DNA of 64,000 nucleotides from an uncultured Clostridia bacterium. Lineage in GTDB: Bacteria; Bacillota; Clostridia; Oscillospirales; Acutalibacteraceae. The position numbers and the translations under genes were made by a program. This document shows, piece by piece, positions 1-64,000 of the stretch. Below the pieces are notes generated by a model. The model worked only from the letters and a program-made list of their open reading frames with translations. It was not told the origin of the DNA and searched no databases. Position 1 is the first letter of the stretch, and each line of letters begins with the position of its first letter. Where the stretch lies: the NCBI GenBank assembly GCA_945874765.1, contig CAMCHQ010000001.1, positions 186,001 to 250,000 on the forward strand, in the 5' to 3' direction.

Positions 1-330
1 TTGAAGATTAGTAAGAAGAGCTGCCAAATCGCCCTGTTTTTCAATAGCCGGACCGCTTGTCACACGGAGATTAACACCCATTTCATTTGCAATAACACCC
101 GCAAGAGTAGTTTTACCGAGACCCGGAGGTCCATACAAAAGAACGTGGTCAAGTGCTTCTCCTCTTCCCCTTGCCGCCTGAATATAAACAGCAAGATTTT
201 CCTTAACCTTATCCTGACCGATATAGTCATCAAGCACTTTAGGTCTTAAAGAATTTTCTATATCGTTATCCTCGGGAGTAAAATCAGAAGTAACTATTCT
301 GCTTTCAAAATCCATTTCGGTTTCCTGCAT
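1..330 (-). CDS. ruvB: RuvB Holliday-junction branch-migration ATPase, N-terminal part
   Basis: The reverse strand encodes the first 110 residues of RuvB, cut by the window edge. After an acidic leader the protein shows the Walker A segment [14 protein letters not shown] and then the conserved stretch ending in [15 protein letters not shown]. RuvB is the hexameric AAA+ motor that drives Holliday-junction branch migration with RuvA. The ATG at 330 follows a GGAGGTAAT ribosome-binding site and lies 14 bases after the ruvA stop, so it is the last visible gene of a ruvC-ruvA-ruvB operon. Identity is near certain; the C-terminal two thirds lie outside the window. Confidence 0.96.
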
Positions 331-344
331 AAACGATTACCTCC

Positions 345-950
345 TTATAAATTCTTGGCAAGCTCTTTCAAGCCGTGCCTAATCATTTCATCAACTGACA
401 TTGAACTGTCAAGCGAACCGACAACCAAAGCCGCATCTGCCTGGGAATAGCCGAGAGATACAAGTGCCTCAACAGCCTCAGCGCTTGCACTGCCTGCAAC
501 ATTATTTTGCAAATTGGAAACAGTTGCCGAAGCCGCCTCGGTAGCAATCGTACCGATTTTGTCTTTAAGTTCGAGAACCACTCTTTCAGCCGTTTTTTTG
601 CCGACGCCCTGCGCCGCAGTAATCGACTTAGAGTCACCCGAAGCAATGCAAAGAGCCAACCTATCCGGAGTAAGCTCGGAAAGAATTGCAATTGCCGCCT
701 TAGGACCGATACCCGAAACAGTAATAAGAAGTTTAAATGCATCAAGCTCTGCGGTAGTGGCAAAAGCGTACAAGTCCATTGCATCCTCACGTACTGCAAG
801 ATGAGTAAAGACATTCACTTCCTTGCCGATTTCACCGACCTGCTTAGCGGTATTAAGTGAAGTAAAGCACTTAAATCCCACGCCGCCGCATTCAACAACT
901 ATAAAATTAACATCACAAACAGTAAGTTTGCCTTTTAAATTATATATCAT
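345..950 (-). CDS. ruvA: RuvA Holliday-junction DNA-binding subunit
   Basis: This 201-residue protein has the normal RuvA length and order: an N-terminal OB-fold (1-63, beginning MIYNLKGKL), two helix-hairpin-helix motifs (VSGIGPKAA at 78-86 and AQGVGKKTA near 113-121) and a C-terminal UBA-like domain III (about 153-201) that contacts RuvB. As a tetramer it binds four-way junctions and loads RuvB rings for branch migration. It starts 11 bases after the ruvC stop and precedes ruvB, the order usual in Clostridia. A long reading frame on the opposite strand inside it is a shadow. Confidence 0.97.
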   Translation of the reverse strand: MIYNLKGKLTVCDVNFIVVECGGVGFKCFTSLNTAKQVGEIGKEVNVFTHLAVREDAMDLYAFATTAELDAFKLLITVSGIGPKAAIAILSELTPDRLALCIASGDSKSITAAQGVGKKTAERVVLELKDKIGTIATEAASATVSNLQNNVAGSASAEAVEALVSLGYSQADAALVVGSLDSSMSVDEMIRHGLKELAKNL

Positions 951-961
951 AACAAATCCCT

Positions 962-1462
962 TTATTTCAGTGAATTAAGTCTACCCATCATTGAGCCGGA
1001 ACAGTGACCGTGGCAAATAGCCATAGCCAAAGCGTCAGCAGTATCATCGGGCTTAGGTATTTTCGAAAGACCGAGCATCAGCCTTGTCATTTCCTGCACC
1101 TGCTTTTTTTCAGCTCTGCCGTAACCTACAACCGCCTGCTTGACCTGAAGAGGTGTATATTCAAAAATATCAACCCCGTAATTTTGAGCCGAAAGAGTGA
1201 TAACTCCCCTCGCCTGCGCCACGTCAATAACAGTCTTAGCATTATTATTGTAGAAAAGTTTTTCCATACTCATAACCTCAGGCTTATACTTTTCAAACAG
1301 ATAACACATATCGTTATAAATCGTTTGAAGTCTAAGAGGAAAATCGGTGTGAGCCTCTGTAGTTATAGCACCGTAACCGAGCACACGAAACTTATTCATT
1401 TTATATTCAAGCACACCCCAGCCGACAATTGCGTAGCCCGGGTCAATTCCGAGAATTATCAT
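962..1462 (-). CDS. ruvC: RuvC Holliday-junction resolvase
   Basis: The 166-residue product is a full RuvC nuclease with an RNase H-like fold. The four acidic catalytic residues are visible: D7 in GIDPGYAIVGWG, E67 in MEKLFYNNN, and D140 and D143 in PDDTADALAMAICH. A dimer cuts Holliday junctions symmetrically after RuvAB branch migration. It is the first gene of the ruvCAB operon; a good sigma-A promoter lies 29-57 bases upstream of its ATG. No anomaly is visible. Confidence 0.97.
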   Translation of the reverse strand: MIILGIDPGYAIVGWGVLEYKMNKFRVLGYGAITTEAHTDFPLRLQTIYNDMCYLFEKYKPEVMSMEKLFYNNNAKTVIDVAQARGVITLSAQNYGVDIFEYTPLQVKQAVVGYGRAEKKQVQEMTRLMLGLSKIPKPDDTADALAMAICHGHCSGSMMGRLNSLK

Positions 1463-1490
1463 ATCATACTACCCCATAATAAATCAATTT

Positions 1491-1519
1491 ATTATATCAC
1501 AGTAATTATTAATAAGCAA
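1491..1519 (-). promoter_or_regulatory. Sigma-A promoter of ruvCAB
   Basis: On the reverse strand TTGCTT (1514-1519) and TATAAT (1491-1496) are separated by 17 bases, upstream of ruvC. The match is seen directly; activity is inferred. Confidence 0.7.
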
Positions 1520-1544
1520 TATATAATATATAAATTATTTATAA

Positions 1545-1577
1545 TAAAATAAAGAAAGGCAGTCAAATGACTGCCTT
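1545..1577 (-). terminator. Rho-independent terminator at the end of the ilv-leu operon
   Basis: An 11-bp perfect hairpin (AAGGCAGTCAA and its complement, 1556-1577) is followed on the reverse strand by TCTTTATTTTATT. It lies downstream of the structured element at 1590-1693 and ends transcripts coming from the flavoprotein gene. Confidence 0.75.
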
Positions 1578-1589
1578 AAATCCCTTTGA

Positions 1590-1693
1590 GTGCAACAAGT
1601 TGCACCCACCGTCTTGCCTCCCGGCTCGGTCGGTGCTTCTGCACTAAAGTGCAGAGGTCTCCACCGGAGACCCGCACCCTTTACAAGGGAGGC
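1590..1693 (-). repeat. Multi-hairpin intergenic element (palindromic repeat-like)
   Basis: The roughly 100 bases between the flavoprotein stop and the terminator are packed with nested palindromes. An outer 7-bp stem, GCCTCCC (1616-1622) with GGGAGGC (1687-1693), encloses two perfect hairpins at 1638-1655 (TCTGCACT-AA-AGTGCAGA) and 1656-1672 (GGTCTCC-ACC-GGAGACC), and a third hairpin sits at 1590-1605 (GTGCAACAAGTTGCAC). The layout, with a CTCCC...GGGAG outer stem next to a stop codon, recalls REP/MITE-like intergenic palindromes common in gut Clostridia (memory-based). It could instead be a structured 3' UTR or small RNA. Copy number cannot be judged from this window. Confidence 0.6.
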
Positions 1694-2251
1694 TTAATCG
1701 GTTTTACCTTTTAGTTGATGGACAAATTTTTGAAGCTCTGTCATATTAAAGGTATATCTGCCCATATCGGTATTAGGGATATAATACCTTGAACAAACCT
1801 CACTGCCGAGCGGTGCAAACGACTGTTTAAGCGCATTATACATATAATCTGCCGACTGCCTTGCATTTGAGCCGCTTGCAATAACAACGCCTACCCTTTT
1901 AGGCTTCTTAATCGGCGGATTAGAGCCACGTTTATATCTGGCGTTATAGTAACGCTGGAAGCGGTCCAAAATTGCCTTAATCGGAGCAGGAAAGAAATTG
2001 TTATAAACGGGAGTAAAGAACGCTATGTAATCGGCGTCCTCAAAATCCTCAAAAAATATATCCAAATCCTTATTTGAGCACCCCTCGTGATACTCACACC
2101 ATTTACAATCGGTGCAAGGAGACGGAGCGAGTTTGTAACTGTCATAAAGCTTAATTTTGCAATCAAGAAAGTATTTACGAACCTGATTAATAAGTTCCTG
2201 ACATATACCGTCCTGACGTGGAGAGCCCATAATTATCAATAGTTTTTTCAT
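1694..2251 (-). CDS. Iron-sulfur flavoprotein / NADPH-dependent FMN reductase family
   Basis: This 185-residue flavodoxin-fold protein starts with the phosphate-binding loop IMGSPRQDG (residues 7-15). It carries a compact cysteine motif C46-X2-C49-X2-C52-X5-C58, the spacing of archaeal-type iron-sulfur flavoproteins that bind one [4Fe-4S] cluster beside FMN. A second flavin-binding segment, FFTPVYNNFFPAPIKAILDR, lies near 78-97. It probably passes electrons between an unknown donor and acceptor in the cytoplasm. Its ATG overlaps the stop of the preceding gene by one base (TAATG), so it is translationally coupled to the end of the ilv-leu operon. The substrate is unknown. Confidence 0.85.
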   Translation of the reverse strand: MKKLLIIMGSPRQDGICQELINQVRKYFLDCKIKLYDSYKLAPSPCTDCKWCEYHEGCSNKDLDIFFEDFEDADYIAFFTPVYNNFFPAPIKAILDRFQRYYNARYKRGSNPPIKKPKRVGVVIASGSNARQSADYMYNALKQSFAPLGSEVCSRYYIPNTDMGRYTFNMTELQKFVHQLKGKTD

Positions 2252-2640
2252 TATTTTTCCACTGAGTATTCAACAGAGTTAGCCTTACACCACTCTTCGG
2301 CTTTTTCAAGAACGAATTTATTTTCAAACTCGTCAAAGCCTTCACTGATGGAAGAATAAGCATTAAAATATTTCCAAAAAGTGTCAATATATTCATTGCC
2401 TGAAAGTTTTTCCAAAACAGCGCTGACTTTTTTATTATCAAGAAATTTGATATAAGCTCTGATAACTTCTTCGTTTGAAATTGTCAAAAAAGGAATAAAG
2501 CCGTTAGTCATTAAATCCTCGGTATCGTCACATTCAAGTTCAACACTCGAATGAACCTGAGAGTCAACTCTTGAATACCAATATTCACCACTGCCGCCCC
2601 AAACATAGCGCAGTGTCTTTTCATCAAGTAATAGTTTCAT
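2251..2640 (-). CDS. Uncharacterised 129-residue protein, distantly UPF0158-like
   Basis: I do not recognise this gene with confidence. It encodes an acidic soluble protein rich in aromatic residues (WGGSGEYWYSR near the start, FWKYFNAYSS near 90). The layout of a short N-terminal strand region, an FIPFLTISNEEVIRAYIKFLD helix and a final tryptophan-containing helix ending in an N-x-[IV]-E segment is reminiscent of UPF0158 proteins, but this is a weak resemblance. The ATG at 2640 follows GAGGT by seven bases; a TTG three bases earlier is an alternative. It sits 57 bases after leuD and overlaps the flavoprotein start by one base, so it is co-transcribed with amino-acid biosynthesis genes. Confidence 0.6.
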   Translation of the reverse strand: MKLLLDEKTLRYVWGGSGEYWYSRVDSQVHSSVELECDDTEDLMTNGFIPFLTISNEEVIRAYIKFLDNKKVSAVLEKLSGNEYIDTFWKYFNAYSSISEGFDEFENKFVLEKAEEWCKANSVEYSVEK

Positions 2641-2697
2641 CAAAAATACCTCGTTAAAACTGTTATATAAATATTATATGCTAAAAAACAGTTAAAA

Positions 2698-3180
2698 CTA
2701 CTTTTCAATAGAGTTCATCAAGCCGCCGTTTTTAATAATATTTTGAATAAACGGTGGGAAAGGCTGAGCCTTATAGGTTTTACCTGTTGTGCAATTAGTG
2801 ATTACACCGCTGTCAAAATCAACCTCAACCTCGTCGCCTTCCTTGATATCCTTTGCCGCCTCGTCACATTCAAGAATGGCAAGACCGATATTAATTGCAT
2901 TTCTGTAAAAAATACGTGCAAAAGTAGAAGCAATTACGCAGGAAATACCCGAAGCCTTAATAGCTATAGGTGCGTGCTCTCTTGAAGAACCGCAGCCGAA
3001 GTTAGCCTCGGCAACCATAATATCGCCCGGTTTTACCTTATTTACAAAATCAGCGTCAATATCTTCCATACAGTGCGAAGCAAGCCAAGCCTCATCACTC
3101 TTATTAAGATAACGTGCAGGAATGATAACATCGGTATCAACATTATCACCGAATTTATGTACTGTACCCTTTGCTTTCAT
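2698..3180 (-). CDS. leuD: 3-isopropylmalate dehydratase small subunit
   Basis: The 160-residue protein is the swivel-domain subunit of isopropylmalate isomerase, which converts 2-isopropylmalate to 3-isopropylmalate in leucine synthesis. Family marks are [14 protein letters not shown] (12-25), the loop [14 protein letters not shown] around 60-73 that recognises substrate, and the [14 protein letters not shown] segment. The short length is that of the bacterial-archaeal LeuD type found in Clostridia. It begins 11 bases after the leuC stop, and the two subunits form a heterodimer. The end of the reading frame lacks any extension. Confidence 0.96.
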
Positions 3181-3191
3181 ATTCCTACCTC

Positions 3192-4451
3192 CTATATTTC
3201 TCTCGGGTCTGCAATGTAGCCCTTAATGGCAGAAGCCGCAGCTACAGCAGGAGACGCAAGATATATTTTAGAATCAACATGACCCATTCTGCCGACAAAG
3301 TTACGGTTTGAAGTAGAAACGGCAACTTCATTAGCAGCCAAAATGCCCATATGACCGCCAAGGCAAGGACCGCAAGTCGGAGTTGAAACAATAGCACCTG
3401 CTTCAATAAAAGCTTCGGCAATGCCTTCTTTTATACACTGAAGATAAACATTTTGAGTTGCCGGAATAACGATACAACGAACACCGTCTGCAATCTTCTT
3501 ACCCTTAATGATAGAAGCGGCGGTACGCATATCCTCAATTCTGCCGTTAGTGCAGGAACCGATAACAACCTGGTCGATTTTGATATCTGCAAGTTTGTCA
3601 ACAGTCTTAGTATTTTCAGGAAGATGAGGGCAAGCTACGGTAGGAGCAAGTTTAGAAAGGTCAATAGTAACCACGCTGTCATACTCTGCGTCCTCGTCAG
3701 CCTCGTAAACTTCATAAGGACGTTCACTTCTTCCCTTGACATATTCAAGAGTTATATCGTCAACAGGGAAAATTCCGTTCTTAGCGCCGCATTCAATAGC
3801 CATATTTGAAATGCAAAGACGGTCATCCATAGAAAGTTCCTTAATTCCGTCTCCTGTAAACTCAAGTGACTTATAAAGAGCACCGTCAACACCGATTTCA
3901 CCGATAAGATGAAGAACAACGTCCTTACCGCTGATGAAAGGCGCTTTTTTGCCTGTAATTACGACCTTAATTGCAGACGGAACTTTAAACCAAGCCTTAC
4001 CTGTAACCATACCTGCTGCCATATCGGTTGAGCCGACGCCTGTTGAAAAAGCACCGAGAGCGCCGTATGTGCAAGTATGAGAGTCGGCACCGATAATACA
4101 ATCGCCGCAGGTAACAACACCCTGTTCAGGCAAAAGTGCGTGCTCGATACCCATTTTTCCTACGTCATAATAATGTGTAATATCATACTTTTTGGCAAAT
4201 TCCCTAACCTGCTTACAGTTTTGAGCAGATTGAATATCCTTATTAGGAGTAAAATGGTCCATAACAAGAGAAATTTTAGTTCTGTCAAAAACAGAGTTTT
4301 TACCAAATTTGGTCATTTCATTAATTGCAACAGGAGAAGTAACGTCGTTACCAAGTACCATATCAAGCTTAGCTTCAATAAGCTGACCTGCTACAACGCT
4401 GTCAAGACCTGCGTGCTTAGCCAAGATTTTTTGAGTCATTGTCATACTCAT
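3192..4451 (-). CDS. leuC: 3-isopropylmalate dehydratase large subunit
   Basis: This 419-residue aconitase-family protein binds the catalytic [4Fe-4S] cluster of isopropylmalate isomerase. The three ligand cysteines are visible: C300 in GSCTNGR, and C360 and C363 in CGPCLGGH. The start at 4451 is chosen because GGGTGA lies about eight bases upstream; an in-frame extension of ten residues to 4481 has no ribosome-binding site and overlaps the leader. It lies between ilvN and leuD in a branched-chain amino-acid operon and partners LeuD. Homoaconitase is an alternative specificity, but the ilv neighbours favour leucine synthesis. Confidence 0.96.
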
Positions 4452-4508
4452 AGCTATCACCCTTTTCGTTAATATATTCAAACAACATAATGTATATAAT
4501 AATTAAAA

Positions 4509-5018
4509 TTATATATCATCTGTAAATGAGCCTTCACCTCGTTCAAGAGAGGTAATACCTGTACGTGCAAGCTCAACAATAGTAAATTCATTTTCAAGTT
4601 CTTCGACAAACATATCTATAGTGCTGCCGAGACCTGTAAATTCAAATGTAATGGTAGTCATTGAAACGTCAAGAACACGAGCACCCCAACGAGCGTTAAA
4701 AGCAAGAAGCGCATTTTTCTGCTCAATACCCTGAGCGTGAACCTTAACGAGTAAAAGTTCGGATGAAACAGAGCTGTCAGGCTTAAGCTCGGAAACCTTT
4801 TTAACAATTTCAAGCTTTAAAAGCTGAGCCTTAATCTGTCTGACATTTTCAGGCTCGGTTTCGGTTTCAATAGTCATACGGGAAAACTTTTCATCTTCTG
4901 TTTCACTTACGGTAAGAGATGAAATGTTATAACTTCTTCTTGAGAAAAGGCTGGCAACTCTTTGAAGTACGCCGCTTTCGTTATCAACAAGAACTGACAA
5001 TACTAATTTTTCTTTCAT
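4509..5018 (-). CDS. ilvN: Acetolactate synthase regulatory (small) subunit
   Basis: The 169-residue protein has an N-terminal ACT domain (about 4-78: LSVLVDNESGVLQRVASLFSR with the N-terminal NISSLTVSETED segment) and the C-terminal IlvH/IlvN domain (about 85-160). It activates the IlvB catalytic subunit and gives feedback inhibition by valine. It starts 14 bases after ilvB. The symbol ilvH is used for the same protein in other species; length near 160-170 fits both. Confidence 0.95.
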   Translation of the reverse strand: MKEKLVLSVLVDNESGVLQRVASLFSRRSYNISSLTVSETEDEKFSRMTIETETEPENVRQIKAQLLKLEIVKKVSELKPDSSVSSELLLVKVHAQGIEQKNALLAFNARWGARVLDVSMTTITFEFTGLGSTIDMFVEELENEFTIVELARTGITSLERGEGSFTDDI

Positions 5019-5032
5019 TGTTAGCTGCCTCC

Positions 5033-6697
5033 TTAATTAAATTTTTCAATAATATCCGTATGAGCTCCTCCCGGAGGAATCATAGGAAGTACGTTGGAAT
5101 CAGGGCTGATTCTGCAATCAACCAAAACAGGACCGTTATATTCAAGCGCTTCTTTAAGAACAGCGTCAATATCGTCATTTGTGCTGATACGAAGTGCCTT
5201 AACGCCGAATCCCTCTGCAACCTTAACAAAATCAGTTGCTCTGTGCGGGTCTGTATCGGCAAAACGGTTTTCATAGAAAAGTTTTTGCCACTGACGAACC
5301 ATACCCAAAACGGTATTATTCATAATAAACATTTTAACAGGGATATTATATGAACACATAGTAGCAAGCTCTGAAAGGTTCATATGGAAGCCGCCGTCAC
5401 CGGCAAACATAACCACTGTTTTATCGAGGCAACCCATTTGACCGCCCATTGCAGCGCCCATTGAATAACCCATAGTACCGAGACCGCCTGAAGAAAGAAG
5501 TGTTCTCGGATACTTGAATTTATAAAACTGTGCAGCCCAAAGCTGATGCTGACCTACGTCTGTTACAACGATAGTGTCATCAGGTGTTGCGGCGTCGATT
5601 TTTTCGATAAGAGTTTGCGGATTAACATAATCGCCGATTTGAAGCTGCTTGAAAGGACGGCGGAATGTTTCAATTTCATTTCTCCACTCGCTGTGGTCAA
5701 GCTGCTCAATCTCTCTTGTAAGGATAGGAAGAACTTCTGCAAGGTCACCACGAAGATGATAATTCGAAACAATATTCTTATCCATTTCAGCAGAGTCGAT
5801 ATCAATATGTAAAATCTCCGCATTAGGTGCAAATTTCTTTCTGTTACCTGCTACACGGTCGGAGAAACGGGCACCGCAGGTAATAAGTACATCGCAATCG
5901 TGAGCCGCTTTGTTACATTCATAGTGACCGTGCATACCGATAAGACCGAGATGAAGCGGATTATCATAAGGGAATGCGCCGAGACCCATAAGGCTTGATG
6001 CAACAGGTGCGTCAATCTTCTCTGCAAATGTAACTAAATCTTCGCCTACATTTGAAAGGATTGCGCCGCCTCCGACATAAATAAGAGGCTTTTTAGCACT
6101 TCTGATAAGTTCAACCGCTCTTTCAATCGCACTCTTTTTAGGTGCTTTTGCCTTTTCCGGCTCAACCTTAGGCATAGGTGTATATTCACATTCTGCCGCA
6201 GTAATATCCTTAGGGATATCAATAAGAACAGGACCTTTTCTTCCGCTTTGAGCAATAGAAAATGCACGGCGGATAGTATCTGCAAGTTCCTCTACATTCT
6301 TAATTTGGAAGTTATGCTTAGTAATAGGCATAGTGATACCGCAGATATCAACTTCCTGGAATGAATCTCTGCCAAGACCCGAGGTTGCATAGTTACAAGT
6401 AATGGCAACGATAGGAACGGAATCCATATATGCAGTTGCAATACCTGTTACAAGGTTTGTAGCGCCGGGGCCTGATGTTGCAAAGCAAACACCCACCTTA
6501 CCGGTAGCCCTTGCATAACCGTCAGCAGCATGAGAAGCACCCTGCTCGTGAGCGGTCAGGATATGCTTAAATGTGTCACCGTATTTATATAATTCATCGA
6601 AAATGTTGAGAATCGTTCCGCCGGGGTAACCGAAAATAGTATCTACGCCCTGTTCTTTTAAAACTTCAAGAACGATTTGGGAGCCGTTAAGCTTCAT
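5033..6697 (-). CDS. ilvB: Acetolactate synthase catalytic (large) subunit
   Basis: The 554-residue thiamine-diphosphate enzyme condenses two pyruvates to acetolactate, or pyruvate with 2-oxobutyrate, the first common step for valine, leucine and isoleucine. The catalytic glutamate is E51 in TAHEQGASHAADGYARATGK. The TPP-binding motif GDGGFHMNLSEL...IMNN lies in the last third, and the C-terminal PGGAHTDII is typical. The ATG at 6697 follows AAAGGAGAGAGGG; an in-frame extension to 6730 lacks a ribosome-binding site. It is the first gene of ilvB-ilvN-leuC-leuD. The 5' leader is only about 50 bases, so no T-box or attenuator fits between promoter and start. Confidence 0.96.
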   Translation of the reverse strand: MKLNGSQIVLEVLKEQGVDTIFGYPGGTILNIFDELYKYGDTFKHILTAHEQGASHAADGYARATGKVGVCFATSGPGATNLVTGIATAYMDSVPIVAITCNYATSGLGRDSFQEVDICGITMPITKHNFQIKNVEELADTIRRAFSIAQSGRKGPVLIDIPKDITAAECEYTPMPKVEPEKAKAPKKSAIERAVELIRSAKKPLIYVGGGAILSNVGEDLVTFAEKIDAPVASSLMGLGAFPYDNPLHLGLIGMHGHYECNKAAHDCDVLITCGARFSDRVAGNRKKFAPNAEILHIDIDSAEMDKNIVSNYHLRGDLAEVLPILTREIEQLDHSEWRNEIETFRRPFKQLQIGDYVNPQTLIEKIDAATPDDTIVVTDVGQHQLWAAQFYKFKYPRTLLSSGGLGTMGYSMGAAMGGQMGCLDKTVVMFAGDGGFHMNLSELATMCSYNIPVKMFIMNNTVLGMVRQWQKLFYENRFADTDPHRATDFVKVAEGFGVKALRISTNDDIDAVLKEALEYNGPVLVDCRISPDSNVLPMIPPGGAHTDIIEKFN

Positions 6698-6749
6698 ATT
6701 CCCTCTCTCCTTTTGCAAAAAAATAGTCATATAAAAAAATATTAAAGAT

Positions 6750-6778
6750 ATAATATATTATTTGGCTAATAAAGTCAA
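6750..6778 (-). promoter_or_regulatory. Sigma-A promoter of the ilvB-leuD operon
   Basis: Reverse-strand TTGACT (6773-6778), a 17-base spacer and TATTAT (6750-6755) lie about 50 bases upstream of ilvB. The boxes and spacing match consensus well. It is divergent from the ychF promoter 24 bases away. Confidence 0.8.
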
Positions 6779-6802
6779 GAAATAAAATCATATAATTTAC
6801 AC

Positions 6803-6831
6803 TTGTAAAAAGAATATTTTTGTTATATACT
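6803..6831 (+). promoter_or_regulatory. Sigma-A promoter of ychF
   Basis: TTGTAA (6803-6808), a 17-base spacer and TATACT (6826-6831) precede the ychF ATG by 44 bases. It lies back to back with the ilvB promoter. Confidence 0.75.
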
Positions 6832-6875
6832 TGATAAGAATTAATTTAACACACCAAAACCAAAGGAGAATATAT

Positions 6876-7970
6876 ATGAAGCTCGGTATTGTCGGCTTGC
6901 CAAACGTAGGCAAGAGCACATTATTTAATGCAATCACTAATGCAGGCGCTCAAAGTGCCAACTATCCGTTTTGCACAATTGAACCTAATGTTGGTATGGT
7001 AAGCGTACCTGACGAAAGGCTTGACAAGCTTGCCGAAATGTATCACCCGGACAAGTTTACTCCTGCAACTATTGAATTTGTCGATATCGCAGGTCTTGTT
7101 AAAGGTGCGTCACAAGGCGAAGGTCTCGGTAACAAATTTTTATCGCATATCAGAGAGGTTGACGCAATCATTCACGTAGTACGTTGCTTTGAAAACGACG
7201 ATATTACTCACGTTGACGGAAGCGTTGACCCGGCAAGAGATATTGACACAATCAATCTTGAACTTGTCCTTTCCGACCTTGACATTCTCACAAGAAGAAT
7301 CGATTCAAGAAAGAAAGCAATGAAAGGCGATAAAAAACTTGCGGGGGAAGTTGAATTTCTTGAAAGACTTGCAAGCGAAATGGAGAAAGGCAAAACTGCA
7401 AGAAGCGTTGAAATAAGCGAAGAAGAGCAAGAATATTTAAAAGACGTTTCCCTCTTAACAATCAAGCCTGTAATTTATGCCTGCAATATGGGCGAAAACG
7501 ATTTCATTGACGGAATCGAAAACAACAAGTATTACAAGGCTGTTGAAGAAATTGCAAAGGCAGAGGGTGCCGAAACACTTCCTATCTGTGCGGAAATGGA
7601 AGCGGAAATTGCACAGCTTGACGAAGACGAAAAGGCAATGTTCCTTGCAGATATGGGGCTTGAAAAAAGCGGTCTTGACAGACTTATCAAAAAGAGTTAT
7701 TCGCTTTTAGGCTTAATTTCATATCTTACAGCAGGAAAGCCGGAAGTCAGAGCTTGGACAATCAAGAAAGGCACGAAAGCTCCCCAGGCGGCTGGTAAAA
7801 TTCACACCGACTTTGAACGTGGATTTATCAGAGCCGAGGTTGTATCATTTGACGATTTAATGGCTTGCGGAAGTATGGCGGCTGCTAAGGAAAAAGGTCT
7901 TGTAAGAAGTGAGGGCAAAGATTACGTTATGAAAGACGGAGATATCGTTCTTTTCCGCTTTAACGTTTAA
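6876..7970 (+). CDS. ychF: Redox-regulated Obg-family ATPase YchF
   Basis: The 365-residue protein is a full-length YchF/Ola1 P-loop NTPase. The P-loop GLPNVGKST spans residues 7-15, the G3 segment is [10 protein letters not shown], and the G4 position reads NMGE rather than NKxD, which in this family goes with ATP preference. A coiled coil follows the G2-G3 region and a TGS domain forms the C-terminus ending in DIVLFRFNV. It associates with ribosomes and acts in stress responses in other bacteria. The ATG at 6876 follows AAAGGAGAA; an upstream in-frame start lies inside the promoter and is rejected. It is monocistronic, with its own terminator. Confidence 0.96.
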
Positions 7971-7986
7971 TTTATTCAAATATTTA

Positions 7987-8030
7987 ATGCTCGATTTTTG
8001 TCAAACAAAGCAAAATTCGGGCATTTTTTA
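7987..8030 (+). terminator. Terminator of ychF
   Basis: An imperfect hairpin (ATGCTCGATTTTTG paired with CAAAATTCGGGCAT) is followed by TTTTTT, 17 bases after the ychF stop. Confidence 0.75.
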
Positions 8031-8082
8031 TAATATTTAGTCGATTTGTTTAAAAGTTTTCAAGAATTATTTGCATTTTTTG

Positions 8083-8111
8083 TTGACTATTTTCAAATAA
8101 TTTGTTATTAT
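8083..8111 (+). promoter_or_regulatory. Sigma-A promoter of the sigma-H-like gene
   Basis: TTGACT (8083-8088), a 17-base spacer and TATTAT (8106-8111) have the same boxes and spacing as the ilvB promoter and precede the ATG by 23 bases. Confidence 0.75.
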
Positions 8112-8134
8112 TTTATCTAAGGTGGGAGAGAACT

Positions 8135-8728
8135 ATGTCAGAACCCGGCAAAAATAATATAAATGACACAATTCTTTCAAGTGCGCAATCAGGCGAAAGT
8201 AAGCAGACAGAGGCTTTAATAAAGCAGTATCGAAGCGTTGTTGAGGCTATTGCAGGAAAGTACACCAACTCTCCTTTTGAATATGAGGATATCATTCAGG
8301 AGGGTATGATAGGACTTTTAGCGGCAATAAAAACCTTTAATGACAGCAAAGGCGCTCAGTTTAAAACCTATGCTCAAACCTGTATCAATAATTCCATTCA
8401 AACGGCACTTAGGAAGTTTAATCGGCAAAAGGATATTCCTATAGGTGCAGTTATAGAATACGCTGAGGAAGAAATTCCCGAAGAAAACGGAGTTATAAGT
8501 GCAGAGGATTATTACATCGCCGGCGAAAGTGTTTCAATGTTGGCAAATACCCTTAAAGAAAATCTTTCTGAATATGAAAACGAAGTCTTGAGGTTACATA
8601 TTGTCGGTTGCAACTACAGTGAAATAGCGAAAAGATTAAGCAAAACACCTAAATCGGTAGACAATGCACTTCAACGAATCAAGAAGAAATTATCAGCCGT
8701 AAATTTTAAAACCGACAAATATAATTAA
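8135..8728 (+). CDS. RNA polymerase sigma-70 family factor, sigma-H-like
   Basis: The 197-residue protein has sigma region 2 (about 45-105, with YEDIIQEGMIGLLAAIKTF and FKTYAQTCINNSIQTALRKF) and region 4 (about 148-190, ending SVDNALQRIKKKLS). The region 4 ending closely resembles Bacillus SigH (KSIDNALQRVKRKL), and the RQKDIP linker after region 2 is also SigH-like. It may therefore direct early sporulation or competence genes, but ECF-like paralogues in Clostridia share this form, so I give no symbol. The ATG at 8135 follows GGTGGGAG; an in-frame start at 8102 lies within the -10 region and is rejected. A zinc-ribbon gene follows 13 bases downstream. Confidence 0.85.
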   Translation: MSEPGKNNINDTILSSAQSGESKQTEALIKQYRSVVEAIAGKYTNSPFEYEDIIQEGMIGLLAAIKTFNDSKGAQFKTYAQTCINNSIQTALRKFNRQKDIPIGAVIEYAEEEIPEENGVISAEDYYIAGESVSMLANTLKENLSEYENEVLRLHIVGCNYSEIAKRLSKTPKSVDNALQRIKKKLSAVNFKTDKYN

Positions 8729-8741
8729 GAGGTGTAAGAAA

Positions 8742-9014
8742 ATGTACGAGGACAAAACATTAGTTTGCAAAGATTGCGGCAAGGAATTTGTATTTACCGC
8801 CGGCGAACAAGAATTTTATGCAGAAAAAGGCTTTACTAACGAGCCGCAGAGATGTAAGGAATGCCGTGACAAGAGAAAGCACGCACCACGTGAATATCAC
8901 GACGCTGTTTGCGCATCTTGCGGTAAGGCTTGCAAGGTTCCGTTTGCTCCAAGCGGTGACCGCCCTGTTTATTGCAGTGAATGCTTTGCAAAAATGCAGG
9001 AAGAACAAGCATAA
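8742..9014 (+). CDS. Double zinc-ribbon protein
   Basis: This 90-residue protein contains four CxxC pairs arranged as two zinc ribbons: C9-x2-C12 with C38-x2-C41, and then CASCGK with CSEC. The first half (CKDCGKEFVFTAGEQEFYAEKGF...RCKEC) is the probable zinc-ribbon domain seen in many Clostridial proteins next to CxxC-x-CxxC modules. It could bind nucleic acid, but no function is established. AGGTG precedes the ATG, and it shares a transcript with the sigma factor 13 bases upstream, which suggests co-expression. Confidence 0.85.
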   Translation: MYEDKTLVCKDCGKEFVFTAGEQEFYAEKGFTNEPQRCKECRDKRKHAPREYHDAVCASCGKACKVPFAPSGDRPVYCSECFAKMQEEQA

Positions 9015-9036
9015 CAGTCAATTATATTTACATAAG

Positions 9037-9067
9037 CAGAGTCGTTGTTGCGGCTCTGTTTTATTTT
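9037..9067 (+). terminator. Terminator after the zinc-ribbon gene
   Basis: The stem CAGAGTCG/CGGCTCTG with a six-base loop is followed by TTTATTTTT. Confidence 0.8.
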
Positions 9068-9098
9068 TCAAAAAATCAAAACTTTTTGAAAAAAGTTC

Positions 9099-9127
9099 TT
9101 GACATATAGGCTTACATATGGTAATAT
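9099..9127 (+). promoter_or_regulatory. Promoter of tRNA-Ser
   Basis: TTGACA (9099-9104), a 17-base spacer and TAATAT (9122-9127) end 15 bases upstream of the tRNA. Confidence 0.8.
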
Positions 9128-9142
9128 ACATAAGCACCAAAC

Positions 9143-9231
9143 GCAGAGGTATCGAAGTGGTCATAACGAGGCGGTCTTGAAAACCGTTTGTCCGAAAGGG
9201 CGCGTGGGTTCGAATCCCACCCTCTGCGCCA
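9143..9231 (+). tRNA. tRNA-Ser(UGA)
   Basis: The 89-base sequence folds into a class II tRNA. The acceptor stem GCAGAGG pairs with CCTCTGC, the anticodon loop is CTTGAAA giving TGA (9178-9180), a long variable arm follows, and the T-loop is GGGTTCGAATCCC. The encoded 3' end is GCCA with CCA included. The long variable arm together with the UGA anticodon identifies serine. Confidence 0.95.
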
Positions 9232-9233
9232 AG

Positions 9234-9266
9234 AGAACTACACAATTACGTGTAGTTCTTTTTTTA
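9234..9266 (+). terminator. Terminator of tRNA-Ser
   Basis: The perfect stem AGAACTACAC/GTGTAGTTCT is followed by a run of seven to eight T, immediately after the tRNA. Confidence 0.85.
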
Positions 9267-9318
9267 TGCATTTTTCCGACACAAAAAATATCAAAACAGT
9301 ATAAAAAAAATAAATAAC

Positions 9319-9359
9319 AAAAGCACGGTGGTTAGAATCAATCTAACTGCCGTGCTTTT
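9319..9359 (-). terminator. Terminator between tRNA-Ser and ferredoxin, probably bidirectional
   Basis: A long stem, AAAAGCACGG...CCGTGCTTTT with an inner GTTAGA/TCTAAC pair, is flanked by A/T-rich tails on both strands. It lies 19 bases past the ferredoxin stop. Confidence 0.75.
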
Positions 9360-9378
9360 ATTTTAAGTATGTATTAAA

Positions 9379-9549
9379 TTATGCCTGAGCAGGAGCTCCT
9401 ACAGGACAGGTAGCTTCACAAGCGCCGCATTCGATGCAAACATCTGCATCAATTTCGAACTTGCCGTCTCCCTCTGAAATAGCACCAACCGGGCATTCTG
9501 CAGCACAAGCGCCGCAAGAAATGCAATCATCTGAAATAGCGTATGCCAT
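9379..9549 (-). CDS. 2[4Fe-4S] clostridial-type ferredoxin
   Basis: The 56-residue protein is a classical small ferredoxin with two CxxCxxCxxxCP motifs: C9, C12, C15, C19 and C38, C41, C44, C48. Each set supplies three ligands to one cluster and one to the other. It serves as a low-potential electron carrier for enzymes such as pyruvate:ferredoxin oxidoreductase or hydrogenase. AGGAGGTGTT lies upstream of two adjacent ATG codons; the second (9549) gives the better spacing. An in-frame extension of 20 residues upstream is hydrophobic but spurious. Confidence 0.95.
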   Translation of the reverse strand: MAYAISDDCISCGACAAECPVGAISEGDGKFEIDADVCIECGACEATCPVGAPAQA

Positions 9550-9631
9550 CATAACACCTCCTACACCATACTTTATACTTAATATAACAGTAAAGAATAC
9601 AAAAATCAAGTGAATTTCAACAATTCATTTA

Positions 9632-10468
9632 TTAATTTTTGTTCATTTTTGGTTTGTTTTCCCTAACTATCCTTACCTCATCACGGCTGACCGTAACAGG
9701 TAAACCGTCGGGAGTATTATCAAGCTGAACTTTAAGCTGACCGGTTAAAATTGCAGCGTCGACAACAGTTCCCCTGCCGTGCCTGCAATCAACTACAGTA
9801 CCGATTTTCGGAGTGATTTTATGTAAGTATTCATATGAATTTTGCTCATACTTCAAACAGCACATAAGCCTGCCGCAAGTACCGCTGATTTTGCCGGGAG
9901 CAAGAGAAAGACCCTGGTCCTTTGCCATTTTGATAGTAACGGAATGGAAGCCATCAAGAAAAGTTGAACAGCAAAACGGTCTGCCGCAAATACCGAGACC
10001 GCCGAGCATTTTACTCTCGTCCCTGACGCCTATTTGACGAAGCTCGATTCTTGTATGAAGCGTTGCAGCCAAATCCTTAACAAGTTCTCTGAAATCTATT
10101 CTGCCGTCGGCTGTGAAATAGAATATAACCTTTGAACAGTCAAACGAATATTCCGCATTTGTCAAATTCATCTCAAGCTTATGTTTCTCTATTTTTTTAG
10201 AGCAAATTTCAAATGCTTCTTTTTCCTTAATCTTATTTTCCTTAACTTTTTCACGGTCAGCGTCATTGGCAATGCGGATAACCGGCTTTAAAGGGCTGAC
10301 AACCTCATCGTCCTCAACCTCTTTAACACCGCAGGAAGCCTTGCCGAACTCAAGACCGTTTGCGGTTTCGACAATTATTTCCTCACCGTTTTTTATATCA
10401 AGACCCTTTGGGTCAAAATAATATGTTTTGCCTGTGTCGCTGAAGCGAACACCAACAACTTTAGTCAT
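9632..10468 (-). CDS. ricT: PSP1-domain protein RicT (YaaT)
   Basis: The 278-residue protein carries the PSP1 C-terminal domain (about 55-145) and six conserved cysteines at 161, 166, 167, 198, 203 and 204 in GICGRPFCC and GTCGRLMCC. In Bacillus subtilis RicT joins RicA and RicF in the Y-complex, which binds [4Fe-4S] clusters and promotes RNase Y-dependent mRNA maturation and phosphorelay signalling towards sporulation. It lies 12 bases after holB, the same order as holB-yaaT in B. subtilis, which supports the name. The last residues are basic (NKPKMNKN). Confidence 0.92.
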   Translation of the reverse strand: MTKVVGVRFSDTGKTYYFDPKGLDIKNGEEIIVETANGLEFGKASCGVKEVEDDEVVSPLKPVIRIANDADREKVKENKIKEKEAFEICSKKIEKHKLEMNLTNAEYSFDCSKVIFYFTADGRIDFRELVKDLAATLHTRIELRQIGVRDESKMLGGLGICGRPFCCSTFLDGFHSVTIKMAKDQGLSLAPGKISGTCGRLMCCLKYEQNSYEYLHKITPKIGTVVDCRHGRGTVVDAAILTGQLKVQLDNTPDGLPVTVSRDEVRIVRENKPKMNKN

Positions 10469-10480
10469 ATATTTCCTCCG

Positions 10481-11464
10481 TTATCTGCCTATTGCCCTAT
10501 TGAGAGAATAGCAGAATTTTGTAATTAATAATGCGTTATTTGCGTTGCTCAAAGCCATTGATTTAAGCTCATCACACGTACTCATAAGTTTAACCAAGCT
10601 TTGCCTTGACAAGCTCGATTTAAGCAGTGCGGCGCTTTCCTCCTGCCCTGAAATGTGTTCACTTACATCTCCGGCAAAAAGAGCATCACGAAAAATATTT
10701 TTGAGCAAATCGCACGCAAAAACAACACCCTGCCTGTCTTTTTGAAAAGCAGAGCAAAGTGTCAACATTTCATATTCATTCGACGAAGCAAGAGCCTTGC
10801 AAATCTTATTGCAAACATCTACAAGTTCACTCGTCTTACTGTCCTGCAAACTTGAAATTGCTTTGCCGATATTGCCGTTAAAAGTTTCAGCCGTTTTTTT
10901 AGCCGTATTATAATCAACGCCCTCACAATGGGAAGTGATATAATTTGCCGCACGTCCAATATCAACACCTTCAAGGCTGACGCAAACGCTTCGTGACAAA
11001 ACGGTTGAAAGAAGAGCACTTTTCGATTCTGTTGTTAAAATAAAAACAACGTATTTCGGCGGCTCTTCAAGAATTTTTAAAAGTGCATTTTGCGCATTTG
11101 GGTTCATACAGTGCGCATTAGCCAATATATATACCTTATAATCCGCCTCATTAGGCTGAACATAAGCGTCGTTTATAATATTTCTGACTGTATCAACGTG
11201 AAACGAATTGGCAGTACCCGACGGAATATACTCACTGATATCGGGGTGAATACCGCTCATTGCTTTTTTACACTGAGAACATTCACCGCAAGGCTTATCC
11301 TCACCTCTGCAAACCAAAGCGCACGCAAGGTCCCTTGCAAGTGTTTTTTTGCCTATCCCCTCTTCACCCTCAATAATAAGTGCATGAGGAAATCTGCCGC
11401 TTTCAAGAAGTTTGGAAAGTCTGTCTATTACCTTTTCATTTCCTATAAAATTAGTCAGCTTCAT
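10481..11464 (-). CDS. holB: DNA polymerase III delta-prime subunit
   Basis: The 327-residue clamp-loader subunit shows a P-loop-like segment GEEGIGKKT (33-41), a zinc-binding set C52, C59, C62, C65 and the SRC-like motif reading LSRSV. With DnaX and HolA it loads the sliding clamp. Neighbours darA (3-base gap) and ricT reproduce the yaaQ-holB-yaaT order of Firmicutes, and yaaR is absent here. The DnaX-like alternative is excluded by length and by this context. Confidence 0.93.
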   Translation of the reverse strand: MKLTNFIGNEKVIDRLSKLLESGRFPHALIIEGEEGIGKKTLARDLACALVCRGEDKPCGECSQCKKAMSGIHPDISEYIPSGTANSFHVDTVRNIINDAYVQPNEADYKVYILANAHCMNPNAQNALLKILEEPPKYVVFILTTESKSALLSTVLSRSVCVSLEGVDIGRAANYITSHCEGVDYNTAKKTAETFNGNIGKAISSLQDSKTSELVDVCNKICKALASSNEYEMLTLCSAFQKDRQGVVFACDLLKNIFRDALFAGDVSEHISGQEESAALLKSSLSRQSLVKLMSTCDELKSMALSNANNALLITKFCYSLNRAIGR

Positions 11465-11467
11465 AAA

Positions 11468-11791
11468 TTATAACTTTCTGAATTGGTCAACATCAAGAAC
11501 AAAAGCGACAGCGCCGTACTCCTCAACATCAACAGGCTTCTTAAGAAGCGAGCCTTGAAGAGTGCTGTCAACACCGACGTGGCGAACAACACGCTTAGTC
11601 ACATTCTGCTCTATAATTTCAAATAATTTTTCTACTTCTTCGTCTTTTACGCCGAAAAGAACGGTAGTCTGTCCGTTTTCAAGAAACATTCCCTGAGTTG
11701 AAATCTTTGTTGAAAAATAGCCTTCCTCAACAGTAGATGATAAAACATTTGTCAAGTCCTTATTAGATACAATAACAATTACAAGTTTCAT
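11468..11791 (-). CDS. darA: Cyclic-di-AMP receptor, PII-like DarA (YaaQ)
   Basis: The 107-residue protein is a DUF970 PII-like protein: MKLVIVIVSNKDL, then the T-loop region EEGYFSTKISTQGMFLENGQTTVLFGV and a C-terminal GAVAFVLDVDQFRKL. Trimers of this family bind cyclic di-AMP. The start at 11791 follows AAAGGTGA; an in-frame TTG at 11809 overlaps that site and is rejected. It heads an operon with holB and ricT. Downstream targets are not known from the sequence. Confidence 0.93.
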   Translation of the reverse strand: MKLVIVIVSNKDLTNVLSSTVEEGYFSTKISTQGMFLENGQTTVLFGVKDEEVEKLFEIIEQNVTKRVVRHVGVDSTLQGSLLKKPVDVEEYGAVAFVLDVDQFRKL

Positions 11792-11975
11792 AACCAAATC
11801 ACCTTTCAAATAGTACCAAATAATATTATATGTATCGGAAATATAAATATTCCTATTTGTAATATGCGTTATTCCTAACTGTATTACATTATATAATATT
11901 ATTATTCTTTTTTCAACTTAGAGAGATATCTATTAAAACAAAATTAACACTTTAGACACACATAACAATTTGCTG

Positions 11976-12818
11976 CTACTCACTTACTTTTTTCGTTATA
12001 TAAACCGCCAGTTCGCACATAACGGCAAAAAAGCCGATTAATAAATATGTGACTGACGAGAAAGAAACCTGATTGAGTTTCGCAAACTCGCCTGAAATAA
12101 TCATAAGTATTCTTGCAAGCGAAAACGAAAAAGCACAAGCAAAAAGCCCGAGAGCAAAAAAGCTGGACGACGGTTTAATAAGTTTATTTTCATCGTCAAC
12201 GCTTGAAGCGCAGCACAAGGTAAATCCGCAATAAAATACTACGAATACAAATTCCAAAAAACTTTCAACACTTTCAACATCAAAAATTTCCGTCATAATG
12301 GCAAGCAGCCTGCAAAAGCCCCAAGCAAGCGGCACAAGATGAAAGAATTTAAAATTTTTAAAATCAATCATTGTACCTCTGACAGATTTAGCACAAATAA
12401 TCAAATAAAAACAGGTAAGAAGTGCAAACAAAGCCTGAAATGCCATAGGAAATAGATAATTATATTCAATATAAGACTGCTTATCGCTTGAAAGAATATA
12501 GTTTTGGCAATTATAAACCTGATGAACAAAATCGAAAAAGAACGACGCACTCAAAATAAGAAGCGAAGCATAAATAAGCTTATTGCCGATAAAATTTATC
12601 TTTCTTACATATCGCCTTGCAAGAAGTGAATAAACAAAAGCAAAGGCAATTGAAAGCGCAAGAACGCCGTAAATTATGTACGTAAGTTTATTATCGCCGA
12701 TAACAAATCCCGTTTGACTGTCTGTAAATCTGATTAATTGAAAAAAGCGAAGAAAGCAAGCCGCAATTGCAGTTATAATTACGGCAAAGAATGAAAAAAA
12801 CATCGGTTTATTTTTCAA
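11976..12818 (-). CDS. Polytopic membrane protein of unknown function
   Basis: I do not recognise this 280-residue protein. It has about seven hydrophobic segments (roughly 7-26, 47-66, 82-102, 126-146, 158-175, 188-205, 222-242 and 252-272) and few charged loops, with an RRYVRK cluster suggesting a cytoplasmic loop near 70. It starts 21 bases downstream of the citrate synthase stop, so the two genes are probably co-transcribed. No transporter signature or catalytic motif is visible. Confidence 0.75.
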   Translation of the reverse strand: MKNKPMFFSFFAVIITAIAACFLRFFQLIRFTDSQTGFVIGDNKLTYIIYGVLALSIAFAFVYSLLARRYVRKINFIGNKLIYASLLILSASFFFDFVHQVYNCQNYILSSDKQSYIEYNYLFPMAFQALFALLTCFYLIICAKSVRGTMIDFKNFKFFHLVPLAWGFCRLLAIMTEIFDVESVESFLEFVFVVFYCGFTLCCASSVDDENKLIKPSSSFFALGLFACAFSFSLARILMIISGEFAKLNQVSFSSVTYLLIGFFAVMCELAVYITKKVSE

Positions 12819-12839
12819 TTTATCTCCCTTATTCAGCCC

Positions 12840-14207
12840 TTATCTTTCAATAATCGGTTTAAATGTACGTGGCTTACTTACACTCTTATATGCAGGACGT
12901 ATAATTTTACCGCCTGAGGTAAGCTCTTCAAGTCTGTGAGCACACCAACCTGCAGTTCTTGCAACGGCAAAGATAGGAGTATATAAATCCTCCGGAATAC
13001 CCAAAACCTTATAAACAAGACCTGAATAAAGGTCAACATTTGCACACATAACTTTATCTACACCCTTGATTTCAGAGAATACCTGAGGGGTGAGAAGTTC
13101 AATATTTTCAAGAGTTTTAAATTCCTTTTCAAAGCCCTTTTCATAAGCAAGTTTTTTAGCGTTTGCTTTAAGGATAACAGCTCGCGGATCACTCTTTGTA
13201 TATACAGCGTGACCCATACCGTAGATAAGACCCGAGCCGTCGCCTGCTTCTTTATTGATAATCTTTACAAGGTAATCCTTAACCTGATTAGGGTCTGTAG
13301 GGTCGGCAACATTTGCCATAATTTCACGCATTTGCTCGGCAACACGAAGATTTGCGCCGCCGTGACGTGGACCTTTAAGAGAACCGAAACCGGCAGTGAT
13401 TGCTGAATAAGTATCTGTACCGCTTGATGTAAGAACTCTTGTTGAGAAAGTAGAGTTATTACCGCCGCCGTGGTCAGCGTGAAGCATAAGACAAATATCA
13501 AGAAGCCTTGCCTCTTCTTCGGTAAACTTTTTATCCGACCTGATTTGATTAAGAATATACTCGGCTGTTGACTGTTCCTTTTTGATTGGGTGAAGGAACA
13601 TTGTTTTATTATAAAAAGTTCTGCGCTTGATTTGGTATGCGCCATTCATAATTGTAGGCATTTGAGCAATAAGCTGAAGTGACTGACGAAGAACGTTTGC
13701 AACAGAAATATCATCAGGATTTTCATCAAATGAATAAAGAACAATGACACATCTTGCCATTTTATTCATAATATCCTTAGAAGCGTGCTTCATTATCATA
13801 TCTTCAACAAATTCATCAGGAAGCTCACGACACTCACCGAGCACTTCCCTCAAACCTTCAAGCTGACTTTCCGTAGGTAAATCGCCGAAAAGAAGAAGCC
13901 ATACAACCTCTTCAAAACCAAATCTGCCTTCATTGATACAGCCGTTTACAATATCGTTAATATCATATCCACGATATGAAAGTTTACCGTCTTTAGGAAT
14001 ACGTTCGCCGTCAAGGATATAATAACCCTCAACCGAGCAAATACGGGTAAGACCCGCCATAACGCCGGTGCCGTCCTCGTTTCTAAGCCCTCTTTTTACG
14101 TGATATTTTTGGTAATCATTAGGCTTAATCCAGTTATTTTTATCAAGCTCTGAGCATAAATTAGAAAGAGCGTCCATAGAAATAGGTGAAATGTAATTAT
14201 TAGGCAT
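12840..14207 (-). CDS. Citrate synthase
   Basis: The 455-residue protein condenses oxaloacetate and acetyl-CoA to citrate. The catalytic triad is visible as H282 (GPRHGGAN), H333 (GMGHAVY) and D392 (VDLYSG), with substrate-binding H246 and R417. The N-terminal 60 residues extend beyond the minimal bacterial type II core, a form seen in Clostridia. The ATG at 14207 follows AAAAGGAGATAG. A strong promoter lies 79-107 bases upstream. A 2-methylcitrate synthase is an alternative, but no prp genes are near. Its role may be glutamate precursor supply in an incomplete TCA cycle, which is inferred. Confidence 0.95.
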   Translation of the reverse strand: MPNNYISPISMDALSNLCSELDKNNWIKPNDYQKYHVKRGLRNEDGTGVMAGLTRICSVEGYYILDGERIPKDGKLSYRGYDINDIVNGCINEGRFGFEEVVWLLLFGDLPTESQLEGLREVLGECRELPDEFVEDMIMKHASKDIMNKMARCVIVLYSFDENPDDISVANVLRQSLQLIAQMPTIMNGAYQIKRRTFYNKTMFLHPIKKEQSTAEYILNQIRSDKKFTEEEARLLDICLMLHADHGGGNNSTFSTRVLTSSGTDTYSAITAGFGSLKGPRHGGANLRVAEQMREIMANVADPTDPNQVKDYLVKIINKEAGDGSGLIYGMGHAVYTKSDPRAVILKANAKKLAYEKGFEKEFKTLENIELLTPQVFSEIKGVDKVMCANVDLYSGLVYKVLGIPEDLYTPIFAVARTAGWCAHRLEELTSGGKIIRPAYKSVSKPRTFKPIIER

Positions 14208-14285
14208 AATCTATCTCCTTTTCGTTGTGATGAGTATTTAGCAAGGGCGACAAATACGCCTTGGTAAAATCAAAATTATTAAGTT

Positions 14286-14314
14286 ATTATACTATTTTTA
14301 TTATATAAAGTCAA
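14286..14314 (-). promoter_or_regulatory. Sigma-A promoter of citrate synthase
   Basis: Reverse-strand TTGACT (14309-14314), a 17-base spacer and a perfect TATAAT (14286-14291). The -35 box overlaps the ribosome-binding site of the small gene at 14328 on the other strand. Confidence 0.8.
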
Positions 14315-14327
14315 GGAGATGGGAAAA

Positions 14328-14474
14328 GTGAAAAAAGCATTGATTATTTACGTTATCGCACTCGTGCTTACGGTGTTAATTCCGGCGTTGATTTGCTTTA
14401 CACAAAACGACGGCACATCATCAAAAGAACTTGTAAACATTTTCAATTCGCTCATAAGTTTTTATTCATTCTAA
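14328..14474 (+). CDS. Small single-span membrane protein (48 aa)
   Basis: A GTG at 14328 follows AAGGAG with nine bases of spacing and opens a 48-codon frame. The product has a KK start, one transmembrane helix (about residues 4-24, ALIIYVIALVLTVLIPALI) and a short polar tail ending FNSLISFYSF. An ATG at 14319 is in frame but is too close to the ribosome-binding site. The gene converges on gerC and the two stops overlap by nine bases. Codon use looks coding, but no family is recognised; its closeness to germination genes is only suggestive. Confidence 0.55.
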   Translation: MKKALIIYVIALVLTVLIPALICFTQNDGTSSKELVNIFNSLISFYSF

Positions 14475-15599
14475 CTGACTGCTATCGCTGATTTTTTCAA
14501 GTTTGATATCTGAAGCGACATTGAGTTTGACATTTTGAAAATTTTTATCGAAATCTTTTGAATAGTCTTCATAATAAGTCGGACAATCCCTTGCGATATA
14601 TTTGCCTACCCTCAATGCGTCACTTTTTGCATTAACGCAGGCATTAAAGGCTTTTGACACTGTTTTACTGCAAGCCTTTTCGGCAAGGGTGCAAAGACGG
14701 GTATAATCGTCTTTTGAAAGCTTATTTCGCGTTCCTTTTTCGATTTCGCCTAAAATCATATCACCGCTTATTTGAACGTTAAAAAAGATATTTTTGCCAT
14801 CAGTGCCTGCCGACTTTTTGCATTTCAGATTTGAAAGTTTAACATCTGTTTTTCCGAGTTTTTCATCTTCAATTTGAAGCAAAACGTCATTTGCCTTATT
14901 TTTCAAAATAACAAAGCCTTTGGTTTCGATATCATCGGTTATATAAGAAAGTCGATTTTTTGAAAAAAGCGCTATACCTGCTGCTTTTACAGTCGATTTT
15001 TCATCAATTCTGTCAACGACCGGCAAATAAATATCCGAGTTTTTATCTTGATAAAGCATTAAAAGTTCATTTTCGTTTACAAGAATCGACTGCCCTGTTT
15101 TTTCATTGTTATTAATCAAATAGAGTATATTTTCACTCGGTACATTTGCGTCATTTTCCTTGCTTTCAAGAATAAAATCGGCATTTTTCTTACTGACGCA
15201 TATTGCCACATCCGCCCTTGCGTCCTCGCTTCTCAAAAAATAATCTATATAATTTTCAATATCGTTTTGAGCAAGTTCTTTTGACAAAACAATTATTTTA
15301 TTATGTCCGAAAAAGGCACGCTTTGATACGGATTTTGTAAGATTATTTATTGCAGACGAAACAGTTTTGCCGTTTGATGAGGTATTAAAAGTCATATTTC
15401 CCTGCGGTGTATCGTAAGCGTTGCTCATATTAATTTTCAGACTTTGAAGAGTAACCGTTATTTCTTCTCCCTTATAATCAATACCGAGTCCCTCAACAAT
15501 AAGCAAATCTTTTAAATGTCTGTTGCCCGTACAACCGGTAAAAAGGAGAAGGCATAAAAACAAGGATAAAAATATTTTAATACATTTTGACAAGTTCAT
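14466..15599 (-). CDS. Spore germination lipoprotein, Ger(x)C family
   Basis: The 377-residue protein is the C subunit of a GerA-type nutrient receptor. It begins with a lipoprotein signal (basic start, hydrophobic core, LFTGC with C23) and continues with the NRHLKDLLIVEGLGIDY segment typical of GerC proteins, then the mature three-domain region. It would be anchored to the outer face of the spore inner membrane. The ATG at 15599 overlaps the end of gerB by 23 bases, as is usual in ger operons. A start nine codons earlier would be TTG and is less likely. Confidence 0.9.
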   Translation of the reverse strand: MNLSKCIKIFLSLFLCLLLFTGCTGNRHLKDLLIVEGLGIDYKGEEITVTLQSLKINMSNAYDTPQGNMTFNTSSNGKTVSSAINNLTKSVSKRAFFGHNKIIVLSKELAQNDIENYIDYFLRSEDARADVAICVSKKNADFILESKENDANVPSENILYLINNNEKTGQSILVNENELLMLYQDKNSDIYLPVVDRIDEKSTVKAAGIALFSKNRLSYITDDIETKGFVILKNKANDVLLQIEDEKLGKTDVKLSNLKCKKSAGTDGKNIFFNVQISGDMILGEIEKGTRNKLSKDDYTRLCTLAEKACSKTVSKAFNACVNAKSDALRVGKYIARDCPTYYEDYSKDFDKNFQNVKLNVASDIKLEKISDSSQLE

Positions 15600-16626
15600 C
15601 ACCGTAATTTTTCTTCTTAAAAACAAGAGTTAATGCAGGAAATATAACGCAAAAGACAGCAAACAAAATTAAATTAATTTTATAATCTATACCCTGACCG
15701 TCTGTAAAATTAAGCATAATTACACTCAAAATAAAAACTGCAAGCGACGAGACAAAAGCGAAATTTCTTTTAAACTTACGTTTTATACAAGAGCATGCGC
15801 AATAAAGTGCCGTAACGGCTTTAATAAACACTCCCATTATCCAAAAAGATATATGCAAAACGTCAAGACGTTCAAAAGAGCCGAATTTTGAAATTTGAAA
15901 GAATGAATAAAACGGAAAGTTCCTTATTGCAATGCTGTCACCCATTACAGCCACGGCAAAATATAAAAGTATGAACACTGCCGAAAACGAAAGCAGAATA
16001 AATCTTACAAACATGCGTGTGCATTTGCCATTTACTCTCGGATAAAGGACAAGAAAAAAGGCTATTTCGCTTGTATTAGAGGAAAATACAAGTGCGTTTT
16101 TTAAGATATCGTTATTGTGAGAGGAAATAATCGGATAAAAATTAATATCGTTAAAAGTATTAAAATTACAAAGCGTAACGGACAGTATCGCAAGGCTCAA
16201 AAGTACAAAAGCAAAAGCAGAGAAGCGGGAAAGTGCCTCAATTCCCAAGGTTGCGCCGTAGAAAGCACAAACACAAATAATAAGTGCAAAAAGCCAGCTT
16301 TGAGTTTCGGGATTTAACGTAGTTGAAGCAAAGTAAGAAAAACGGCTTACACTTATTGCACCGACAAGTAAAAAATAAGCGTAATAGAATTTTGACACCC
16401 ATTTGACATCAATCGGATTTTTATTTGTTTTATAGCAAAAAACAGCCGGAAGCGAAAAAACCACGGTCATAATCATTGCAATAATGAAGCTGATAAGTGC
16501 CTGTGAATTTATCTCGGTTGTGCTGACACTGTGGATACTTGTAAGGCTCACAACAATTCTGCAAATAAAAAGGATATAGAACAACGAAATCGGGGATATT
16601 TTATTTCTCATTGCCGACTCTGACAT
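15577..16626 (-). CDS. Spore germination permease, GerAB family
   Basis: The roughly 350-residue integral membrane protein has about ten hydrophobic segments and the N-terminal KISPISLFYILFICRI pattern of endospore-germination permeases of the APC superfamily. It is the B subunit of a GerA-type receptor and probably forms the germinant-binding channel in the spore inner membrane. GAGAGGAG lies upstream of adjacent TTG and ATG codons; I use the ATG at 16626. The gene overlaps gerA by 26 bases and gerC by 23, a sign of translational coupling. Confidence 0.9.
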   Translation of the reverse strand: MSESAMRNKISPISLFYILFICRIVVSLTSIHSVSTTEINSQALISFIIAMIMTVVFSLPAVFCYKTNKNPIDVKWVSKFYYAYFLLVGAISVSRFSYFASTTLNPETQSWLFALIICVCAFYGATLGIEALSRFSAFAFVLLSLAILSVTLCNFNTFNDINFYPIISSHNNDILKNALVFSSNTSEIAFFLVLYPRVNGKCTRMFVRFILLSFSAVFILLYFAVAVMGDSIAIRNFPFYSFFQISKFGSFERLDVLHISFWIMGVFIKAVTALYCACSCIKRKFKRNFAFVSSLAVFILSVIMLNFTDGQGIDYKINLILFAVFCVIFPALTLVFKKKNYGDELVKMY

Positions 16627-18052
16627 CAATATTTGCTCCTCTCAAATTGTTTATTCTTACCTTTCTTTTAGAAAGTTTCAACCAAGATTGCCTATAAAAC
16701 AAATCGGCAAGCGACTTTTTATCAAGCGGAGAAATCGGTGACGAATACGGAACGCCGTAAGGATTGATTGCGCATATATTCATACACAAAACCGAAGCGG
16801 CAAGAATTATGCCATACATTCCCGTAAAACCGCCGATTAGTATAAAGAAGAAGCGCAAAACGGACACACTTTCATAGAGCGACGATACAACATAAGAAGA
16901 TATTGCGGTTAAAGCGATTACAACAAGCATAGGCGCACCGATAAGCCCTGCCGACACGGTTGTTTCTCCTATAACAATACCGCCTATAATCGAAACTGCG
17001 TGACCTACCGCTTTAGGCAAGCGCAACCCTGCCTCTCTCATTATCTCATACAAAACAAGAAGCATAAGCGCCTCGGTCATCAAAGAATAAGGGGTAGTTA
17101 TTTCTTCCCTTGCAACCGTAAAAAGCATAGAAGTCGGAATCAGTTCCTGATGAAAAGTGCCTATCGCAACATACCCACCCGGTAAAAACACAGACAGTAC
17201 AAAGGAAAAATAGCGAAGTATTCTTATAAAGCCGGAGTAAAACGGCGGAGTATCGTAATCGTCGGGAGTTTGAAAGTTATCACTGAACAGTGACGGAGTA
17301 TAAAGCGCTATTGACGAACCCTCAACAAGAATTGCCACCCTGCCCTCAAGAAGTTTTGATATTATGATATCGGGACGTTCTGTTGACGAAACGGCGGAAA
17401 ACATAGAGTTGACGCTTGTATCGATAAAAGGGATAAGCGTTCCGAAATCCGTTAAAACGTTTAGGTTTGAACCTTGAATAGAATCAGTTATTTGGGATAC
17501 GAGTTCATTATCCGCCCTGTCATCCATATACGCAATAACGCATGGAGCAGGCGCACAAGAGGCAAGTTTAATTTGCTTTAGCTTAAGATGCGGAGTTTTA
17601 AGTCTTTTTCTCAGAAGTGCTTTATTTGTGTTTAACACCTCGACAAACGCTTCCTTAGGCGCTTTGGTGGATTGTTCGTTAGACGGTTCGTCAACGCTTC
17701 TTGACGGAAGATTTTGAATACCGAAAGCGAGTGCTTTATTTTCTCCGTCAACCACGGCAACGGCAAAACCCGACATAATATAGTAGTAACAATCGGCAAA
17801 CGTTTTTGCCTCGTTGAGTTCAACGGAATTTGTTATTGATTTTTTTATGGAATCGATATCGACTTTTTCACTTTTTAAAATCGGAGATACCACCATTTGG
17901 GAAAGCTGGAGAGAATCGATAAGTCCGTCGAAAGCGGCAAAAAAGAGCTCTTTATCCCCTACCTTTGCTTTTCTTATCAAAAAATCGGAGCAGTCGGCAA
18001 AATCGGTATTAAAACGGTTAAAATTTTCCTCAAGATTATCAGAAAGGTTCAT
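16601..18052 (-). CDS. Spore germination protein, GerA family
   Basis: The 483-residue A subunit has a soluble N-terminal half (about 1-270, with LIRKAKVGDKELFFAAFDGLID and the conserved VAILVEGSSIALYTPSLFSDNFQTPDDY) followed by four to five membrane helices (about 280-450, including the GEITTPYSLMTEALMLL-like loop). It oligomerises to form the receptor channel. The ATG at 18052 follows AGGTGA. A CATAATA box about 21-27 bases upstream resembles a sigma-F/G -10 element, but I see no convincing -35, so forespore control is inferred from the family. Confidence 0.92.
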   Translation of the reverse strand: MNLSDNLEENFNRFNTDFADCSDFLIRKAKVGDKELFFAAFDGLIDSLQLSQMVVSPILKSEKVDIDSIKKSITNSVELNEAKTFADCYYYIMSGFAVAVVDGENKALAFGIQNLPSRSVDEPSNEQSTKAPKEAFVEVLNTNKALLRKRLKTPHLKLKQIKLASCAPAPCVIAYMDDRADNELVSQITDSIQGSNLNVLTDFGTLIPFIDTSVNSMFSAVSSTERPDIIISKLLEGRVAILVEGSSIALYTPSLFSDNFQTPDDYDTPPFYSGFIRILRYFSFVLSVFLPGGYVAIGTFHQELIPTSMLFTVAREEITTPYSLMTEALMLLVLYEIMREAGLRLPKAVGHAVSIIGGIVIGETTVSAGLIGAPMLVVIALTAISSYVVSSLYESVSVLRFFFILIGGFTGMYGIILAASVLCMNICAINPYGVPYSSPISPLDKKSLADLFYRQSWLKLSKRKVRINNLRGANIDVRVGNEK

Positions 18053-18107
18053 ATAATCACCTGTATTATTATGACAAAATATGTGCAAAATATTATGGGT
18101 GAAAAAT

Positions 18108-18785
18108 ATGAGTTTAGTAATTATACGAGCATTTATAATTTATGTATTCGTTATCATAGCAGTAAGAATTATGGGCAAAAGGCAGGTCGGAGAATTAAAA
18201 CCGCACGAGCTTGTAATAACATTTTTAATAAGTTCGACAGCGACAATTCCGCTTCAGGACAACAATATGCCGCTTTTAAACTGTATAGTGCCCGTACTTT
18301 TATTTGTAAGCCTTGAAATAATCGTTGCGATATTAAGTATAAAAAGTGTTAAATTCAGGAATTTAATTCAAGGCAGACCTATTGTTATTATCGACAAAGG
18401 AAAAATCGACGAAAAAAAATTAAGGCAATTGAGATTTACTGTTGACGACTTATGCGACGCCTTAAGACAACAGGGATTTTGGGATATTGCCGAGGTACAA
18501 AATGCAGTGATTGAAACAAACGGAAGTATCAGTGCGGAAAATTGGGAAAAATACAAACCGCTGACGCCCGACAATGTAAAAATAAGCGTTGATGACAAAG
18601 GACTTCATACGGCAATTGTAATTGACGGAAAACCGGTTGAGGAATATTTCAAAGACAAAAGCATTAAGTTAAGCGAAATAGAACTGCTTTTAAAGGCAAA
18701 CGGCAAAGAAGCGGACAAGCTTTTATTAATGACGGTTGATGACAACGGCGACGTATATACCGTGAGAAAGGCAAGTACGAAATGA
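18108..18785 (+). CDS. DUF421 membrane protein (YetF-like)
   Basis: The 226-residue protein has three N-terminal membrane helices (about 3-23, 34-50, 59-80), the signature RIMGKRQVGELKPHELVITFLIS, and two cytosolic domains with RFTVDDLCDALRQQGFWDIAEVQ. YetF/YdfS/2Duf proteins of this family affect the spore inner membrane and spore resistance in Bacillus, which fits the divergent ger operon 55 bases away. The ATG at 18108 follows GGGTGA. Its stop overlaps the next gene by four bases (ATGA). Confidence 0.88.
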   Translation: MSLVIIRAFIIYVFVIIAVRIMGKRQVGELKPHELVITFLISSTATIPLQDNNMPLLNCIVPVLLFVSLEIIVAILSIKSVKFRNLIQGRPIVIIDKGKIDEKKLRQLRFTVDDLCDALRQQGFWDIAEVQNAVIETNGSISAENWEKYKPLTPDNVKISVDDKGLHTAIVIDGKPVEEYFKDKSIKLSEIELLLKANGKEADKLLLMTVDDNGDVYTVRKASTK

Positions 18786-19159
18786 AAAAGATATATATTG
18801 CAATAGTATTTTTAATAATTTGCGCAGGAGTATGTATTTTTGAGCAAGTAACAATAAACAAAGTATATAACGAAGCAACGGAAATTATAAACACGGCGAT
18901 AGATTTTAACGAAGAAAAGGATTTTGAAAGCGCAAAAAATCAATGCAAAAAACTGCGTGACACTTGGAGCAAAAGCTATCCCTATTTATCGGCAATGATT
19001 GACCACGCTCAGCTCGACAGTGCAAGTGCCGCCATAAAATCAACCAATGATATAAGTAAGGAAAACGAAGACGAGCTTAGCGAAAAGTTGATTGAAGCTA
19101 AAAACGAAATTCAAATATTGAAGGAAAACCAATCGATAACGTTAGGAAATATTTTTTAG
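18782..19159 (+). CDS. DUF4363 family protein
   Basis: The 125-residue protein has one N-terminal membrane helix (about 4-21) followed by a helical extracytoplasmic domain with YPYLSAMIDHAQLDSASAAI. This matches DUF4363, a family typically encoded directly after a DUF421 gene in Clostridia. Its start overlaps the DUF421 stop, which implies a coupled two-component membrane module. Function is unknown. Confidence 0.82.
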   Translation: MKKIYIAIVFLIICAGVCIFEQVTINKVYNEATEIINTAIDFNEEKDFESAKNQCKKLRDTWSKSYPYLSAMIDHAQLDSASAAIKSTNDISKENEDELSEKLIEAKNEIQILKENQSITLGNIF

Positions 19160-19228
19160 AAAGTAAGATGAACACTTTTACATTTTAAACATAGGATAGT
19201 TTAGAAAATGTGAAAGGAGGTCGACCTA

Positions 19229-19357
19229 ATGGGTTGCGGATGCAATAACTTTGGTTGTGGTTCATCTTGGATCATCATTCTCATTATCATCTTACTCCTC
19301 TGTGGCGGTTGCGGCGGCTGTGGCTGCGGTAACAACGATTGCGGCTGCGGTTGCTGA
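19229..19357 (+). CDS. Tiny Cys/Gly-rich single-span membrane peptide (42 aa)
   Basis: An ATG at 19229 with a strong AAAGGAGG site opens a 42-codon frame. The product has CGC motifs at both ends (MGCGC and a tail with nine cysteines among glycines) flanking one hydrophobic span, SSWIIILIIILLLC (12-25). Similar small Gly/Cys-rich membrane peptides occur beside sporulation genes in Clostridia (YjcZ-like layout); this is a resemblance, not a proven homology. Eleven of its 42 residues are cysteine. A clean terminator follows 27 bases later, so it may be a monocistronic unit. Confidence 0.7.
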   Translation: MGCGCNNFGCGSSWIIILIIILLLCGGCGGCGCGNNDCGCGC

Positions 19358-19384
19358 CAGCTATAAGCCGAATCATCTTCAAGG

Positions 19385-19416
19385 CTTTAGGACTTCGGTC
19401 CTAAGGTCTTTTTTTA
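19385..19416 (+). terminator. Terminator with TTCG tetraloop
   Basis: The stem CTTTAGGAC-TTCG-GTCCTAAGG is followed by TCTTTTTTTATT after the Cys/Gly-rich gene. Confidence 0.85.
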
Positions 19417-19473
19417 TTACGTTTAAAAACAATGTGTTATTTGGCGACTTTATACAATATTTTGGAGGATATA

Positions 19474-19502
19474 TTGACTTTTTTATTTATAAATGCTATA
19501 AA
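19474..19502 (+). promoter_or_regulatory. Sigma-A promoter of the tandem LRR genes
   Basis: TTGACT (19474-19479), a 17-base spacer and TATAAA (19497-19502) lie 66 bases before the first LRR gene. Confidence 0.7.
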
Positions 19503-19568
19503 AGAGTTAGAGGACAGATTTCTCATTTTTGTCCTTAAAATCAAAAATCATTATAAGGAGGAATTGCA

Positions 19569-21263
19569 ATGAATTTTGCAAAAAAGACATTATCTTTTGC
19601 ATTGGCAACCGTTATGGCGGCAACAAGTCTAATATCGGGTATTGCAGCCTTTGCCGACACCGGCAAGATTAATTTTACCGCAATAAACGGCAATTCTCAG
19701 GCTATCGGCGCTGTTATGCGCAAGGAAACGGATGAAAAAGGAAATACAAATTACAGCACAGATACCGACGGCTATTACACTTACATTCCGGCACAAACAG
19801 GATATTATGCTATTTGCGCAAACCCTACTCCGATTTATAAAGATGAAAAAGCAAACAGCTACAGCTATACGCAAACACAAGATTCCAAGAGAGTTGACTT
19901 GGTTTCATTTTCCGTTTACAGCAAATATGACAGCGTTACAAATGAGCTGAGCGATTGCCTTGCAAACGACAAAAGTACCAACTACATATTATCGTACAAG
20001 CAGGAAATTCCCAACGAAAGCAAACCGGTAGCGGATAAGACAATGCGTATTGAACCTTATGTAACGGTTAAATTAAACGCAGGTCAAACTTATTATATTT
20101 CGACATATACACCCGGATTTTTAAGTTACAACAAGGACAAGAACGATTACGATTTATATTCGGGCGCAACGCTTACGATTACGCCGAGTGATTGGAACGT
20201 AATCATAAAAAGCGACGCAATTTCTTCTCAAACCTTTAAAGTTAAAGAAAACAACACCACGGTTGAAGAGGAGTATTTGAATTACAGGCACAGCTTAAAG
20301 GCTGAATATGTAGGTCAGGGAAAAGATGTCAAGGTACCCGAGAAAATCAACAATCTGAGTGTCAGTGAAATAACGGGAACCCAAAATAACACAATCACCT
20401 CCCTCACCCTTTCAAAAAATGTTGAAAGCGTTTCAGGCTTTGAAAATATCACAACACTTTCAAAATTAGATTTAGCGAGTGTTAAAACAATTAAAGCAAA
20501 CGCATTTAAAGGTTGCACCGCACTTAAAGAAGTTGTTATTCCGTCGGGCACAAAGGAAATAGGCAAATATGCATTTAATGACTGTTATGCCCTTTCAAAA
20601 TTGACAATTTCAAACGGTGTTAAATCAATCGGCGAAAAAGCATTTTTGGATACGTCATTAAAGAAAATTATTATCCCTGCTTCCGTAAACAACATTGAGC
20701 AATATGCCTTTGGCTATACTACGGATTTAAACCTTAACACCGTTTATCCGTATGACACAACGGAAATTTTAAATAAAAACTTTGTAATGGGCGGATATTC
20801 AAATTACGAGGCGCAAAGATATGCAAAGGAAAACGGCATTACATATTTGGATATGACTAACGGTTGCCCGCATTATTACAAATCTTCAACCACACAGCCG
20901 ACTTTATTTACATACGGCAAAACAACAAGCGTATGTGCCCTTTGCGAAAACAAGGTTACAAAAAGCCTTGCAAAGAAAAAGATAAACGTATCCTCTCTCA
21001 AAGCGGGAAAGAGAAGTTTCACCGTTAAGACAGCTAAACAAAGCGGTATAAAAGGATATCAAATTCAGTATTCAACCTCAAAAAGTTTTACAAAAAAAAC
21101 TACAAAAACAGTAAAAGTATCCACAACCAAAGCGCTTAACAAGACCGTTAAAAATCTCAAGCGTGGCAAAAAGTATTATGTAAGAGTTCGTGCTTACAAG
21201 ACTTCAAATAAGAAAACCGTTTACAGTTCTTGGTCGGCAAGTAAGAACATTAAGGTTAAATAA
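19569..21263 (+). CDS. Secreted BspA-like leucine-rich-repeat protein with Fn3-type C-terminus
   Basis: The 564-residue protein has a Sec signal peptide (1-29, cleavage likely after AAFA), an N-terminal beta-rich region (about 35-215), then LRR_5/BspA-type repeats (about 260-385) with units such as GCTALKEVVIPSGTKEIGKYAF. A CxxC pair (CALCENKV, near 455) and a fibronectin-III-like domain (about 475-564, ending YYVRVRAYKTS...YSSWSASKNIKVK) follow. BspA-like repeats act in adhesion and surface binding in other bacteria. No LPXTG or dockerin is visible, so surface attachment, if any, is by other means. It is followed by a paralogue 12 bases downstream. Confidence 0.85.
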   Translation: MNFAKKTLSFALATVMAATSLISGIAAFADTGKINFTAINGNSQAIGAVMRKETDEKGNTNYSTDTDGYYTYIPAQTGYYAICANPTPIYKDEKANSYSYTQTQDSKRVDLVSFSVYSKYDSVTNELSDCLANDKSTNYILSYKQEIPNESKPVADKTMRIEPYVTVKLNAGQTYYISTYTPGFLSYNKDKNDYDLYSGATLTITPSDWNVIIKSDAISSQTFKVKENNTTVEEEYLNYRHSLKAEYVGQGKDVKVPEKINNLSVSEITGTQNNTITSLTLSKNVESVSGFENITTLSKLDLASVKTIKANAFKGCTALKEVVIPSGTKEIGKYAFNDCYALSKLTISNGVKSIGEKAFLDTSLKKIIIPASVNNIEQYAFGYTTDLNLNTVYPYDTTEILNKNFVMGGYSNYEAQRYAKENGITYLDMTNGCPHYYKSSTTQPTLFTYGKTTSVCALCENKVTKSLAKKKINVSSLKAGKRSFTVKTAKQSGIKGYQIQYSTSKSFTKKTTKTVKVSTTKALNKTVKNLKRGKKYYVRVRAYKTSNKKTVYSSWSASKNIKVK

Positions 21264-21275
21264 GGAGGATTTATA

Positions 21276-22763
21276 ATGAACATAATTTTCAAAAAATCAT
21301 TATCTGTTATATTTGCGCTTTTAATGGCACTTACCTCCTTAACAATAGGTACTGCAAGTGCGTTTGCGCAGTCAAAAAGCGATTACAAAGCTATAAATTC
21401 AGGTCAAACAAAAGTAACGAACGAGTATCTTTTATTTACACCAGAGCGCACAGGATATTACGACATTATATTAAGTGATAAAAAAGACAATGTTGAGCAG
21501 TCAAACGGCTTTATGGTAAAAAAAGCAAACGACTATAACGAAAACAGCTTTACAAAAGTTGACAGCGGTGACAGCAGAAGAGAAAAAATTTATTCTGTCG
21601 ACGCAAATAAAAATTTGGTAAGCAAGGTGCAGTATTTCCCTGCGTTTACTACCACAAAACTTTATGCAGGTGAGCCGTATTATATTGAACTTTACTCATT
21701 TGACAGCAATGATTTGACAACGCTTACAGTAAAAAGTGCTGAATTTACGTATAATTACAGCAATATATACAGCGACTTGACATACAATTCAAACGGCAAA
21801 TTGATTACCGGCACATACATTACGGGTATGGCGGTAAGAATAAACAAGTATTTAGGCACTTCAACCGAGGTGGTTATTCCGTCAAGTTTAAACGGATTTC
21901 CTGTAAACGACGTCAATTTCGATGCAAGCGAAGTTATGAAAAAAAGAATTACATCGGTAAAAATAAGCGAGGGAATCGAAATGATAGACGGCTTTAATTA
22001 TATGTATTCTTTAAAGCAAATTTCCCTTCCGTCGACATTAAAATCAATATTGTCAGGCGCATTCACCGGAGACCACGCTTTGACGGGAAGCATTACAATT
22101 CCCGCAGGCGTAACAAGTATAGGCAAACGTGCTTTTTATGACACATCACTGACAAGCGTTAGGATATTAAATGCAAAAGCAATAATCGGCGATTACGCAT
22201 TCGGTTACAAGCTGGCTTTAAACGAAGCAACACCCGACCCGACGGACACAATTACCGTTAAAGTATCAGACTTTTTCATCATTGCTCCAAAAAATTCAAC
22301 TGCACAGTTTTATGCAAAGAATAACGGATTTAAGTCATACGATTATGCAGATTGTCAAGCCGGAAATCATCCATACAAAGCTACAACAATCGCCGCAACT
22401 GTTTTTGCAAACGGCAAGGAAACAAAGATATGCCCTGTTTGCAACAGCACCGTTGTAAAAACACTTAAGAAAAAGACATTTAAGATTTCATCGGTTAAAT
22501 CTTCAAGAAAAAAGAGTATTGTTGTAAAAGCCCCTGCACAAAAGCAGATGAAAGGTTATCAAATTCAATATTCAACTTCTAAGAGTTTTTCAAAAAAATC
22601 AACAAAAACGGTTAAAATTGCAACAACAAAAAATCTTAACAAAACAATTAAAGGTCTTAAATCAGGCAAGAAATATTATGTAAGAGTACGTGCTTACAAA
22701 ACGTCCGGTAAAAAGACCGTTTACAGTTCATATACTGCAGTTAAAACAGTTAAGGTTAAGTAA
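21276..22763 (+). CDS. Secreted BspA-like leucine-rich-repeat protein, paralogue of the upstream gene
   Basis: The 495-residue protein repeats the architecture of its upstream neighbour: signal peptide (1-31, ASAFAQ cleavage), a beta-rich N-terminal domain with the shared ERTGYYDI element, a shorter LRR_5 region (about 215-315), a CxxC pair (CPVCNS) and a Lys-rich Fn3-like domain (about 405-495). The last 90 residues are nearly interchangeable between the two proteins, evidence of tandem duplication. Both genes share one promoter and end at one terminator. The N-terminal halves have diverged, so ligands may differ. Confidence 0.85.
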   Translation: MNIIFKKSLSVIFALLMALTSLTIGTASAFAQSKSDYKAINSGQTKVTNEYLLFTPERTGYYDIILSDKKDNVEQSNGFMVKKANDYNENSFTKVDSGDSRREKIYSVDANKNLVSKVQYFPAFTTTKLYAGEPYYIELYSFDSNDLTTLTVKSAEFTYNYSNIYSDLTYNSNGKLITGTYITGMAVRINKYLGTSTEVVIPSSLNGFPVNDVNFDASEVMKKRITSVKISEGIEMIDGFNYMYSLKQISLPSTLKSILSGAFTGDHALTGSITIPAGVTSIGKRAFYDTSLTSVRILNAKAIIGDYAFGYKLALNEATPDPTDTITVKVSDFFIIAPKNSTAQFYAKNNGFKSYDYADCQAGNHPYKATTIAATVFANGKETKICPVCNSTVVKTLKKKTFKISSVKSSRKKSIVVKAPAQKQMKGYQIQYSTSKSFSKKSTKTVKIATTKNLNKTIKGLKSGKKYYVRVRAYKTSGKKTVYSSYTAVKTVKVK

Positions 22764-22784
22764 ATCAACATAAATAATAACGAG

Positions 22785-22820
22785 GACCATTTTCTTAATT
22801 AAAGAAAATGGTCTATTTTT
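22785..22820 (+). terminator. Terminator of the LRR gene pair
   Basis: The perfect 12-bp stem GACCATTTTCTT/AAGAAAATGGTC with a five-base loop is followed by TATTTTTG. Confidence 0.85.
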
Positions 22821-22842
22821 GTCTAAAATTCGCACTTGGCTA

Positions 22843-22876
22843 TTGACAAATTAAGTTAGTTTGTTAAACTAACTTA
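22843..22876 (+). promoter_or_regulatory. feo promoter with DtxR-like operator
   Basis: TTGACA (22843-22848) is followed at 16 bases by TAAACT (22865-22870). A perfect 11-bp inverted repeat, TAAGTTAGTTT and AAACTAACTTA (22852-22862 and 22866-22876, three-base centre), covers the spacer and the -10. The TTAG...CTAA half-sites match the general form of DtxR/IdeR-family boxes, so iron-dependent repression is likely by inference. Confidence 0.7.
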
Positions 22877-22950
22877 TGAATGAGTAATAATTAATAAGTA
22901 TTTTTTATATAATTTATAAACAAGCTTTCTAAGAAAAAACAGGAGTAAAA

Positions 22951-25308
22951 ATGAACATTAAAGATTTAGAAATAGGCAAAAGCGCTAAAATAACAAAGGT
23001 CGGCGGCGAAGGTGCGTTAAGGCAGCATTTTCTTGATATGGGACTTATTCCGGGTGCACAAATCACAATGATGAAATTTGCACCTATGGGTGACCCTGTT
23101 GAAATAAAAATTCACGGTTATGAATTGACTTTAAGACTTGCCGACGCAGAGAAAATAACTATTGACGAGCCGTTCACAGCAAAAAATGACGATGATGTTA
23201 AATCAAGAAAAAAGGATATTTCTCATCCGGGCTTAGGTGAAGGCGGTAAATTCCATACAAAAGCCGATGAAAATCCGTTACCGGAAGGCACAACATTGAC
23301 ATTTGCACTTGCGGGCAACCAAAACTGCGGTAAAACAACGTTATTTAACAGACTTACAGGCTCTAATCAGCACGTAGGAAACTTCCCGGGTGTAACGGTT
23401 GACAGAAAAGACGGTGAAATTAAAAATCATCCAAACACACTTATTACCGATTTGCCGGGTATTTATTCAATGTCGCCTTACAGCAGTGAGGAAATTGTTA
23501 CAAGAGAATTTTTGCTCGGTGAAAAGCCTAAAGGAATAATCAACATTGTTGACGCATCAAACATTGAAAGAAATCTCTATTTAACCATGCAACTTATGGA
23601 GCTTGACATTCCGATGGTTGTTGCGCTTAATATGATGGACGAGGTACGTAAAAACGGCGGCAGCGTACTTGTAAACGAGATGGAACAATTGCTCGGTGTT
23701 CCCGTTATTCCGATTTCCGCCGCTAAAAATGAGGGTATCGAAGAGCTTACGAGCCACGCATTACATATTGCAAAATACAGAGAATGTCCCGGCAGGCAGG
23801 ATTTTTGCGACTGTCACGGCAACAGCAAGCAAACAGCGGTACACAGATGTATTCACGCAATAATGCACCTTATTGAGGACCACGCTCAAGCGGCTGAAAT
23901 ACCGATCAGATTTGCCGCATCAAAGCTTATTGAGGGCGACAAACTTGTTGAGGACAAATTAAAACTCAGCGAAAACGAAAAAGAAATGATTGAGCACATT
24001 ATTGTTCAAATGGAGCAGGAACGTGGACTTGACAGAGCGGCCGCAATTGCAGATATGCGCTTTCATTTTATCAACAATATTTGCAAGCAAACCGTTATCA
24101 AACCAAGCGAAAGCAAAGAGCACGCAAGAAGTGTTAAAATTGATAAAATTCTTACAGGCAAGTACACAGCTATTCCGTCATTTATAGTAATAATGGGGCT
24201 TGTATTTTGGCTTACGTTCAGCGTTATAGGCAAAGGACTTTCCAACTTGCTTGATTTGGGAATAAATCAGCTTACAAACTTAGTTGACCATTTACTTACA
24301 AAAGCAAACATAAACGAAGTAATACACTCGCTTATTATCGACGGTGTATTTAACGGTGTGGGAAGCGTATTGAATTTCCTGCCTATAATCGTTACGCTGT
24401 TTTTCTTCCTTTCTCTTCTCGAGGACAGCGGTTATATGGCAAGAGTTGCATTTGTAATGGATAAGCTGTTAAGAAAAGTCGGACTGTCGGGCAGAAGTAT
24501 AGTGCCTATGCTTATAGGTTTTGGTTGTACGGTACCGGGAGTTATGGCAAGCAGAACATTATCAAGTGAACGTGACAGAAAGATGACTATCCTTTTAACT
24601 CCGTTTATGAGTTGCTCGGCTAAGCTTCCGATATATGCATTTTTTGCTACCGCATTTTTCCCTGACAACAGTGCTCTTGTTATGATTTTGCTTTACGTTT
24701 TGGGAATTATAACGGCTGTATTTATGGCAATGGTAATGAAATTAAGCATTTTCAAAGGTGAGCCCGTACCGTTTGTAATGGAGCTTCCAAACTACAGAAT
24801 GCCGAGTGCTAAAAGTGTTTGCCAGCTTCTTTGGGAAAAGGCAAAAGATTTTCTTCAAAGAGCATTTACGGTTATTTTTGTGGCAACTATCGTAATTTGG
24901 TTTTTGCAGACATTTGACACTAAATTCAACATTGTAACTAATTCGCAAGACAGCATACTTGCAACAATCGCCGGCTTTATCACTCCTATATTCAAGCCTT
25001 TGGGTTTTGCCGATTGGAGAATTTCAACAGCATTAATTACAGGCTTTATGGCTAAGGAAAGCGTTGTATCTACCCTTTCAGTTCTTTTAGGCACGGGAGT
25101 TAAGATTACAAGTATTCTTACAAAACTCGGCGCCGCATCACTTCTTGTTTTCTGTCTGTTATACACACCTTGCGTTGCCGCAATTGCTTCGGTTAAAAGA
25201 GAACTCGGCAGAAAATGGGCTTGCTCGGTAGTTGTATTTCAATGTGTAATCGCTTGGATTATGGCATTTATAACTCACGGTGTATTCGCACTCATAGGAC
25301 TTGCATAA
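22951..25308 (+). CDS. feoB: Ferrous iron transporter, FeoA-FeoB fusion
   Basis: The 785-residue protein joins an FeoA SH3-like domain (about 1-75, with LRQHFLDMGLIPGAQ) to a complete FeoB. The G-domain has G1 GNQNCGKTT (122-130), DLPGIYS as G3 and NMMDE as G4. The transmembrane region (about 400-785) contains the gate motifs with cysteine, GFGCTVPGVMASR and FMSCSAKLPIYAFF. It imports Fe(II) through the cytoplasmic membrane. A Cys-rich insertion CPGRQDFCDCHGN near 275-290 lies between the G-domain and the helices. It is the first gene of an operon controlled by a likely DtxR operator. Confidence 0.95.
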   Translation: MNIKDLEIGKSAKITKVGGEGALRQHFLDMGLIPGAQITMMKFAPMGDPVEIKIHGYELTLRLADAEKITIDEPFTAKNDDDVKSRKKDISHPGLGEGGKFHTKADENPLPEGTTLTFALAGNQNCGKTTLFNRLTGSNQHVGNFPGVTVDRKDGEIKNHPNTLITDLPGIYSMSPYSSEEIVTREFLLGEKPKGIINIVDASNIERNLYLTMQLMELDIPMVVALNMMDEVRKNGGSVLVNEMEQLLGVPVIPISAAKNEGIEELTSHALHIAKYRECPGRQDFCDCHGNSKQTAVHRCIHAIMHLIEDHAQAAEIPIRFAASKLIEGDKLVEDKLKLSENEKEMIEHIIVQMEQERGLDRAAAIADMRFHFINNICKQTVIKPSESKEHARSVKIDKILTGKYTAIPSFIVIMGLVFWLTFSVIGKGLSNLLDLGINQLTNLVDHLLTKANINEVIHSLIIDGVFNGVGSVLNFLPIIVTLFFFLSLLEDSGYMARVAFVMDKLLRKVGLSGRSIVPMLIGFGCTVPGVMASRTLSSERDRKMTILLTPFMSCSAKLPIYAFFATAFFPDNSALVMILLYVLGIITAVFMAMVMKLSIFKGEPVPFVMELPNYRMPSAKSVCQLLWEKAKDFLQRAFTVIFVATIVIWFLQTFDTKFNIVTNSQDSILATIAGFITPIFKPLGFADWRISTALITGFMAKESVVSTLSVLLGTGVKITSILTKLGAASLLVFCLLYTPCVAAIASVKRELGRKWACSVVVFQCVIAWIMAFITHGVFALIGLA

Positions 25309-25445
25309 TGAATATTCAAAGCATAATTTTATTAATAATAATTGTAATATTGCTTATTTCTGCTATAATATACTCAGCAAAGCATAAAAACGCCTGCTCA
25401 GGCGACTGCGCTAACTGCAACAAAAATTGCAACAGCAAAAGGTAA
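25308..25445 (+). CDS. FeoB-associated Cys-rich membrane protein
   Basis: This 45-residue protein has one N-terminal transmembrane helix (about 4-23) and a cytosolic tail with four cysteines (C30, C34, C37, C41: ACSGDCANCNKNC). It matches the small FeoB-associated Cys-rich family that occupies the FeoC position in many Firmicutes. Its ATG overlaps the FeoB stop by one base (TAATG), so it is coupled to FeoB. It may sense iron or redox state or bind a metal; the exact role is unknown. Confidence 0.85.
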   Translation: MNIQSIILLIIIVILLISAIIYSAKHKNACSGDCANCNKNCNSKR

Positions 25446-25449
25446 TATT

Positions 25450-26361
25450 ATGAAAAAATATCCTATAAACAAAGATTTTAATTTAGTAAGTTTGCTCACA
25501 TTTCCTGTTATACCGCAAGTTGCGCCGATAGCAAGAGGTGTGCTCGGCACGCTTGTAAATGAGCACCACGGTGATAAATACATAAAAGTGAGAAAAAGCA
25601 AGATTGAAGTTAAAAACGGCAAAACAGACGTACTTGTTTTTGAGCCCAAAAATGAGGATTGCACGCTCCCTGCCCTGCTCTATTTTCACGGCGGTGGATT
25701 TATTTACAAGGCGGCACCTTATCATTATTTTCTTGCTAAAACTTATGCAAGGTATGCGCATTGCAAAGTTATTATGCCCGACTACAGATTAACCCCGACT
25801 TATCCCTATCCGACGCCGTTTAATGACTGTGTTCAGAGTTTAAAATGGGTTATCAACAATTCAAACAGACTTAATATTGATACAAATAAAATTGCAATCG
25901 GCGGTGACAGTGCAGGCGGTTGCCTTGCGGCGGCTGTTACGCTTTATGCAGGCAAAAACGACATAGATTTATGTGCTCAAATGCTTGTTTATCCCGTGCT
26001 TGACTATAAAATGGAAAGTAGTTCCATGCAAAAATATACAGACACTCCTGTTTGGAACAGCACTCTTTCAAGGAAAATGTGGGAGCTTTATTTAAAAGAC
26101 AGCAAAGTTGACGAATACGCCTCCCCTGCTCTTGCAAGTGAATTTAAAAACATACCTAAAACATATATTGAAACCGCCGAATACGATTCGCTTCACGATG
26201 AAGGGATTGAGTATGCAAATAAGCTTAAATCAAACGGTATCGACGTTGAACTTTTTAACACATTCGGCACAATGCACGGCTTTGATATGGCGTCAAAAAG
26301 CAAAACTGTAATTGAAAGCGTCGGCAAAAGAACCGATTTTTTAAGAAGGTGTTTTAGATAA
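25450..26361 (+). CDS. Alpha/beta hydrolase, HSL-type esterase
   Basis: The 303-residue protein is a hormone-sensitive-lipase-type carboxylesterase. It has the oxyanion motif FHGGGF, the nucleophile elbow GGDSAGG, the acid in EYDSLHDEG and the histidine in GTMHGFD. Typical substrates are short acyl esters, but the physiological one is unknown. No signal peptide is obvious, though the N-terminus has a hydrophobic stretch (SLLTFPVIPQVAPIARGVLG). It starts four bases after the small Feo gene and overlaps the HAD gene by one base. Confidence 0.9.
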   Translation: MKKYPINKDFNLVSLLTFPVIPQVAPIARGVLGTLVNEHHGDKYIKVRKSKIEVKNGKTDVLVFEPKNEDCTLPALLYFHGGGFIYKAAPYHYFLAKTYARYAHCKVIMPDYRLTPTYPYPTPFNDCVQSLKWVINNSNRLNIDTNKIAIGGDSAGGCLAAAVTLYAGKNDIDLCAQMLVYPVLDYKMESSSMQKYTDTPVWNSTLSRKMWELYLKDSKVDEYASPALASEFKNIPKTYIETAEYDSLHDEGIEYANKLKSNGIDVELFNTFGTMHGFDMASKSKTVIESVGKRTDFLRRCFR

Positions 26362-27005
26362 TGAAGTTTAAAGCCGTAATTTTTGATATGGACGGGGTTA
26401 TGTTTGACACGGAAAGCGTATGTATGAAATCTTGGGACGCCGTCGGTGAGGAAATGGGTATCGGCAAAGCAGGATATATGGTTTACAAAACGCTCGGTAT
26501 GACTGCCGAAGCCGCTATAGAAATTTTGCAAAACGAATTCGGCAAGGATTTTGACGCAAGGCTTTTCAAGCAAAAAGGCAGAGAATGTTCTTATAAATAT
26601 TTCAATGATTTCGGTGTACCCGAAAAGCCGTTTCTTCACGAAGCACTTGATTATCTTAAAAGCAAAGATTATAAACTTGCCGTTGCCTCTTCTACAAGCA
26701 GTGACAGCGTTTTTCATCATTTGAAAGAGAAAAATATCACCGATTATTTTGACACTGTTATCTGCGGCGATATGATTAAAAATTCAAAACCGGCACCCGA
26801 TATTTATTTAAAAGCGTGTGAAAAACTCGGTGAATCGCCTGAAAACTGTGTAGCTGTTGAGGACTCAAAAAACGGTATTCTTTCAGCTTACCGTGCAGGT
26901 ATGAACGTCATTATGATTCCCGACCTTTGGCAAGGCGAAGAGAAAATCGACAAGTTGCTTTTTGCCAAACTCAAAAGCTTGAATGATATTAAATCCGTGC
27001 TGTAG
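26361..27005 (+). CDS. HAD-superfamily phosphatase, beta-phosphoglucomutase-like
   Basis: The 214-residue protein has HAD motif I DMDGVMFDTE (9-18), motif II as ASSTSSDSV, a lysine in KNSKPAPDIY (motif III) and the acidic motif IV VAVEDSKNGI. The helical cap after motif I is that of subclass IA, as in beta-phosphoglucomutase and phosphoglycolate phosphatase. It removes phosphate from small metabolites; the substrate cannot be told from sequence. It is the last gene before tRNA-fMet and is coupled to the hydrolase upstream (TAATG). Confidence 0.9.
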   Translation: MKFKAVIFDMDGVMFDTESVCMKSWDAVGEEMGIGKAGYMVYKTLGMTAEAAIEILQNEFGKDFDARLFKQKGRECSYKYFNDFGVPEKPFLHEALDYLKSKDYKLAVASSTSSDSVFHHLKEKNITDYFDTVICGDMIKNSKPAPDIYLKACEKLGESPENCVAVEDSKNGILSAYRAGMNVIMIPDLWQGEEKIDKLLFAKLKSLNDIKSVL

Positions 27006-27050
27006 AATCCGTAATATTTCATAATTTATGAGAATAATACAAATTAGGTA

Positions 27051-27078
27051 TTGACATATCAGAAATATCTGCTATAAT
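27051..27078 (+). promoter_or_regulatory. Promoter of tRNA-fMet
   Basis: Perfect TTGACA (27051-27056) and TATAAT (27073-27078) are separated by 16 bases, 41 bases before the tRNA. Confidence 0.85.
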
Positions 27079-27119
27079 ATATAGCACACCGAGGAATTAT
27101 CGGCTGATTAATTTAATAT

Positions 27120-27195
<76 letters not shown>

Positions 27196-27199
27196 CAAG

Positions 27200-27230
27200 G
27201 ACCGTACATTTCTGTACGGTCTTATTTTTA
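27200..27230 (+). terminator. Terminator after tRNA-fMet
   Basis: The stem GACCGTACA/TGTACGGTC with a four-base loop is followed by TTATTTTTA just outside the tRNA. Confidence 0.8.
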
Positions 27231-27380
27231 TCCAAATGCTCCCAAACGCCCTAAAACAGCCACTTTCAGCCACTTTTGGAAAACAGCCATAGAGCGTTTG
27301 AGATTGCCTCAGAGCATCAAGGATTGTCTTATTTGCAGTAAAACTGCATCCTTTCTGCAATCTTAAAACACGCATAAATA

Positions 27381-27407
27381 AAGGCTTTGACATTAAGTCA
27401 AAGCCTT
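27381..27407 (-). terminator. Terminator of the HEPN-like gene
   Basis: The perfect 11-bp stem AAGGCTTTGAC/GTCAAAGCCTT is followed on the reverse strand by TATTTATG. It lies eight bases past the stop of the gene at 27416. The bases 27230-27380 hold only low-confidence reading frames. Confidence 0.7.
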
Positions 27408-27415
27408 CTTTTGTT

Positions 27416-27838
27416 TTATCTGTTATATCTTTTCATCTCTTTTATTCTAAATGACTCGAGTTTTTGAAATAAATCCCAAGTGTTATTTTCATCATAGCTT
27501 AGTTTTCTTGCTATTTCTTGGAACTTGTTTTCTCGAATATTATCATCTTGAATATACATAAAATCAACATAGCATTGATGACACCAATAATTTCGCATAT
27601 GTCTAATTCTATCAATTGTTTCATAATCTTTGTTTGATAGGTCAGGCATATTATCGCTATTGTCAAGGCGTTTTAGTTCTTTGGTAATGGTCCCTAAACT
27701 CATCTCCTTGACTTCTTCATAGTTTTCATCAAAATCGCCTGATTTCATAGCTGCATATATTAGTTTTAGATCATACTCTATGCCTTGAACTTGTTGTATT
27801 AATTCACTATGAATCATTTTGAATGTATCTCTATCCAT
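27416..27838 (-). CDS. HEPN-like protein with RX4H motif (140 aa)
   Basis: I cannot assign this protein to a named family with certainty. It is a helical, acidic 140-residue protein. Residues R82 to H87 (RNYWCH) sit in DRIRHMRNYWCHQCYVDF and form an R-X4-H motif in a predicted helix, the catalytic pattern of HEPN ribonucleases found in toxin, Abi and defence proteins. The N-terminal half (ELIQQVQGIEYDLKLIYAAM) and the GTITKELKRLD segment also suit a four-helix HEPN bundle. It is alone, with its own terminator and a palindromic element upstream, at the very left end of the island. No antitoxin partner is adjacent. Confidence 0.6.
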   Translation of the reverse strand: MDRDTFKMIHSELIQQVQGIEYDLKLIYAAMKSGDFDENYEEVKEMSLGTITKELKRLDNSDNMPDLSNKDYETIDRIRHMRNYWCHQCYVDFMYIQDDNIRENKFQEIARKLSYDENNTWDLFQKLESFRIKEMKRYNR

Positions 27839-27871
27839 AAGTTACCTCTTTTACTTCATACTTATACTATT

Positions 27872-27889
27872 GTGATATCATATTATCAC
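27872..27889 (-). promoter_or_regulatory. Palindromic operator upstream of the HEPN-like gene
   Basis: GTGATA-N6-TATCAC (27872-27877 and 27884-27889) lies 33 bases before the gene start and just upstream of a TATAAG box, so it may be a repressor site. No regulator is identified. Confidence 0.4.
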
Positions 27890-27962
27890 TTGTATTTCAA
27901 GAAAAATATTTTATCATTATTCGTGTGCAGTATTTCAACAAAGGGGTGGTGTAGTAATTATA

Positions 27963-28559
27963 CTACTCGTGCTTTTGCTCGCACCATTTTATAAATGCTG
28001 ATTTCATTACCTTAAAGTTCTTGCCAATTCTAATGCTTGGAAAGTCTTTTCTATGAAATAGTTGCCTTGCACTTACCAATGAACAATTCATCATTTCTGA
28101 CACATCCTTTGGTGTGAGAAAGACAATTTCTTCATCATTAGTAGTGATTTCGGCTTTATTATTAAATTCCTGAATCATAAAATTTCCTTTCTGCCCGGCT
28201 GGTATCTCAACCAACCGGGACTTTTTAGTTTTCGTTACATTCCACCCATTACAGGACCCCCAACCTTGATTATCATCTTCGTAATCATAATTATCCTCAT
28301 CGTAATCAACTGAACTGCTTTTGCTTTCTTCAATGAGCTTTGCAAGCTCGTCCATACCATAAGTAATAGCATCGGCATTTTGCTTTGCTCTGCGTTGGCG
28401 TTCTCTTAATTCCGGATCATCGGATTCTTCATCTATGATGTCAGCTGATGGAATATCCAAGCCACTGATATTAGATTGCTGATGACTTGAATCACTAACA
28501 TTATCACTGATGCTTTGATCATAGATTCCTTTGGACTTTTTAATTTTGTCTTTTCGCAT
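27963..28559 (-). CDS. Acidic protein with C-terminal helix-turn-helix (excisionase-type)
   Basis: The 198-residue reading frame has a disordered, acidic middle (SSSVDYDEDNYDYEDDNQGWG, about 84-104) and a C-terminal MerR/excisionase-like helix-turn-helix (about 147-195: FLTPKDVSEMMNCSLVSARQLFHRKDFPSIRIGKNF). Such small proteins accompany mobilisation genes in Clostridial elements and may control excision or transfer. The first 40 residues overlap, in another frame, the end of the broken relaxase, and no ribosome-binding site precedes the ATG at 28559, so the true start is uncertain. Confidence 0.5.
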   Translation of the reverse strand: MRKDKIKKSKGIYDQSISDNVSDSSHQQSNISGLDIPSADIIDEESDDPELRERQRRAKQNADAITYGMDELAKLIEESKSSSVDYDEDNYDYEDDNQGWGSCNGWNVTKTKKSRLVEIPAGQKGNFMIQEFNNKAEITTNDEEIVFLTPKDVSEMMNCSLVSARQLFHRKDFPSIRIGKNFKVMKSAFIKWCEQKHE

Positions 28560-28921
28560 GGAGGAAGAATATTAACTCCGTACTTCAAACAAATTTCATC
28601 ACTGATTGCTCTTAACTCTTTAAGTGTATTAGGTCCTTGCCTTAATCGTTTGCCTGTTTCCAAATCAATTCCGTTGATAACAAAATGATTGTGCAGGTGG
28701 TCCTTATCCAAGTGCGTTGCTACAATTACCTCATTGTTCTTCCACGCTCTTTCTGCAAACTCAATTCCTATTTGATGAACAAGATCACGAGTAACATTAT
28801 CGTTTGGAGAGAAGGATTGATAGTAATGATAAAAATATCTGTCCTTTTGTCCGTTGCGATTGTTGGAAGGATATGCTTTCTTTGTTAACATAAATTCACT
28901 GTATGGATCAACAGCAGTAGC
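28433..28921 (-). pseudogene. MobA/relaxase remnant (N-terminus deleted, frame-shifted C-terminus)
   Basis: The frame encodes the middle of a mobilisation relaxase: a segment PYSEFMLTKKAYP, the fold region YHYYQSFSPNDNVT, and the metal-binding histidine motif HLDKDHLHNHFVIN, then GKRLRQGPNTLKEL. It matches MobA/VirD2-type relaxases, which nick the origin of transfer. The first roughly 45 residues with the catalytic tyrosine region are missing, and the end runs out after about 160 residues, where the family usually has several hundred. The frame continues directly, with only a TAG between them, from the Rep-like gene upstream, so a deletion has joined them. It is not functional by itself. Confidence 0.75.
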
Positions 28922-29206
28922 CTAAATATTTAGAACGGTGTATAGGTTTGATTCCTGACCGTTATCTGTGAACCTTTGTGCTATATCAATCCAGCCACCG
29001 TTTTCTAAATCAGTGAGTGCACGCCTTACTGTTGTTACTGATAAATTGCAAGCCTTTGCTATTGTTTTAAGCGACGGATAGCATTGTCTTGTCTTCATAT
29101 CCGAGCATCTTGACAGGTAGCAGTAAACAACAAACGCTCTCTTTTCAATTCCGCTGCCGAATATATCATTAGGAACACGAAAGTAATTACCTTCTTTACG
29201 ATTCAA
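28922..29206 (-). CDS. Replication-initiator-like helix-turn-helix protein (94 aa)
   Basis: The 94-residue protein begins MNRKEGNYFRVPNDIF and contains a winged-helix segment YPSLKTIAKACNLSVTTVRRALTDLENGGWI (about 43-73). Proteins of this kind are found beside relaxases in Clostridial integrative elements and resemble the N-terminus of plasmid replication initiators. AGGAGGTG precedes the ATG. It stops with TAG at 28922 and the relaxase remnant continues in the same frame. It may be intact as a regulator or be the stub of a longer protein. Confidence 0.6.
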   Translation of the reverse strand: MNRKEGNYFRVPNDIFGSGIEKRAFVVYCYLSRCSDMKTRQCYPSLKTIAKACNLSVTTVRRALTDLENGGWIDIAQRFTDNGQESNLYTVLNI

Positions 29207-29384
29207 TTTTTCACCTCCTTTGCACAGATACCATTTTCTGTACTGTGAGTTTAATTATATTGCCTGTATCACCTCCTTGTGATATTATGGTAGCAGAATT
29301 GAACAGCACCCCTCAACTTTTTGCGTGATGAATTGATGTTGCCGATTTTTCGCAAAGATCAATTCTTCACAAGGAGATAGCAAT

Positions 29385-30302
29385 ATGTCATTTGAATTAA
29401 GAATGGATAAAAAGAAAAGAGCATTCACATTGTCAGGTGGACAATACGAATACTCTAATACAGTTAATGATGAAGTTATTAAAATTGTTACGCTTAACAC
29501 CTTATCACTCAGGAGAAGGCTTTGCATAACAAGAGAAAATGTAGATTACAAATATGAGCTTCTCAAAGATAATATAAACGAAATAATCGAACTGCTTTCA
29601 CTTGATTTACCGGCAGTTGCAGAAATCATTAGTGCTGAATACAAGTCAAGTGACATTCAACGATGCTATGATGATTTGTATAATCTTTTCTTTTTGATTA
29701 TGTTTGATGGCTCACAGCTAACAGAATTGGCAATTAAACAAAACTGTTGTGAGGACAGATATGATTTGCCAAGGTTAGAAACAATACCAAACTTTAATGC
29801 TAATGTTGAGATAGATTACAGCAATTGCAAAACAAATTATTGCTATATCATCAATAGCATAACCGAATATATCAATATACTTTTCTATGCGTTCGTCAGG
29901 AACAATCCTATTGTATCTGTTTGCAACAATTGCGATAGGCTGTTTGTACCTAAAACAAAAAAGTTAACCTTGTATTGCGACAGAGCGATGAACGAACATA
30001 CCACCTGCAAGCAAATCGGTGCAAGAAATAAGCACAATGACAAGATAGAGACTGATCTTGTGCTGAAAGCATATCAGTTAGAAAAGCACAGAATTGAAAT
30101 GTACTGTCTTCGCAGTAAGCAAGACAAATATGATTTCTTTGATGACTACTTTGATTGGTTAAGAATATTTGAACCAAAAATTGCCGATTACAAAAACGGT
30201 AATTATGACGGCGAAAAGTTAATTAAGGAAATCAAAGAACAAACACCAAATTTCCAACCATACAGCAAAGGCAAAAACTTTGCCGATGAAGAAGGATATT
30301 AA
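29385..30302 (+). CDS. DUF6076 family protein
   Basis: The 305-residue protein is rich in Asn, Asp and Tyr. It has a zinc-like motif CNNCDRLFVPKTKKLTLYCDR (about 185-205) followed by CKQIG, typical of DUF6076, a family seen in integrative and plasmid-borne elements of Clostridia. The remaining sequence is helical and shows no catalytic motif. AAGGAGATAG precedes the ATG. It is divergent from the Rep-like gene by about 180 bases. The role is unknown; a DNA- or RNA-binding function is possible from the zinc motif. Confidence 0.7.
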   Translation: MSFELRMDKKKRAFTLSGGQYEYSNTVNDEVIKIVTLNTLSLRRRLCITRENVDYKYELLKDNINEIIELLSLDLPAVAEIISAEYKSSDIQRCYDDLYNLFFLIMFDGSQLTELAIKQNCCEDRYDLPRLETIPNFNANVEIDYSNCKTNYCYIINSITEYINILFYAFVRNNPIVSVCNNCDRLFVPKTKKLTLYCDRAMNEHTTCKQIGARNKHNDKIETDLVLKAYQLEKHRIEMYCLRSKQDKYDFFDDYFDWLRIFEPKIADYKNGNYDGEKLIKEIKEQTPNFQPYSKGKNFADEEGY

Positions 30303-30410
30303 AATTATGGCTCGCCCAAATCAAACGGCCAATGAAGAGGAATCCGAGATTTGTCATTGTTGGTGATATATTCGGGTTTCTTTTTCATTTACCGATTAGA
30401 AAATAGTTTT

Positions 30411-30443
30411 GGCAGGTAGCGTGATGCTGCCTGCCGTTTTTGT
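30411..30443 (+). terminator. Terminator after the DUF6076 gene
   Basis: The stem GGCAGGTAGC/GCTGCCTGCC (one G-T pair) is followed by GTTTTTGTT. Confidence 0.8.
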
Positions 30444-30513
30444 TAGTCTTTATTCTTTTATTCTTCAAAGTATTTTTGTATTGAGGGATATATGAATTCT
30501 GCCATTGCATTTA

Positions 30514-31314
30514 CTATGTTTCCCAGCTAATGCAATTGAGCACACCACCGTCTTTGGCGATTTCGTTGATGTTGACCGGGATGATTGTTTTATTAAAAAT
30601 GTTTTTTGCTGTTTCAACAGTTTCGCTATCCATATCAACGCCGAACACCGGCAGAAATATAGCCTGTTCGGTTTCCAAAAAGTTGAGATAACAACCCACA
30701 GCACTGTCACCCTTTGAATCAAGATACGAAAAATCAATAACCTCAATTCCGTGATTTCGCAGAGCTACTTTAATATGAGCTTCAAGTCCAAACAGGTAAC
30801 AGGAAGCATTTCCAATAACGGTGTTCTCATCAACAAAACGCACCATACCGTCGGCGTGACCTGTCATATCGGAACTAAGCGAGGGAATAATAATCACCCT
30901 TGCCTCAAGCAACTGTTCTAATTCCTGAACCAGTTCGGCAGAAGAATAATTCCAGTTTTCCATAAAAATCCTGTCGCTGATGACAGCCGTTTTACGTGAG
31001 GGAGAAAAAACGATATTTCCGCCGTCAAGGTTGATATCTGAATAAACAAGGTTTTCAAGTGAAAGCGACGGAGCAATTTTCTTGCGAAAATCGGTACGCA
31101 GTTCAGGGTAATCATTAAGATAACTCGGCTCATATCGAAACGATATATATTTACCTGACTTTGTTTTCACCGGCATAAAATCCCGCAGCCAGATATCACG
31201 GGTGTTTTCAATCAACTTATACGGAACACCGTGAGCAGTGAGAGCGGCAAACAGTCTTTCTGTTGCAGGCTTGTATTTATCGTTTGTTTTTAGCAGAGAT
31301 GAAAAATAAATCAT
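30514..31314 (-). CDS. Agmatine deiminase / peptidyl-arginine deiminase-like protein
   Basis: The 266-residue protein belongs to the guanidino-group-modifying (pentein) superfamily. Residues visible are W42-x-x-D45 (DIWLRDFMP), D97 with GGN (NLDGGN), H153 and D155 (GHADGM), and a C-terminal cysteine C261 in GGVLNCISW. Bacterial agmatine deiminases convert agmatine to N-carbamoylputrescine, but they are usually near 350-370 residues, so this shorter protein may have another substrate. Its ATG overlaps the stop of the preceding gene by four bases (ATGA), so it is coupled to the glycosylase-like gene. Confidence 0.75.
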   Translation of the reverse strand: MIYFSSLLKTNDKYKPATERLFAALTAHGVPYKLIENTRDIWLRDFMPVKTKSGKYISFRYEPSYLNDYPELRTDFRKKIAPSLSLENLVYSDINLDGGNIVFSPSRKTAVISDRIFMENWNYSSAELVQELEQLLEARVIIIPSLSSDMTGHADGMVRFVDENTVIGNASCYLFGLEAHIKVALRNHGIEVIDFSYLDSKGDSAVGCYLNFLETEQAIFLPVFGVDMDSETVETAKNIFNKTIIPVNINEIAKDGGVLNCISWET

Positions 31315-31904
31315 TGTTGTTTACCGAAGACATTTTTATATTCCGTTAAGCGTGTGTCAGCATCCACACTTCTCAGTGCAGTAGGTGACGGAGAGTATAA
31401 AACTATTACATTGTAAGTTTTTCCATTTATTACAACGCTTCCGATTTTATTTGGGATTTTCCAACTATGATACGATTTATCCGCTACCTGATTCATTTGT
31501 CTAATAATAAATCTGCTTGTATAAATAAGGGTATCAACTTTATGGCTTTTCAAAAGCAATTCTTCGATTGGCTTGAGTGTTATTATTTCAAGTGATGCAT
31601 CGTCTGATTTTCCGTCTTTGTGGATGCATTTTTCAACAATATCAGTTATGCCTATATTAAGATTTGTCAGTAAGGCTTTGCGTTGATTTATTGCCGATTC
31701 CGTATTTTTTCTTTCAAACTGTGTGTCGGTAGCCTGTGCAAGCATATCCCAAAAATAATTATCTTTGGAGCCGTAATAAAAGTTTACATCATTGTCAAAC
31801 AACTTTTGCGGATTAATACAAAATCTATACGGTGGTATAGTTCCAATGATAAGCTTTGTTGCGTTTTGCGGAATAAAAGGTTCAAATGGGTGAATTGAAT
31901 ACAT
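31311..31904 (-). CDS. Uracil-DNA glycosylase-like superfamily protein
   Basis: The 197-residue protein has features of the uracil-DNA glycosylase fold: LIIGTIPPYRF (near 18-28), NDVNFYYGSKDNYFWDML (38-55), and LYSPSPTAL near the C-terminus that occupies the position of the HPSP motif. Such proteins excise deaminated bases from DNA, but the family also includes inactive relatives. The ATG at 31904 follows AAAGGAGAAA; an in-frame start at 31937 has none. It is paired with the deiminase-like gene, and both are island cargo. Pairing of a guanidine deiminase-like protein with a base-excision-like protein is uncommon. Confidence 0.65.
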   Translation of the reverse strand: MYSIHPFEPFIPQNATKLIIGTIPPYRFCINPQKLFDNDVNFYYGSKDNYFWDMLAQATDTQFERKNTESAINQRKALLTNLNIGITDIVEKCIHKDGKSDDASLEIITLKPIEELLLKSHKVDTLIYTSRFIIRQMNQVADKSYHSWKIPNKIGSVVINGKTYNVIVLYSPSPTALRSVDADTRLTEYKNVFGKQQ

Positions 31905-31984
31905 ATGAATTTCTCCTTTAATGTTTTTTTCAATCATTATAGCACTACTTTTATTAAAACCCTAATTAAATAAATTTATTTAAT

Positions 31985-32149
31985 TTAATCCCAAATTCTC
32001 AGTATAACAACCGGTCCGGCATCGTTGATTTTCTCTTCGCCGACGGTAATAGAATACTCTTCATAAGGTTCAACCACCATCTTTTCAACAGCTTCTCTGC
32101 TTGCTAATTCTTCAACAAGTGCTTTTGTTGATACATTTGATAAATCCAT
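31985..32149 (-). CDS. BC1881 family small protein (54 aa)
   Basis: The 54-residue acidic protein begins MDLSNVSTKALVEELASREAV and ends in a hydrophobic beta strand VVILRIWD. It matches the BC1881 family, short proteins of unknown role carried by phages and mobile elements of Firmicutes. The ATG at 32149 is preceded by a short AAGGAG. It lies 80 bases upstream of the glycosylase-like gene. Confidence 0.7.
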   Translation of the reverse strand: MDLSNVSTKALVEELASREAVEKMVVEPYEEYSITVGEEKINDAGPVVILRIWD

Positions 32150-32216
32150 AGTAAACTCCTTAAGCTTTTTATTTTATTCTACTTTATCACTGCAAATTTG
32201 TCAAAACCGTCCATTG

Positions 32217-33032
32217 TTATTTAAAAAGGTCGCTTGCTGTTAATTTGGCTGTTTTTCCGCTGAGTTTCTTGTTACGCCAATCTATTCTTAACTCGGCGCC
32301 TGTTCTGTACCATTTCGCCGCTGTTTTGTATTGCTTTTGTAAATTGTAATAATATCCTATCGAACAAGCCGCATCAGCCTCGCCCTGAGCCGTGGCCTTC
32401 TCCAGCCAATAAAGCGCCTTTTTACAGTTCTGCTTCACTCCTCTACCATTAAGATACATATTTCCTATTTTACACATTGCTTCTGAATCTCCGTTTTCGG
32501 CTGCTCTTTCTGCCCAATAAGCAACTTTTTCGTCATTCGCTTCAATACATCTGCTACCAAATTGATACAACATCATCAAACATTTTTGTGACTCAAGGTC
32601 TCCGCCTTCAGCAGCTTCCGTTATGCAACGGAGTGCTTCGGGTGCTATTTCATAGTGATCAGGTTCATCAAGAACCGCTTCTAATTCTCTATTGATTTTT
32701 TCCTCAAAAACTCTGTATACATCGCAGTTTGCACTGATATAGGCTTTTTCATACCATTTACAAGCCTGCTTATAGCTTTTTGTAATACCATATCCGTTTT
32801 CATAGCAGTACGCCAGCATATATTGTGCATCTGTTTGGAGTGCGGTCCGTTGTTCTTGATTTGCCAGCTTTTTAATGAAAGCAAACGCTTTTTTCTGCGT
32901 GATGTTTTTCTCACTTTTCACAATACAGCACGCAAGATAAAATTGTGCATTTACATCATTTGAATCAGTAGCACGGTGCCATAGCTTCATTAAATATTTC
33001 AATTCAGGCGAATAGTTTATTATTTCTTTCAA
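32217..33032 (-). CDS. Sel1-repeat (SEL1-like TPR) protein
   Basis: The 271-residue protein is built of Sel1-like repeats. Units with the pattern AxxxLGxxYxxGxGVxxDxxxAxxWYxKAA appear as AQYMLAYCYENGYGITKSYKQACKWYEKA (about 80-110) and AMCKIGNMYLNGRGVKQNCKKALYWLEKA (about 190-218). The family mediates protein-protein contacts. No signal peptide is present, so it is probably cytosolic. I use the TTG at 33032, which has GGGGGTG six bases upstream; an in-frame TTG at 33065 lacks one. It stands alone between the small genes of the island. Confidence 0.75.
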   Translation of the reverse strand: MKEIINYSPELKYLMKLWHRATDSNDVNAQFYLACCIVKSEKNITQKKAFAFIKKLANQEQRTALQTDAQYMLAYCYENGYGITKSYKQACKWYEKAYISANCDVYRVFEEKINRELEAVLDEPDHYEIAPEALRCITEAAEGGDLESQKCLMMLYQFGSRCIEANDEKVAYWAERAAENGDSEAMCKIGNMYLNGRGVKQNCKKALYWLEKATAQGEADAACSIGYYYNLQKQYKTAAKWYRTGAELRIDWRNKKLSGKTAKLTASDLFK

Positions 33033-33131
33033 GCTTCCACCCCCCACATAATTTTGTTGTTCCAAAGAGGATTATAGCATACCTTTTGTTAAAACCTTAA
33101 AAAATATTTTACTATTATTTTTATCCCAAAA

Positions 33132-33189
33132 CACACAGGGACGGCTTTCTTGTGTTGAACGATTCGCACAAGAGAACCGTTCCCGTGTG
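33132..33189. repeat. Imperfect long inverted repeat / hairpin element
   Basis: CACACAGGGACGGCTTTCTTGTG (33132-33154) pairs with CACAAGAGAACCGTTCCCGTGTG (33167-33189) across a 12-base loop, with mismatches. There is no T-run on either strand, so it is a hairpin element or small palindromic repeat rather than a simple terminator. Similar palindromes recur in Clostridial genomes (memory-based). Confidence 0.55.
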
Positions 33190-33224
33190 CCAAGTTTTTA
33201 ATGCCTAAGTTGAAAACCTATGTA

Positions 33225-33440
33225 TTATCTAAGTGCACTCCATTTTTCCCAACATCTGCAATAACTGCTTGCCTGAACAGGCGAACAGTTAAACCATCCA
33301 CTCTCGTGACTGTAGCATGCACCTGTTTGCATTGAATTGTCAAGCTCGACATAATCGCCGTACTGCTTGAGTTCACGAGTTCCGCCCCAGTGCTTACAGG
33401 TTGCACATACTGCTGACATTGAATTATACTGCTGAGACAT
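33225..33440 (-). CDS. Small Cys-rich protein with CxxCxxW motif (71 aa)
   Basis: The 71-residue protein has a CATCKHW motif (12-18), further cysteines at the centre and end (CYSHES, FNCSP, CRCW) and ends in WEKWSALR. This layout resembles small metal-binding proteins of Firmicutes, but no function is known. The ATG at 33440 follows AAAGGAGGTG. It ends 36 bases short of the hairpin element and starts 37 bases after the stop of the PolC-derived gene. Confidence 0.65.
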   Translation of the reverse strand: MSQQYNSMSAVCATCKHWGGTRELKQYGDYVELDNSMQTGACYSHESGWFNCSPVQASSYCRCWEKWSALR

Positions 33441-33477
33441 AATAGCACCTCCTTTCATTATATCATTTGATTCAAAT

Positions 33478-34563
33478 TCACTCCTTTTCAAGCTCATTTT
33501 GATAAACCGATGCAAATTCTTTTGGATAATTGATTTTATACCACATTACCGTGCACATTACCTCCATGTGACTGATGCAACAGGAGGTTGACTGTAAATT
33601 AGCAACAACATTGAAGTAATCCTTTAGTTCCTGAGAAGCTCTGTATTTATCTAAAATACAGAAATACTCCTCACGATTTTCTTTTCGACTCCAAATACCG
33701 TCCTTTACAATATAATATGCAATATCGTTTGGCATTCCGTACGATAGCAATGCTTCGTAAAATTCATCACGCAAGGTATAAAAATTAGGATTATATAAAT
33801 CTTCAATTTTTCTTTCACGAAAAAATGATGCGTGAATATATCCATAAATTCGAACCAAAGTGTAAAAGTCGTACGAGGTAATGCAGTTTAATTCTTTTAC
33901 AAAGGACTCGCCCAGTCTCTCTTGATAACATTCGGCGAGGTCCTTTATAATAGGAAGATACACTTCATTGTTGAATTGGTTTATTTCCGGTAACTCACCG
34001 GTTAGCTTTGCTAATTTTCCGATATTATCACAAGCTTTATCCGTTTCTAAGTAAATGCCGAATGACAACTTCTCCGACTCTTCAATAAGCTGAAATTTTT
34101 CATTTAGTCGTTGTATGAGCAAAGGACGAACCGATTGAGCAATTGATATTGTTAAATTAGGTCTTCGACAATACGGCAAGGAAGTCCAAACTATATCGGT
34201 ATACACAAAAGACTCATCCTTTTTTGATTTTTTCTCACCTAACACTGTTAAAGGATTAAAAGAAATGATTCCGAGTAAAAAGGCAATTAACGAGCTTGAA
34301 AGGTCTCCGCTAGCCATAATCGGATAACCTTCCTCGTGTGAAAAATCTGCAATTTCTTTCAGAAGAATGAACTTGAATGCGATTCTTCTTTGTTTAATTA
34401 CCGCAAGCTCTAATTCAAGCCTAAAAACAGCAGCGGGAGAATCAATGTAAATATCTCTTATTCTCTCATAACATAATTCTGTAATTTGTTTTTCTATTTC
34501 ATCTATACTCTCTTGTGTCGGCACTTTATATTCCAAATTCAAAGCTGTAATCTTAAATTCCAT
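33478..34563 (-). CDS. PolC-derived protein, catalytic aspartates lost
   Basis: The 361-residue protein is related to the catalytic core of Gram-positive DNA polymerase PolC but is only a fragment of its length. Residues 44-104 follow the PolC order: RLELEL..., then FILLKEIADFSHEEGYPIM, MASGDLSSS in place of GSRGSVGSS, and LGIISFNPL. Residues 126-150 match the segment before and at the palm motif, but PDIDLNF is replaced by PNLTISI (135-141), so the metal-binding aspartates are gone. Residues 229-300 match TFAELVRISGLSHGT...CRDDIMxYL, and 318-354 match the PHAAAYxxxAxxxAYFKxHxPxxFxAAYF end (SHMEVMCTVMWYKINYPKEFASVY). It is a catalytically dead, standalone homologue. Its island context suggests a role in defence or replication takeover, which is inferred. 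Confidence 0.75.
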   Translation of the reverse strand: MEFKITALNLEYKVPTQESIDEIEKQITELCYERIRDIYIDSPAAVFRLELELAVIKQRRIAFKFILLKEIADFSHEEGYPIMASGDLSSSLIAFLLGIISFNPLTVLGEKKSKKDESFVYTDIVWTSLPYCRRPNLTISIAQSVRPLLIQRLNEKFQLIEESEKLSFGIYLETDKACDNIGKLAKLTGELPEINQFNNEVYLPIIKDLAECYQERLGESFVKELNCITSYDFYTLVRIYGYIHASFFRERKIEDLYNPNFYTLRDEFYEALLSYGMPNDIAYYIVKDGIWSRKENREEYFCILDKYRASQELKDYFNVVANLQSTSCCISHMEVMCTVMWYKINYPKEFASVYQNELEKE

Positions 34564-34654
34564 AAATAATACCCTTTTCGTCGCTTTTATGTTTTTGGAA
34601 CATTATAGCACATATTTTTCTTTGACCGTGTAGAAATCGGGTATAGATACATAA

Positions 34655-34686
34655 AAGCGGTAAAGAGAAAATTCTCTTTACCGCTT
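34655..34686 (-). terminator. Terminator overlapping the end of the InsA-like gene
   Basis: The perfect stem AAGCGGTAAAGAGAA/TTCTCTTTACCGCTT is followed by TTATG on the reverse strand. It includes the last codons and stop of the gene at 34678. Confidence 0.7.
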
Positions 34687-35103
34687 GTCACGTCGTTGAA
34701 CAATTACCGCAACATACAAATCATCAATGATATTATCGGCAATAAACATCGGATTTCCGTTTTCCACACCACCAAGCTTTATTTCTTCAAACAGTTTGTT
34801 GATACTGTAACATTCGGTAGAATAATCAGCACAGCGGCACTCAGGTATTAATCTTTCTTTATTCATCCATCGAAAAATCAAAGAAGTGTCCCGTTTTAAG
34901 TATTCTCCAATTGTTTTGTATTGCTTTGTGCCGAGCATTTGGAAAAGTGTGCATAATGTTTTTAAAAAATTTGAATTTTCATTTTCTCTTTGATCGCCCT
35001 CAACAAAATGCAGTCCGCACTGCTTACACAAATAACGCTGCTTACCCCTTACCGTACCGTTTTTTACTGTTTTTGTTGAGCCGCATCTTTTACATTCAAT
35101 CAT
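34678..35103 (-). CDS. IS1/InsA-like zinc-finger protein, standalone
   Basis: The 141-residue protein starts with a zinc finger (C4-x2-C7 ... C26-x2-C29) followed by KNGTVRGKQRYLCKQCG, the form of InsA of IS1-type elements, and a predicted helix-turn-helix (KTIGEYLKRDTSLIFRWMN). Its C-terminal half (GGVENGNPMFIADNI...) is not transposase-like, and no InsB with a DDE domain follows. No terminal inverted repeats are evident nearby, so it may be a domesticated regulator or a relic. Confidence 0.6.
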   Translation of the reverse strand: MIECKRCGSTKTVKNGTVRGKQRYLCKQCGLHFVEGDQRENENSNFLKTLCTLFQMLGTKQYKTIGEYLKRDTSLIFRWMNKERLIPECRCADYSTECYSINKLFEEIKLGGVENGNPMFIADNIIDDLYVAVIVQRRDKR

Positions 35104-35348
35104 ATAGATACCTCCGCATATAGCACTTCTTCATTATTGTATATCGCACCTATCTATAAGTCAACATAAAGTGCTTTATCCATTGTTAAATGTTATAATT
35201 ATATAGCAGTACAAGGAGAAATCTCTGAAGCGTTTCTTATATAAAATTAAAAAAATGTACGGATTCACTTTTGAATTCTCTGTCATTTGAATAGAACTGT
35301 TTTCCGCCTTTTTATTGTAGCATAAATAATTAGACCGGGGCAGCCTAA

Positions 35349-35597
35349 TTATTTTATCAACATTTTTACTGCTAATTTAAATCCGATTTCAAATGCTTGA
35401 GCCTCAATCAATGAAGCGTATTCCGTGAAGCAATCAGCGTATTTTTCAAACACATCCAAGTCATCATTCTTTAGGGAATAAGATAGTGTTTCGTGATGCC
35501 GAGCGATCAATGAAACTAATTCCTTCTCCTCATCCGAAATAACCTTATCTTCGTTCGGTCTTATATTCCCATACCATAGTTCTTGTAATATTGACAT
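35349..35597 (-). CDS. DUF6809-like small protein (82 aa)
   Basis: The 82-residue helical protein begins MSILQELWYGNIRPNED and ends in a conserved AFEIGFKLAVKMLIK segment. This fits the DUF6809-like family of small Firmicute proteins (start LxELYYGNI, end GFxLGxxL). The ATG at 35597 follows AAGGGAGTTG; longer in-frame readings upstream run antisense into the silent hsdS cassette and are rejected. Its role is unknown. The 35104-35348 stretch upstream of it is A/T-rich with no supported gene. Confidence 0.7.
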   Translation of the reverse strand: MSILQELWYGNIRPNEDKVISDEEKELVSLIARHHETLSYSLKNDDLDVFEKYADCFTEYASLIEAQAFEIGFKLAVKMLIK

Positions 35598-35664
35598 AAA
35601 ATCAACTCCCTTGCAGTACAAATACATACCACAAAGGAGCTTTATTGTCCAGAGAAAACTACTA

Positions 35665-35689
35665 ATAATTTGCCTTATGAGAAAGTCGG
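35665..35689 (+). repeat. hsdS inverted repeat IR1, silent copy
   Basis: The 25 bases ATAATTTGCCTTATGAGAAA... are exactly repeated in inverse orientation at 39907-39931. This is the junction before the first target-recognition cassette, where inversion would exchange cassettes. Confidence 0.85.
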
Positions 35690-37067
35690 CAAAAACGAGC
35701 CGGTTTGCATTGCGGACGAGGTGCCGTTTGATATTCCTGACAGTTGGGAATGGGTAAGGCTCAAAAATTGTTGTATAGATATTTTTAGCGGTAAATCTCC
35801 CAAATACATAAAAAGTGAAACCGCTTTTCACATCATAGGACAAGCTGCTAATCAAAATACTGGTCTAGATTTTTCTCAATGCAAATATACTGATGATGAT
35901 TTTTGGAACAGTATGGATGAAAAATACTTCCTTAGAAAATACGATGTTTTGTTGAATACGCTCGGGAATGGTACTCTTGGACGTTCTGGAATTGTTACCG
36001 ATTTACCGTATCCTACATTAACAGATGGGCATTTATTTATATTTCGAACCAACGAAGAAGTTGTAGGTTGGTATTTGTATCTGTATCTACAACATAGAAA
36101 GCCGGAAATAGAAAAATCTGCAAATGGTTCAACAAACCAAACATTTTTGAATCTCACTAAAACAATGGAATGGCTTGTTCCGCTGCCTTCAAAAGATGAA
36201 CAAATTCGTATTGTTGAAAAATATAAATCCCTGACACCTATATTAGAAGCGTATTCAAGAGCCTATAACAATTGTATTCGCCTAAACGATACATTCCCAG
36301 AACTTTTGAAAAAATCAATTCTTCAAGAAGCTGTCCAAGGCAAACTTGTTCCGCAAGATCCAAATGATGAGCCTGCAAGCGTTTTGCTTGAACGAATTCG
36401 TGCCGAAAAACAAAGGCTTATAAAAGAAGGAAAAATCAAAAAAGATAAGAATGAATCTATCATATTCAGAAGGGATAATTCTCATTATGAAAAGCGAGGC
36501 TCAGAAGAGGTCTGCATTGATGAGGAACTACCTTTCGATATACCATCTTCTTGGGAGTGGTGTAGAGTCGGCTCTCTTTTTCAAGTTAATCCCCGCAATG
36601 ACATAAGTGATGATACAGATGTTGGTTTTATTCCGATGGCACTTATAAAAGATGGGTTTAGAAATGAACACACTTTTGAAGAGCGAAAATGGAAAAATAT
36701 TAAATCAGGATTCACTCATTTTGCAAATGGTGATATAGTTGTAGCAAAAATAACACCATGTTTTCAAAATAGAAAATCAGCAATTATTTCACAGCTTCCA
36801 AGTGGTATTGGTGCAGGAACAACAGAATTACATGTGCTTAGAGATGTCACTTCGATGTTATTTATGCCGTATTTCCTATTGATTTGTAAAACAAATGACT
36901 TCATTGAAAATGGAGTTAAAAATTTTAGTGGAACGGCTGGTCAACAGCGTATCGGTAAGGACTATATATCTAACTATTTAGTCCCAATTCCACCTATAAA
37001 TGAGCAAGTGCGCATTGTGGATACTGTAATGAAAGCATTCTCAAACATAGATGATTTATATGATTGA
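35670..37067 (+). CDS. Silent HsdS specificity cassettes (two target-recognition domains, no start)
   Basis: The 465-residue reading frame lacks the N-terminal module and its initiation region, since the only apparent start is an internal TTG. It encodes a first target-recognition domain (about 25-200: FDIPDSWEWVRL... to PLPSKDEQIRIVEKY), the central conserved region (ILQEAVQGKLVPQDPNDEP..., about 217-273) and a second target-recognition domain (about 285-465). It runs opposite to the active hsdS at 38529. The conserved region is identical to the active gene over 149 bases, so the cassettes can be exchanged by inversion. It is silent in this orientation. Confidence 0.85.
   Translation: MPYEKVGKNEPVCIADEVPFDIPDSWEWVRLKNCCIDIFSGKSPKYIKSETAFHIIGQAANQNTGLDFSQCKYTDDDFWNSMDEKYFLRKYDVLLNTLGNGTLGRSGIVTDLPYPTLTDGHLFIFRTNEEVVGWYLYLYLQHRKPEIEKSANGSTNQTFLNLTKTMEWLVPLPSKDEQIRIVEKYKSLTPILEAYSRAYNNCIRLNDTFPELLKKSILQEAVQGKLVPQDPNDEPASVLLERIRAEKQRLIKEGKIKKDKNESIIFRRDNSHYEKRGSEEVCIDEELPFDIPSSWEWCRVGSLFQVNPRNDISDDTDVGFIPMALIKDGFRNEHTFEERKWKNIKSGFTHFANGDIVVAKITPCFQNRKSAIISQLPSGIGAGTTELHVLRDVTSMLFMPYFLLICKTNDFIENGVKNFSGTAGQQRIGKDYISNYLVPIPPINEQVRIVDTVMKAFSNIDDLYD
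36342..36490 (+). repeat. hsdS inverted repeat IR2 (149 bp), silent copy
   Basis: The 149 bases from AAACTTGTTCC to CTCATTATGA match 39088-39236 exactly on the opposite strand. They encode the conserved central region between two target-recognition domains. Confidence 0.9.
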
Positions 37068-37636
37068 GTTCTCATTATGAGAAGTTGGACGGAATCGAGC
37101 GCTGTATAGACGATGAGATACCTTTTGAGATTCCAGAAAACTGGGTGTGGTGCAGATTAAGCACAGTTGGAACTACACAAACCGGAAACACTCCGTCAAA
37201 AGCACATCCGGAATATATCGGTGATGATATTCCCTTTATTACTCCGGGAGATATTCAAAGTGGCAATGTTTTCTACGATAATCAAGCTCTGTCTGCTGAA
37301 GGGAAAACGGTTGCTCGTTTATGCTCTAAAGGTTCAATACTTCAGGTCTGTATCGGCGGTTCTATTGGAAAAGTAGCTGTAATCGATCGGGATGTTTGCT
37401 TTAATCAGCAAATTAATGCAATTTCACCGATAATTGTTTGCAGTGAATATATCTATGTAATCATGCAATCGCCATATTTCATTACAAATATGAAAGAGCA
37501 AGCGGGAGGAACTGCAACGCCAATAATAAATCGAGGATTGTGGGATTCGTTGCTTATCCCTATTGCTCCACTTTCAGAACAACACCGTATTGTTGAAAAG
37601 CACCGAGAATTACTTGATAAAATAACACTGATTTAG
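37064..37636 (+). CDS. Silent third HsdS target-recognition cassette
   Basis: The 190-residue frame starts within the palindrome TTCTCATTATGAGAA, directly after the stop of the preceding silent cassette. It encodes one target-recognition domain from SHYEKLDGIERCIDDEIPFEIPENW to PLSEQHRIVEKHRELLDKI. It has no start signal and no N-terminal module, so it is a stored cassette. Its first 33 bases are an inverted copy of 39067-39099 in the active gene, which would let it replace the second domain. The sequence after the shared start differs from both other second domains, so it would give a third specificity. Confidence 0.82.
   Translation: MSSHYEKLDGIERCIDDEIPFEIPENWVWCRLSTVGTTQTGNTPSKAHPEYIGDDIPFITPGDIQSGNVFYDNQALSAEGKTVARLCSKGSILQVCIGGSIGKVAVIDRDVCFNQQINAISPIIVCSEYIYVIMQSPYFITNMKEQAGGTATPIINRGLWDSLLIPIAPLSEQHRIVEKHRELLDKITLI
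37069..37101 (+). repeat. hsdS inverted repeat IR3 (33 bp), silent copy
   Basis: TTCTCATTATGAGAAGTTGG... matches 39067-39099 exactly in inverse orientation. The core TTCTCATTATGAGAA is itself palindromic and is the likely recombination site. Confidence 0.85.
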
Positions 37637-37677
37637 CATAGAATTGTATAATATCTGGCGAAAGGAGGTCTTTCGCT

Positions 37678-38487
37678 ATGATAGAAAAAGAAAAATTTGA
37701 AAGACACTTGAGAGCATCAAATCTCTCAGAAAACACTATTTCTTCGTATCTGTTTGCATTAAAACAATACAGCGATCAGTACGGAGAAATCACCAAAGGT
37801 GACTTACGTGATTACAAGGTTTGGCTTATTGAATCATATAAGCCAAAAACAGTTAATTTGCGATTACGAGCAATTAATTGTTACCTTGAATTCATAGGTA
37901 AGGACAAATGGAAAATGCCTTTTGTTCGCGTTCAGCAGAAAGCATTTCTTGAAAATGTAATAAGTGAAGCTGATTATAAATACTTCAAGAAATGTTTGAA
38001 AAAAGATAATGAATTGTATTGGTATTTCGTTATACGATTTCTTGCAGCAACAGGTGCAAGAGTCAGTGAACTGATTCAAATTAAGGTTGAACATGTAAAA
38101 ATGGGATATCTTGATTTGTATTCAAAAGGAGGAAAGCTTAGACGTATTTACATACCAAAAGCTCTTCAAAAAGAAGCTCTTTCTTGGCTTGATGAAAAAG
38201 GACAAGAAAGCGGTTTTATATTTACAAACAAATACGGTGAAAGAATAACAACAAGGGGAATCTCCGGTCAGTTGAAAAAATTGGCAATTAGATATGGAAT
38301 AAATCCTGCAGTTGTTTATCCTCACTCTTTTAGACATCGCTTTGCAAAAAGTTTTTTAGATCGTTGCAACGATATTGCATTTTTGGCTGATTTAATGGGT
38401 CACGAAAGCATAGAAACAACAAGAATATATTTAAGGAAAACAGCAACTGAACAGCAAAGCATAGTAGATAAAATTGTAGATTGGTAA
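37678..38487 (+). CDS. Tyrosine recombinase of the hsdS inversion locus
   Basis: The 269-residue enzyme has an N-terminal SAM-like core-binding domain (about 1-85) and a catalytic domain with R128 (TGARVSELI), H216 and R219 (HSFRHRFAKSF), H242 (LMGHESIETT) and Y251 (RIYLRKT). It is compact, as are the invertases in other multi-cassette type I hsdS loci, and lies between silent and active cassettes. AAAGGAGG precedes the ATG. It probably inverts the segments bounded by the repeats IR1-IR3, and is distinct from the island integrase at 44283. Confidence 0.9.
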   Translation: MIEKEKFERHLRASNLSENTISSYLFALKQYSDQYGEITKGDLRDYKVWLIESYKPKTVNLRLRAINCYLEFIGKDKWKMPFVRVQQKAFLENVISEADYKYFKKCLKKDNELYWYFVIRFLAATGARVSELIQIKVEHVKMGYLDLYSKGGKLRRIYIPKALQKEALSWLDEKGQESGFIFTNKYGERITTRGISGQLKKLAIRYGINPAVVYPHSFRHRFAKSFLDRCNDIAFLADLMGHESIETTRIYLRKTATEQQSIVDKIVDW

Positions 38488-38491
38488 AAGA

Positions 38492-38525
38492 AAGGCATAC
38501 ACCTCTGATGTGAAGTGTATGCCTT
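38492..38525. terminator. Hairpin between recombinase and hsdS
   Basis: AAGGCATACAC/GTGTATGCCTT with a 12-base loop lies between the convergent genes. The reverse strand continues with TCTTTTACC, so it best serves hsdS. Confidence 0.55.
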
Positions 38526-38528
38526 AAA

Positions 38529-40118
38529 TCATGATATTCTATCGCAATAAGGGAGCAGTTCTTCTATTGCTTCTACAATTTTATTTTGTTCTATTATAGG
38601 TGGTAATGGGAATAACAACTGATGTATTGCATTTGATGATAAACCTTGTATTCCTATTCCTTTTCCTCCTATCAATCCAGTGTGTTTATAAAGGTAAAAA
38701 ACATAATAAAAAAACTTAGTATTGATATCAATGTAAGAACGCAATCTATGAATATGATTTTGTATTCTTATAGGAAAATCATAATTCCAAATTGCAGCCC
38801 TACCGATATCTCCGCCTTCACATACAAGCAAATCACCTTTCATTACTGTACATTTTTCTATTTCTGTATCAGTAAACAGCATTTCTTTTAGCTTTTCAAG
38901 CTCAAATCTGTCCCAATACAAATTTGAAGTTGTGATATAAGTTAGTTTTCTACCAGATGTGTTAGAGGAGTTTAATGCTTTGCCTGTATTGTGTTGGAAT
39001 AATTCTCCTAGACGTACCCAACACCAATTATCCGGTATTTCAAAAGGTATTTCGTCGTCGATACAACGCTCGATTCCGTCCAACTTCTCATAATGAGAAT
39101 TATCCCTTCTGAATATGATAGATTCATTCTTATCTTTTTTGATTTTTCCTTCTTTTATAAGCCTTTGTTTTTCGGCACGAATTCGTTCAAGCAAAACGCT
39201 TGCAGGCTCATCATTTGGATCTTGCGGAACAAGTTTTCCTTGTACTGCTTCCTGCAGAATTGATTTTTTTAAAAGATCTGGAAAGCTATTATTTAGCGCT
39301 AAAATTTCTTCTTCAAGCTTACTGTATTCACTTGCCTTTGGTAGTAAAATTGATAATTGCTCAATTATTCGTCCCATCTCTGCGTAGGGAGGCAAAGGTA
39401 TGGGAAGATTCATCAATTTTTCTCTTGAAAGATTATAGAACGCCTGTCCTGATTTGTGTGTAATATTTCTGCAGTTGTCTCGGTGGTACTTGGCAGCGAA
39501 AGCAAACAATAAATATTTTGAAATAATATCATCATAAAAAAACGGTATCAACATTAGCACAAATCCGCCAACAACTACATCTTCGTAATTCTTTGTTATT
39601 AGCGCAACCTTTCCAATATGTTCCAAACTACTAACAGCTGGGGTAATCATATAATTCTTCTTTAAAAGCAATTCTGGCTTAACATATTCATTGGAAATAA
39701 ATACATCGTCATTTTTGAAGCTATAAGATTCATCTCCTATATTGCCGCCTCTCAATACTCGAATCATTTTGTCTGCTTTTTTTGAAAGCAATTCTTTTTT
39801 ATACGACAAACCAGACATATTTGAGAATAACTCTCCAACTCTACACCATTCCCATGTATCAGGTATTTCAAACGGCGCTAAATCTGAAATACAATTGACC
39901 TCGTTCCCGACTTTCTCATAAGGCAAATTATCGGCACCACGGAATATTACAGAAGGATTCTTTTCTTTCTTGATTTTACCAGCTTTTATCAAGGCTTCCT
40001 TTTCTGCTCTGATGCGTTCCAAAAGAACAGAAGCAGGTTCATCATTCGGGTCCTGAGGAACAAGTTTGCCCTGAACAGCCATTTGTAATATTGAATTTTT
40101 AAGCTGTTGTCCGGTCAT
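38529..40118 (-). CDS. hsdS: HsdS, active type I specificity subunit
   Basis: The 529-residue protein determines the DNA sequence recognised by the type I restriction complex. It has an N-terminal conserved module (about 1-62: ILQMAVQGKLVPQDPNDEP...), a first target-recognition domain (about 78-255), a central conserved module (about 283-345) and a second domain (about 360-529). The two modules are repeats of each other, as usual in HsdS. It starts two bases after hsdM. Three sites in it are inverted copies of silent-cassette sequence: 39907-39931 before the first domain, 39088-39236 in the central module and 39067-39099 before the second domain. The specificity is therefore switchable. Confidence 0.92.
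   Translation of the reverse strand: MTGQQLKNSILQMAVQGKLVPQDPNDEPASVLLERIRAEKEALIKAGKIKKEKNPSVIFRGADNLPYEKVGNEVNCISDLAPFEIPDTWEWCRVGELFSNMSGLSYKKELLSKKADKMIRVLRGGNIGDESYSFKNDDVFISNEYVKPELLLKKNYMITPAVSSLEHIGKVALITKNYEDVVVGGFVLMLIPFFYDDIISKYLLFAFAAKYHRDNCRNITHKSGQAFYNLSREKLMNLPIPLPPYAEMGRIIEQLSILLPKASEYSKLEEEILALNNSFPDLLKKSILQEAVQGKLVPQDPNDEPASVLLERIRAEKQRLIKEGKIKKDKNESIIFRRDNSHYEKLDGIERCIDDEIPFEIPDNWCWVRLGELFQHNTGKALNSSNTSGRKLTYITTSNLYWDRFELEKLKEMLFTDTEIEKCTVMKGDLLVCEGGDIGRAAIWNYDFPIRIQNHIHRLRSYIDINTKFFYYVFYLYKHTGLIGGKGIGIQGLSSNAIHQLLFPLPPIIEQNKIVEAIEELLPYCDRIS
39067..39099 (-). repeat. hsdS inverted repeat IR3, active copy
   Basis: The counterpart of 37069-37101 with full 33-base identity in inverse orientation, at the start of the second target-recognition domain. 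Confidence 0.85.
39088..39236 (-). repeat. hsdS inverted repeat IR2, active copy
   Basis: The counterpart of 36342-36490 with 149-base identity, encoding the central conserved module. It overlaps IR3 by 12 bases. Confidence 0.9.
39907..39931 (-). repeat. hsdS inverted repeat IR1, active copy
   Basis: The counterpart of 35665-35689, 25 identical bases, at the start of the first target-recognition domain. Confidence 0.85.
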
Positions 40119-40120
40119 TG

Positions 40121-41605
40121 TTATTCCTCCGTAATATCAATTCCTAAAATATCAGTAATCTGTGCAAGGATACGGTCAATATCTGCGTTCAAACTTGCTC
40201 TTTTCTCTTGATACTGCTGAATGAGTTCCTTTGGAGGAAGTATCTCTTCCTCTTCGTGAGGATAACTGCAAAGGTCTATATTGTAATTTTTCTCTGCAAT
40301 TTCTTCAACAGTATATTTCTTTGATTTATCAAAGCCTTCAACAGTAATTTCCTCACGATTATTCCACCAGTCCATAGCAGGTGCAAAGTGCTTAAGTTCC
40401 ATTGGTTTTGTCTTTGAGAAGTTTTTATATCCTTCAGGCATATCAAGACGATAGAACCATGTTTCTGTTGTAGGACCTGTTCTGTCAAAGAAAAGAATAT
40501 TTGTTGTGATAGATGTATAAGGGGCAAACACGCTATGTGGCATACGAATAACAGTGTGTAAATTAAACTCCGAAAATAGTTTCTTTTTTATTGCAACCTT
40601 TGCATTATCTGTACCGAATAGGAATCCATCAGGCAAAATAACTGCTGCTCGGCCGTTTTTCTTTAAACGATACATAATTACCGACATAAATAAATCGGCA
40701 GTTTCACTGCTTGCGAGGTCGGATGGAAAATGATTTTTAACATCGTTCTTTTCGCTTCCACCATACGGAGGATTCATGAGTATAACATCAAATTGATCGT
40801 CCTCTGTATAATCAAGAACATCATGCAGAAGAGAATTACCATGATAAATTGTTGGAACATCAATACCGTGAAGCAGCATATTAGTAATGCAAAGCATATA
40901 TGGAAACTGCTTTTTTTCTATACCATAAATCGAGTTGTCGTATTTCTCTTGGTCGGCAGTTGTTACCACTTTTGGAGATAATTCTTTGAGCCAGCTTGTT
41001 AAAAATCCGCCTGTTCCGCAAGCGAAATCCGCACACTTTTCTCCAATTTGAGGATTAATCATTTTAGCCATAAAGTCTGTTACGGCACGCGGAGTATAGA
41101 ATTCACCTGAAGAACCAGCACTTTGGAGTTCTTTTAATATGTTTTCATATATTTCTCCAAAGGCGTGAATCTCATCATAATCGCTCAAATCGAGTTCATC
41201 AATAACATTAATAACCTGACGGAGTAAAACACCGTCTTTCATATAGTTATTTGCATCTTCGAATGTAGTTCTAACGATAGACTTCTTTATGGGAGTTTCT
41301 TTATTTACCTCTATTTTCTTAAGACTCGGAAACAGTGTGTTGTTTACAAAATCCAAAAGAGTATCGCCTGTCATAGCATTTCCGGAACGGTCGTCAATCG
41401 CCCAATTACGCCAACGACAATTTTCAGGAATAATAGATTTATATGTTTCATCATCAAATTCCCAATCATTTTCTTTTGCATCATAAACTTTTAAGAACAA
41501 CATCCAAGCCATTTGTTCAATACGCTGTGCATCACCGTTAATACCTGCATCATTGCGCATAATATCTCTTATTCTTTTTACAAAATTAGATATACTCATA
41601 TTCAT
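40121..41605 (-). CDS. hsdM: HsdM, type I DNA methyltransferase subunit
   Basis: The 494-residue N6-adenine methyltransferase has motif I FACGTGG (194-200), which binds S-adenosylmethionine, and motif IV NPPYGG (278-283), the catalytic NPPY. The N-terminal helical domain (about 1-150, IRDIMRNDAGINGDAQRIEQMAWMLFL) contacts HsdS. With HsdS it methylates the recognised sequence, and with HsdR it forms the restriction complex. It overlaps hsdR by one base (TAATG) and is two bases from hsdS. Confidence 0.95.
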   Translation of the reverse strand: MNMSISNFVKRIRDIMRNDAGINGDAQRIEQMAWMLFLKVYDAKENDWEFDDETYKSIIPENCRWRNWAIDDRSGNAMTGDTLLDFVNNTLFPSLKKIEVNKETPIKKSIVRTTFEDANNYMKDGVLLRQVINVIDELDLSDYDEIHAFGEIYENILKELQSAGSSGEFYTPRAVTDFMAKMINPQIGEKCADFACGTGGFLTSWLKELSPKVVTTADQEKYDNSIYGIEKKQFPYMLCITNMLLHGIDVPTIYHGNSLLHDVLDYTEDDQFDVILMNPPYGGSEKNDVKNHFPSDLASSETADLFMSVIMYRLKKNGRAAVILPDGFLFGTDNAKVAIKKKLFSEFNLHTVIRMPHSVFAPYTSITTNILFFDRTGPTTETWFYRLDMPEGYKNFSKTKPMELKHFAPAMDWWNNREEITVEGFDKSKKYTVEEIAEKNYNIDLCSYPHEEEEILPPKELIQQYQEKRASLNADIDRILAQITDILGIDITEE

Positions 41606-43971
41606 TAACCCACCTTATACAGCTCTTCTTCTAATTCTTTTACAGCTTTTATATAGCCTTCTTTTCCACCAAAATAAGAAGCAATTTTTGATGGTTTACC
41701 GTATTTCTTAAAATCATCCAATTTAAGAATTTCGGTTTTCTCAATTTCGTAAACGCCTGTGTTCATATACTTTTCCAAAAGTGTTTCAAGAATCTCACGT
41801 GCAACACCGCTATACTTGCTTAAGAAATCACGCTTTTTAACATTGTTAGCACGCTCACGGCGAGTTAATGGTTTTTTATCATAAGCAACATGGCAGATGA
41901 AATCAAAGTCATCTACATCGCTCATGTTTTGCTCGGCTTTCATTTGCTCTAAATCAATACCTTGTTCTTTTAGTAATTCTTTAATCGCCTCTTTCTTTTC
42001 TTCGACCGTCCATTGATGAATAAAATTATCCAAAGAAGCATAATGACCTAAAATATTTGATTTTGTGTAATCAACAATGCTTTCTTGACGGAGCAATTTA
42101 CCATTTGCATCATATACAGAAACTGTTTTTCCAAGTATATGAACATTACAGCCTTTTTCATCAACAATATACTTATCGGGTTTGTCAACGATTGGCGGAG
42201 TTGTTCCGCCTCCTCCGTTATCATCGTTATTTCCAGACTTTTTTTGTCCATTAGGATCATATCCGTCAACCTGTTCAATAGGACCATCCCATTCGGGATC
42301 GGAGAACAGTCTTGTAACATTACGGAAATCCATAACAACAAAATGAGTTTTATTTTCTTTTTCTCTTAGTCTTGTACCACGACCAATAATTTGCTTAAAC
42401 TCTGTCATTGAACTTATCATTTCATCAAGAACAATAAGTTTAGTCATCTTACAGTCTGCTCCTGTTGAAAGCAGTTTAGATGTCGTAGCAATAACAGGAT
42501 AAGGTGAAGAAACCGATATGAAATAATCAAGCTTACTCTTGCCGTAGGTATCAGAACCTGTTATTCGAACAACATAGTCGGGATTTTTCTTAACCATATC
42601 AGCATTGAGATTATTCAGAGCAATTCTCATTCGTTCCGCATGGTCTTCAGTTGCACAAAATACTATGGTTTTCTGCATTCTATCTGTGTTTTTTAGATAG
42701 TCGGTTATTTCCTTTGCTACTTCATAAGTACGATCTTCAAGAACTATGTTGTAGTCAAAATCACTGTTTGTATAAATTCTATCTTCTATTTCATAACCGT
42801 TTTTATCAAGCTGACCTTTGAACGGTCGCCAGCCTTCTCCAATATTTGTTTTTACATTAATAACCTTAAACGGTGCAAGGAAACCATCTTCAATGCCTTC
42901 GCGGAGACTATATGTATAAATGGGTTCACCAAAATAATCAATATTTGAAATATATTTTGTTTCTTTGGGAGTAGCAGTCATTCCTATTTGAGTTGCAGAA
43001 GAAAAATACTCAAGGATTTTACGCCAATTACTATCTTTTTTCGCGGAGCCCCTATGACATTCGTCAACAATAATCAAATCAAAAAAGTCTTTATTGAAGA
43101 GCTTTGCAAAACGCTCAACTGCATCTTCATCCGAATTGTTATCATCGTCATCATCACTACTATTACCTGTTAACTGTTGATATAATGAAAAATAAACTTC
43201 GTGGGATGTAATAGTAACGGGATCATCTTTTGCAAAATTGATTTTATGAATTGTTTTTTCAAGAGGAGAAAAATCTTGCTGAATTGTCTGATCAACAAGT
43301 ATGTTTCTATCTGCCAAATACAGTACTTTCTTTTTTAAGCCACTTTTTAATAAACGATAAACTATCTGAAAGGCAGTATAGGTTTTGCCTGTTCCGGTAG
43401 CCATAACAAGCAACAATCTATTTTGACCGTTTGCAATAGCCTCAACTGTTCGGTTAATTGCGTTACGTTGATAATATCTTGGATCGTATGTATTTTGGCT
43501 TGTGTAATATGGCTGATTTATTACTTTTTTCTGTGTTTCAGTTATTCCTTGTGCTTCCCATCTTGATGTGAGCTCGTCAATCGTTGGAAACTCATCCATA
43601 GAAAGGGTGCGTTCCTGCCCAGTGATAAAATCGTGTTCTTGAAATCCATCACCGTTTGAACTGTATGCAAAAGGCACATCAAGCATTTGAGCATAAGTCA
43701 TTGCTTGTTGCAAACCATAAGATATTGAATGGTTGTTATCCTTGGCTTCAACAATTGCTATAGGTTTATTTTTATTGAGGTATAAAACATAATCTGCCTT
43801 TTTAGGGTTCTCTCTTGCAACAAGATTACCTTTAATATTTATTCTACCATCGGTAATCTTTGTTTCCATGGTTATATGGTCAAGTCCCCATTTATCTTGA
43901 ATAGCAGGGGTGATATATTGGATTTTTATATCTTCTTCACTCATTTGCTTTTTACTTAGAACAGCAGCCAT
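41605..43971 (-). CDS. hsdR: HsdR, type I restriction endonuclease subunit
   Basis: The 788-residue protein has an N-terminal nuclease domain with D60 (KKADYVLY), E75 and K77 (IVEAKD) forming a PD-(D/E)xK-type site, then the helicase motor with ATGTGKT (191-197) and DECH (303-306), GMTATP and a C-terminal domain of about 200 residues. An acidic run (SSDDDDDNNSDEDA, about 271-284) is inserted between motifs I and II. It translocates DNA and cuts unmethylated sequence at a distance. hsdR is the first gene of hsdR-hsdM-hsdS and is read from a good promoter. Confidence 0.95.
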   Translation of the reverse strand: MAAVLSKKQMSEEDIKIQYITPAIQDKWGLDHITMETKITDGRINIKGNLVARENPKKADYVLYLNKNKPIAIVEAKDNNHSISYGLQQAMTYAQMLDVPFAYSSNGDGFQEHDFITGQERTLSMDEFPTIDELTSRWEAQGITETQKKVINQPYYTSQNTYDPRYYQRNAINRTVEAIANGQNRLLLVMATGTGKTYTAFQIVYRLLKSGLKKKVLYLADRNILVDQTIQQDFSPLEKTIHKINFAKDDPVTITSHEVYFSLYQQLTGNSSDDDDDNNSDEDAVERFAKLFNKDFFDLIIVDECHRGSAKKDSNWRKILEYFSSATQIGMTATPKETKYISNIDYFGEPIYTYSLREGIEDGFLAPFKVINVKTNIGEGWRPFKGQLDKNGYEIEDRIYTNSDFDYNIVLEDRTYEVAKEITDYLKNTDRMQKTIVFCATEDHAERMRIALNNLNADMVKKNPDYVVRITGSDTYGKSKLDYFISVSSPYPVIATTSKLLSTGADCKMTKLIVLDEMISSMTEFKQIIGRGTRLREKENKTHFVVMDFRNVTRLFSDPEWDGPIEQVDGYDPNGQKKSGNNDDNGGGGTTPPIVDKPDKYIVDEKGCNVHILGKTVSVYDANGKLLRQESIVDYTKSNILGHYASLDNFIHQWTVEEKKEAIKELLKEQGIDLEQMKAEQNMSDVDDFDFICHVAYDKKPLTRRERANNVKKRDFLSKYSGVAREILETLLEKYMNTGVYEIEKTEILKLDDFKKYGKPSKIASYFGGKEGYIKAVKELEEELYKVG

Positions 43972-44282
43972 TCTAATGCCTCCAACTTCCTGATAATTTT
44001 CTTATGAGAAGTTATATATCTTAATATTACCATATTTTACCGTTAATTACAACGGTTAGATATTTTGAGCTTTTTATTTGTATGTCTACTTATTGTTTTG
44101 AAAAGGATCGTTCAATTATTTGAGTGTTGTTTAATGCACCCGGTTAGTGCATTTTATGCACCTTATCGCATCTCGTTCTGAACGAATAATCGTACTGTAA
44201 TAATAAATATTTTAAAAACGACTTGATTAATAGCTTTTATTATGCTTAAATGCAAGTGAATCCAAAGGGAAGGAGCATGATA
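43972..44282. other. Divergent hsdR/integrase intergenic region
   Basis: These 311 bases contain the hsdR promoter (44024-44052), a TTTTCTTATGAGAAGTT motif in the hsdR 5' leader (around 43998-44013) shared with the hsdS recombination core, and a cluster of TGCAC/GTGCA motifs at 44132-44161 (TGCACCCGGTTAGTGCA then TGCACC), a candidate arm-site region for the integrase. A weak integrase promoter, TTGATT-17-TTAAAT, may lie near 44223-44251. No gene is seen. Confidence 0.5.
44024..44052 (-). promoter_or_regulatory. Sigma-A promoter of hsdR-hsdM-hsdS
   Basis: Reverse-strand TTGTAA (44047-44052), a 17-base spacer and TAATAT (44024-44029) lie 53-81 bases upstream of hsdR. Confidence 0.75.
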
Positions 44283-45443
44283 ATGGCTAAAAAATCAAAA
44301 GCAAATTATGGTGACGGAACCGTTTTTTATAGTAACAGCAAAGGCAAATGGATGGGTCAGATAAATACCGGCAGGGATGAAAACGGAAAGATTAAACGCA
44401 AATCCGTTTACGGTGATACACAGCAAGAGGTTAAGGAAAAGCTAAATCAAATAAAATTCAAAATTTATTCCGGCACATTTGTTGATACATCCCAAATAAC
44501 ATTTGAGCAGTTAATGAAGCAAATTATTGAAGATAAATACGCTTTAAACGAAATACAGGAGCAAACATATATCAGACATTTGGAAACACTTAAAATGCTT
44601 GGTTCAATAAATCAAATACCGCTCCAAAAAATCAACTATTCAATGCTTAAGCAGCTGCTTATTTCAATGGTGAATTACTCGGATTCAACAATCAAAAAAT
44701 TATATATGATGCTTAATCAATGCTTTCGAGAGGCTCAAAAACGAAAGATAATTGCAGAAAATCTAATGGAGGATTTGAAGCGACCTAAATCACGAAAGCA
44801 AAAACGCAAGGTCAGGGCAATGACTGTTGAGGAACAACAAAAATTCCTAAAGGTTATACAAACTGAAAGAGTTAGGTATAAGGAACAAATGCTTATATCT
44901 ATGTTCACAGGTATGAGAATGGGTGAGGTTAATGCACTAACGCCTAAAGATATAAATTTAAAATTTAACTTTATTAATATTGACAAGACTGTATCCAAAG
45001 GAAGAAAAGGCAGTGCGTTTGTAAATGATTCAGCTAAAACCGAAAAGGGTAATCGAACGGTTCCTATCAACGAGCTCGTAAAACCTGTTGTTGAAGAAGT
45101 GTTAGCAAATTACGAACCAACTGAAGACGGAATGCTGTTTCACACAACTGTTGGAACACTCGTTACCACAAACCAAGTTAATATGGAATTCAAGAGACTG
45201 CCTGAAAGATTTGACATTCGTGACGAAGGTCTTAAGGGAGAATTATCACTCCATAGCTTGAGACACACATATGCAACACGATGTATCGAGGGAGGTATGC
45301 CTCCGAAAATACTGCAAAATCTTTTGGGACACAAGGATATAAGTGTAACGCTTGATACATATTCAGATGTGTTTGAAAACTTCCAAACAGAGAATGTCGC
45401 AAAGATTGATGAATATATGAAAGCACTCGGAATGGGTGCATAA
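44283..45443 (+). CDS. Tyrosine integrase of the island, Tn916-type
   Basis: The 386-residue integrase has an N-terminal arm-binding AP2-like domain (about 1-65: GDGTVFYSNSKGKWMGQINTG), a core-binding domain (about 72-165) and a catalytic domain with R212 (FTGMRMGEV), H324 and R327 (LHSLRHTYATR), H350 (LGHKDISVT) and Y360 (LDTYSDV). The full set of catalytic residues suggests activity. It probably inserted the island at tRNA-fMet by recombining the tRNA end. The ATG at 44283 follows AAGGAG; upstream in-frame starts are rejected. It lies at the right end of the island, usual for tRNA-targeting elements. Confidence 0.92.
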   Translation: MAKKSKANYGDGTVFYSNSKGKWMGQINTGRDENGKIKRKSVYGDTQQEVKEKLNQIKFKIYSGTFVDTSQITFEQLMKQIIEDKYALNEIQEQTYIRHLETLKMLGSINQIPLQKINYSMLKQLLISMVNYSDSTIKKLYMMLNQCFREAQKRKIIAENLMEDLKRPKSRKQKRKVRAMTVEEQQKFLKVIQTERVRYKEQMLISMFTGMRMGEVNALTPKDINLKFNFINIDKTVSKGRKGSAFVNDSAKTEKGNRTVPINELVKPVVEEVLANYEPTEDGMLFHTTVGTLVTTNQVNMEFKRLPERFDIRDEGLKGELSLHSLRHTYATRCIEGGMPPKILQNLLGHKDISVTLDTYSDVFENFQTENVAKIDEYMKALGMGA

Positions 45444-45446
45444 ATT

Positions 45447-45478
45447 AACAGGACGAGCAATCGTCCTGTTTTGTTGTT
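45447..45478 (+). terminator. Terminator of the integrase
   Basis: The stem AACAGGACGA/TCGTCCTGTT with a four-base loop is followed by TTGTTGTTT, four bases after the stop. Confidence 0.75.
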
Positions 45479-45519
45479 TAAATTTCAAGTCCGGTATTTA
45501 TCGTAAGACTTAAATGCTG

Positions 45520-46530
45520 TTATTTATTAGAGTTTTCAATCAAGTATTCTGCCACTTTATCTATTTCTGGAAACAGTGTAGCTTTATTAATACTCAACGC
45601 TTCTAATTCTTTAAGTATGCAGGATTTGTTTCGTATGATTATTCTGTCATATGTAAGAGCGTTGATTTTATTTTCGGCTTCTTCTTCGTTTTTGCTTAAT
45701 CCACAAATTATAAATGCTCCATCTTGTTTGACTATTCTATCATTTGTCCTGTTAGGTTTAATTACATAATTCATCAGTAAATCACGAGGTAATATGTTTC
45801 TTTTGAAAGAAGGAATTTCAATTGATATTTCATGATAAAACTTTTCAATAATTGCATCCTTATACTCGTGACCACCAGGCTTTTTCATGAATTTCATATC
45901 ATTTAATTGATTCATTGTGTGATTATATATTTCTGTTTTATCTTCGGAATTAAATCTTGCAATTGCAGATAAGATTCTTGCCCTGTCACTGTCAAAGAAT
46001 AAAATTTCATTCTGTGGAACACCAAAGATAATTACTTCGCCATCTAACTTGTTGTTTGAATGACTTTCTGAGTGGCAAGCGAAATATAATGCTACTAATG
46101 GATTTGAGGTTACATCCAGTAATCTTGTGGGACAACCATAATGCTGCATTTTTACTAATTTGTCTAGTTGCTTTAAGTTTGTGAAATGTTCAGGGCATCG
46201 TAGTATCATTTCGTGATAAAAATACTGTTCATTAATCCCATTATTGCCTCGAAAAACAGAAGGAATTAATTTATATGATACACTGGAATGACCACGATAG
46301 AAATAGTTGTATTCTACTTTTTTATCATTACTAATAAGCGCACAATATTTGTCCTTTATTGCTTCAAAGTATTTCTTCATTGTGTCATTATAAGCATATT
46401 GGTCAATTAATTCTTCGACTATACAAATTTGCTTTTTGATAGTAAACTCGTTGTTTTTAGTCATATTTTCAACTAATTCAATATACTCATTTAAACTTTC
46501 TACTTCGTGACAACTATATGTTGTATTCAT
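45520..46530 (-). CDS. FRG-domain protein
   Basis: The 336-residue protein carries an FRG domain: YFYRGHSSVSYKLIPSVFRG (76-95), a helical region EQYFYHEMILRCPEHF, and the diagnostic MQHYGCPTRLLDVTSNPLVALYFAC (about 128-152). The C-terminal region, about 230-336, is not recognised. FRG proteins are widespread in defence islands and adjacent to mobile elements and are suspected of nucleotide-linked or toxin-like activity; no mechanism is established. It starts 30 bases after a palindromic promoter element and ends near the integrase terminator, so it is a single-gene unit at the island right end. Confidence 0.82.
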   Translation of the reverse strand: MNTTYSCHEVESLNEYIELVENMTKNNEFTIKKQICIVEELIDQYAYNDTMKKYFEAIKDKYCALISNDKKVEYNYFYRGHSSVSYKLIPSVFRGNNGINEQYFYHEMILRCPEHFTNLKQLDKLVKMQHYGCPTRLLDVTSNPLVALYFACHSESHSNNKLDGEVIIFGVPQNEILFFDSDRARILSAIARFNSEDKTEIYNHTMNQLNDMKFMKKPGGHEYKDAIIEKFYHEISIEIPSFKRNILPRDLLMNYVIKPNRTNDRIVKQDGAFIICGLSKNEEEAENKINALTYDRIIIRNKSCILKELEALSINKATLFPEIDKVAEYLIENSNK

Positions 46531-46551
46531 TAAACTACACCTCGTTTCGAC

Positions 46552-46583
46552 ATTATAGTATCATATTTTATGATATCTATCAA
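46552..46583 (-). promoter_or_regulatory. FRG gene promoter with palindromic 20-bp spacer
   Basis: On the reverse strand TTGATA (46578-46583) and TATAAT (46552-46557) are separated by 20 bases. The spacer holds a perfect palindrome, TATCATA-AAA-TATGATA (46559-46575). A long spacer with an internal palindrome is like MerR-type activated promoters. Function is inferred. Confidence 0.45.
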
Positions 46584-46672
46584 GATTGTTAAAGTAATCA
46601 AGCAGTGAACAAGCAGTAAGGGTATGCAATAAATCCCTTAAACACGGGACTTTTGGATTGTATAGTTCAGTC

Positions 46673-46682
46673 CCCGCAACCA
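46673..46682 (+). repeat. Inner tRNA-end copy (attR-like)
   Basis: CCCGCAACCA repeats the final ten bases of tRNA-fMet. It is followed at 46690 by a terminator-like hairpin, as a tRNA end would be. Confidence 0.55.
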
Positions 46683-46689
46683 TAGAAAA

Positions 46690-46720
46690 ACAGACACCTA
46701 TTTACGGTGTCTGTTTTTTT
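46690..46720 (+). terminator. Terminator after the inner tRNA-end copy
   Basis: The stem ACAGACACC/GGTGTCTGT with a seven-base loop is followed by seven T. Confidence 0.75.
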
Positions 46721-46855
46721 ATTATTATGATTATTAAGGCTTGAACTTACGACAGGAGGCTCCAAATTCGGCGACATTAGGGCATTTAGGGAGCAACGAA
46801 TTTGGGAGAAACAGTCCGGTGGACTGTTTCGTAGCGACTGCTATTTTCTCGGTTC

Positions 46856-46869
46856 TACTCCCGCAACCA
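46856..46869 (+). repeat. Outer right attachment site (attR)
   Basis: TACTCCCGCAACCA is identical over 14 bases to the tRNA-fMet 3' end at 27182-27195 and is the outermost copy to the right of the integrase. Confidence 0.75.
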
Positions 46870-46871
46870 TT

Positions 46872-46961
46872 GATATAGAGCCAAATCTTAATTGATTTGG
46901 CTCTTATATTTTTCTGTTTTCTAACACTTTTTCTAACACTTTTCAAATTTTTATTTTTCAA
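46872..46961 (+). repeat. 90-bp direct repeat, copy A (terminator plus T-rich tail)
   Basis: GATATAGAGCCAAATC starts a stem AGAGCCAAATC/GATTTGGCTCT, followed by TTATATTTTT and a TCTAACACTTTT tail. The unit recurs with small changes at 47859-47948, flanking the gene at 47060. Confidence 0.8.
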
Positions 46962-47059
46962 TAACACTCGAAAGACAGTTTGTGATATTTTTCTTTATTG
47001 AATTTTATAAATATCTATGATATCATTAAATTACATTATAACTTGTATGAGGTAGAATA

Positions 47060-47782
47060 ATGAAAAATCCGATTGAATATTTTAGAGAAACTATAGGTAA
47101 TATAAAAATCATAAAAAGTAGTATATTATCAAAACAACAAGAAATAGATACTTGCAAAAAGCAGCTTGATGAAATCAAGTTTGAAAAAGACAGTACAAGT
47201 TTCAAGTGGTATGATGTTAAAAATAAAACGAATTTTAATGAGGAAATAAAAGCAGAAAAGAAATTGCTTAAAGCTAAAATCTCAAAACTTGAAAAAGAAA
47301 TAAAGGGTTTAGAAAAGCAAAAAGAAGCTGAAACTGATAAAAGAAACAAATTATTTTTATTGTCAGGTATCGTAGCATTTGTTATAGTATGTGTCATTGC
47401 TATAACTGTTGGTTCAATAAATGAAAAAATACATCCGGAACCTCAAACCACAACGGAATTTATTGAAACAACAAGAGCTTCAAATACTGATGAACCAATC
47501 ACTGAAACAACTACTGCGAATACAACAGAAACAACTGCGGCAACGACAACGAGTACAACTACAACTACAACCACCACCGAAACAACTACAAAAGAAACTA
47601 CGGAAAAGACGACTAAGGAAACCACTGAATCAACAACTTCTCGTTCAAAAAAAATCGTTTATGGTTCAAGGACCGGTAATCATTATCATCTTAGTGGTTG
47701 CAGATATGCAAATGGTGCAAAAATGACTGTGGCTGAAGCTGAACGAAAAGGTTGGGAACCTTGTGCTGTTTGCAACCCATAA
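47060..47782 (+). CDS. Membrane-anchored coiled-coil protein with Thr-rich stalk and Ada-like zinc motif
   Basis: The 240-residue protein has a charged coiled-coil region (about 15-95), one membrane helix (about 98-118, LFLLSGIVAFVIVCVIAITVG), a Thr/Glu-rich linker (about 130-195) and a C-terminal domain GNHYHLSGCRYANGAKMT...GWEPCAVCNP. The end, with HLSGC, an AEA-xx-G helix and PCxxCNP, matches the Ada-type metal-binding domain found at the end of several secreted nucleases and competence-like proteins. The linker and domain are probably extracytoplasmic. It lies between the two copies of a 90-bp repeat. Confidence 0.7.
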   Translation: MKNPIEYFRETIGNIKIIKSSILSKQQEIDTCKKQLDEIKFEKDSTSFKWYDVKNKTNFNEEIKAEKKLLKAKISKLEKEIKGLEKQKEAETDKRNKLFLLSGIVAFVIVCVIAITVGSINEKIHPEPQTTTEFIETTRASNTDEPITETTTANTTETTAATTTSTTTTTTTTETTTKETTEKTTKETTESTTSRSKKIVYGSRTGNHYHLSGCRYANGAKMTVAEAERKGWEPCAVCNP

Positions 47783-47858
47783 AAATTGTTTTATTTATAT
47801 GCGATCACATTTTCAAGTGCAAGGTCACATTGTATCAAATATGTAGTACAAAGACATA

Positions 47859-47948
47859 GATATAGAGCCAAATCTTAATTGATTTGGCTCTTATTTTTTG
47901 CTACTGTCTAACGGATTGTCTAACACTTTTCAAATTTTTATTTTTCAA
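47859..47948 (+). repeat. 90-bp direct repeat, copy B
   Basis: The same terminator unit (AGAGCCAAATC/GATTTGGCTCT, then TTATTTTTTG and a TCTAACACTTTTC... tail) as at 46872-46961, about 77 bases after the gene at 47060. Confidence 0.8.
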
Positions 47949-48058
47949 GGGCGTCTAAAAATATGTTTATTGGTTTTATGCAAGAGTAAATAACAATTGA
48001 ATAATGCCTTATTGCATAAGTTGTTCAAAAAAGGTAGACAGAATACATATGGACAATA

Positions 48059-48451
48059 TTACCATAACAACTGTTCAAACATTGTGATTATTTTGGGTAA
48101 GGCTTGAACGAGAGAAAACAAAACCGTAAACAAAACAACTTTTTGACACAAGTTTTTCGTCAAGCCGTTTTCCTTTAGAGATTTTGCGGATATGACTATA
48201 TAAGTAATATATACAATCAAAAATACTATTGAGGAAACAATAAAATACCAACCCCAAACTTCTAAATCAGGGAAAAGATATGTTGCTTCATCAAACATAC
48301 CGAAAAACGAATCATTATAGAAATATCTAAAGATTTCTCCTAATGAAACATCACAGAATATTAAAAACGAATAAATTGTATTCCACAAAAAAGATATGAC
48401 TAAAATCACCCTGCCTAATATCTTTTTCTGTTTATCATTCAATTTTTTCAA
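48059..48451 (-). CDS. Small membrane protein with three transmembrane segments
   Basis: I do not recognise this protein. From the TTG at 48451, preceded by GGAGTG, it encodes 130 residues: a basic start (MKKLNDKQKK) and three hydrophobic segments (about 13-31, 67-88 and 105-124). It is transcribed opposite to the next gene. A longer in-frame start at 48511 has no ribosome-binding site. Function is unknown. Confidence 0.6.
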   Translation of the reverse strand: MKKLNDKQKKILGRVILVISFLWNTIYSFLIFCDVSLGEIFRYFYNDSFFGMFDEATYLFPDLEVWGWYFIVSSIVFLIVYITYIVISAKSLKENGLTKNLCQKVVLFTVLFSLVQALPKIITMFEQLLW

Positions 48452-48584
48452 ATTAAACACTCCGAATATATATTTATTATATATTATAACATTGTGTAAT
48501 TTTTGTTTCAATAACTTATTGAATACGCCACTTGTTTATGATAATATAAACTTGTGTATAAATATATTTTCAGGATGATTCATT

Positions 48585-48950
48585 ATGGATGATTATTATA
48601 ATCATATGACTGATAAGCAAGCAAAGCTTTATATTGTCTCAATAGTTGGCGTTATAATATCAATTATTTGCGGAATTATTATTTATCCCCTATTAGCAAT
48701 GACATCGCTTGACGGAGCTTTAAAACTCAAAGATTTTTGGATTTATATATTTTTCAGAATCATTACGAGTTTAATTTATTTAGTCCCTCAAATTTTGATG
48801 ATTAATAACTGCCGTAATATAAAAAAGCACTATGAAAGCTGTGCCGATAAATTCATAAAAGAAACAAAGCGAATGTCATTAAAAACGTTTTCAATATGGG
48901 GACTGTTTTTTATAATAGGCTGTGCAAGAATTTATAATATTATTTGGTAA
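48585..48950 (+). CDS. Small membrane protein with three transmembrane segments
   Basis: The 121-residue protein has three hydrophobic segments (about 16-36, 52-72 and 98-117) and a lysine-rich cytosolic loop (RNIKKHYESCADKFIKETKR). A Shine-Dalgarno-like AGGATGATT precedes the ATG at 48585. It is 20 bases from the following membrane gene and probably co-transcribed. No known family is recognised. Confidence 0.6.
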   Translation: MDDYYNHMTDKQAKLYIVSIVGVIISIICGIIIYPLLAMTSLDGALKLKDFWIYIFFRIITSLIYLVPQILMINNCRNIKKHYESCADKFIKETKRMSLKTFSIWGLFFIIGCARIYNIIW

Positions 48951-48970
48951 TTAAACTTTTGGGTGAGTTT

Positions 48971-49321
48971 ATGAATAATGACAAGCATAAAAAGAAAAGT
49001 ATATTTTTATTTATTTTAACAATAATTTGCTTTATATGCTGTATGGGATTTTTGCTCAGCGGGGTAATAACAGCGCCATTGTTTACTTTAGATTCCGAAG
49101 CAATAAATTTATTTGAATTTCTCAGCAATTACGGTTTAAAATTCATATTAATATCTGTCCCCTATTATGTATTTGCTTTCTTATTTATTCATCATCAAAA
49201 GAACGTAAAAACAAAAAGCAGATTTTATATAGTTGTCGAAAAAACAAACAAATCGCTTATAGCAATTTACACCTCGGCAATGATTTCGGCTTTGATTTAT
49301 ATTTACTGTTTAATTCGGTAA
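48971..49321 (+). CDS. Small membrane protein with three transmembrane segments
   Basis: The 116-residue protein begins MNNDKHKKKS and has three hydrophobic segments (about 11-31, 53-72 and 96-115). The ATG at 48971 follows GGGTGAG; an in-frame earlier start lacks a site. It is the second of two tandem three-helix genes followed by a metallophosphoesterase. Function unknown. Confidence 0.6.
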   Translation: MNNDKHKKKSIFLFILTIICFICCMGFLLSGVITAPLFTLDSEAINLFEFLSNYGLKFILISVPYYVFAFLFIHHQKNVKTKSRFYIVVEKTNKSLIAIYTSAMISALIYIYCLIR

Positions 49322-49366
49322 ATATAGAAAAATATAAATTAACATCAAAGAAAAAAGGAAATAATT

Positions 49367-50926
49367 ATGAAAAAAGTTCTGAATTTTCTTAAAAGCATTT
49401 TGCTTGGCAAGTATTGCGCTTTAATTTTTGCAATAATTGCGGCAATAGACGTGATTATTAACTACTCATACAGAGTAGGTTACATTTTTGTTGACGGTTC
49501 GCTATTCAACGGATTTTCAATGACTTTATTTATTCTTACCATTATTTCGGCGCTTTATTTGACCGGCGTAGCGGCATTGAATTTAAAGAAAAGCGATACG
49601 GCGGACAAAAAGGCAATACATATTTTTCAAATTATAGCTGAAATATTTGCGATAATTATAGGAATTTACAACATTGTCAATATGATTGTAGGCAAAAGCG
49701 AAAGTTTCAGTGCGGCAGTCGGTCTGTTTTGGAAAGCATTTCCTGTTTGGTTTGCCTGCGTATGCGTATCGTTTGCATTATTTGTAATTCCGAATATCAG
49801 CAAAGTTGCTGTCAAAAAAACGCTGTCGGCTGTTTTATCGGTAATAATGCTTTTTACAATTTATGCATCAATATTCCCTATTGTACCGTTTGAATTCAAG
49901 TCATCACCGGCTGTATTCGACAACGGCGAAGGATATTCCGTAATTTTTGCCACAAGTGACAAATCGACAGCATATATCGAATACGATTATAACGGCAAAC
50001 ACGTTAAAAGATACGATGAAAACAACGGAAGAAAAATCGGCGACGTAAAGGTTCACTCAATCAAAGTGCCTTATGAAGAATTATCAAACAACAGCTACAA
50101 GGTAGGCGCAACAAGAGTTATTGACGAATTAAGTTACGGCGGAAGGCTCGGCAAAACAATTGAAAGCAAGAGCATAAAATTCAACAATAATTTCGGTGAC
50201 GATATAAACATTTTAACCATATCGGACTGGCACACTCACAACAAATTGGCAAAGAAAACCATTTCATATTTAGGCAAATATGATGCAGTTGCACTTTTGG
50301 GTGACTCGGCACCGGGAATAATGGTTGAAAATGATATTGTTAATTATTTAGTAGATTTTGCCGGAGATTTAACGAACGGTGAAATCCCCGTTATATTTGT
50401 AAGAGGCAATCACGAAACGAGAGGCGAAATGGCTTCAAAGCTTTCAACTCTTTTGAAAATGAACACATTCTATTACAAAACTTCGCTAGGAAATTACAAC
50501 TTCATTGTTTTTGACAGTGCGGAGGACAAGGAAGATTCTCATCCCGAGTACGGTTCAATGGACGTTTATTCAGGCAGCAGAAAGAGAATGATTAACTGGC
50601 TAGAAACTCTTGACAACAAGGAAAACAAAAAGACAATTGCTCTCACCCACGCTAAAGAAATTTGTATGGAAGAGGATTTGTCAAAAGAGGCTTATGACAA
50701 ACTCGACAAGTTAAACGTAAGCTTTTTAGCCGCAGGTCACGAGCACATTTCAAAGTTTATTAAATCTACTCCGTATCCTATACTTATTGACGGCGGAATT
50801 GACGCAAACGGTGCCGGCACATATGTTGCTTCAATGCTTAAACTCACACCTGAAAACATCAAAGTAATAAGCGTTGACTCAAACAACAAGACTTTGGTAA
50901 ACGAGACAGTTGACTGGAGAAATTAA
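49367..50926 (+). CDS. Membrane-anchored metallophosphoesterase
   Basis: The 519-residue protein has five N-terminal membrane helices (roughly 15-35, 46-70, 82-105, 118-142 and 152-172) and an extracytoplasmic calcineurin-type metallophosphoesterase domain (about 280-500). The metal ligands are visible as DWHTH, LLGDSA, GNHE, THAKE and AGHEHIS. These domains hydrolyse phosphoesters of nucleotides, lipids or cell-wall precursors using two metal ions. A Shine-Dalgarno AAAGGAAAT precedes the ATG at 49367. A terminator lies between it and the leftward operon. Confidence 0.85.
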   Translation: MKKVLNFLKSILLGKYCALIFAIIAAIDVIINYSYRVGYIFVDGSLFNGFSMTLFILTIISALYLTGVAALNLKKSDTADKKAIHIFQIIAEIFAIIIGIYNIVNMIVGKSESFSAAVGLFWKAFPVWFACVCVSFALFVIPNISKVAVKKTLSAVLSVIMLFTIYASIFPIVPFEFKSSPAVFDNGEGYSVIFATSDKSTAYIEYDYNGKHVKRYDENNGRKIGDVKVHSIKVPYEELSNNSYKVGATRVIDELSYGGRLGKTIESKSIKFNNNFGDDINILTISDWHTHNKLAKKTISYLGKYDAVALLGDSAPGIMVENDIVNYLVDFAGDLTNGEIPVIFVRGNHETRGEMASKLSTLLKMNTFYYKTSLGNYNFIVFDSAEDKEDSHPEYGSMDVYSGSRKRMINWLETLDNKENKKTIALTHAKEICMEEDLSKEAYDKLDKLNVSFLAAGHEHISKFIKSTPYPILIDGGIDANGAGTYVASMLKLTPENIKVISVDSNNKTLVNETVDWRN

Positions 50927-50945
50927 AAGTAAATAAAGGCGAAAA

Positions 50946-50978
50946 AACGGCTATGAAGCAATCAACTTCATAGCCGTT
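50946..50978. terminator. Convergent-gene terminator
   Basis: The perfect 13-bp stem AACGGCTATGAAG/CTTCATAGCCGTT with a seven-base loop lies between the phosphoesterase and the leftward operon. Confidence 0.75.
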
Positions 50979-50983
50979 AATTA

Positions 50984-51163
50984 TTATTTATTATCGGTTT
51001 TCTGCTCTTCTTTTTTAGGTTCTTTAAGAGGAATGGTGACTTTAGAATTACCGTTTTCGTCAAGCAGGTCAAGATATACATATTCCTGACTGCCCTTTTT
51101 TTCATCTTCCTTTATAACTTTTTTAATCGTTGCATTATTATTTTCAAATAATATTTCGCTCAT
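50984..51163 (-). CDS. Small acidic protein (59 aa)
   Basis: A 59-residue frame begins MSEILFENNNATIKKVIKEDE and ends KEPKKEEQKTDNK. It is charged, hydrophilic and beta-rich in the middle (YVYLDLLDENGNSKVTIPL). AGGAGAA precedes the ATG and the gene follows the small membrane gene by nine bases, so it is the last member of the leftward operon. I recognise no family, but its tight spacing supports a real gene. Confidence 0.6.
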   Translation of the reverse strand: MSEILFENNNATIKKVIKEDEKKGSQEYVYLDLLDENGNSKVTIPLKEPKKEEQKTDNK

Positions 51164-51172
51164 AATTTTCTC

Positions 51173-51490
51173 CTATCCTTTAATTTTCGGCAAAAAGACC
51201 GCAAGAATTATTATATCGACAACAAAAAGAAAAAGCGATACAATTCCGAGAACTTTTGCCTTTTTAACTCTATCCTCGTTCAAATCCGATAAAGGGAAAT
51301 TTTTGCTTTTAAAAATCATTCCGACAACAATGCCCATAACGCCGAATGCGGGACAAATGCCGATTGTCAAAACGCCGATTGTTGACATAATAAAAGCAAA
51401 GCGGCAAAGGCGATTGATGGTATCGGGATTGTCCTTAGGGTCTTTATTGTCATTATTTTGTGGATTTGTTTGAATTTCTTGATTATCCAT
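51173..51490 (-). CDS. Small two-helix membrane protein (105 aa)
   Basis: The 105-residue protein has a hydrophilic Asn/Asp-rich N-terminus (about 1-25) and two hydrophobic segments (about 31-60 and 80-102) resembling DUF4190-like helical pairs (GICPAFGVMGIVVGMIFKSK). It lies 15 bases after the ECF S component and nine before the next small gene. Function unknown. Confidence 0.65.
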   Translation of the reverse strand: MDNQEIQTNPQNNDNKDPKDNPDTINRLCRFAFIMSTIGVLTIGICPAFGVMGIVVGMIFKSKNFPLSDLNEDRVKKAKVLGIVSLFLFVVDIIILAVFLPKIKG

Positions 51491-51505
51491 AATTATAAAT
51501 CCTTT

Positions 51506-52189
51506 CTAATCATTACGGCAGATACCGTATTTGATATTAATTCTTTCGATTTTTTTAACAAACGTTTCGCCGAACAGAAATAGAAATACAGCCGTAACGC
51601 AAGCGAAAACGAGATTAAACGGCACACCGGCAGCATAGACGGCTAATATCCCTTTAAGTGACATATCACTGTTAAAATAAAGCACAGAGGACAAGTCGAC
51701 TATAAGCCCATAGAGAATAAGCACCGATAAAAAGCCGACGATTGCAAGTGAAATTTTAGTAGGCTTAATATGTTCAAAAACCAATCCGAAGCACAGCCCG
51801 ACGCTCGCCATTGCGACCATTTGAAACGGCGTCCAAGCGCCCTGACCGAATATGAAATTTGAAGCAAACATCGAAAGCGCACCGATTAAGTATCCCCTTT
51901 TAGCGCCTAACACCGCACCGCTTACACCGACAACGGCGGCTATAGGTTTAACCTGAGGGATAAGATAAAAGACCGCACGGCTGACAACCGCAAGGGCTGT
52001 AAGAGAAGCAATAAGAGTAATATCTTTTGCCGTATGTTCTCCCCTTTCAAATGAAGAGAAAAACGGAAGCATAGAAATTATCAAAACGGCAACGCAAACC
52101 AAATAATAATTTGTATTGCTGAAAAAGAGCTGCCATAAGACGATAAATATCAAGGCTGAAAAAATCAAGACGGGATAAAGTTTTTTCAT
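51506..52189 (-). CDS. ECF transporter S component
   Basis: The 227-residue integral membrane protein has about six helices and the S-component pattern AALTALAVVSRAVFYLIPQVKPIAAVVGVSGAVLG. It overlaps the fused ECF ATPase by four bases (ATGA) and shares an operon with EcfT. It is the substrate-binding subunit. The preceding cobalamin adenosyltransferase-like gene suggests a corrinoid or cobalt-related substrate, as for CbrT-type S components. This substrate is an inference and other vitamins remain possible. Confidence 0.8.
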   Translation of the reverse strand: MKKLYPVLIFSALIFIVLWQLFFSNTNYYLVCVAVLIISMLPFFSSFERGEHTAKDITLIASLTALAVVSRAVFYLIPQVKPIAAVVGVSGAVLGAKRGYLIGALSMFASNFIFGQGAWTPFQMVAMASVGLCFGLVFEHIKPTKISLAIVGFLSVLILYGLIVDLSSVLYFNSDMSLKGILAVYAAGVPFNLVFACVTAVFLFLFGETFVKKIERINIKYGICRND

Positions 52190-53652
52190 ACTATATCCCC
52201 CATTGAAACGGCTGATTCAAGGTATCTTTTTGTAATTCGTCTTATTTGGGTGGTGTAAAAATTAAGGCTTGAAAATACCTCACGTCTAAAGCCTGCCTTG
52301 GAAATAATAGCATCACTTAAAAACGAAACGTTATCAGCGATATCGCCGACAAAGTCCAAATCGTGCGACACCATAATTATTGTTTTGCCCTGAGATTTAA
52401 GTTCAAAAAGAAATGATTTTAAATCATTTTTTGAAAATTCGTCAAACGCTTTGGTAGGTTCGTCGAGAAGAAAAATATCTGCGTCTTGCTCAAGAAGTAT
52501 TCCGAAAGCAAGCTTTTGAGCCTGACCGCCGCTTAAATCAAACGGATGTTGATTAAGGCAATCCGAAATACCGAGTTTTTCGGCGGTTTGGGTTTTTATT
52601 TCCTCACCGACCGAATCTTTAGTGAAAAGATATTTTACGTTTTGAGGCATATAAGCGCATTTGCCTGTAATTTTTGCCTTTCCCGAATATTGCTTTTTAA
52701 TACCTGCGATTACCTTTAAAAGAGTAGTTTTGCCGCTTGCGTTAGCACCGATAATGCAGTTTATTTGAGATTTATACGCCTTAAAATTAAGACGGGACAA
52801 TATATCATTTTGATTTTTATTATAAGCAAATGTTATGTTTTTTAAATTAACACAAACGTCTGCTTCTTTTTTGTTTATATTTTGAATTGGCTTTTCGTGA
52901 AGTTTATCGGCAAGAGAAACGGCTGATTTGATATTAAGCGGTCTTTCATCAAAAAGACGTGTGCAAACAGGAAAATACGGCAAAAGAGAATTATCCTTTT
53001 TCGCATTATCCGGTGTATCGTCGCAAATAACCCCGCCGTTTTCAAGGATAACAAGTCTGTCGCAAAAATCAATAAACTCCTCACTTGAATGAGAAACAAC
53101 AATAACGGTTACGCCGAGTTCTTCGTTAATCCTTTTGAGCATTGACGAAACGGTAGTTACTGCCTTAGGGTCAAGCTGAGAAAGAGGCTCGTCAAGCAAA
53201 AGTGCCCGAACGTCGCTTATCATTGCAGAAGCGATTGCAACGCTTGCCTTTTCTCCGCCCGAAAGCTCGTCGATTTTCTTATCAAGCAAATTGTTGAGAT
53301 TGAAAAACGAAGCGGTCTCACCTATTCTGACTGTTATTTCGTCATTGGAACATTTCTCATTTTCAAGTGCAAAAGCAAGTTCCGAGCGAACGTTATCGCA
53401 AACAAATGAAGTTTCGGGATTTTGACCTACAAAACCGATACTGTCGCAGTCGATATTAATTTCACCGTCGATATCTCCGATTGGGGAAATTTCTTTTTTC
53501 AAAAGACGAAGAAGAGTTGATTTTCCGCTTCCGCTTTTGCCCATAACGAGAATAAATTCACCCTGTTCAACCGTTAAATCAACACCTTTAAGCGCTTTTT
53601 TATCGGAAAGAGGATAAGAAAATGTTAAATTTTTTGCTTCAAAAAGTGCCAT
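52186..53652 (-). CDS. ECF transporter ATPase, fused A and A-prime domains
   Basis: The 488-residue protein holds two ABC ATPase domains. Domain 1 has Walker A GKSGSGKST (38-46) and signature LSGGEKASV; domain 2 has GANASGKTT near 300 and LSGGQAQKLA. Aspartates with DEPLSQLD and DEPTKAFD are the Walker B motifs. Fusion of EcfA and EcfA-prime in one chain is less usual than two genes. It overlaps the EcfT gene by 28 bases and the S component by four. It energises uptake through the EcfT/S membrane complex. Confidence 0.9.
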   Translation of the reverse strand: MALFEAKNLTFSYPLSDKKALKGVDLTVEQGEFILVMGKSGSGKSTLLRLLKKEISPIGDIDGEINIDCDSIGFVGQNPETSFVCDNVRSELAFALENEKCSNDEITVRIGETASFFNLNNLLDKKIDELSGGEKASVAIASAMISDVRALLLDEPLSQLDPKAVTTVSSMLKRINEELGVTVIVVSHSSEEFIDFCDRLVILENGGVICDDTPDNAKKDNSLLPYFPVCTRLFDERPLNIKSAVSLADKLHEKPIQNINKKEADVCVNLKNITFAYNKNQNDILSRLNFKAYKSQINCIIGANASGKTTLLKVIAGIKKQYSGKAKITGKCAYMPQNVKYLFTKDSVGEEIKTQTAEKLGISDCLNQHPFDLSGGQAQKLAFGILLEQDADIFLLDEPTKAFDEFSKNDLKSFLFELKSQGKTIIMVSHDLDFVGDIADNVSFLSDAIISKAGFRREVFSSLNFYTTQIRRITKRYLESAVSMGDIV

Positions 53653-54479
53653 TTGATACCCTCCGAAATATTAATTATAACAGGTAAAAACATATAAATT
53701 GTATATAAAATAAGAAAAATCGGTGAAAAAGAGAGCATTTTTATTTCAGGGTCAAATATAAATTCCGCCTTATCAAGTGAATTTAAAACTATACAGGAAA
53801 TACTCAAAGCTAAAAGAACAAGCAAAACAATACCGTCGTCAAGATTAAATCTGTATTTGGAATACGGCTTGCGAGAGGAGTTGAAATTTCTTGCACGCAT
53901 AGTATCCGACACCTCTATACTTTCCTCCAAAGTCATTGAAACAAGAGAAGAAAAATTATCAAGGCTTTTTTTAAATTTGCTTTGATTTGTATTTACATTA
54001 AGCCTTGCGTCATTAATTTCCTGCGCATTTTTACGAAGTCGTGGAATAAACGAAAGCGTCATGGTTAAAACAAGCGTTAAATTAGGTGCAAGTTTTGAAA
54101 AGACGGACATAAATTTATCACTGCTCAAAACATATGAATAGCTTGAAAGCCAAACGATTACACTTGAAAACATAACGCCTTGGCACAAGCCGTAGGAAAG
54201 CCCCTCGGCAGTGAAATTTTTATTCGAAATCGAAAATAAAATATCAACTCCGTAAGACGTAAACGCCATATTAAAAATTCCCACAAGCAAAGTAAAAGGC
54301 AAAAGAAACATAAAAAACGTTTTAAAAGTCTTTTTGCCCTGAAGCATAGCATTATAAATAACGCCTGAAAGAAGCGACACGCAAAGAAATATCGGATTAA
54401 AATTTAAAAGAATAAGCAAAACGGTAAAAACAAAAAAGAGAAAGCAAACCTTGGGATTAAAATTTGAAAATTTATCCAT
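53625..54479 (-). CDS. ECF transporter T component
   Basis: The 284-residue membrane protein has about five to six helices and the coupling helix region with ARNFNSSRKPYSKYRF (about 195-210), where the ARG-like motif of EcfT contacts the ATPases. It overlaps the ATPase gene by 28 bases and follows the adenosyltransferase-like gene by 20. It scaffolds ATPases and S component in the membrane. Confidence 0.85.
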   Translation of the reverse strand: MDKFSNFNPKVCFLFFVFTVLLILLNFNPIFLCVSLLSGVIYNAMLQGKKTFKTFFMFLLPFTLLVGIFNMAFTSYGVDILFSISNKNFTAEGLSYGLCQGVMFSSVIVWLSSYSYVLSSDKFMSVFSKLAPNLTLVLTMTLSFIPRLRKNAQEINDARLNVNTNQSKFKKSLDNFSSLVSMTLEESIEVSDTMRARNFNSSRKPYSKYRFNLDDGIVLLVLLALSISCIVLNSLDKAEFIFDPEIKMLSFSPIFLILYTIYMFLPVIINISEGIKWHFLKQKI

Positions 54480-54499
54480 AGCGCTTCCCCTTTCTAAAA

Positions 54500-54967
54500 T
54501 TAATATTCAATACCTTTTCTTGCCTTAACTCCCAAATCAAACGGATGCTTGATTTTATCCATAAAGGTTATATAGTCTGCCTTTTCAAAAAGTTCTTTAA
54601 TTTCCTTATGACCTGTAATCACAACTTCCCTGTCGGCAAGCATATTAAGAATATCAAGTGCCTTTTCAACCGACAAAAACGAGTCGACGACGTCAAGAAA
54701 TTCATCAAGAATGATAATATCGCTTTCAGAATTTTCTATATAGTCAATCGCACTGTCAACCCAAGCTTGATATTCCTTGCCCGGATTAAAAGGAAGAGAA
54801 TCGGGTGCATTAAAAATATCAAAAGGCAAAACCGACAGCTCGCTTGATTTATTATCTTTTAAAAACTGAACAAAGGTTACCGATTTTCCTGCGCCCTTCG
54901 CTCTCATACCCTGCCCGATTGCGGCAGTAGTTTTACCTTTTCCAAAGCCGTAATAAATTTGAATCAT
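54500..54967 (-). CDS. Cob(I)alamin/cobyrinate adenosyltransferase-like protein, CobO type
   Basis: The 155-residue protein is a short CobO/BtuR-type P-loop enzyme: YGFGKGKTT (6-14), the FVQFLKD segment and DEFLDVVD as the Walker B region. The family adenosylates the cobalt of corrinoids using ATP. It is shorter than BtuR (about 190-200 residues) and lacks its C-terminal tail, so activity should be treated as likely but unproven. Its start overlaps the MreB-like stop by four bases, and ecfT follows 20 bases downstream. This links it to vitamin transport. Confidence 0.8.
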   Translation of the reverse strand: MIQIYYGFGKGKTTAAIGQGMRAKGAGKSVTFVQFLKDNKSSELSVLPFDIFNAPDSLPFNPGKEYQAWVDSAIDYIENSESDIIILDEFLDVVDSFLSVEKALDILNMLADREVVITGHKEIKELFEKADYITFMDKIKHPFDLGVKARKGIEY

Positions 54968-55992
54968 CTGATTCTGACCTCTTCCTTAGTCTTAAACGAA
55001 TAGCCGTAGCCGTCAAGAATATGCATTTTTTTAAGTGCAATCTCGCAGCCCTTAGAAACGCAGAGATTAGCTCTTACAGGGATAGTCACGTCAAGATTGA
55101 GCGTTTGAGAAATAAGCTTATCAAGACCGAAAAGCTGAGACATACCGCCTGTCAAAAGAATACTTGAATTTGTAATATCAGCCACGAGTTGCGGAGAAGT
55201 ACGTTCAAACATAGATTTAGCGACAGTCATAATCTCATCAAGAAGATCGCCAAAGCAAGCGCAAATCTCATTACCGGTTATTTCAACAACTTTAGGGAGC
55301 CCGGAAAGAACGTTTCTGCCCTTGGCGTTCATAGTAACATCTGTATCACGCATAATGGCAGAGCCTATAGTTTTCTTAATATCCTCGGCAGTCCTGAGAC
55401 CTACAAGAAGCCCGTGCTTTTCTTTAAGATATTTTACAATAGCCTCATCAAAATCGTCGCCGCCGATTTTAACAGTTTCGTTTTGGCTCATAGCACCCTG
55501 ACTGATAACCGCCATATCCGTTGAACCTGCACCTACATCGATAACAAACACACCGGTAGGATTAAGTGGGTCAATACCTGCGCCGAAAGCGGCACAAAGA
55601 GGCTGTTCAACAAGGCAGACGGAACGTGCACCTGCCGAAATCAAGACAGAAATAAGCGTTCTTCTTTCAACGTCTGTACTGTCTGACGAAACGCAGGCAA
55701 CAATCCTCGGCTTAAATATATTCTTTTTAAGAACCTTGTTCATAAAATATTCCACCATTTGGCAGGCAAGGTCGTAATTACTTACATTTCCGTTTTTAAT
55801 CGGCTGAATAACGCTTACGCCCACAGGTTCTCTGCCCTCAAGGTAATAAGCACGTTTGCCGGCATAAAGCATTTCGCCCTTATTGACATCATAGGCAACA
55901 TAAGCAGGCTCGCTTAAAACGACGCCTTTACCTACAACCGAAATTACAACAGTGCTTGTGCCCAAATCTATTCCCAAATCATAACCAAACAT
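54964..55992 (-). CDS. MreB/Mbl-like actin-family protein
   Basis: The 342-residue protein is actin-like: phosphate-1 GIDLGTSTVVI, phosphate-2 IDVGAGSTDMAVIS, and the adenosine motif LTGGMSQLFGLDKLI. MreB-family proteins form filaments under the membrane that organise elongation. The sequence differs from canonical MreB in places (ACVSSDSTDVERR, IGSAIMRDTDVTM), so it may be a paralogue; I give no symbol. The ATG at 55992 has AGGA 9-10 bases upstream; an ATG three codons earlier is too near it. It is located in a string of repair and transport genes, overlapping the CobO-like gene by four bases. Confidence 0.88.
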   Translation of the reverse strand: MFGYDLGIDLGTSTVVISVVGKGVVLSEPAYVAYDVNKGEMLYAGKRAYYLEGREPVGVSVIQPIKNGNVSNYDLACQMVEYFMNKVLKKNIFKPRIVACVSSDSTDVERRTLISVLISAGARSVCLVEQPLCAAFGAGIDPLNPTGVFVIDVGAGSTDMAVISQGAMSQNETVKIGGDDFDEAIVKYLKEKHGLLVGLRTAEDIKKTIGSAIMRDTDVTMNAKGRNVLSGLPKVVEITGNEICACFGDLLDEIMTVAKSMFERTSPQLVADITNSSILLTGGMSQLFGLDKLISQTLNLDVTIPVRANLCVSKGCEIALKKMHILDGYGYSFKTKEEVRIR

Positions 55993-56037
55993 ATTTAACA
56001 TTCCTAAATAATTATAATTTTTAAACTTTATACTATG

Positions 56038-58257
56038 TTACTTAAAAAAAGCATTATTGTCAACAGATAAAAAATGAACAAGTGCGCTGTAACGTCTGCT
56101 TTTTTTATCATTATCAACCATTGCTTTAACAGAAGCCTCATTGCCGACAATGATAAGCAAGTTACGTGCACGTGTTAAAGCGGTATAAAACAAATTTCTG
56201 TAAGAAAGCTTAGGCGGAGTTGCAATAGTCGGCAAAACAACCGCCGCAAACTCACTGCCCTGACTTTTATGCACCGTCATAGCATAAGCAAGTTCGATTT
56301 CTTTAACATTTTCCAAACTATACATTGCTTCTTTATCATCAAAGCGTACATTGATAATATCGTTTGCACGGTCAATACGTGTAAGTATACCGATATCGCC
56401 GTTAAATACACCCGTGCCGTTTTCACCGTCTTTAAACCACGGAACATCATAGTTATTTTTAATTTGCATTACCTTATCGCCCTCACGCAAGGTATAGCCC
56501 TTATATTTAATCTCGTTTTTTTCACTTGAAGGAGGATTAAGCCTTGCCTGCAAAAGCGCATTGATATTTTCTGTTCCTACCTCACCCTTACGGCTTGGGC
56601 AAAGCACCTGAATATCTTTTATACTGTCAAATCCGTAACCGACCGGTATTCTGTTAGTTACAAGATTAACTATTTTTCCTGCTGCATTATATTTTGAATT
56701 TTCCCTAAGCAAAAAGAAATCGGAATCAATACTGTTATCAAAAACAGGCATTTCACCGTTCACAACCCTATGAGCATTTGAAACGATTTTACTTTTCATA
56801 GCCTGACGAAAGATTTTATCAAGGCTCACAACACCGATTAGACCGCTTTTAATCAAATCGGCAAGAACATTACCGGCACCGACGGGCGGAAGCTGATTTT
56901 TATCCCCCACCATAATCAAGCGGCAGGAAAGCGGCAGAGCATCCAACAGCGCCGAAAATACCGTAACATCAACCATTGAAAGTTCGTCGACAATTACGGC
57001 GTCACATTCAAGCGGATTTTTAAGATTATGAGCAAAACTCGGCTCGGTTGCGCCGTCTTTATATTCAACTTCGAGAAGCCTGTGAATAGTTTTAGCCTCT
57101 TTGCCTGTAAGCTCGGTCATTCTTTTTGCGGCTCTTCCCGTAGGTGCGGCAAGCGCTACGTCAAGCCCTCTGTTTTCCATAAGAGTGATAATACCCTTAA
57201 CGGTTGTTGTTTTACCTGTACCGGGACCGCCTGTTAAAATAAGAAGTCCTTTATTAACCGCTATTTCTATAGCCTGTCTTTGCTTTTCGTCAAACGTGAT
57301 ATTATTCGTTTTTTCAAACGTATCAATTTCGGCAGGAGAAATCTCCTTGGGAGCCGGGGGATATTCAATCATAACCTTAATACGCTCGGCAATACCCGAT
57401 TCCGCCTCATAAATTTCAGGCAGGAAAAGAAACGGCTTACCGTCTATATCTTCCTCAACAAGCTGTTTTGCGTCAATAGCATTGTCAATTGCTATTTCGG
57501 CGTCATCCTCACTGCACTCCAAAAGAAGCATTGCCGGTTTAATAATACTCTTTCTCGGCAAACACGTATGACCGTTAAAAAGATTATGCCTTACTATATA
57601 TGTAACGCCTGCCTGACACCTGCAATCAAAAGGCGGAGCCTGCTGCAAGTTCATCGCAATCTCGTCCGCCCTTGCAAAATCGATACTTGACACAAGGGAC
57701 ACAAGTGCATAAGGGTTTTCATTAACTATATCAAGGCTGTCACTTTTAAGTACGCTGTAAATATCATATGCTTCCTGCTGATTAAAACCGAGTTCGGCAA
57801 GACCGTTCATAACGTCTCTTGCGGCAAACTGCATTTTAAAATCTCTGCTAATCTGCTTTGCCTTAGCTTTGGAAATACCTTTAATTTCTGCAAGACGTTC
57901 AGGCTCGCACTCTATAACATTAAATGTATTTGAGCCGAATTTTTCAACTATCTTGGTTGCCGTCGCCTCGCCTATTCCTTTGATTATTCCGCTTGCAAGA
58001 AAACGGTGCATACCCGAAGCGTCGGCAGGTCGGCTGTGCGTCAAACGAACCGATTTAAACTGCCTGCCAAAGTTTGGGTGCATAGTCCACTCGCCTTGAA
58101 AAACAATTTGCTCGCCGACGGTAATATCGCCCAAAACGCCGACAACGGTAACAAACTCATCACCTGTTTTAACTTCGGCAACCGCATATCCGTTAGTTTC
58201 GTTTCTGTACGTAATACCCTCGACAATGCCTGTTAAATTTTCAAGTTCGTCTGCCAT
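56038..58257 (-). CDS. recD2: RecD2 SF1B DNA helicase
   Basis: The 739-residue helicase has an N-terminal OB-like domain, tandem helix-hairpin-helix motifs (GIGEATATKIVEKFG and IKGISKAKAKQI, about 93-137) and a superfamily 1B motor with Walker A GGPGTGKTTTV near residue 340, DELSMVD (motif II) and a C-terminal UvrD-like region with MTVHKSQGSEF. RecD2 is a 5'-3' helicase used in DNA repair without RecBC. It starts 12 bases after mutS2. Confidence 0.94.
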   Translation of the reverse strand: MADELENLTGIVEGITYRNETNGYAVAEVKTGDEFVTVVGVLGDITVGEQIVFQGEWTMHPNFGRQFKSVRLTHSRPADASGMHRFLASGIIKGIGEATATKIVEKFGSNTFNVIECEPERLAEIKGISKAKAKQISRDFKMQFAARDVMNGLAELGFNQQEAYDIYSVLKSDSLDIVNENPYALVSLVSSIDFARADEIAMNLQQAPPFDCRCQAGVTYIVRHNLFNGHTCLPRKSIIKPAMLLLECSEDDAEIAIDNAIDAKQLVEEDIDGKPFLFLPEIYEAESGIAERIKVMIEYPPAPKEISPAEIDTFEKTNNITFDEKQRQAIEIAVNKGLLILTGGPGTGKTTTVKGIITLMENRGLDVALAAPTGRAAKRMTELTGKEAKTIHRLLEVEYKDGATEPSFAHNLKNPLECDAVIVDELSMVDVTVFSALLDALPLSCRLIMVGDKNQLPPVGAGNVLADLIKSGLIGVVSLDKIFRQAMKSKIVSNAHRVVNGEMPVFDNSIDSDFFLLRENSKYNAAGKIVNLVTNRIPVGYGFDSIKDIQVLCPSRKGEVGTENINALLQARLNPPSSEKNEIKYKGYTLREGDKVMQIKNNYDVPWFKDGENGTGVFNGDIGILTRIDRANDIINVRFDDKEAMYSLENVKEIELAYAMTVHKSQGSEFAAVVLPTIATPPKLSYRNLFYTALTRARNLLIIVGNEASVKAMVDNDKKSRRYSALVHFLSVDNNAFFK

Positions 58258-58269
58258 AATTTTCTCCGT

Positions 58270-60642
58270 TTATTTAAGCTTAGCGATAGTAACGCCGTTT
58301 TCACCCTCGCCGTATCGACCGAGTCTAAACTCCGACACATTGGGATGAGTTTTAAGATAATCGGTAACCGCACTTCTGAGAGCGCCCGTACCCTTGCCGT
58401 GAATAATTCTTATTTCTTCAATATTGTTAAGCACACATCTGTCGATAAAAAGACCGAGCTCTGACAAAGCTTCATCAACGGTTTCGCCTCTCATATCGAT
58501 TTCCGTCTTAACGTCTGCGTCGGCACGGGAAGAAGTACGGTAAACATTGTGCTGTGTTTTAACCGGCTTTTTCTTCGGCTTATCAAGAATCATAATATCC
58601 GAAAGTTTAACACGTGTTTTAAGTAAGCCCGATTTAACAAAAACATTATTATTTTTAAATTCGAGTACCTCACCCTCACCGATACCTTTAATAACAACTC
58701 TGTCACCAGGTACGGGATTGCGTGGCAATTTATAGTCATAATCCCAATTATCTGCAAGTTCGTTAGGATTAATAAGGTCGTCCATTTCACCCATCTGCGC
58801 CTTAACAGCCCTGCGTGTTTTACGTGCAATTTCAGTTGCATTAGATGAATTTTGCTCTTTTTTGAGTTTATCGAGTTCAAGAAGAAATTGACTTGATTTA
58901 CGCTCGGCGGCATCAATAAGTTTTTGTGCCTCTCGTTTTGCCTTATCAAGTTCACGAGCCTTGAGAGTTTCTATTTTATCTCTCTCACTCTGCGCCTTTT
59001 CTTCAATCTTTCTTGCTCTCTCGGTCATTTCCTCGGCAACTTTGCGTTCCTCTTCAAGTGCGTGGCGTGACGCTTCAAGTTTTTCAAGCACGGCTTCAAA
59101 ATCACGGTTATCGGAGCCAACAATTGCCTTAGCGTTATCAATAACCTCCTGATTCATACCGAGATGTTTCAAAATTGCAAATGCGTTTGACCTGCCCGGA
59201 ACACCTATTAAAAGTTTATAGGTAGGACGAAGTGTTTCAATATCAAATTCGCAACAACCGTTTGTAACACCGGGAGTATCAAGTGCATATGCCTTTAGTT
59301 CTGCATAGTGAGTGGTTGCGGCAATAATCGAACCTTTTTCCCTAAGCGCCTCAATAACCGACACGGCAAGCGCCGCACCCTCAACAGGGTCGGTTCCTGC
59401 ACCGAGTTCATCGATTAAAATAAGTGATTTACCGTCTGCCTTTTTCATTATATCGATAATATTAACCATATGAGATGAAAAAGTTGAAAGAGATTGCGCA
59501 ATACTCTGCTCATCGCCGATATCAACAAGAACATTATTAAAAACAGATACTCTCGACCTGTCCGACACCGGAATAAGAAGACCGCACATAGTCATAAGAG
59601 TTAAAAGACCGAGTGTTTTAAGCGATACGGTTTTACCGCCGGTATTGGGACCTGTAATAACAAGCGTATCATATTCGTCGCCGAGCGCAATATCCGTTGC
59701 AACAACCTTTTTAGGGTCGATAAGCGGATGACGTGCTTTTTTAAGATAAATTATACCTTCATTGTTAAGTATCGGCTTAGTAGCTTTCATTTTATAAGCA
59801 AGGTGAGCTTTTGCAAAAATAAGATTAAGTCTTATTGCGCTTTCATATGAATGTTTAATCGATTCGGCAAAGTCGCCTGCTTCGGCTGAAAGTTCATACA
59901 AAATACGCATTATTTCATCTCGTTCCTTGCCCTGAAGAACCTTAATATCGTTATTTGCATCAACAACCGAAGCCGGTTCAATAAACACGGTAGCGCCTGT
60001 TGAAGAGGTATCGTGAACGAGACCGGGAACATTGCCCCTGCATTCAGCCTTAACGGGAACAACAAATCTGCCGTTTCGCTGAGTGATAATCGCCTCCTGC
60101 AAAAACTGCTGATAGTGAGATGAATGGATAAGAGAGTCAAGTTTTTCTCTTATGGAATTTTCCTTTGACCTGATTTTCTTTCTTATATCAAAAAGAGTAT
60201 CCGACGCTTTATCAGCAATTTCCTCTTCGCTTATAATGCACGATAAAATCTTAGCTTCAAGATATTTGTTGGAAGTTATCCCCTCAAAGAAAAAATCAAG
60301 ACTTGTTTTAACACCGCTTGAATGGTTGCGCCACTCATCAAGAGTTCTGAGTGCACGAAGGCAATAAGCAATATCCAAAAGTTCCTTAGGATTAAGCGAA
60401 CCGCCTGCCGCAGCCCTGTGAAGAGGATTATTTACATTTTTAAGACCTGAAAATGACGGACCGCCAAAGCGTGCAAGAAGTGAAAACGCATCCTCTGTTT
60501 GCTGCAAAAGCATTTCAACCTCTGCCATATCGCTGACGGGTTTTAACTGCCTTGCCAAATCTTTAGCGTCATCACAAGAACATTCTCCTGCAAGTTTTTC
60601 AAGAATCAGGTCAAGTTCGAGTGTTTTATGGTTTTTATTCAT
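58270..60642 (-). CDS. mutS2: MutS2 endonuclease
   Basis: The 790-residue protein is a full MutS2: core and lever helices, Walker A TGPNTGGKTVSLKT (about 330-343), DELGAGTDPVEGA (Walker B), a coiled coil (about 510-630) and a C-terminal Smr nuclease domain with IDMRGETVDEAL and IIHGKGTGALR. MutS2 suppresses homologous recombination and acts on collided ribosomes in Firmicutes. It lies between recO and recD2, with gaps of 11 and 12 bases. Confidence 0.96.
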   Translation of the reverse strand: MNKNHKTLELDLILEKLAGECSCDDAKDLARQLKPVSDMAEVEMLLQQTEDAFSLLARFGGPSFSGLKNVNNPLHRAAAGGSLNPKELLDIAYCLRALRTLDEWRNHSSGVKTSLDFFFEGITSNKYLEAKILSCIISEEEIADKASDTLFDIRKKIRSKENSIREKLDSLIHSSHYQQFLQEAIITQRNGRFVVPVKAECRGNVPGLVHDTSSTGATVFIEPASVVDANNDIKVLQGKERDEIMRILYELSAEAGDFAESIKHSYESAIRLNLIFAKAHLAYKMKATKPILNNEGIIYLKKARHPLIDPKKVVATDIALGDEYDTLVITGPNTGGKTVSLKTLGLLTLMTMCGLLIPVSDRSRVSVFNNVLVDIGDEQSIAQSLSTFSSHMVNIIDIMKKADGKSLILIDELGAGTDPVEGAALAVSVIEALREKGSIIAATTHYAELKAYALDTPGVTNGCCEFDIETLRPTYKLLIGVPGRSNAFAILKHLGMNQEVIDNAKAIVGSDNRDFEAVLEKLEASRHALEEERKVAEEMTERARKIEEKAQSERDKIETLKARELDKAKREAQKLIDAAERKSSQFLLELDKLKKEQNSSNATEIARKTRRAVKAQMGEMDDLINPNELADNWDYDYKLPRNPVPGDRVVIKGIGEGEVLEFKNNNVFVKSGLLKTRVKLSDIMILDKPKKKPVKTQHNVYRTSSRADADVKTEIDMRGETVDEALSELGLFIDRCVLNNIEEIRIIHGKGTGALRSAVTDYLKTHPNVSEFRLGRYGEGENGVTIAKLK

Positions 60643-60653
60643 AAGTATTACCT

Positions 60654-61388
60654 TTAAAGTTTAACTGATTTATAAAATTCGAGAGTGGGCAAACGCTTTT
60701 GAATATGCGACAAAACGTATTGCTCACTTATTTTAGATAAAAGTTCAAGATTTTCCTTACTCAATGAGAAAGAATAAATCTTTTTAGGCTCGGTAAGACA
60801 AATAAATCTTACAGCCGTTATAACATTTTTAGGGCAGGCAATTGCACCGATTTTTTGACAATTTTTGCAATAGATACAGCCTTCAAGCGTATCAAAATAC
60901 ATTACATCCGTTTCATATGTACCGCAGTTGGCACAAGCCAAAATATTGGGCATATAGCCTGATAGGGACATCAATCTAAACTCAACAACGGACTTAATTT
61001 GGATAATTTCTTTTTCACCCTTACAAAGAAGATGAAGTGAATTTAAAATCACGCTGAGCATTTCCGCCTCTGGCTGACCTTCGGCGGCAAGTTCATATGC
61101 AAGTTGGGCAAAATACTGCGCAACCGCAAGACGTTCGATATCCTTTCTCAAATCGAAAAATATTTCAATCGGCACGGCATTATCGACGATATTAGCGTCT
61201 CTGCCCTGATAAATGGAAAAGTCACTGTATGCAAAAAGGGAAGTTGAAGCCGCAAGCTTATTTTTAAGTTGTTTAGCACCCCTTACAAAGGCGTTTACAA
61301 GTCCGTAATCAGCAGTAAGGAGAGTAACTAAGCGGTCACTCTCCCCAACTGTTTGTTCTTTGATTACAAGTCCCTTCGTCTTTGCCAT
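60654..61388 (-). CDS. recO: RecO recombination mediator
   Basis: The 244-residue protein has the N-terminal OB-fold (1-80, KGLVIKEQTVGESDRLVTLL) and a zinc motif CANCG...CIYCKNC (about 152-174). RecO acts with RecF and RecR to load RecA on single-stranded gaps. The ATG at 61388 is inside the coding region of the upstream yqzL-like gene, overlapping by 53 bases in another frame. Confidence 0.94.
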   Translation of the reverse strand: MAKTKGLVIKEQTVGESDRLVTLLTADYGLVNAFVRGAKQLKNKLAASTSLFAYSDFSIYQGRDANIVDNAVPIEIFFDLRKDIERLAVAQYFAQLAYELAAEGQPEAEMLSVILNSLHLLCKGEKEIIQIKSVVEFRLMSLSGYMPNILACANCGTYETDVMYFDTLEGCIYCKNCQKIGAIACPKNVITAVRFICLTEPKKIYSFSLSKENLELLSKISEQYVLSHIQKRLPTLEFYKSVKL

Positions 61389-61497
61389 TGTGCACTTCCC
61401 GATTATTACTGTAATATTGATTTTCCGTCTGCTTAAATTTCAGATAATCGTCAATTTTACCTGTATTCCAAAAATTTTGCCAAGCGCTGTCAATCAT
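61336..61497 (-). CDS. YqzL-like small protein (53 aa)
   Basis: The 53-residue frame begins MIDSAWQNFWNTGKIDDYLKFKQTE, closely following the YqzL pattern (MLDxxWxxFxxTGxxDxYLxFK) seen in front of recO in many Firmicutes. It is 65 bases downstream of era. Its last 17 codons overlap recO in a different frame, so the tail may be noise; the N-terminal 26 residues carry the family signal. No function is known. Confidence 0.65.
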   Translation of the reverse strand: MIDSAWQNFWNTGKIDDYLKFKQTENQYYSNNREVHNGKDEGTCNQRTNSWGE

Positions 61498-61562
61498 AAA
61501 ATATCACCGTTTTTATTTTATACTACGATAAAAAATTTAAGCGTGTGAATATTTGGAATTAA

Positions 61563-62456
61563 TTATTTATTGTCAAGACCGAAATTGTGAATAAGACCTT
61601 CCCTGTTTCTCCAATCCTCTTTAACCTTTACCCAGCAGTGAAGATTAACTTTAATTTGGAAAAAGCGTTCAAGGTCCTGCCTTGCATAAGTGGAAATCTT
61701 TTTAAGCATTGAGCCGTTTTTGCCGATAACCATACCCTTATGACTTTCACGCTCGCAATAAATTGTTGCGTCAATATCAAGGATATCCTTATCGTCACGC
61801 TCACGCATTTTTTCAACCGCAACCGCAATACCGTGCGGAATTTCCTTATCCATTAAGCGAAGTATTTTTTCCCTTATAATTTCTGCCGCAAGCACTCTTT
61901 CAGGCTGGTCGGTCAAAGTATCGTCAGGGAAAAAGTGCGGCGATTCAAAAGCAAGTTTATCAAGTTCGTCAATAAGCTCGTCAACGTGGTCACCCTCAGT
62001 CGCACTGACGGGAACAACCGCCGTAAAGTCATAAAACGAGGTAAGGTAGACAATTCTTTTCAAAAGTTCTTCCTTATCGTTTATCATATCGATTTTATTA
62101 ATCGCAAGAATAACGGGCATTTTCTGCTTTTTAAACATTTCAAGAAGCTGAAGTTCCTGCTCGTTAAGTTCACCTCTCGGCTCTGTCAAAAAAAGACAGG
62201 CGTCAACACCGCCGACTGTATCGCCGACCGCCTCGTTCATTTTTTCTCCGAGTTTATTATGCGGCTTATGAAATCCCGGTGTATCGGTAAAAACAAGTTG
62301 AGTTTCACCCTGAGTGAGAACACCCATAATCTTAGTTCTTGTGGTTTGCGGTTTTGATGATACTATTGCAATTTTTTGACCGAGCATTCTGTTGAGCAAT
62401 GATGATTTGCCGACATTCGGTTTACCTACAATAGCTACAAAAGCTGTTTTTGTCAT
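61563..62456 (-). CDS. era: Era GTPase
   Basis: The 297-residue GTPase has G1 GKPNVGKSS (11-19), DTPGFH as G3, NKID as G4 and a C-terminal KH domain with GMVIGKNGSMLKKI (about 234-248) that binds the 3' end of 16S rRNA. Era is needed for 30S subunit maturation. Its start overlaps the ybeY stop by one base (TAATG) and the yqzL-like gene follows. Confidence 0.96.
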   Translation of the reverse strand: MTKTAFVAIVGKPNVGKSSLLNRMLGQKIAIVSSKPQTTRTKIMGVLTQGETQLVFTDTPGFHKPHNKLGEKMNEAVGDTVGGVDACLFLTEPRGELNEQELQLLEMFKKQKMPVILAINKIDMINDKEELLKRIVYLTSFYDFTAVVPVSATEGDHVDELIDELDKLAFESPHFFPDDTLTDQPERVLAAEIIREKILRLMDKEIPHGIAVAVEKMRERDDKDILDIDATIYCERESHKGMVIGKNGSMLKKISTYARQDLERFFQIKVNLHCWVKVKEDWRNREGLIHNFGLDNK

Positions 62457-62959
62457 TATTCGTCTCCCATATAGTAGCTGTTATTGCGTTTCCAGCCGAT
62501 TTGTGTAAGCACGGTTTCTTCCTTTTCACGCATATGTACTGCTTCAAGACCGCCGTTTTCGTGGTCATATCCCAAAAGATGAAGCATAGAATGAACGGTC
62601 AAAAAACCGATTTCTCTTTGAAGCGGATGATTATACATCTCAGCCTGCTCAACAGCCTTAGGAACAGAAATTACGATATCGCCCAAAAGCTTAGCACCTG
62701 TATCGTGATTAATGTCATATACCCCGTTTTCACCGAGTGGGAATGAAAGAACGTCTGTTTCTTTATCAATGTTTCTGTATTGTTTATTAAGTTCTCTGAT
62801 TTGTTCATTATCAACAAAACGAACGCTGACTTCCGCCGAGCCTTCAAAATGTTCAAGTTCTAAAACAGCGTGACAGCAACGTCTGATTAACATTCTTATT
62901 CCGGTCGGAATCTTAACTGCTTTTTGGTCATTTGAAATTACTACTTTAACTGTGTCCAT
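62456..62959 (-). CDS. ybeY: YbeY rRNA endonuclease
   Basis: The 167-residue metalloprotein has the signature VHSMLHLLGYDH (zinc-binding histidines H-x3-H-x5-H) and the substrate region DKETDVLSFPLGE. YbeY participates in 16S rRNA maturation and ribosome quality control. The ATG at 62959 follows GGAGGAT; an upstream in-frame start lies within phoH. It overlaps phoH by 14 bases and era by one. Confidence 0.95.
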   Translation of the reverse strand: MDTVKVVISNDQKAVKIPTGIRMLIRRCCHAVLELEHFEGSAEVSVRFVDNEQIRELNKQYRNIDKETDVLSFPLGENGVYDINHDTGAKLLGDIVISVPKAVEQAEMYNHPLQREIGFLTVHSMLHLLGYDHENGGLEAVHMREKEETVLTQIGWKRNNSYYMGDE

Positions 62960-63917
62960 TATTCTTATCCTCCTCGTATTTTTGGTAAGCATTTACTATA
63001 TCCTGCACAAGTTTGTGCCTTACAACATCCTTTTTGTCAAATTTGCAAATTGCTATATCGTTGACATTTCTGAGAATGTGCATTACTTTTTTCAGCCCCG
63101 ACTTTTTACCGTCAGGCAAATCTATTTGAGTTATATCGCCCGTTATAACCATTTTTGAATTAAAGCCTAAACGGGTTAAAAACATTTTCATTTGCTCGGG
63201 TGTGGTATTTTGCGCTTCGTCAAGAATAATAAAACTGTCATCAAGCGTTCTGCCACGCATATATGCAAGCGGTGCAACCTCAATTGCCCCACGCTCCTGA
63301 TACCTTTGGAAATTTTCAGCGCCGAGCATATCGAAAAGTGCGTCATAAAGCGGTCTTAAATAAGGGTCAACCTTACTTTGCAAATCACCCGGTAAAAATC
63401 CGAGTTTCTCGCCTGCCTCAACAGCCGGACGGGTTAAAATAATCCTGTCCACTTCCTTAGCACGAAAAGCCGTAACCGCCATTGCAACGGCAAGATACGT
63501 TTTACCCGTACCTGCCGGACCTATGCCGAAAGTGATTGTATTATTCGCTATAGCGTCGCAATACCTTTTTTGACCGAGTGTTTTCGGCTTAATGGGTCTG
63601 CCCTTAGACGAAATACAAATCGAGCCGCTGCTCATTGCCGCAACTTTGTCCTCATTGCCCTCGTTGACAAGAGTTAAAACATAACGAACATTTTGCTCTG
63701 TCAGGCTTTCGCCCTTATTTATCAGCGTGAGCATTGAACGCAAAGCCCTTGCCGCCTTATCGACATTTTCAACATCGCCTATAACCTTTAATTCACTGCC
63801 ACGTGAAATAATCGAAACATCATATTCACTTTCAATCAGTTTAACATTTTCATCAAAGCTGCCGAACAGACTTACCGCCTGCTCCATAGCTTCAAATTCT
63901 ATAATTTGTTCTGCCAT
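62946..63917 (-). CDS. PhoH family ATPase (YbeZ-like)
   Basis: The 323-residue protein has an N-terminal KH-like domain (about 1-90) and a PhoH ATPase domain with GPAGTGKTYLAV (about 133-144), the GFLPGDLQ segment and DEAQNTTPEQMKMFLTRLG (Walker B). PhoH-like proteins are linked to YbeY in many bacteria, probably in RNA metabolism. It is the first complete gene of the leftward string here and overlaps ybeY by 14 bases. Confidence 0.95.
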   Translation of the reverse strand: MAEQIIEFEAMEQAVSLFGSFDENVKLIESEYDVSIISRGSELKVIGDVENVDKAARALRSMLTLINKGESLTEQNVRYVLTLVNEGNEDKVAAMSSGSICISSKGRPIKPKTLGQKRYCDAIANNTITFGIGPAGTGKTYLAVAMAVTAFRAKEVDRIILTRPAVEAGEKLGFLPGDLQSKVDPYLRPLYDALFDMLGAENFQRYQERGAIEVAPLAYMRGRTLDDSFIILDEAQNTTPEQMKMFLTRLGFNSKMVITGDITQIDLPDGKKSGLKKVMHILRNVNDIAICKFDKKDVVRHKLVQDIVNAYQKYEEDKNNGHS

Positions 63918-63926
63918 ATTTTCGCC

Positions 63927-64000
63927 TTATTTTTCAACCTCTACTTTGATTTTGCCGATTCTTCTGTCAACCACATCCAAAACGGTAAAAACAAGATTAT
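63927..64000 (-). CDS. C-terminus of a CorC/hemolysin-type CNNM protein
   Basis: The window edge cuts a gene whose last 23 residues read FTVLDVVDRRIGKIKVEVEK at the end. This fits the CorC_HlyC transporter-associated domain of CNNM/hemolysin-family proteins, which often neighbour ybeZ/ybeY. It stops nine bases before the phoH ATG. With only 24 codons, the assignment is tentative. Confidence 0.5.
   Translation of the reverse strand, partial: NLVFTVLDVVDRRIGKIKVEVEK

Follow-up and report, generated by a model that had tools for sequence, protein, structure and literature searches.

How does the core of a replicative DNA polymerase come to be kept as an intact gene once its catalytic residues have gone, and what might it be used for? 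This question is raised by a 361-residue protein encoded in the window, i.e. the whole 64,000-nucleotide stretch of Clostridia DNA analysed here. The gene, its altered motifs and the other features on which the argument draws are:

33478..34563, minus strand: gene for a PHP-less PolC palm-and-fingers core of 361 aa, predicted to be catalytically dead
34291..34317, minus strand: residues 83-91, MASGDLSSS, replacing the PolC triphosphate loop GSRGSVGSS (from the alignment)
34141..34161, minus strand: residues 135-141, PNLTISI, replacing the palm strand PDIDLNF (D1 to N, D2 to T)
33568..33594, minus strand: residues 324-332, QSTSCCISH, replacing the finger motif FPKAHAAAY
34602..34607, minus strand: -10 hexamer TATAAT with TGC in front of it (extended -10), taken from the sequence itself and absent from the promoter-scan list
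34655..34686, minus strand: terminator-like hairpin of 14 pairs between the dead PolC gene and the upstream transposase-like ORF
33225..33440, minus strand: 71-aa Cys-rich ORF with AAAGGAGG
38529-43971: type I restriction genes, confirmed; specificity-like ORFs start from 35670
L109:8004-9419, in genome G373: HTH_3 fused to a predicted dead PolC core; further copies in L118-L122

The fold search matched the window protein to C-family polymerases, giving it a C-family palm-and-fingers fold in line with the PolC ancestry proposed in the first-pass annotation (in a second look at these matches, VIA-align, the order is Foldseek's own ranking). Pfam finds DNA_pol3_alpha alone, with no HTH, and NCBIfam finds polymerase models across residues 8-106 and one chance match, nothing else; PHP, exonuclease and OB domains, already reported as missing at the first pass, are absent from the protein in both searches. 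The protein shares the palm/fingers fold and its order with PolC, the Gram-positive replicative DNA polymerase III alpha (PF07733, PF17657; PDB 3F2B/3F2C, 9QPC), but besides these domains it lacks about 125 palm residues, the catalytic aspartates, the GS loop and FPKAH. The alignment bears out the replacements of GSRGSVGSS and PDIDLNF described earlier, and the three catalytic aspartate positions (the PDIDLNF pair and KLDxLGHD) are taken by N, T and Y. Among the 161 near-invariant PolC columns, i.e. those identical in 17 or 18 of 18 PolC, 31 are kept, 42 fall in gaps and 88 are changed. By its sequence, the core of the window protein is dead.

Eight relatives, 21-42% identical to the window protein, make up with it a core family of nine, all of them intact frames of 338-390 aa with ends much alike and 14 invariant columns. 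None of the nine keeps all three catalytic aspartates, compared with 18 of 18 PolC (the genome's own included) and three of three DnaE controls; the control set is without L072, which keeps the triad and groups with DnaE, and L073, which keeps it in a 985-aa frame. The residues found are N/D/C/M/F/I/N/R/V at D1, T/S/D/E/T/T/T/E/T at D2 and Y/E/F/N/N/D/D/G/D at D3, so that the loss differs among members, since L106 (genome G927) retains D1, L003 D2 and three members D3. KRTTGQHPGG is gone in the nine. Two cysteines, Cys31 and Cys329 (window numbering, alignment A4), are invariant throughout these divergent members, and Cys329, which sits at the PolC FPKAH site, is preceded by Trp in seven of them, by Gln in the window protein and by Phe in L069. 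The nine form one clade (support 100/99, and 100/100 for the seven left after removal of four long rows), in a tree whose program flagged long branches. Net charge does not set the family apart from PolC. As far as sequences can tell, this is a stand-alone, PolC-derived family without catalytic residues, conserved as intact frames. The relatives found are stand-alone genes, not pieces of intact polC genes, and the first-pass description of a full-length frame without catalytic aspartates is confirmed. The window gene as a pseudogene or polC fragment was rejected, given its intact frame, its eight intact relatives and the separate PolC of the same genome (G000:C6, a 1282-aa frame that keeps the triad).

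The presence of the core family is patchy, like that of accessory genes. A search of 300 family genomes gave 87 with a match at 1e-6, and besides the window's own the stand-alone ones were those of G270 (39%) and G227 (24%); the remaining matches listed lay inside frames of at least 677 aa. Eighty genus genomes added G710, G674, G716 and G665 (five of 80 with the window's own), 398 family genomes, partly the same as the earlier 300, added G785, and 391 class genomes added G927. No further core member was found in 394 order genomes at 1e-9, the window's own was the sole one in 129 phylum genomes at 1e-16, and G927 was the sole one in 16 genomes of its family. Single-sequence scans of genome contigs and viral contigs gave no relative, and the A1 scan gave none in viral contigs and only two already known in genome contigs. 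Nine plasmid and ten phage records matched the window protein, all within residues 4-106; seven of the nine plasmid matches are annotated as PolC or DnaE, the other two being hypothetical or without a gene, and the ten phage records carry no annotation.

The surroundings of the window gene are a mosaic that includes a PAD_porph (agmatine-deiminase-like) gene, Sel1 repeats and DUF6809. The ATG of the Cys-rich ORF lies 37 bp past the end of the dead PolC gene, with which it is perhaps co-transcribed; a family search with its longer 96-aa reading was without match. A 152-aa MobA/VirD2 relaxase fragment at 28433-28891, beside an HTH_17-like protein (below cut-off), is the remnant of a mobilisable element, and direct repeats bounding an integrated element, sought over 27000-47500, were not convincingly found. 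An FRG-domain protein at 45520-46530 matches the candidate defence family PDC-S15 (3e-82). Across 35670-40118, two plus-strand specificity-like ORFs face a minus-strand type I specificity gene, with a recombinase-like ORF (37678-38487) between these genes, whose translations share long stretches; this is perhaps an invertible, phase-variable hsdS locus.

Part of the core family is linked to WYL genes. One lies within 1.2 kb in four of the nine members: in G674, G665 and G927 it is the next gene downstream, and in G227 it lies upstream, separated by two genes. Each of the nine genomes has from 0 to 5 PF13280 genes, and with random placement of the gene 0.066 cases within 2.5 kb would be expected; the resulting P(≥4) of 2.4e-7 is nominal, because the link was noticed before it was tested. 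A wider test over 18 genomes (6 within 2.5 kb against 0.137 expected, P 2e-9) is not leaned on here, since it mixes dead and intact paralogues and omits five genomes whose loci were also fetched. The window copy has no WYL gene, HTH fusion or phosphatase beside it, and the sole PF13280 match of its genome is at C1:32542, about 187 kb away. Four of the five WYL-less copies have a contig end no more than 2 kb away; on the far side of the gene, the contigs of G270, G785 and G710 run for about 4-14 kb without WYL.

The link extends to some of the longer PolC-like forms of about 700-800 aa with a PHP region (L110, L103, L104, L111), among which L110 has none of the three aspartates, L103 lacks D1, and L104 and L111 have all three. 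In L103, a gap-free row (5470-10459) consists of a GmrSD type IV restriction gene (5470-7206), the PolC-like gene (7207-9393) and a WYL gene (9395-10459). A PolC-like gene with the motifs PDIELNI and LYKLNILSHD is followed by a WYL gene one base apart in L156, and the row in L111 runs PolC-like, marginal PDDEXK_4, WYL, PDDEXK_4. The protein at L156:984-2147, considered as a relative of the PDDEXK_4 protein of L111, found no support in Pfam or BLASTP. One strand of L104 (9225-18001) carries in turn WYL, an NT5C nucleotidase, an unknown protein, a relative of the calcineurin-like phosphatase of L077, another unknown, a wHTH protein, an MBL-RMMBL nuclease, a further unknown and the PHP-PolC-like gene with intact triad. 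Since L111 and L104 have WYL in the row and keep all three aspartates, inactivity is not needed for the WYL link, which may be older than the inactivation.

Short degenerate forms, with open frames of 362-495 aa, occur in L105, L101, L102, L107 and L034/L109. In L105 (3-3463), two full PolC-like genes flank an AIG1/LeoBC-like GTPase gene, and a third, partial one stands at the contig end; in L101 (3721-10227), two TIR genes, of which one is ThsB-like, lie upstream of the dead PolC-like gene, as does a tubulin/FtsZ-like gene (an assignment below the Pfam cut-off). The form in L034/L109 has an HTH_3 domain (3.8e-14) fused to a core without D1 and D3, and resembles a one-component regulator derived from a dead polymerase. 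Counting the query's own, full-length copies of this fusion occur in six of the 146 genomes searched in G373's family and are 60-100% identical; D1 is lost in all six and D2 kept in four, and a seventh, divergent copy (35-39%) was seen in G1218. Of 15 pairs, 12 have a finite dS; in these, dN/dS of the fused core is 0.077-0.168, and in 10 of the 12 it is below that of the protein's own HTH part. The ratios are rough, because dS often comes close to 1 or exceeds it. They are evidence of selection on the dead core in this cousin, as distinct from the window's clade. In AU tests of whether the fusion and the stand-alone clade go back to one inactivation, p was 0.25-0.46, and a single origin for all the short degenerate forms was neither established nor rejected.

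In a comparison with PADLOC, the 65 neighbours of the nine core members matched 120 families at 1e-10, and the 25 of these that were listed include five WYL proteins and three type I specificity proteins, which presumably correspond to the window's three specificity-like ORFs from 35670 onwards. Fifty-nine control proteins from elsewhere in five of the nine genomes matched 21 families, with one member each and no WYL, some of them under the names GmrSD-like (HEC-06, Orf5, SspE), mads, AriA, mREase_IV and DndA/SspA. Among the families listed there is an excess of WYL proteins over the controls, although 5 of 65 against 0 of 59 is not an independent test, as it draws on the same loci as the WYL link. 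The window protein and L106 themselves matched 0 families of PADLOC-DB 2.0.0 at 1e-3. L077 also carries a BnzB-like gene. A single uracil-glycosylase-like family formed by neighbours in L064, L077, L102 and L104 and by window 31311-31937 was considered but is not claimed: only those of L064 and L104 match mutually (4e-16), the one in L102 matches UDG weakly (0.065), and L077 and the window ORF have no match.

Our best explanation, held tentatively when taken as a whole, is that the dead core most likely serves as a binding module feeding a transcription regulator. The sequences show that a PolC copy shed PHP, exonuclease and OB as well as most of the catalytic palm to become a stand-alone palm-and-fingers protein without catalytic residues, and that Clostridia retain it as an accessory gene. 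What is left of the cleft may bind nucleic acid, a nucleotide or a partner protein and signal this to a regulator, either the neighbouring WYL protein or, in the cousin, the HTH_3 domain of the same chain; disturbances of replication or of nucleotide pools would thereby reach stress or anti-phage genes. In the case of the window copy, such a regulator would need to act in trans, with the only WYL gene found in the genome at the distance given above. We infer, in short, a binding or sensing module for WYL and HTH regulators. According to the available text of the respective papers, WYL domains are ligand- or nucleotide-sensing (PMC10693628), the WYL protein PafBC is triggered by single-stranded DNA (PMC11804915) and about half of BrxR-type regulators are located with defence systems (PMC9122601). 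A polymerase remnant with nucleic acid or nucleotides bound to it would suit a role of this kind. A more specific version, in which the core, its catalytic centre lost, is now a sensor domain for transcription and immunity that stands beside WYL or is fused to HTH_3, reads replication intermediates or nucleotides, possibly those of a phage, and switches stress or defence genes, is rather doubtful; its context is the PHP-bearing paralogues in rows with WYL and GmrSD or PD-(D/E)XK genes.

The first-pass annotation had suggested a new use for the dead core, which is probably right, and had named a decoy or an interactor of replication as examples; on the genomic evidence, a partner of transcription regulators is the likelier role. 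A decoy or inhibitor would compete with PolC for template, primer or a replisome partner and slow host or phage replication, and the palm and fingers fold, the location in an accessory region that also encodes type I restriction and an FRG protein, and the GmrSD gene adjoining a PHP paralogue would all suit it. The near-invariant PolC motifs GSRGSVGSS, KRTTGQHPGG and FPKAH are, however, lost or deleted, the OB domain and C-terminal part are missing, and no QL[S/D]LF clamp motif, as given in the available text of PMC3919608, is readable in the window protein, so that we consider this role unlikely. Next in our ranking, and unlikely too, comes an enzyme subunit that pairs with a phosphatase, MBL or PD-(D/E)XK nuclease of the locus and guides it to nucleic acid in the manner of ImuB/DnaE2. 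A calcineurin-like phosphatase gene is directly upstream in L077 (4.4e-12), DSPc-like genes are upstream in L079 (directly) and in L064 and L102 (one gene away), and PDDEXK_4 and MBL-RMMBL genes stand in the L111 and L104 rows; yet the would-be partners vary by locus, none adjoins the window copy, and the three DSPc matches are below the Pfam cut-off. ImuB goes with ImuA and DnaE2, and we know of no WYL or HTH link for it or for other inactive Y-family polymerases.

An active enzyme in which other residues have taken over catalysis, e.g. around the two invariant cysteines, one of them at the FPKAH site, is improbable: the palm has no conserved acidic pair or triad and, to our knowledge, cysteine is not a usual catalytic residue of polymerases. 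Fast evolution with long branches and 21-42% identity, together with presence in only five of 80 genus genomes, is what a decaying, functionless polC fragment would show, but decay is made very improbable by nine intact frames that have similar ends and share 14 invariant columns, by the purifying selection seen in the HTH fusion of the cousin and by the gene's own promoter-like site.

Three other families, B, X and Y, already have paralogues that lack polymerase activity. Inactive Y-family polymerases such as ImuB, as described in the available text of PMC6511836 and PMC12926913, are dead polymerases kept as non-catalytic partners and perhaps work alike, although ImuB belongs to the Y family and the window protein to the C family. 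PolB2, a predicted inactivated archaeal B-family member, and noncanonical PolX are likewise paralogues with altered active sites or no polymerase activity; in the accessible parts of the sources (PMC8764526, PMC9226535), PolB2 is a reported translesion extender and noncanonical PolX are exonucleases, both of other families, whereas in the window protein the catalytic segment is deleted. BrxR, CapW and PafBC share the WYL domain with the genes beside four of the nine core members, but the consulted sections of PMC9122601, PMC9122588 and PMC11804915 name no polymerase-derived partner for them. As far as the available text of two large C-family surveys goes, PMC3919608 dropped sequences without an intact active site, and PMC12926913 discarded strongly diverged or truncated ones before phylogeny and names inactive members for the Y family and none for the C family; a dead C-family part would have been set aside by such exclusions. 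Our literature search, in which subscription journals were thinly covered, found no report of inactive C-family paralogues.

A conserved PolC core without PHP and catalytic aspartates, together with the WYL link and the HTH fusion under selection in a cousin, suggests that evolution can put the core of a replicative polymerase to a non-catalytic use, probably in regulation. Some gut Clostridia carry such a dead, cut-down PolC besides the working enzyme, intact in several lineages and often beside a gene-control protein, which suggests a reuse beyond DNA copying. For these bacteria, the dead PolC core offers a concrete handle on what some of their WYL and HTH regulators sense.
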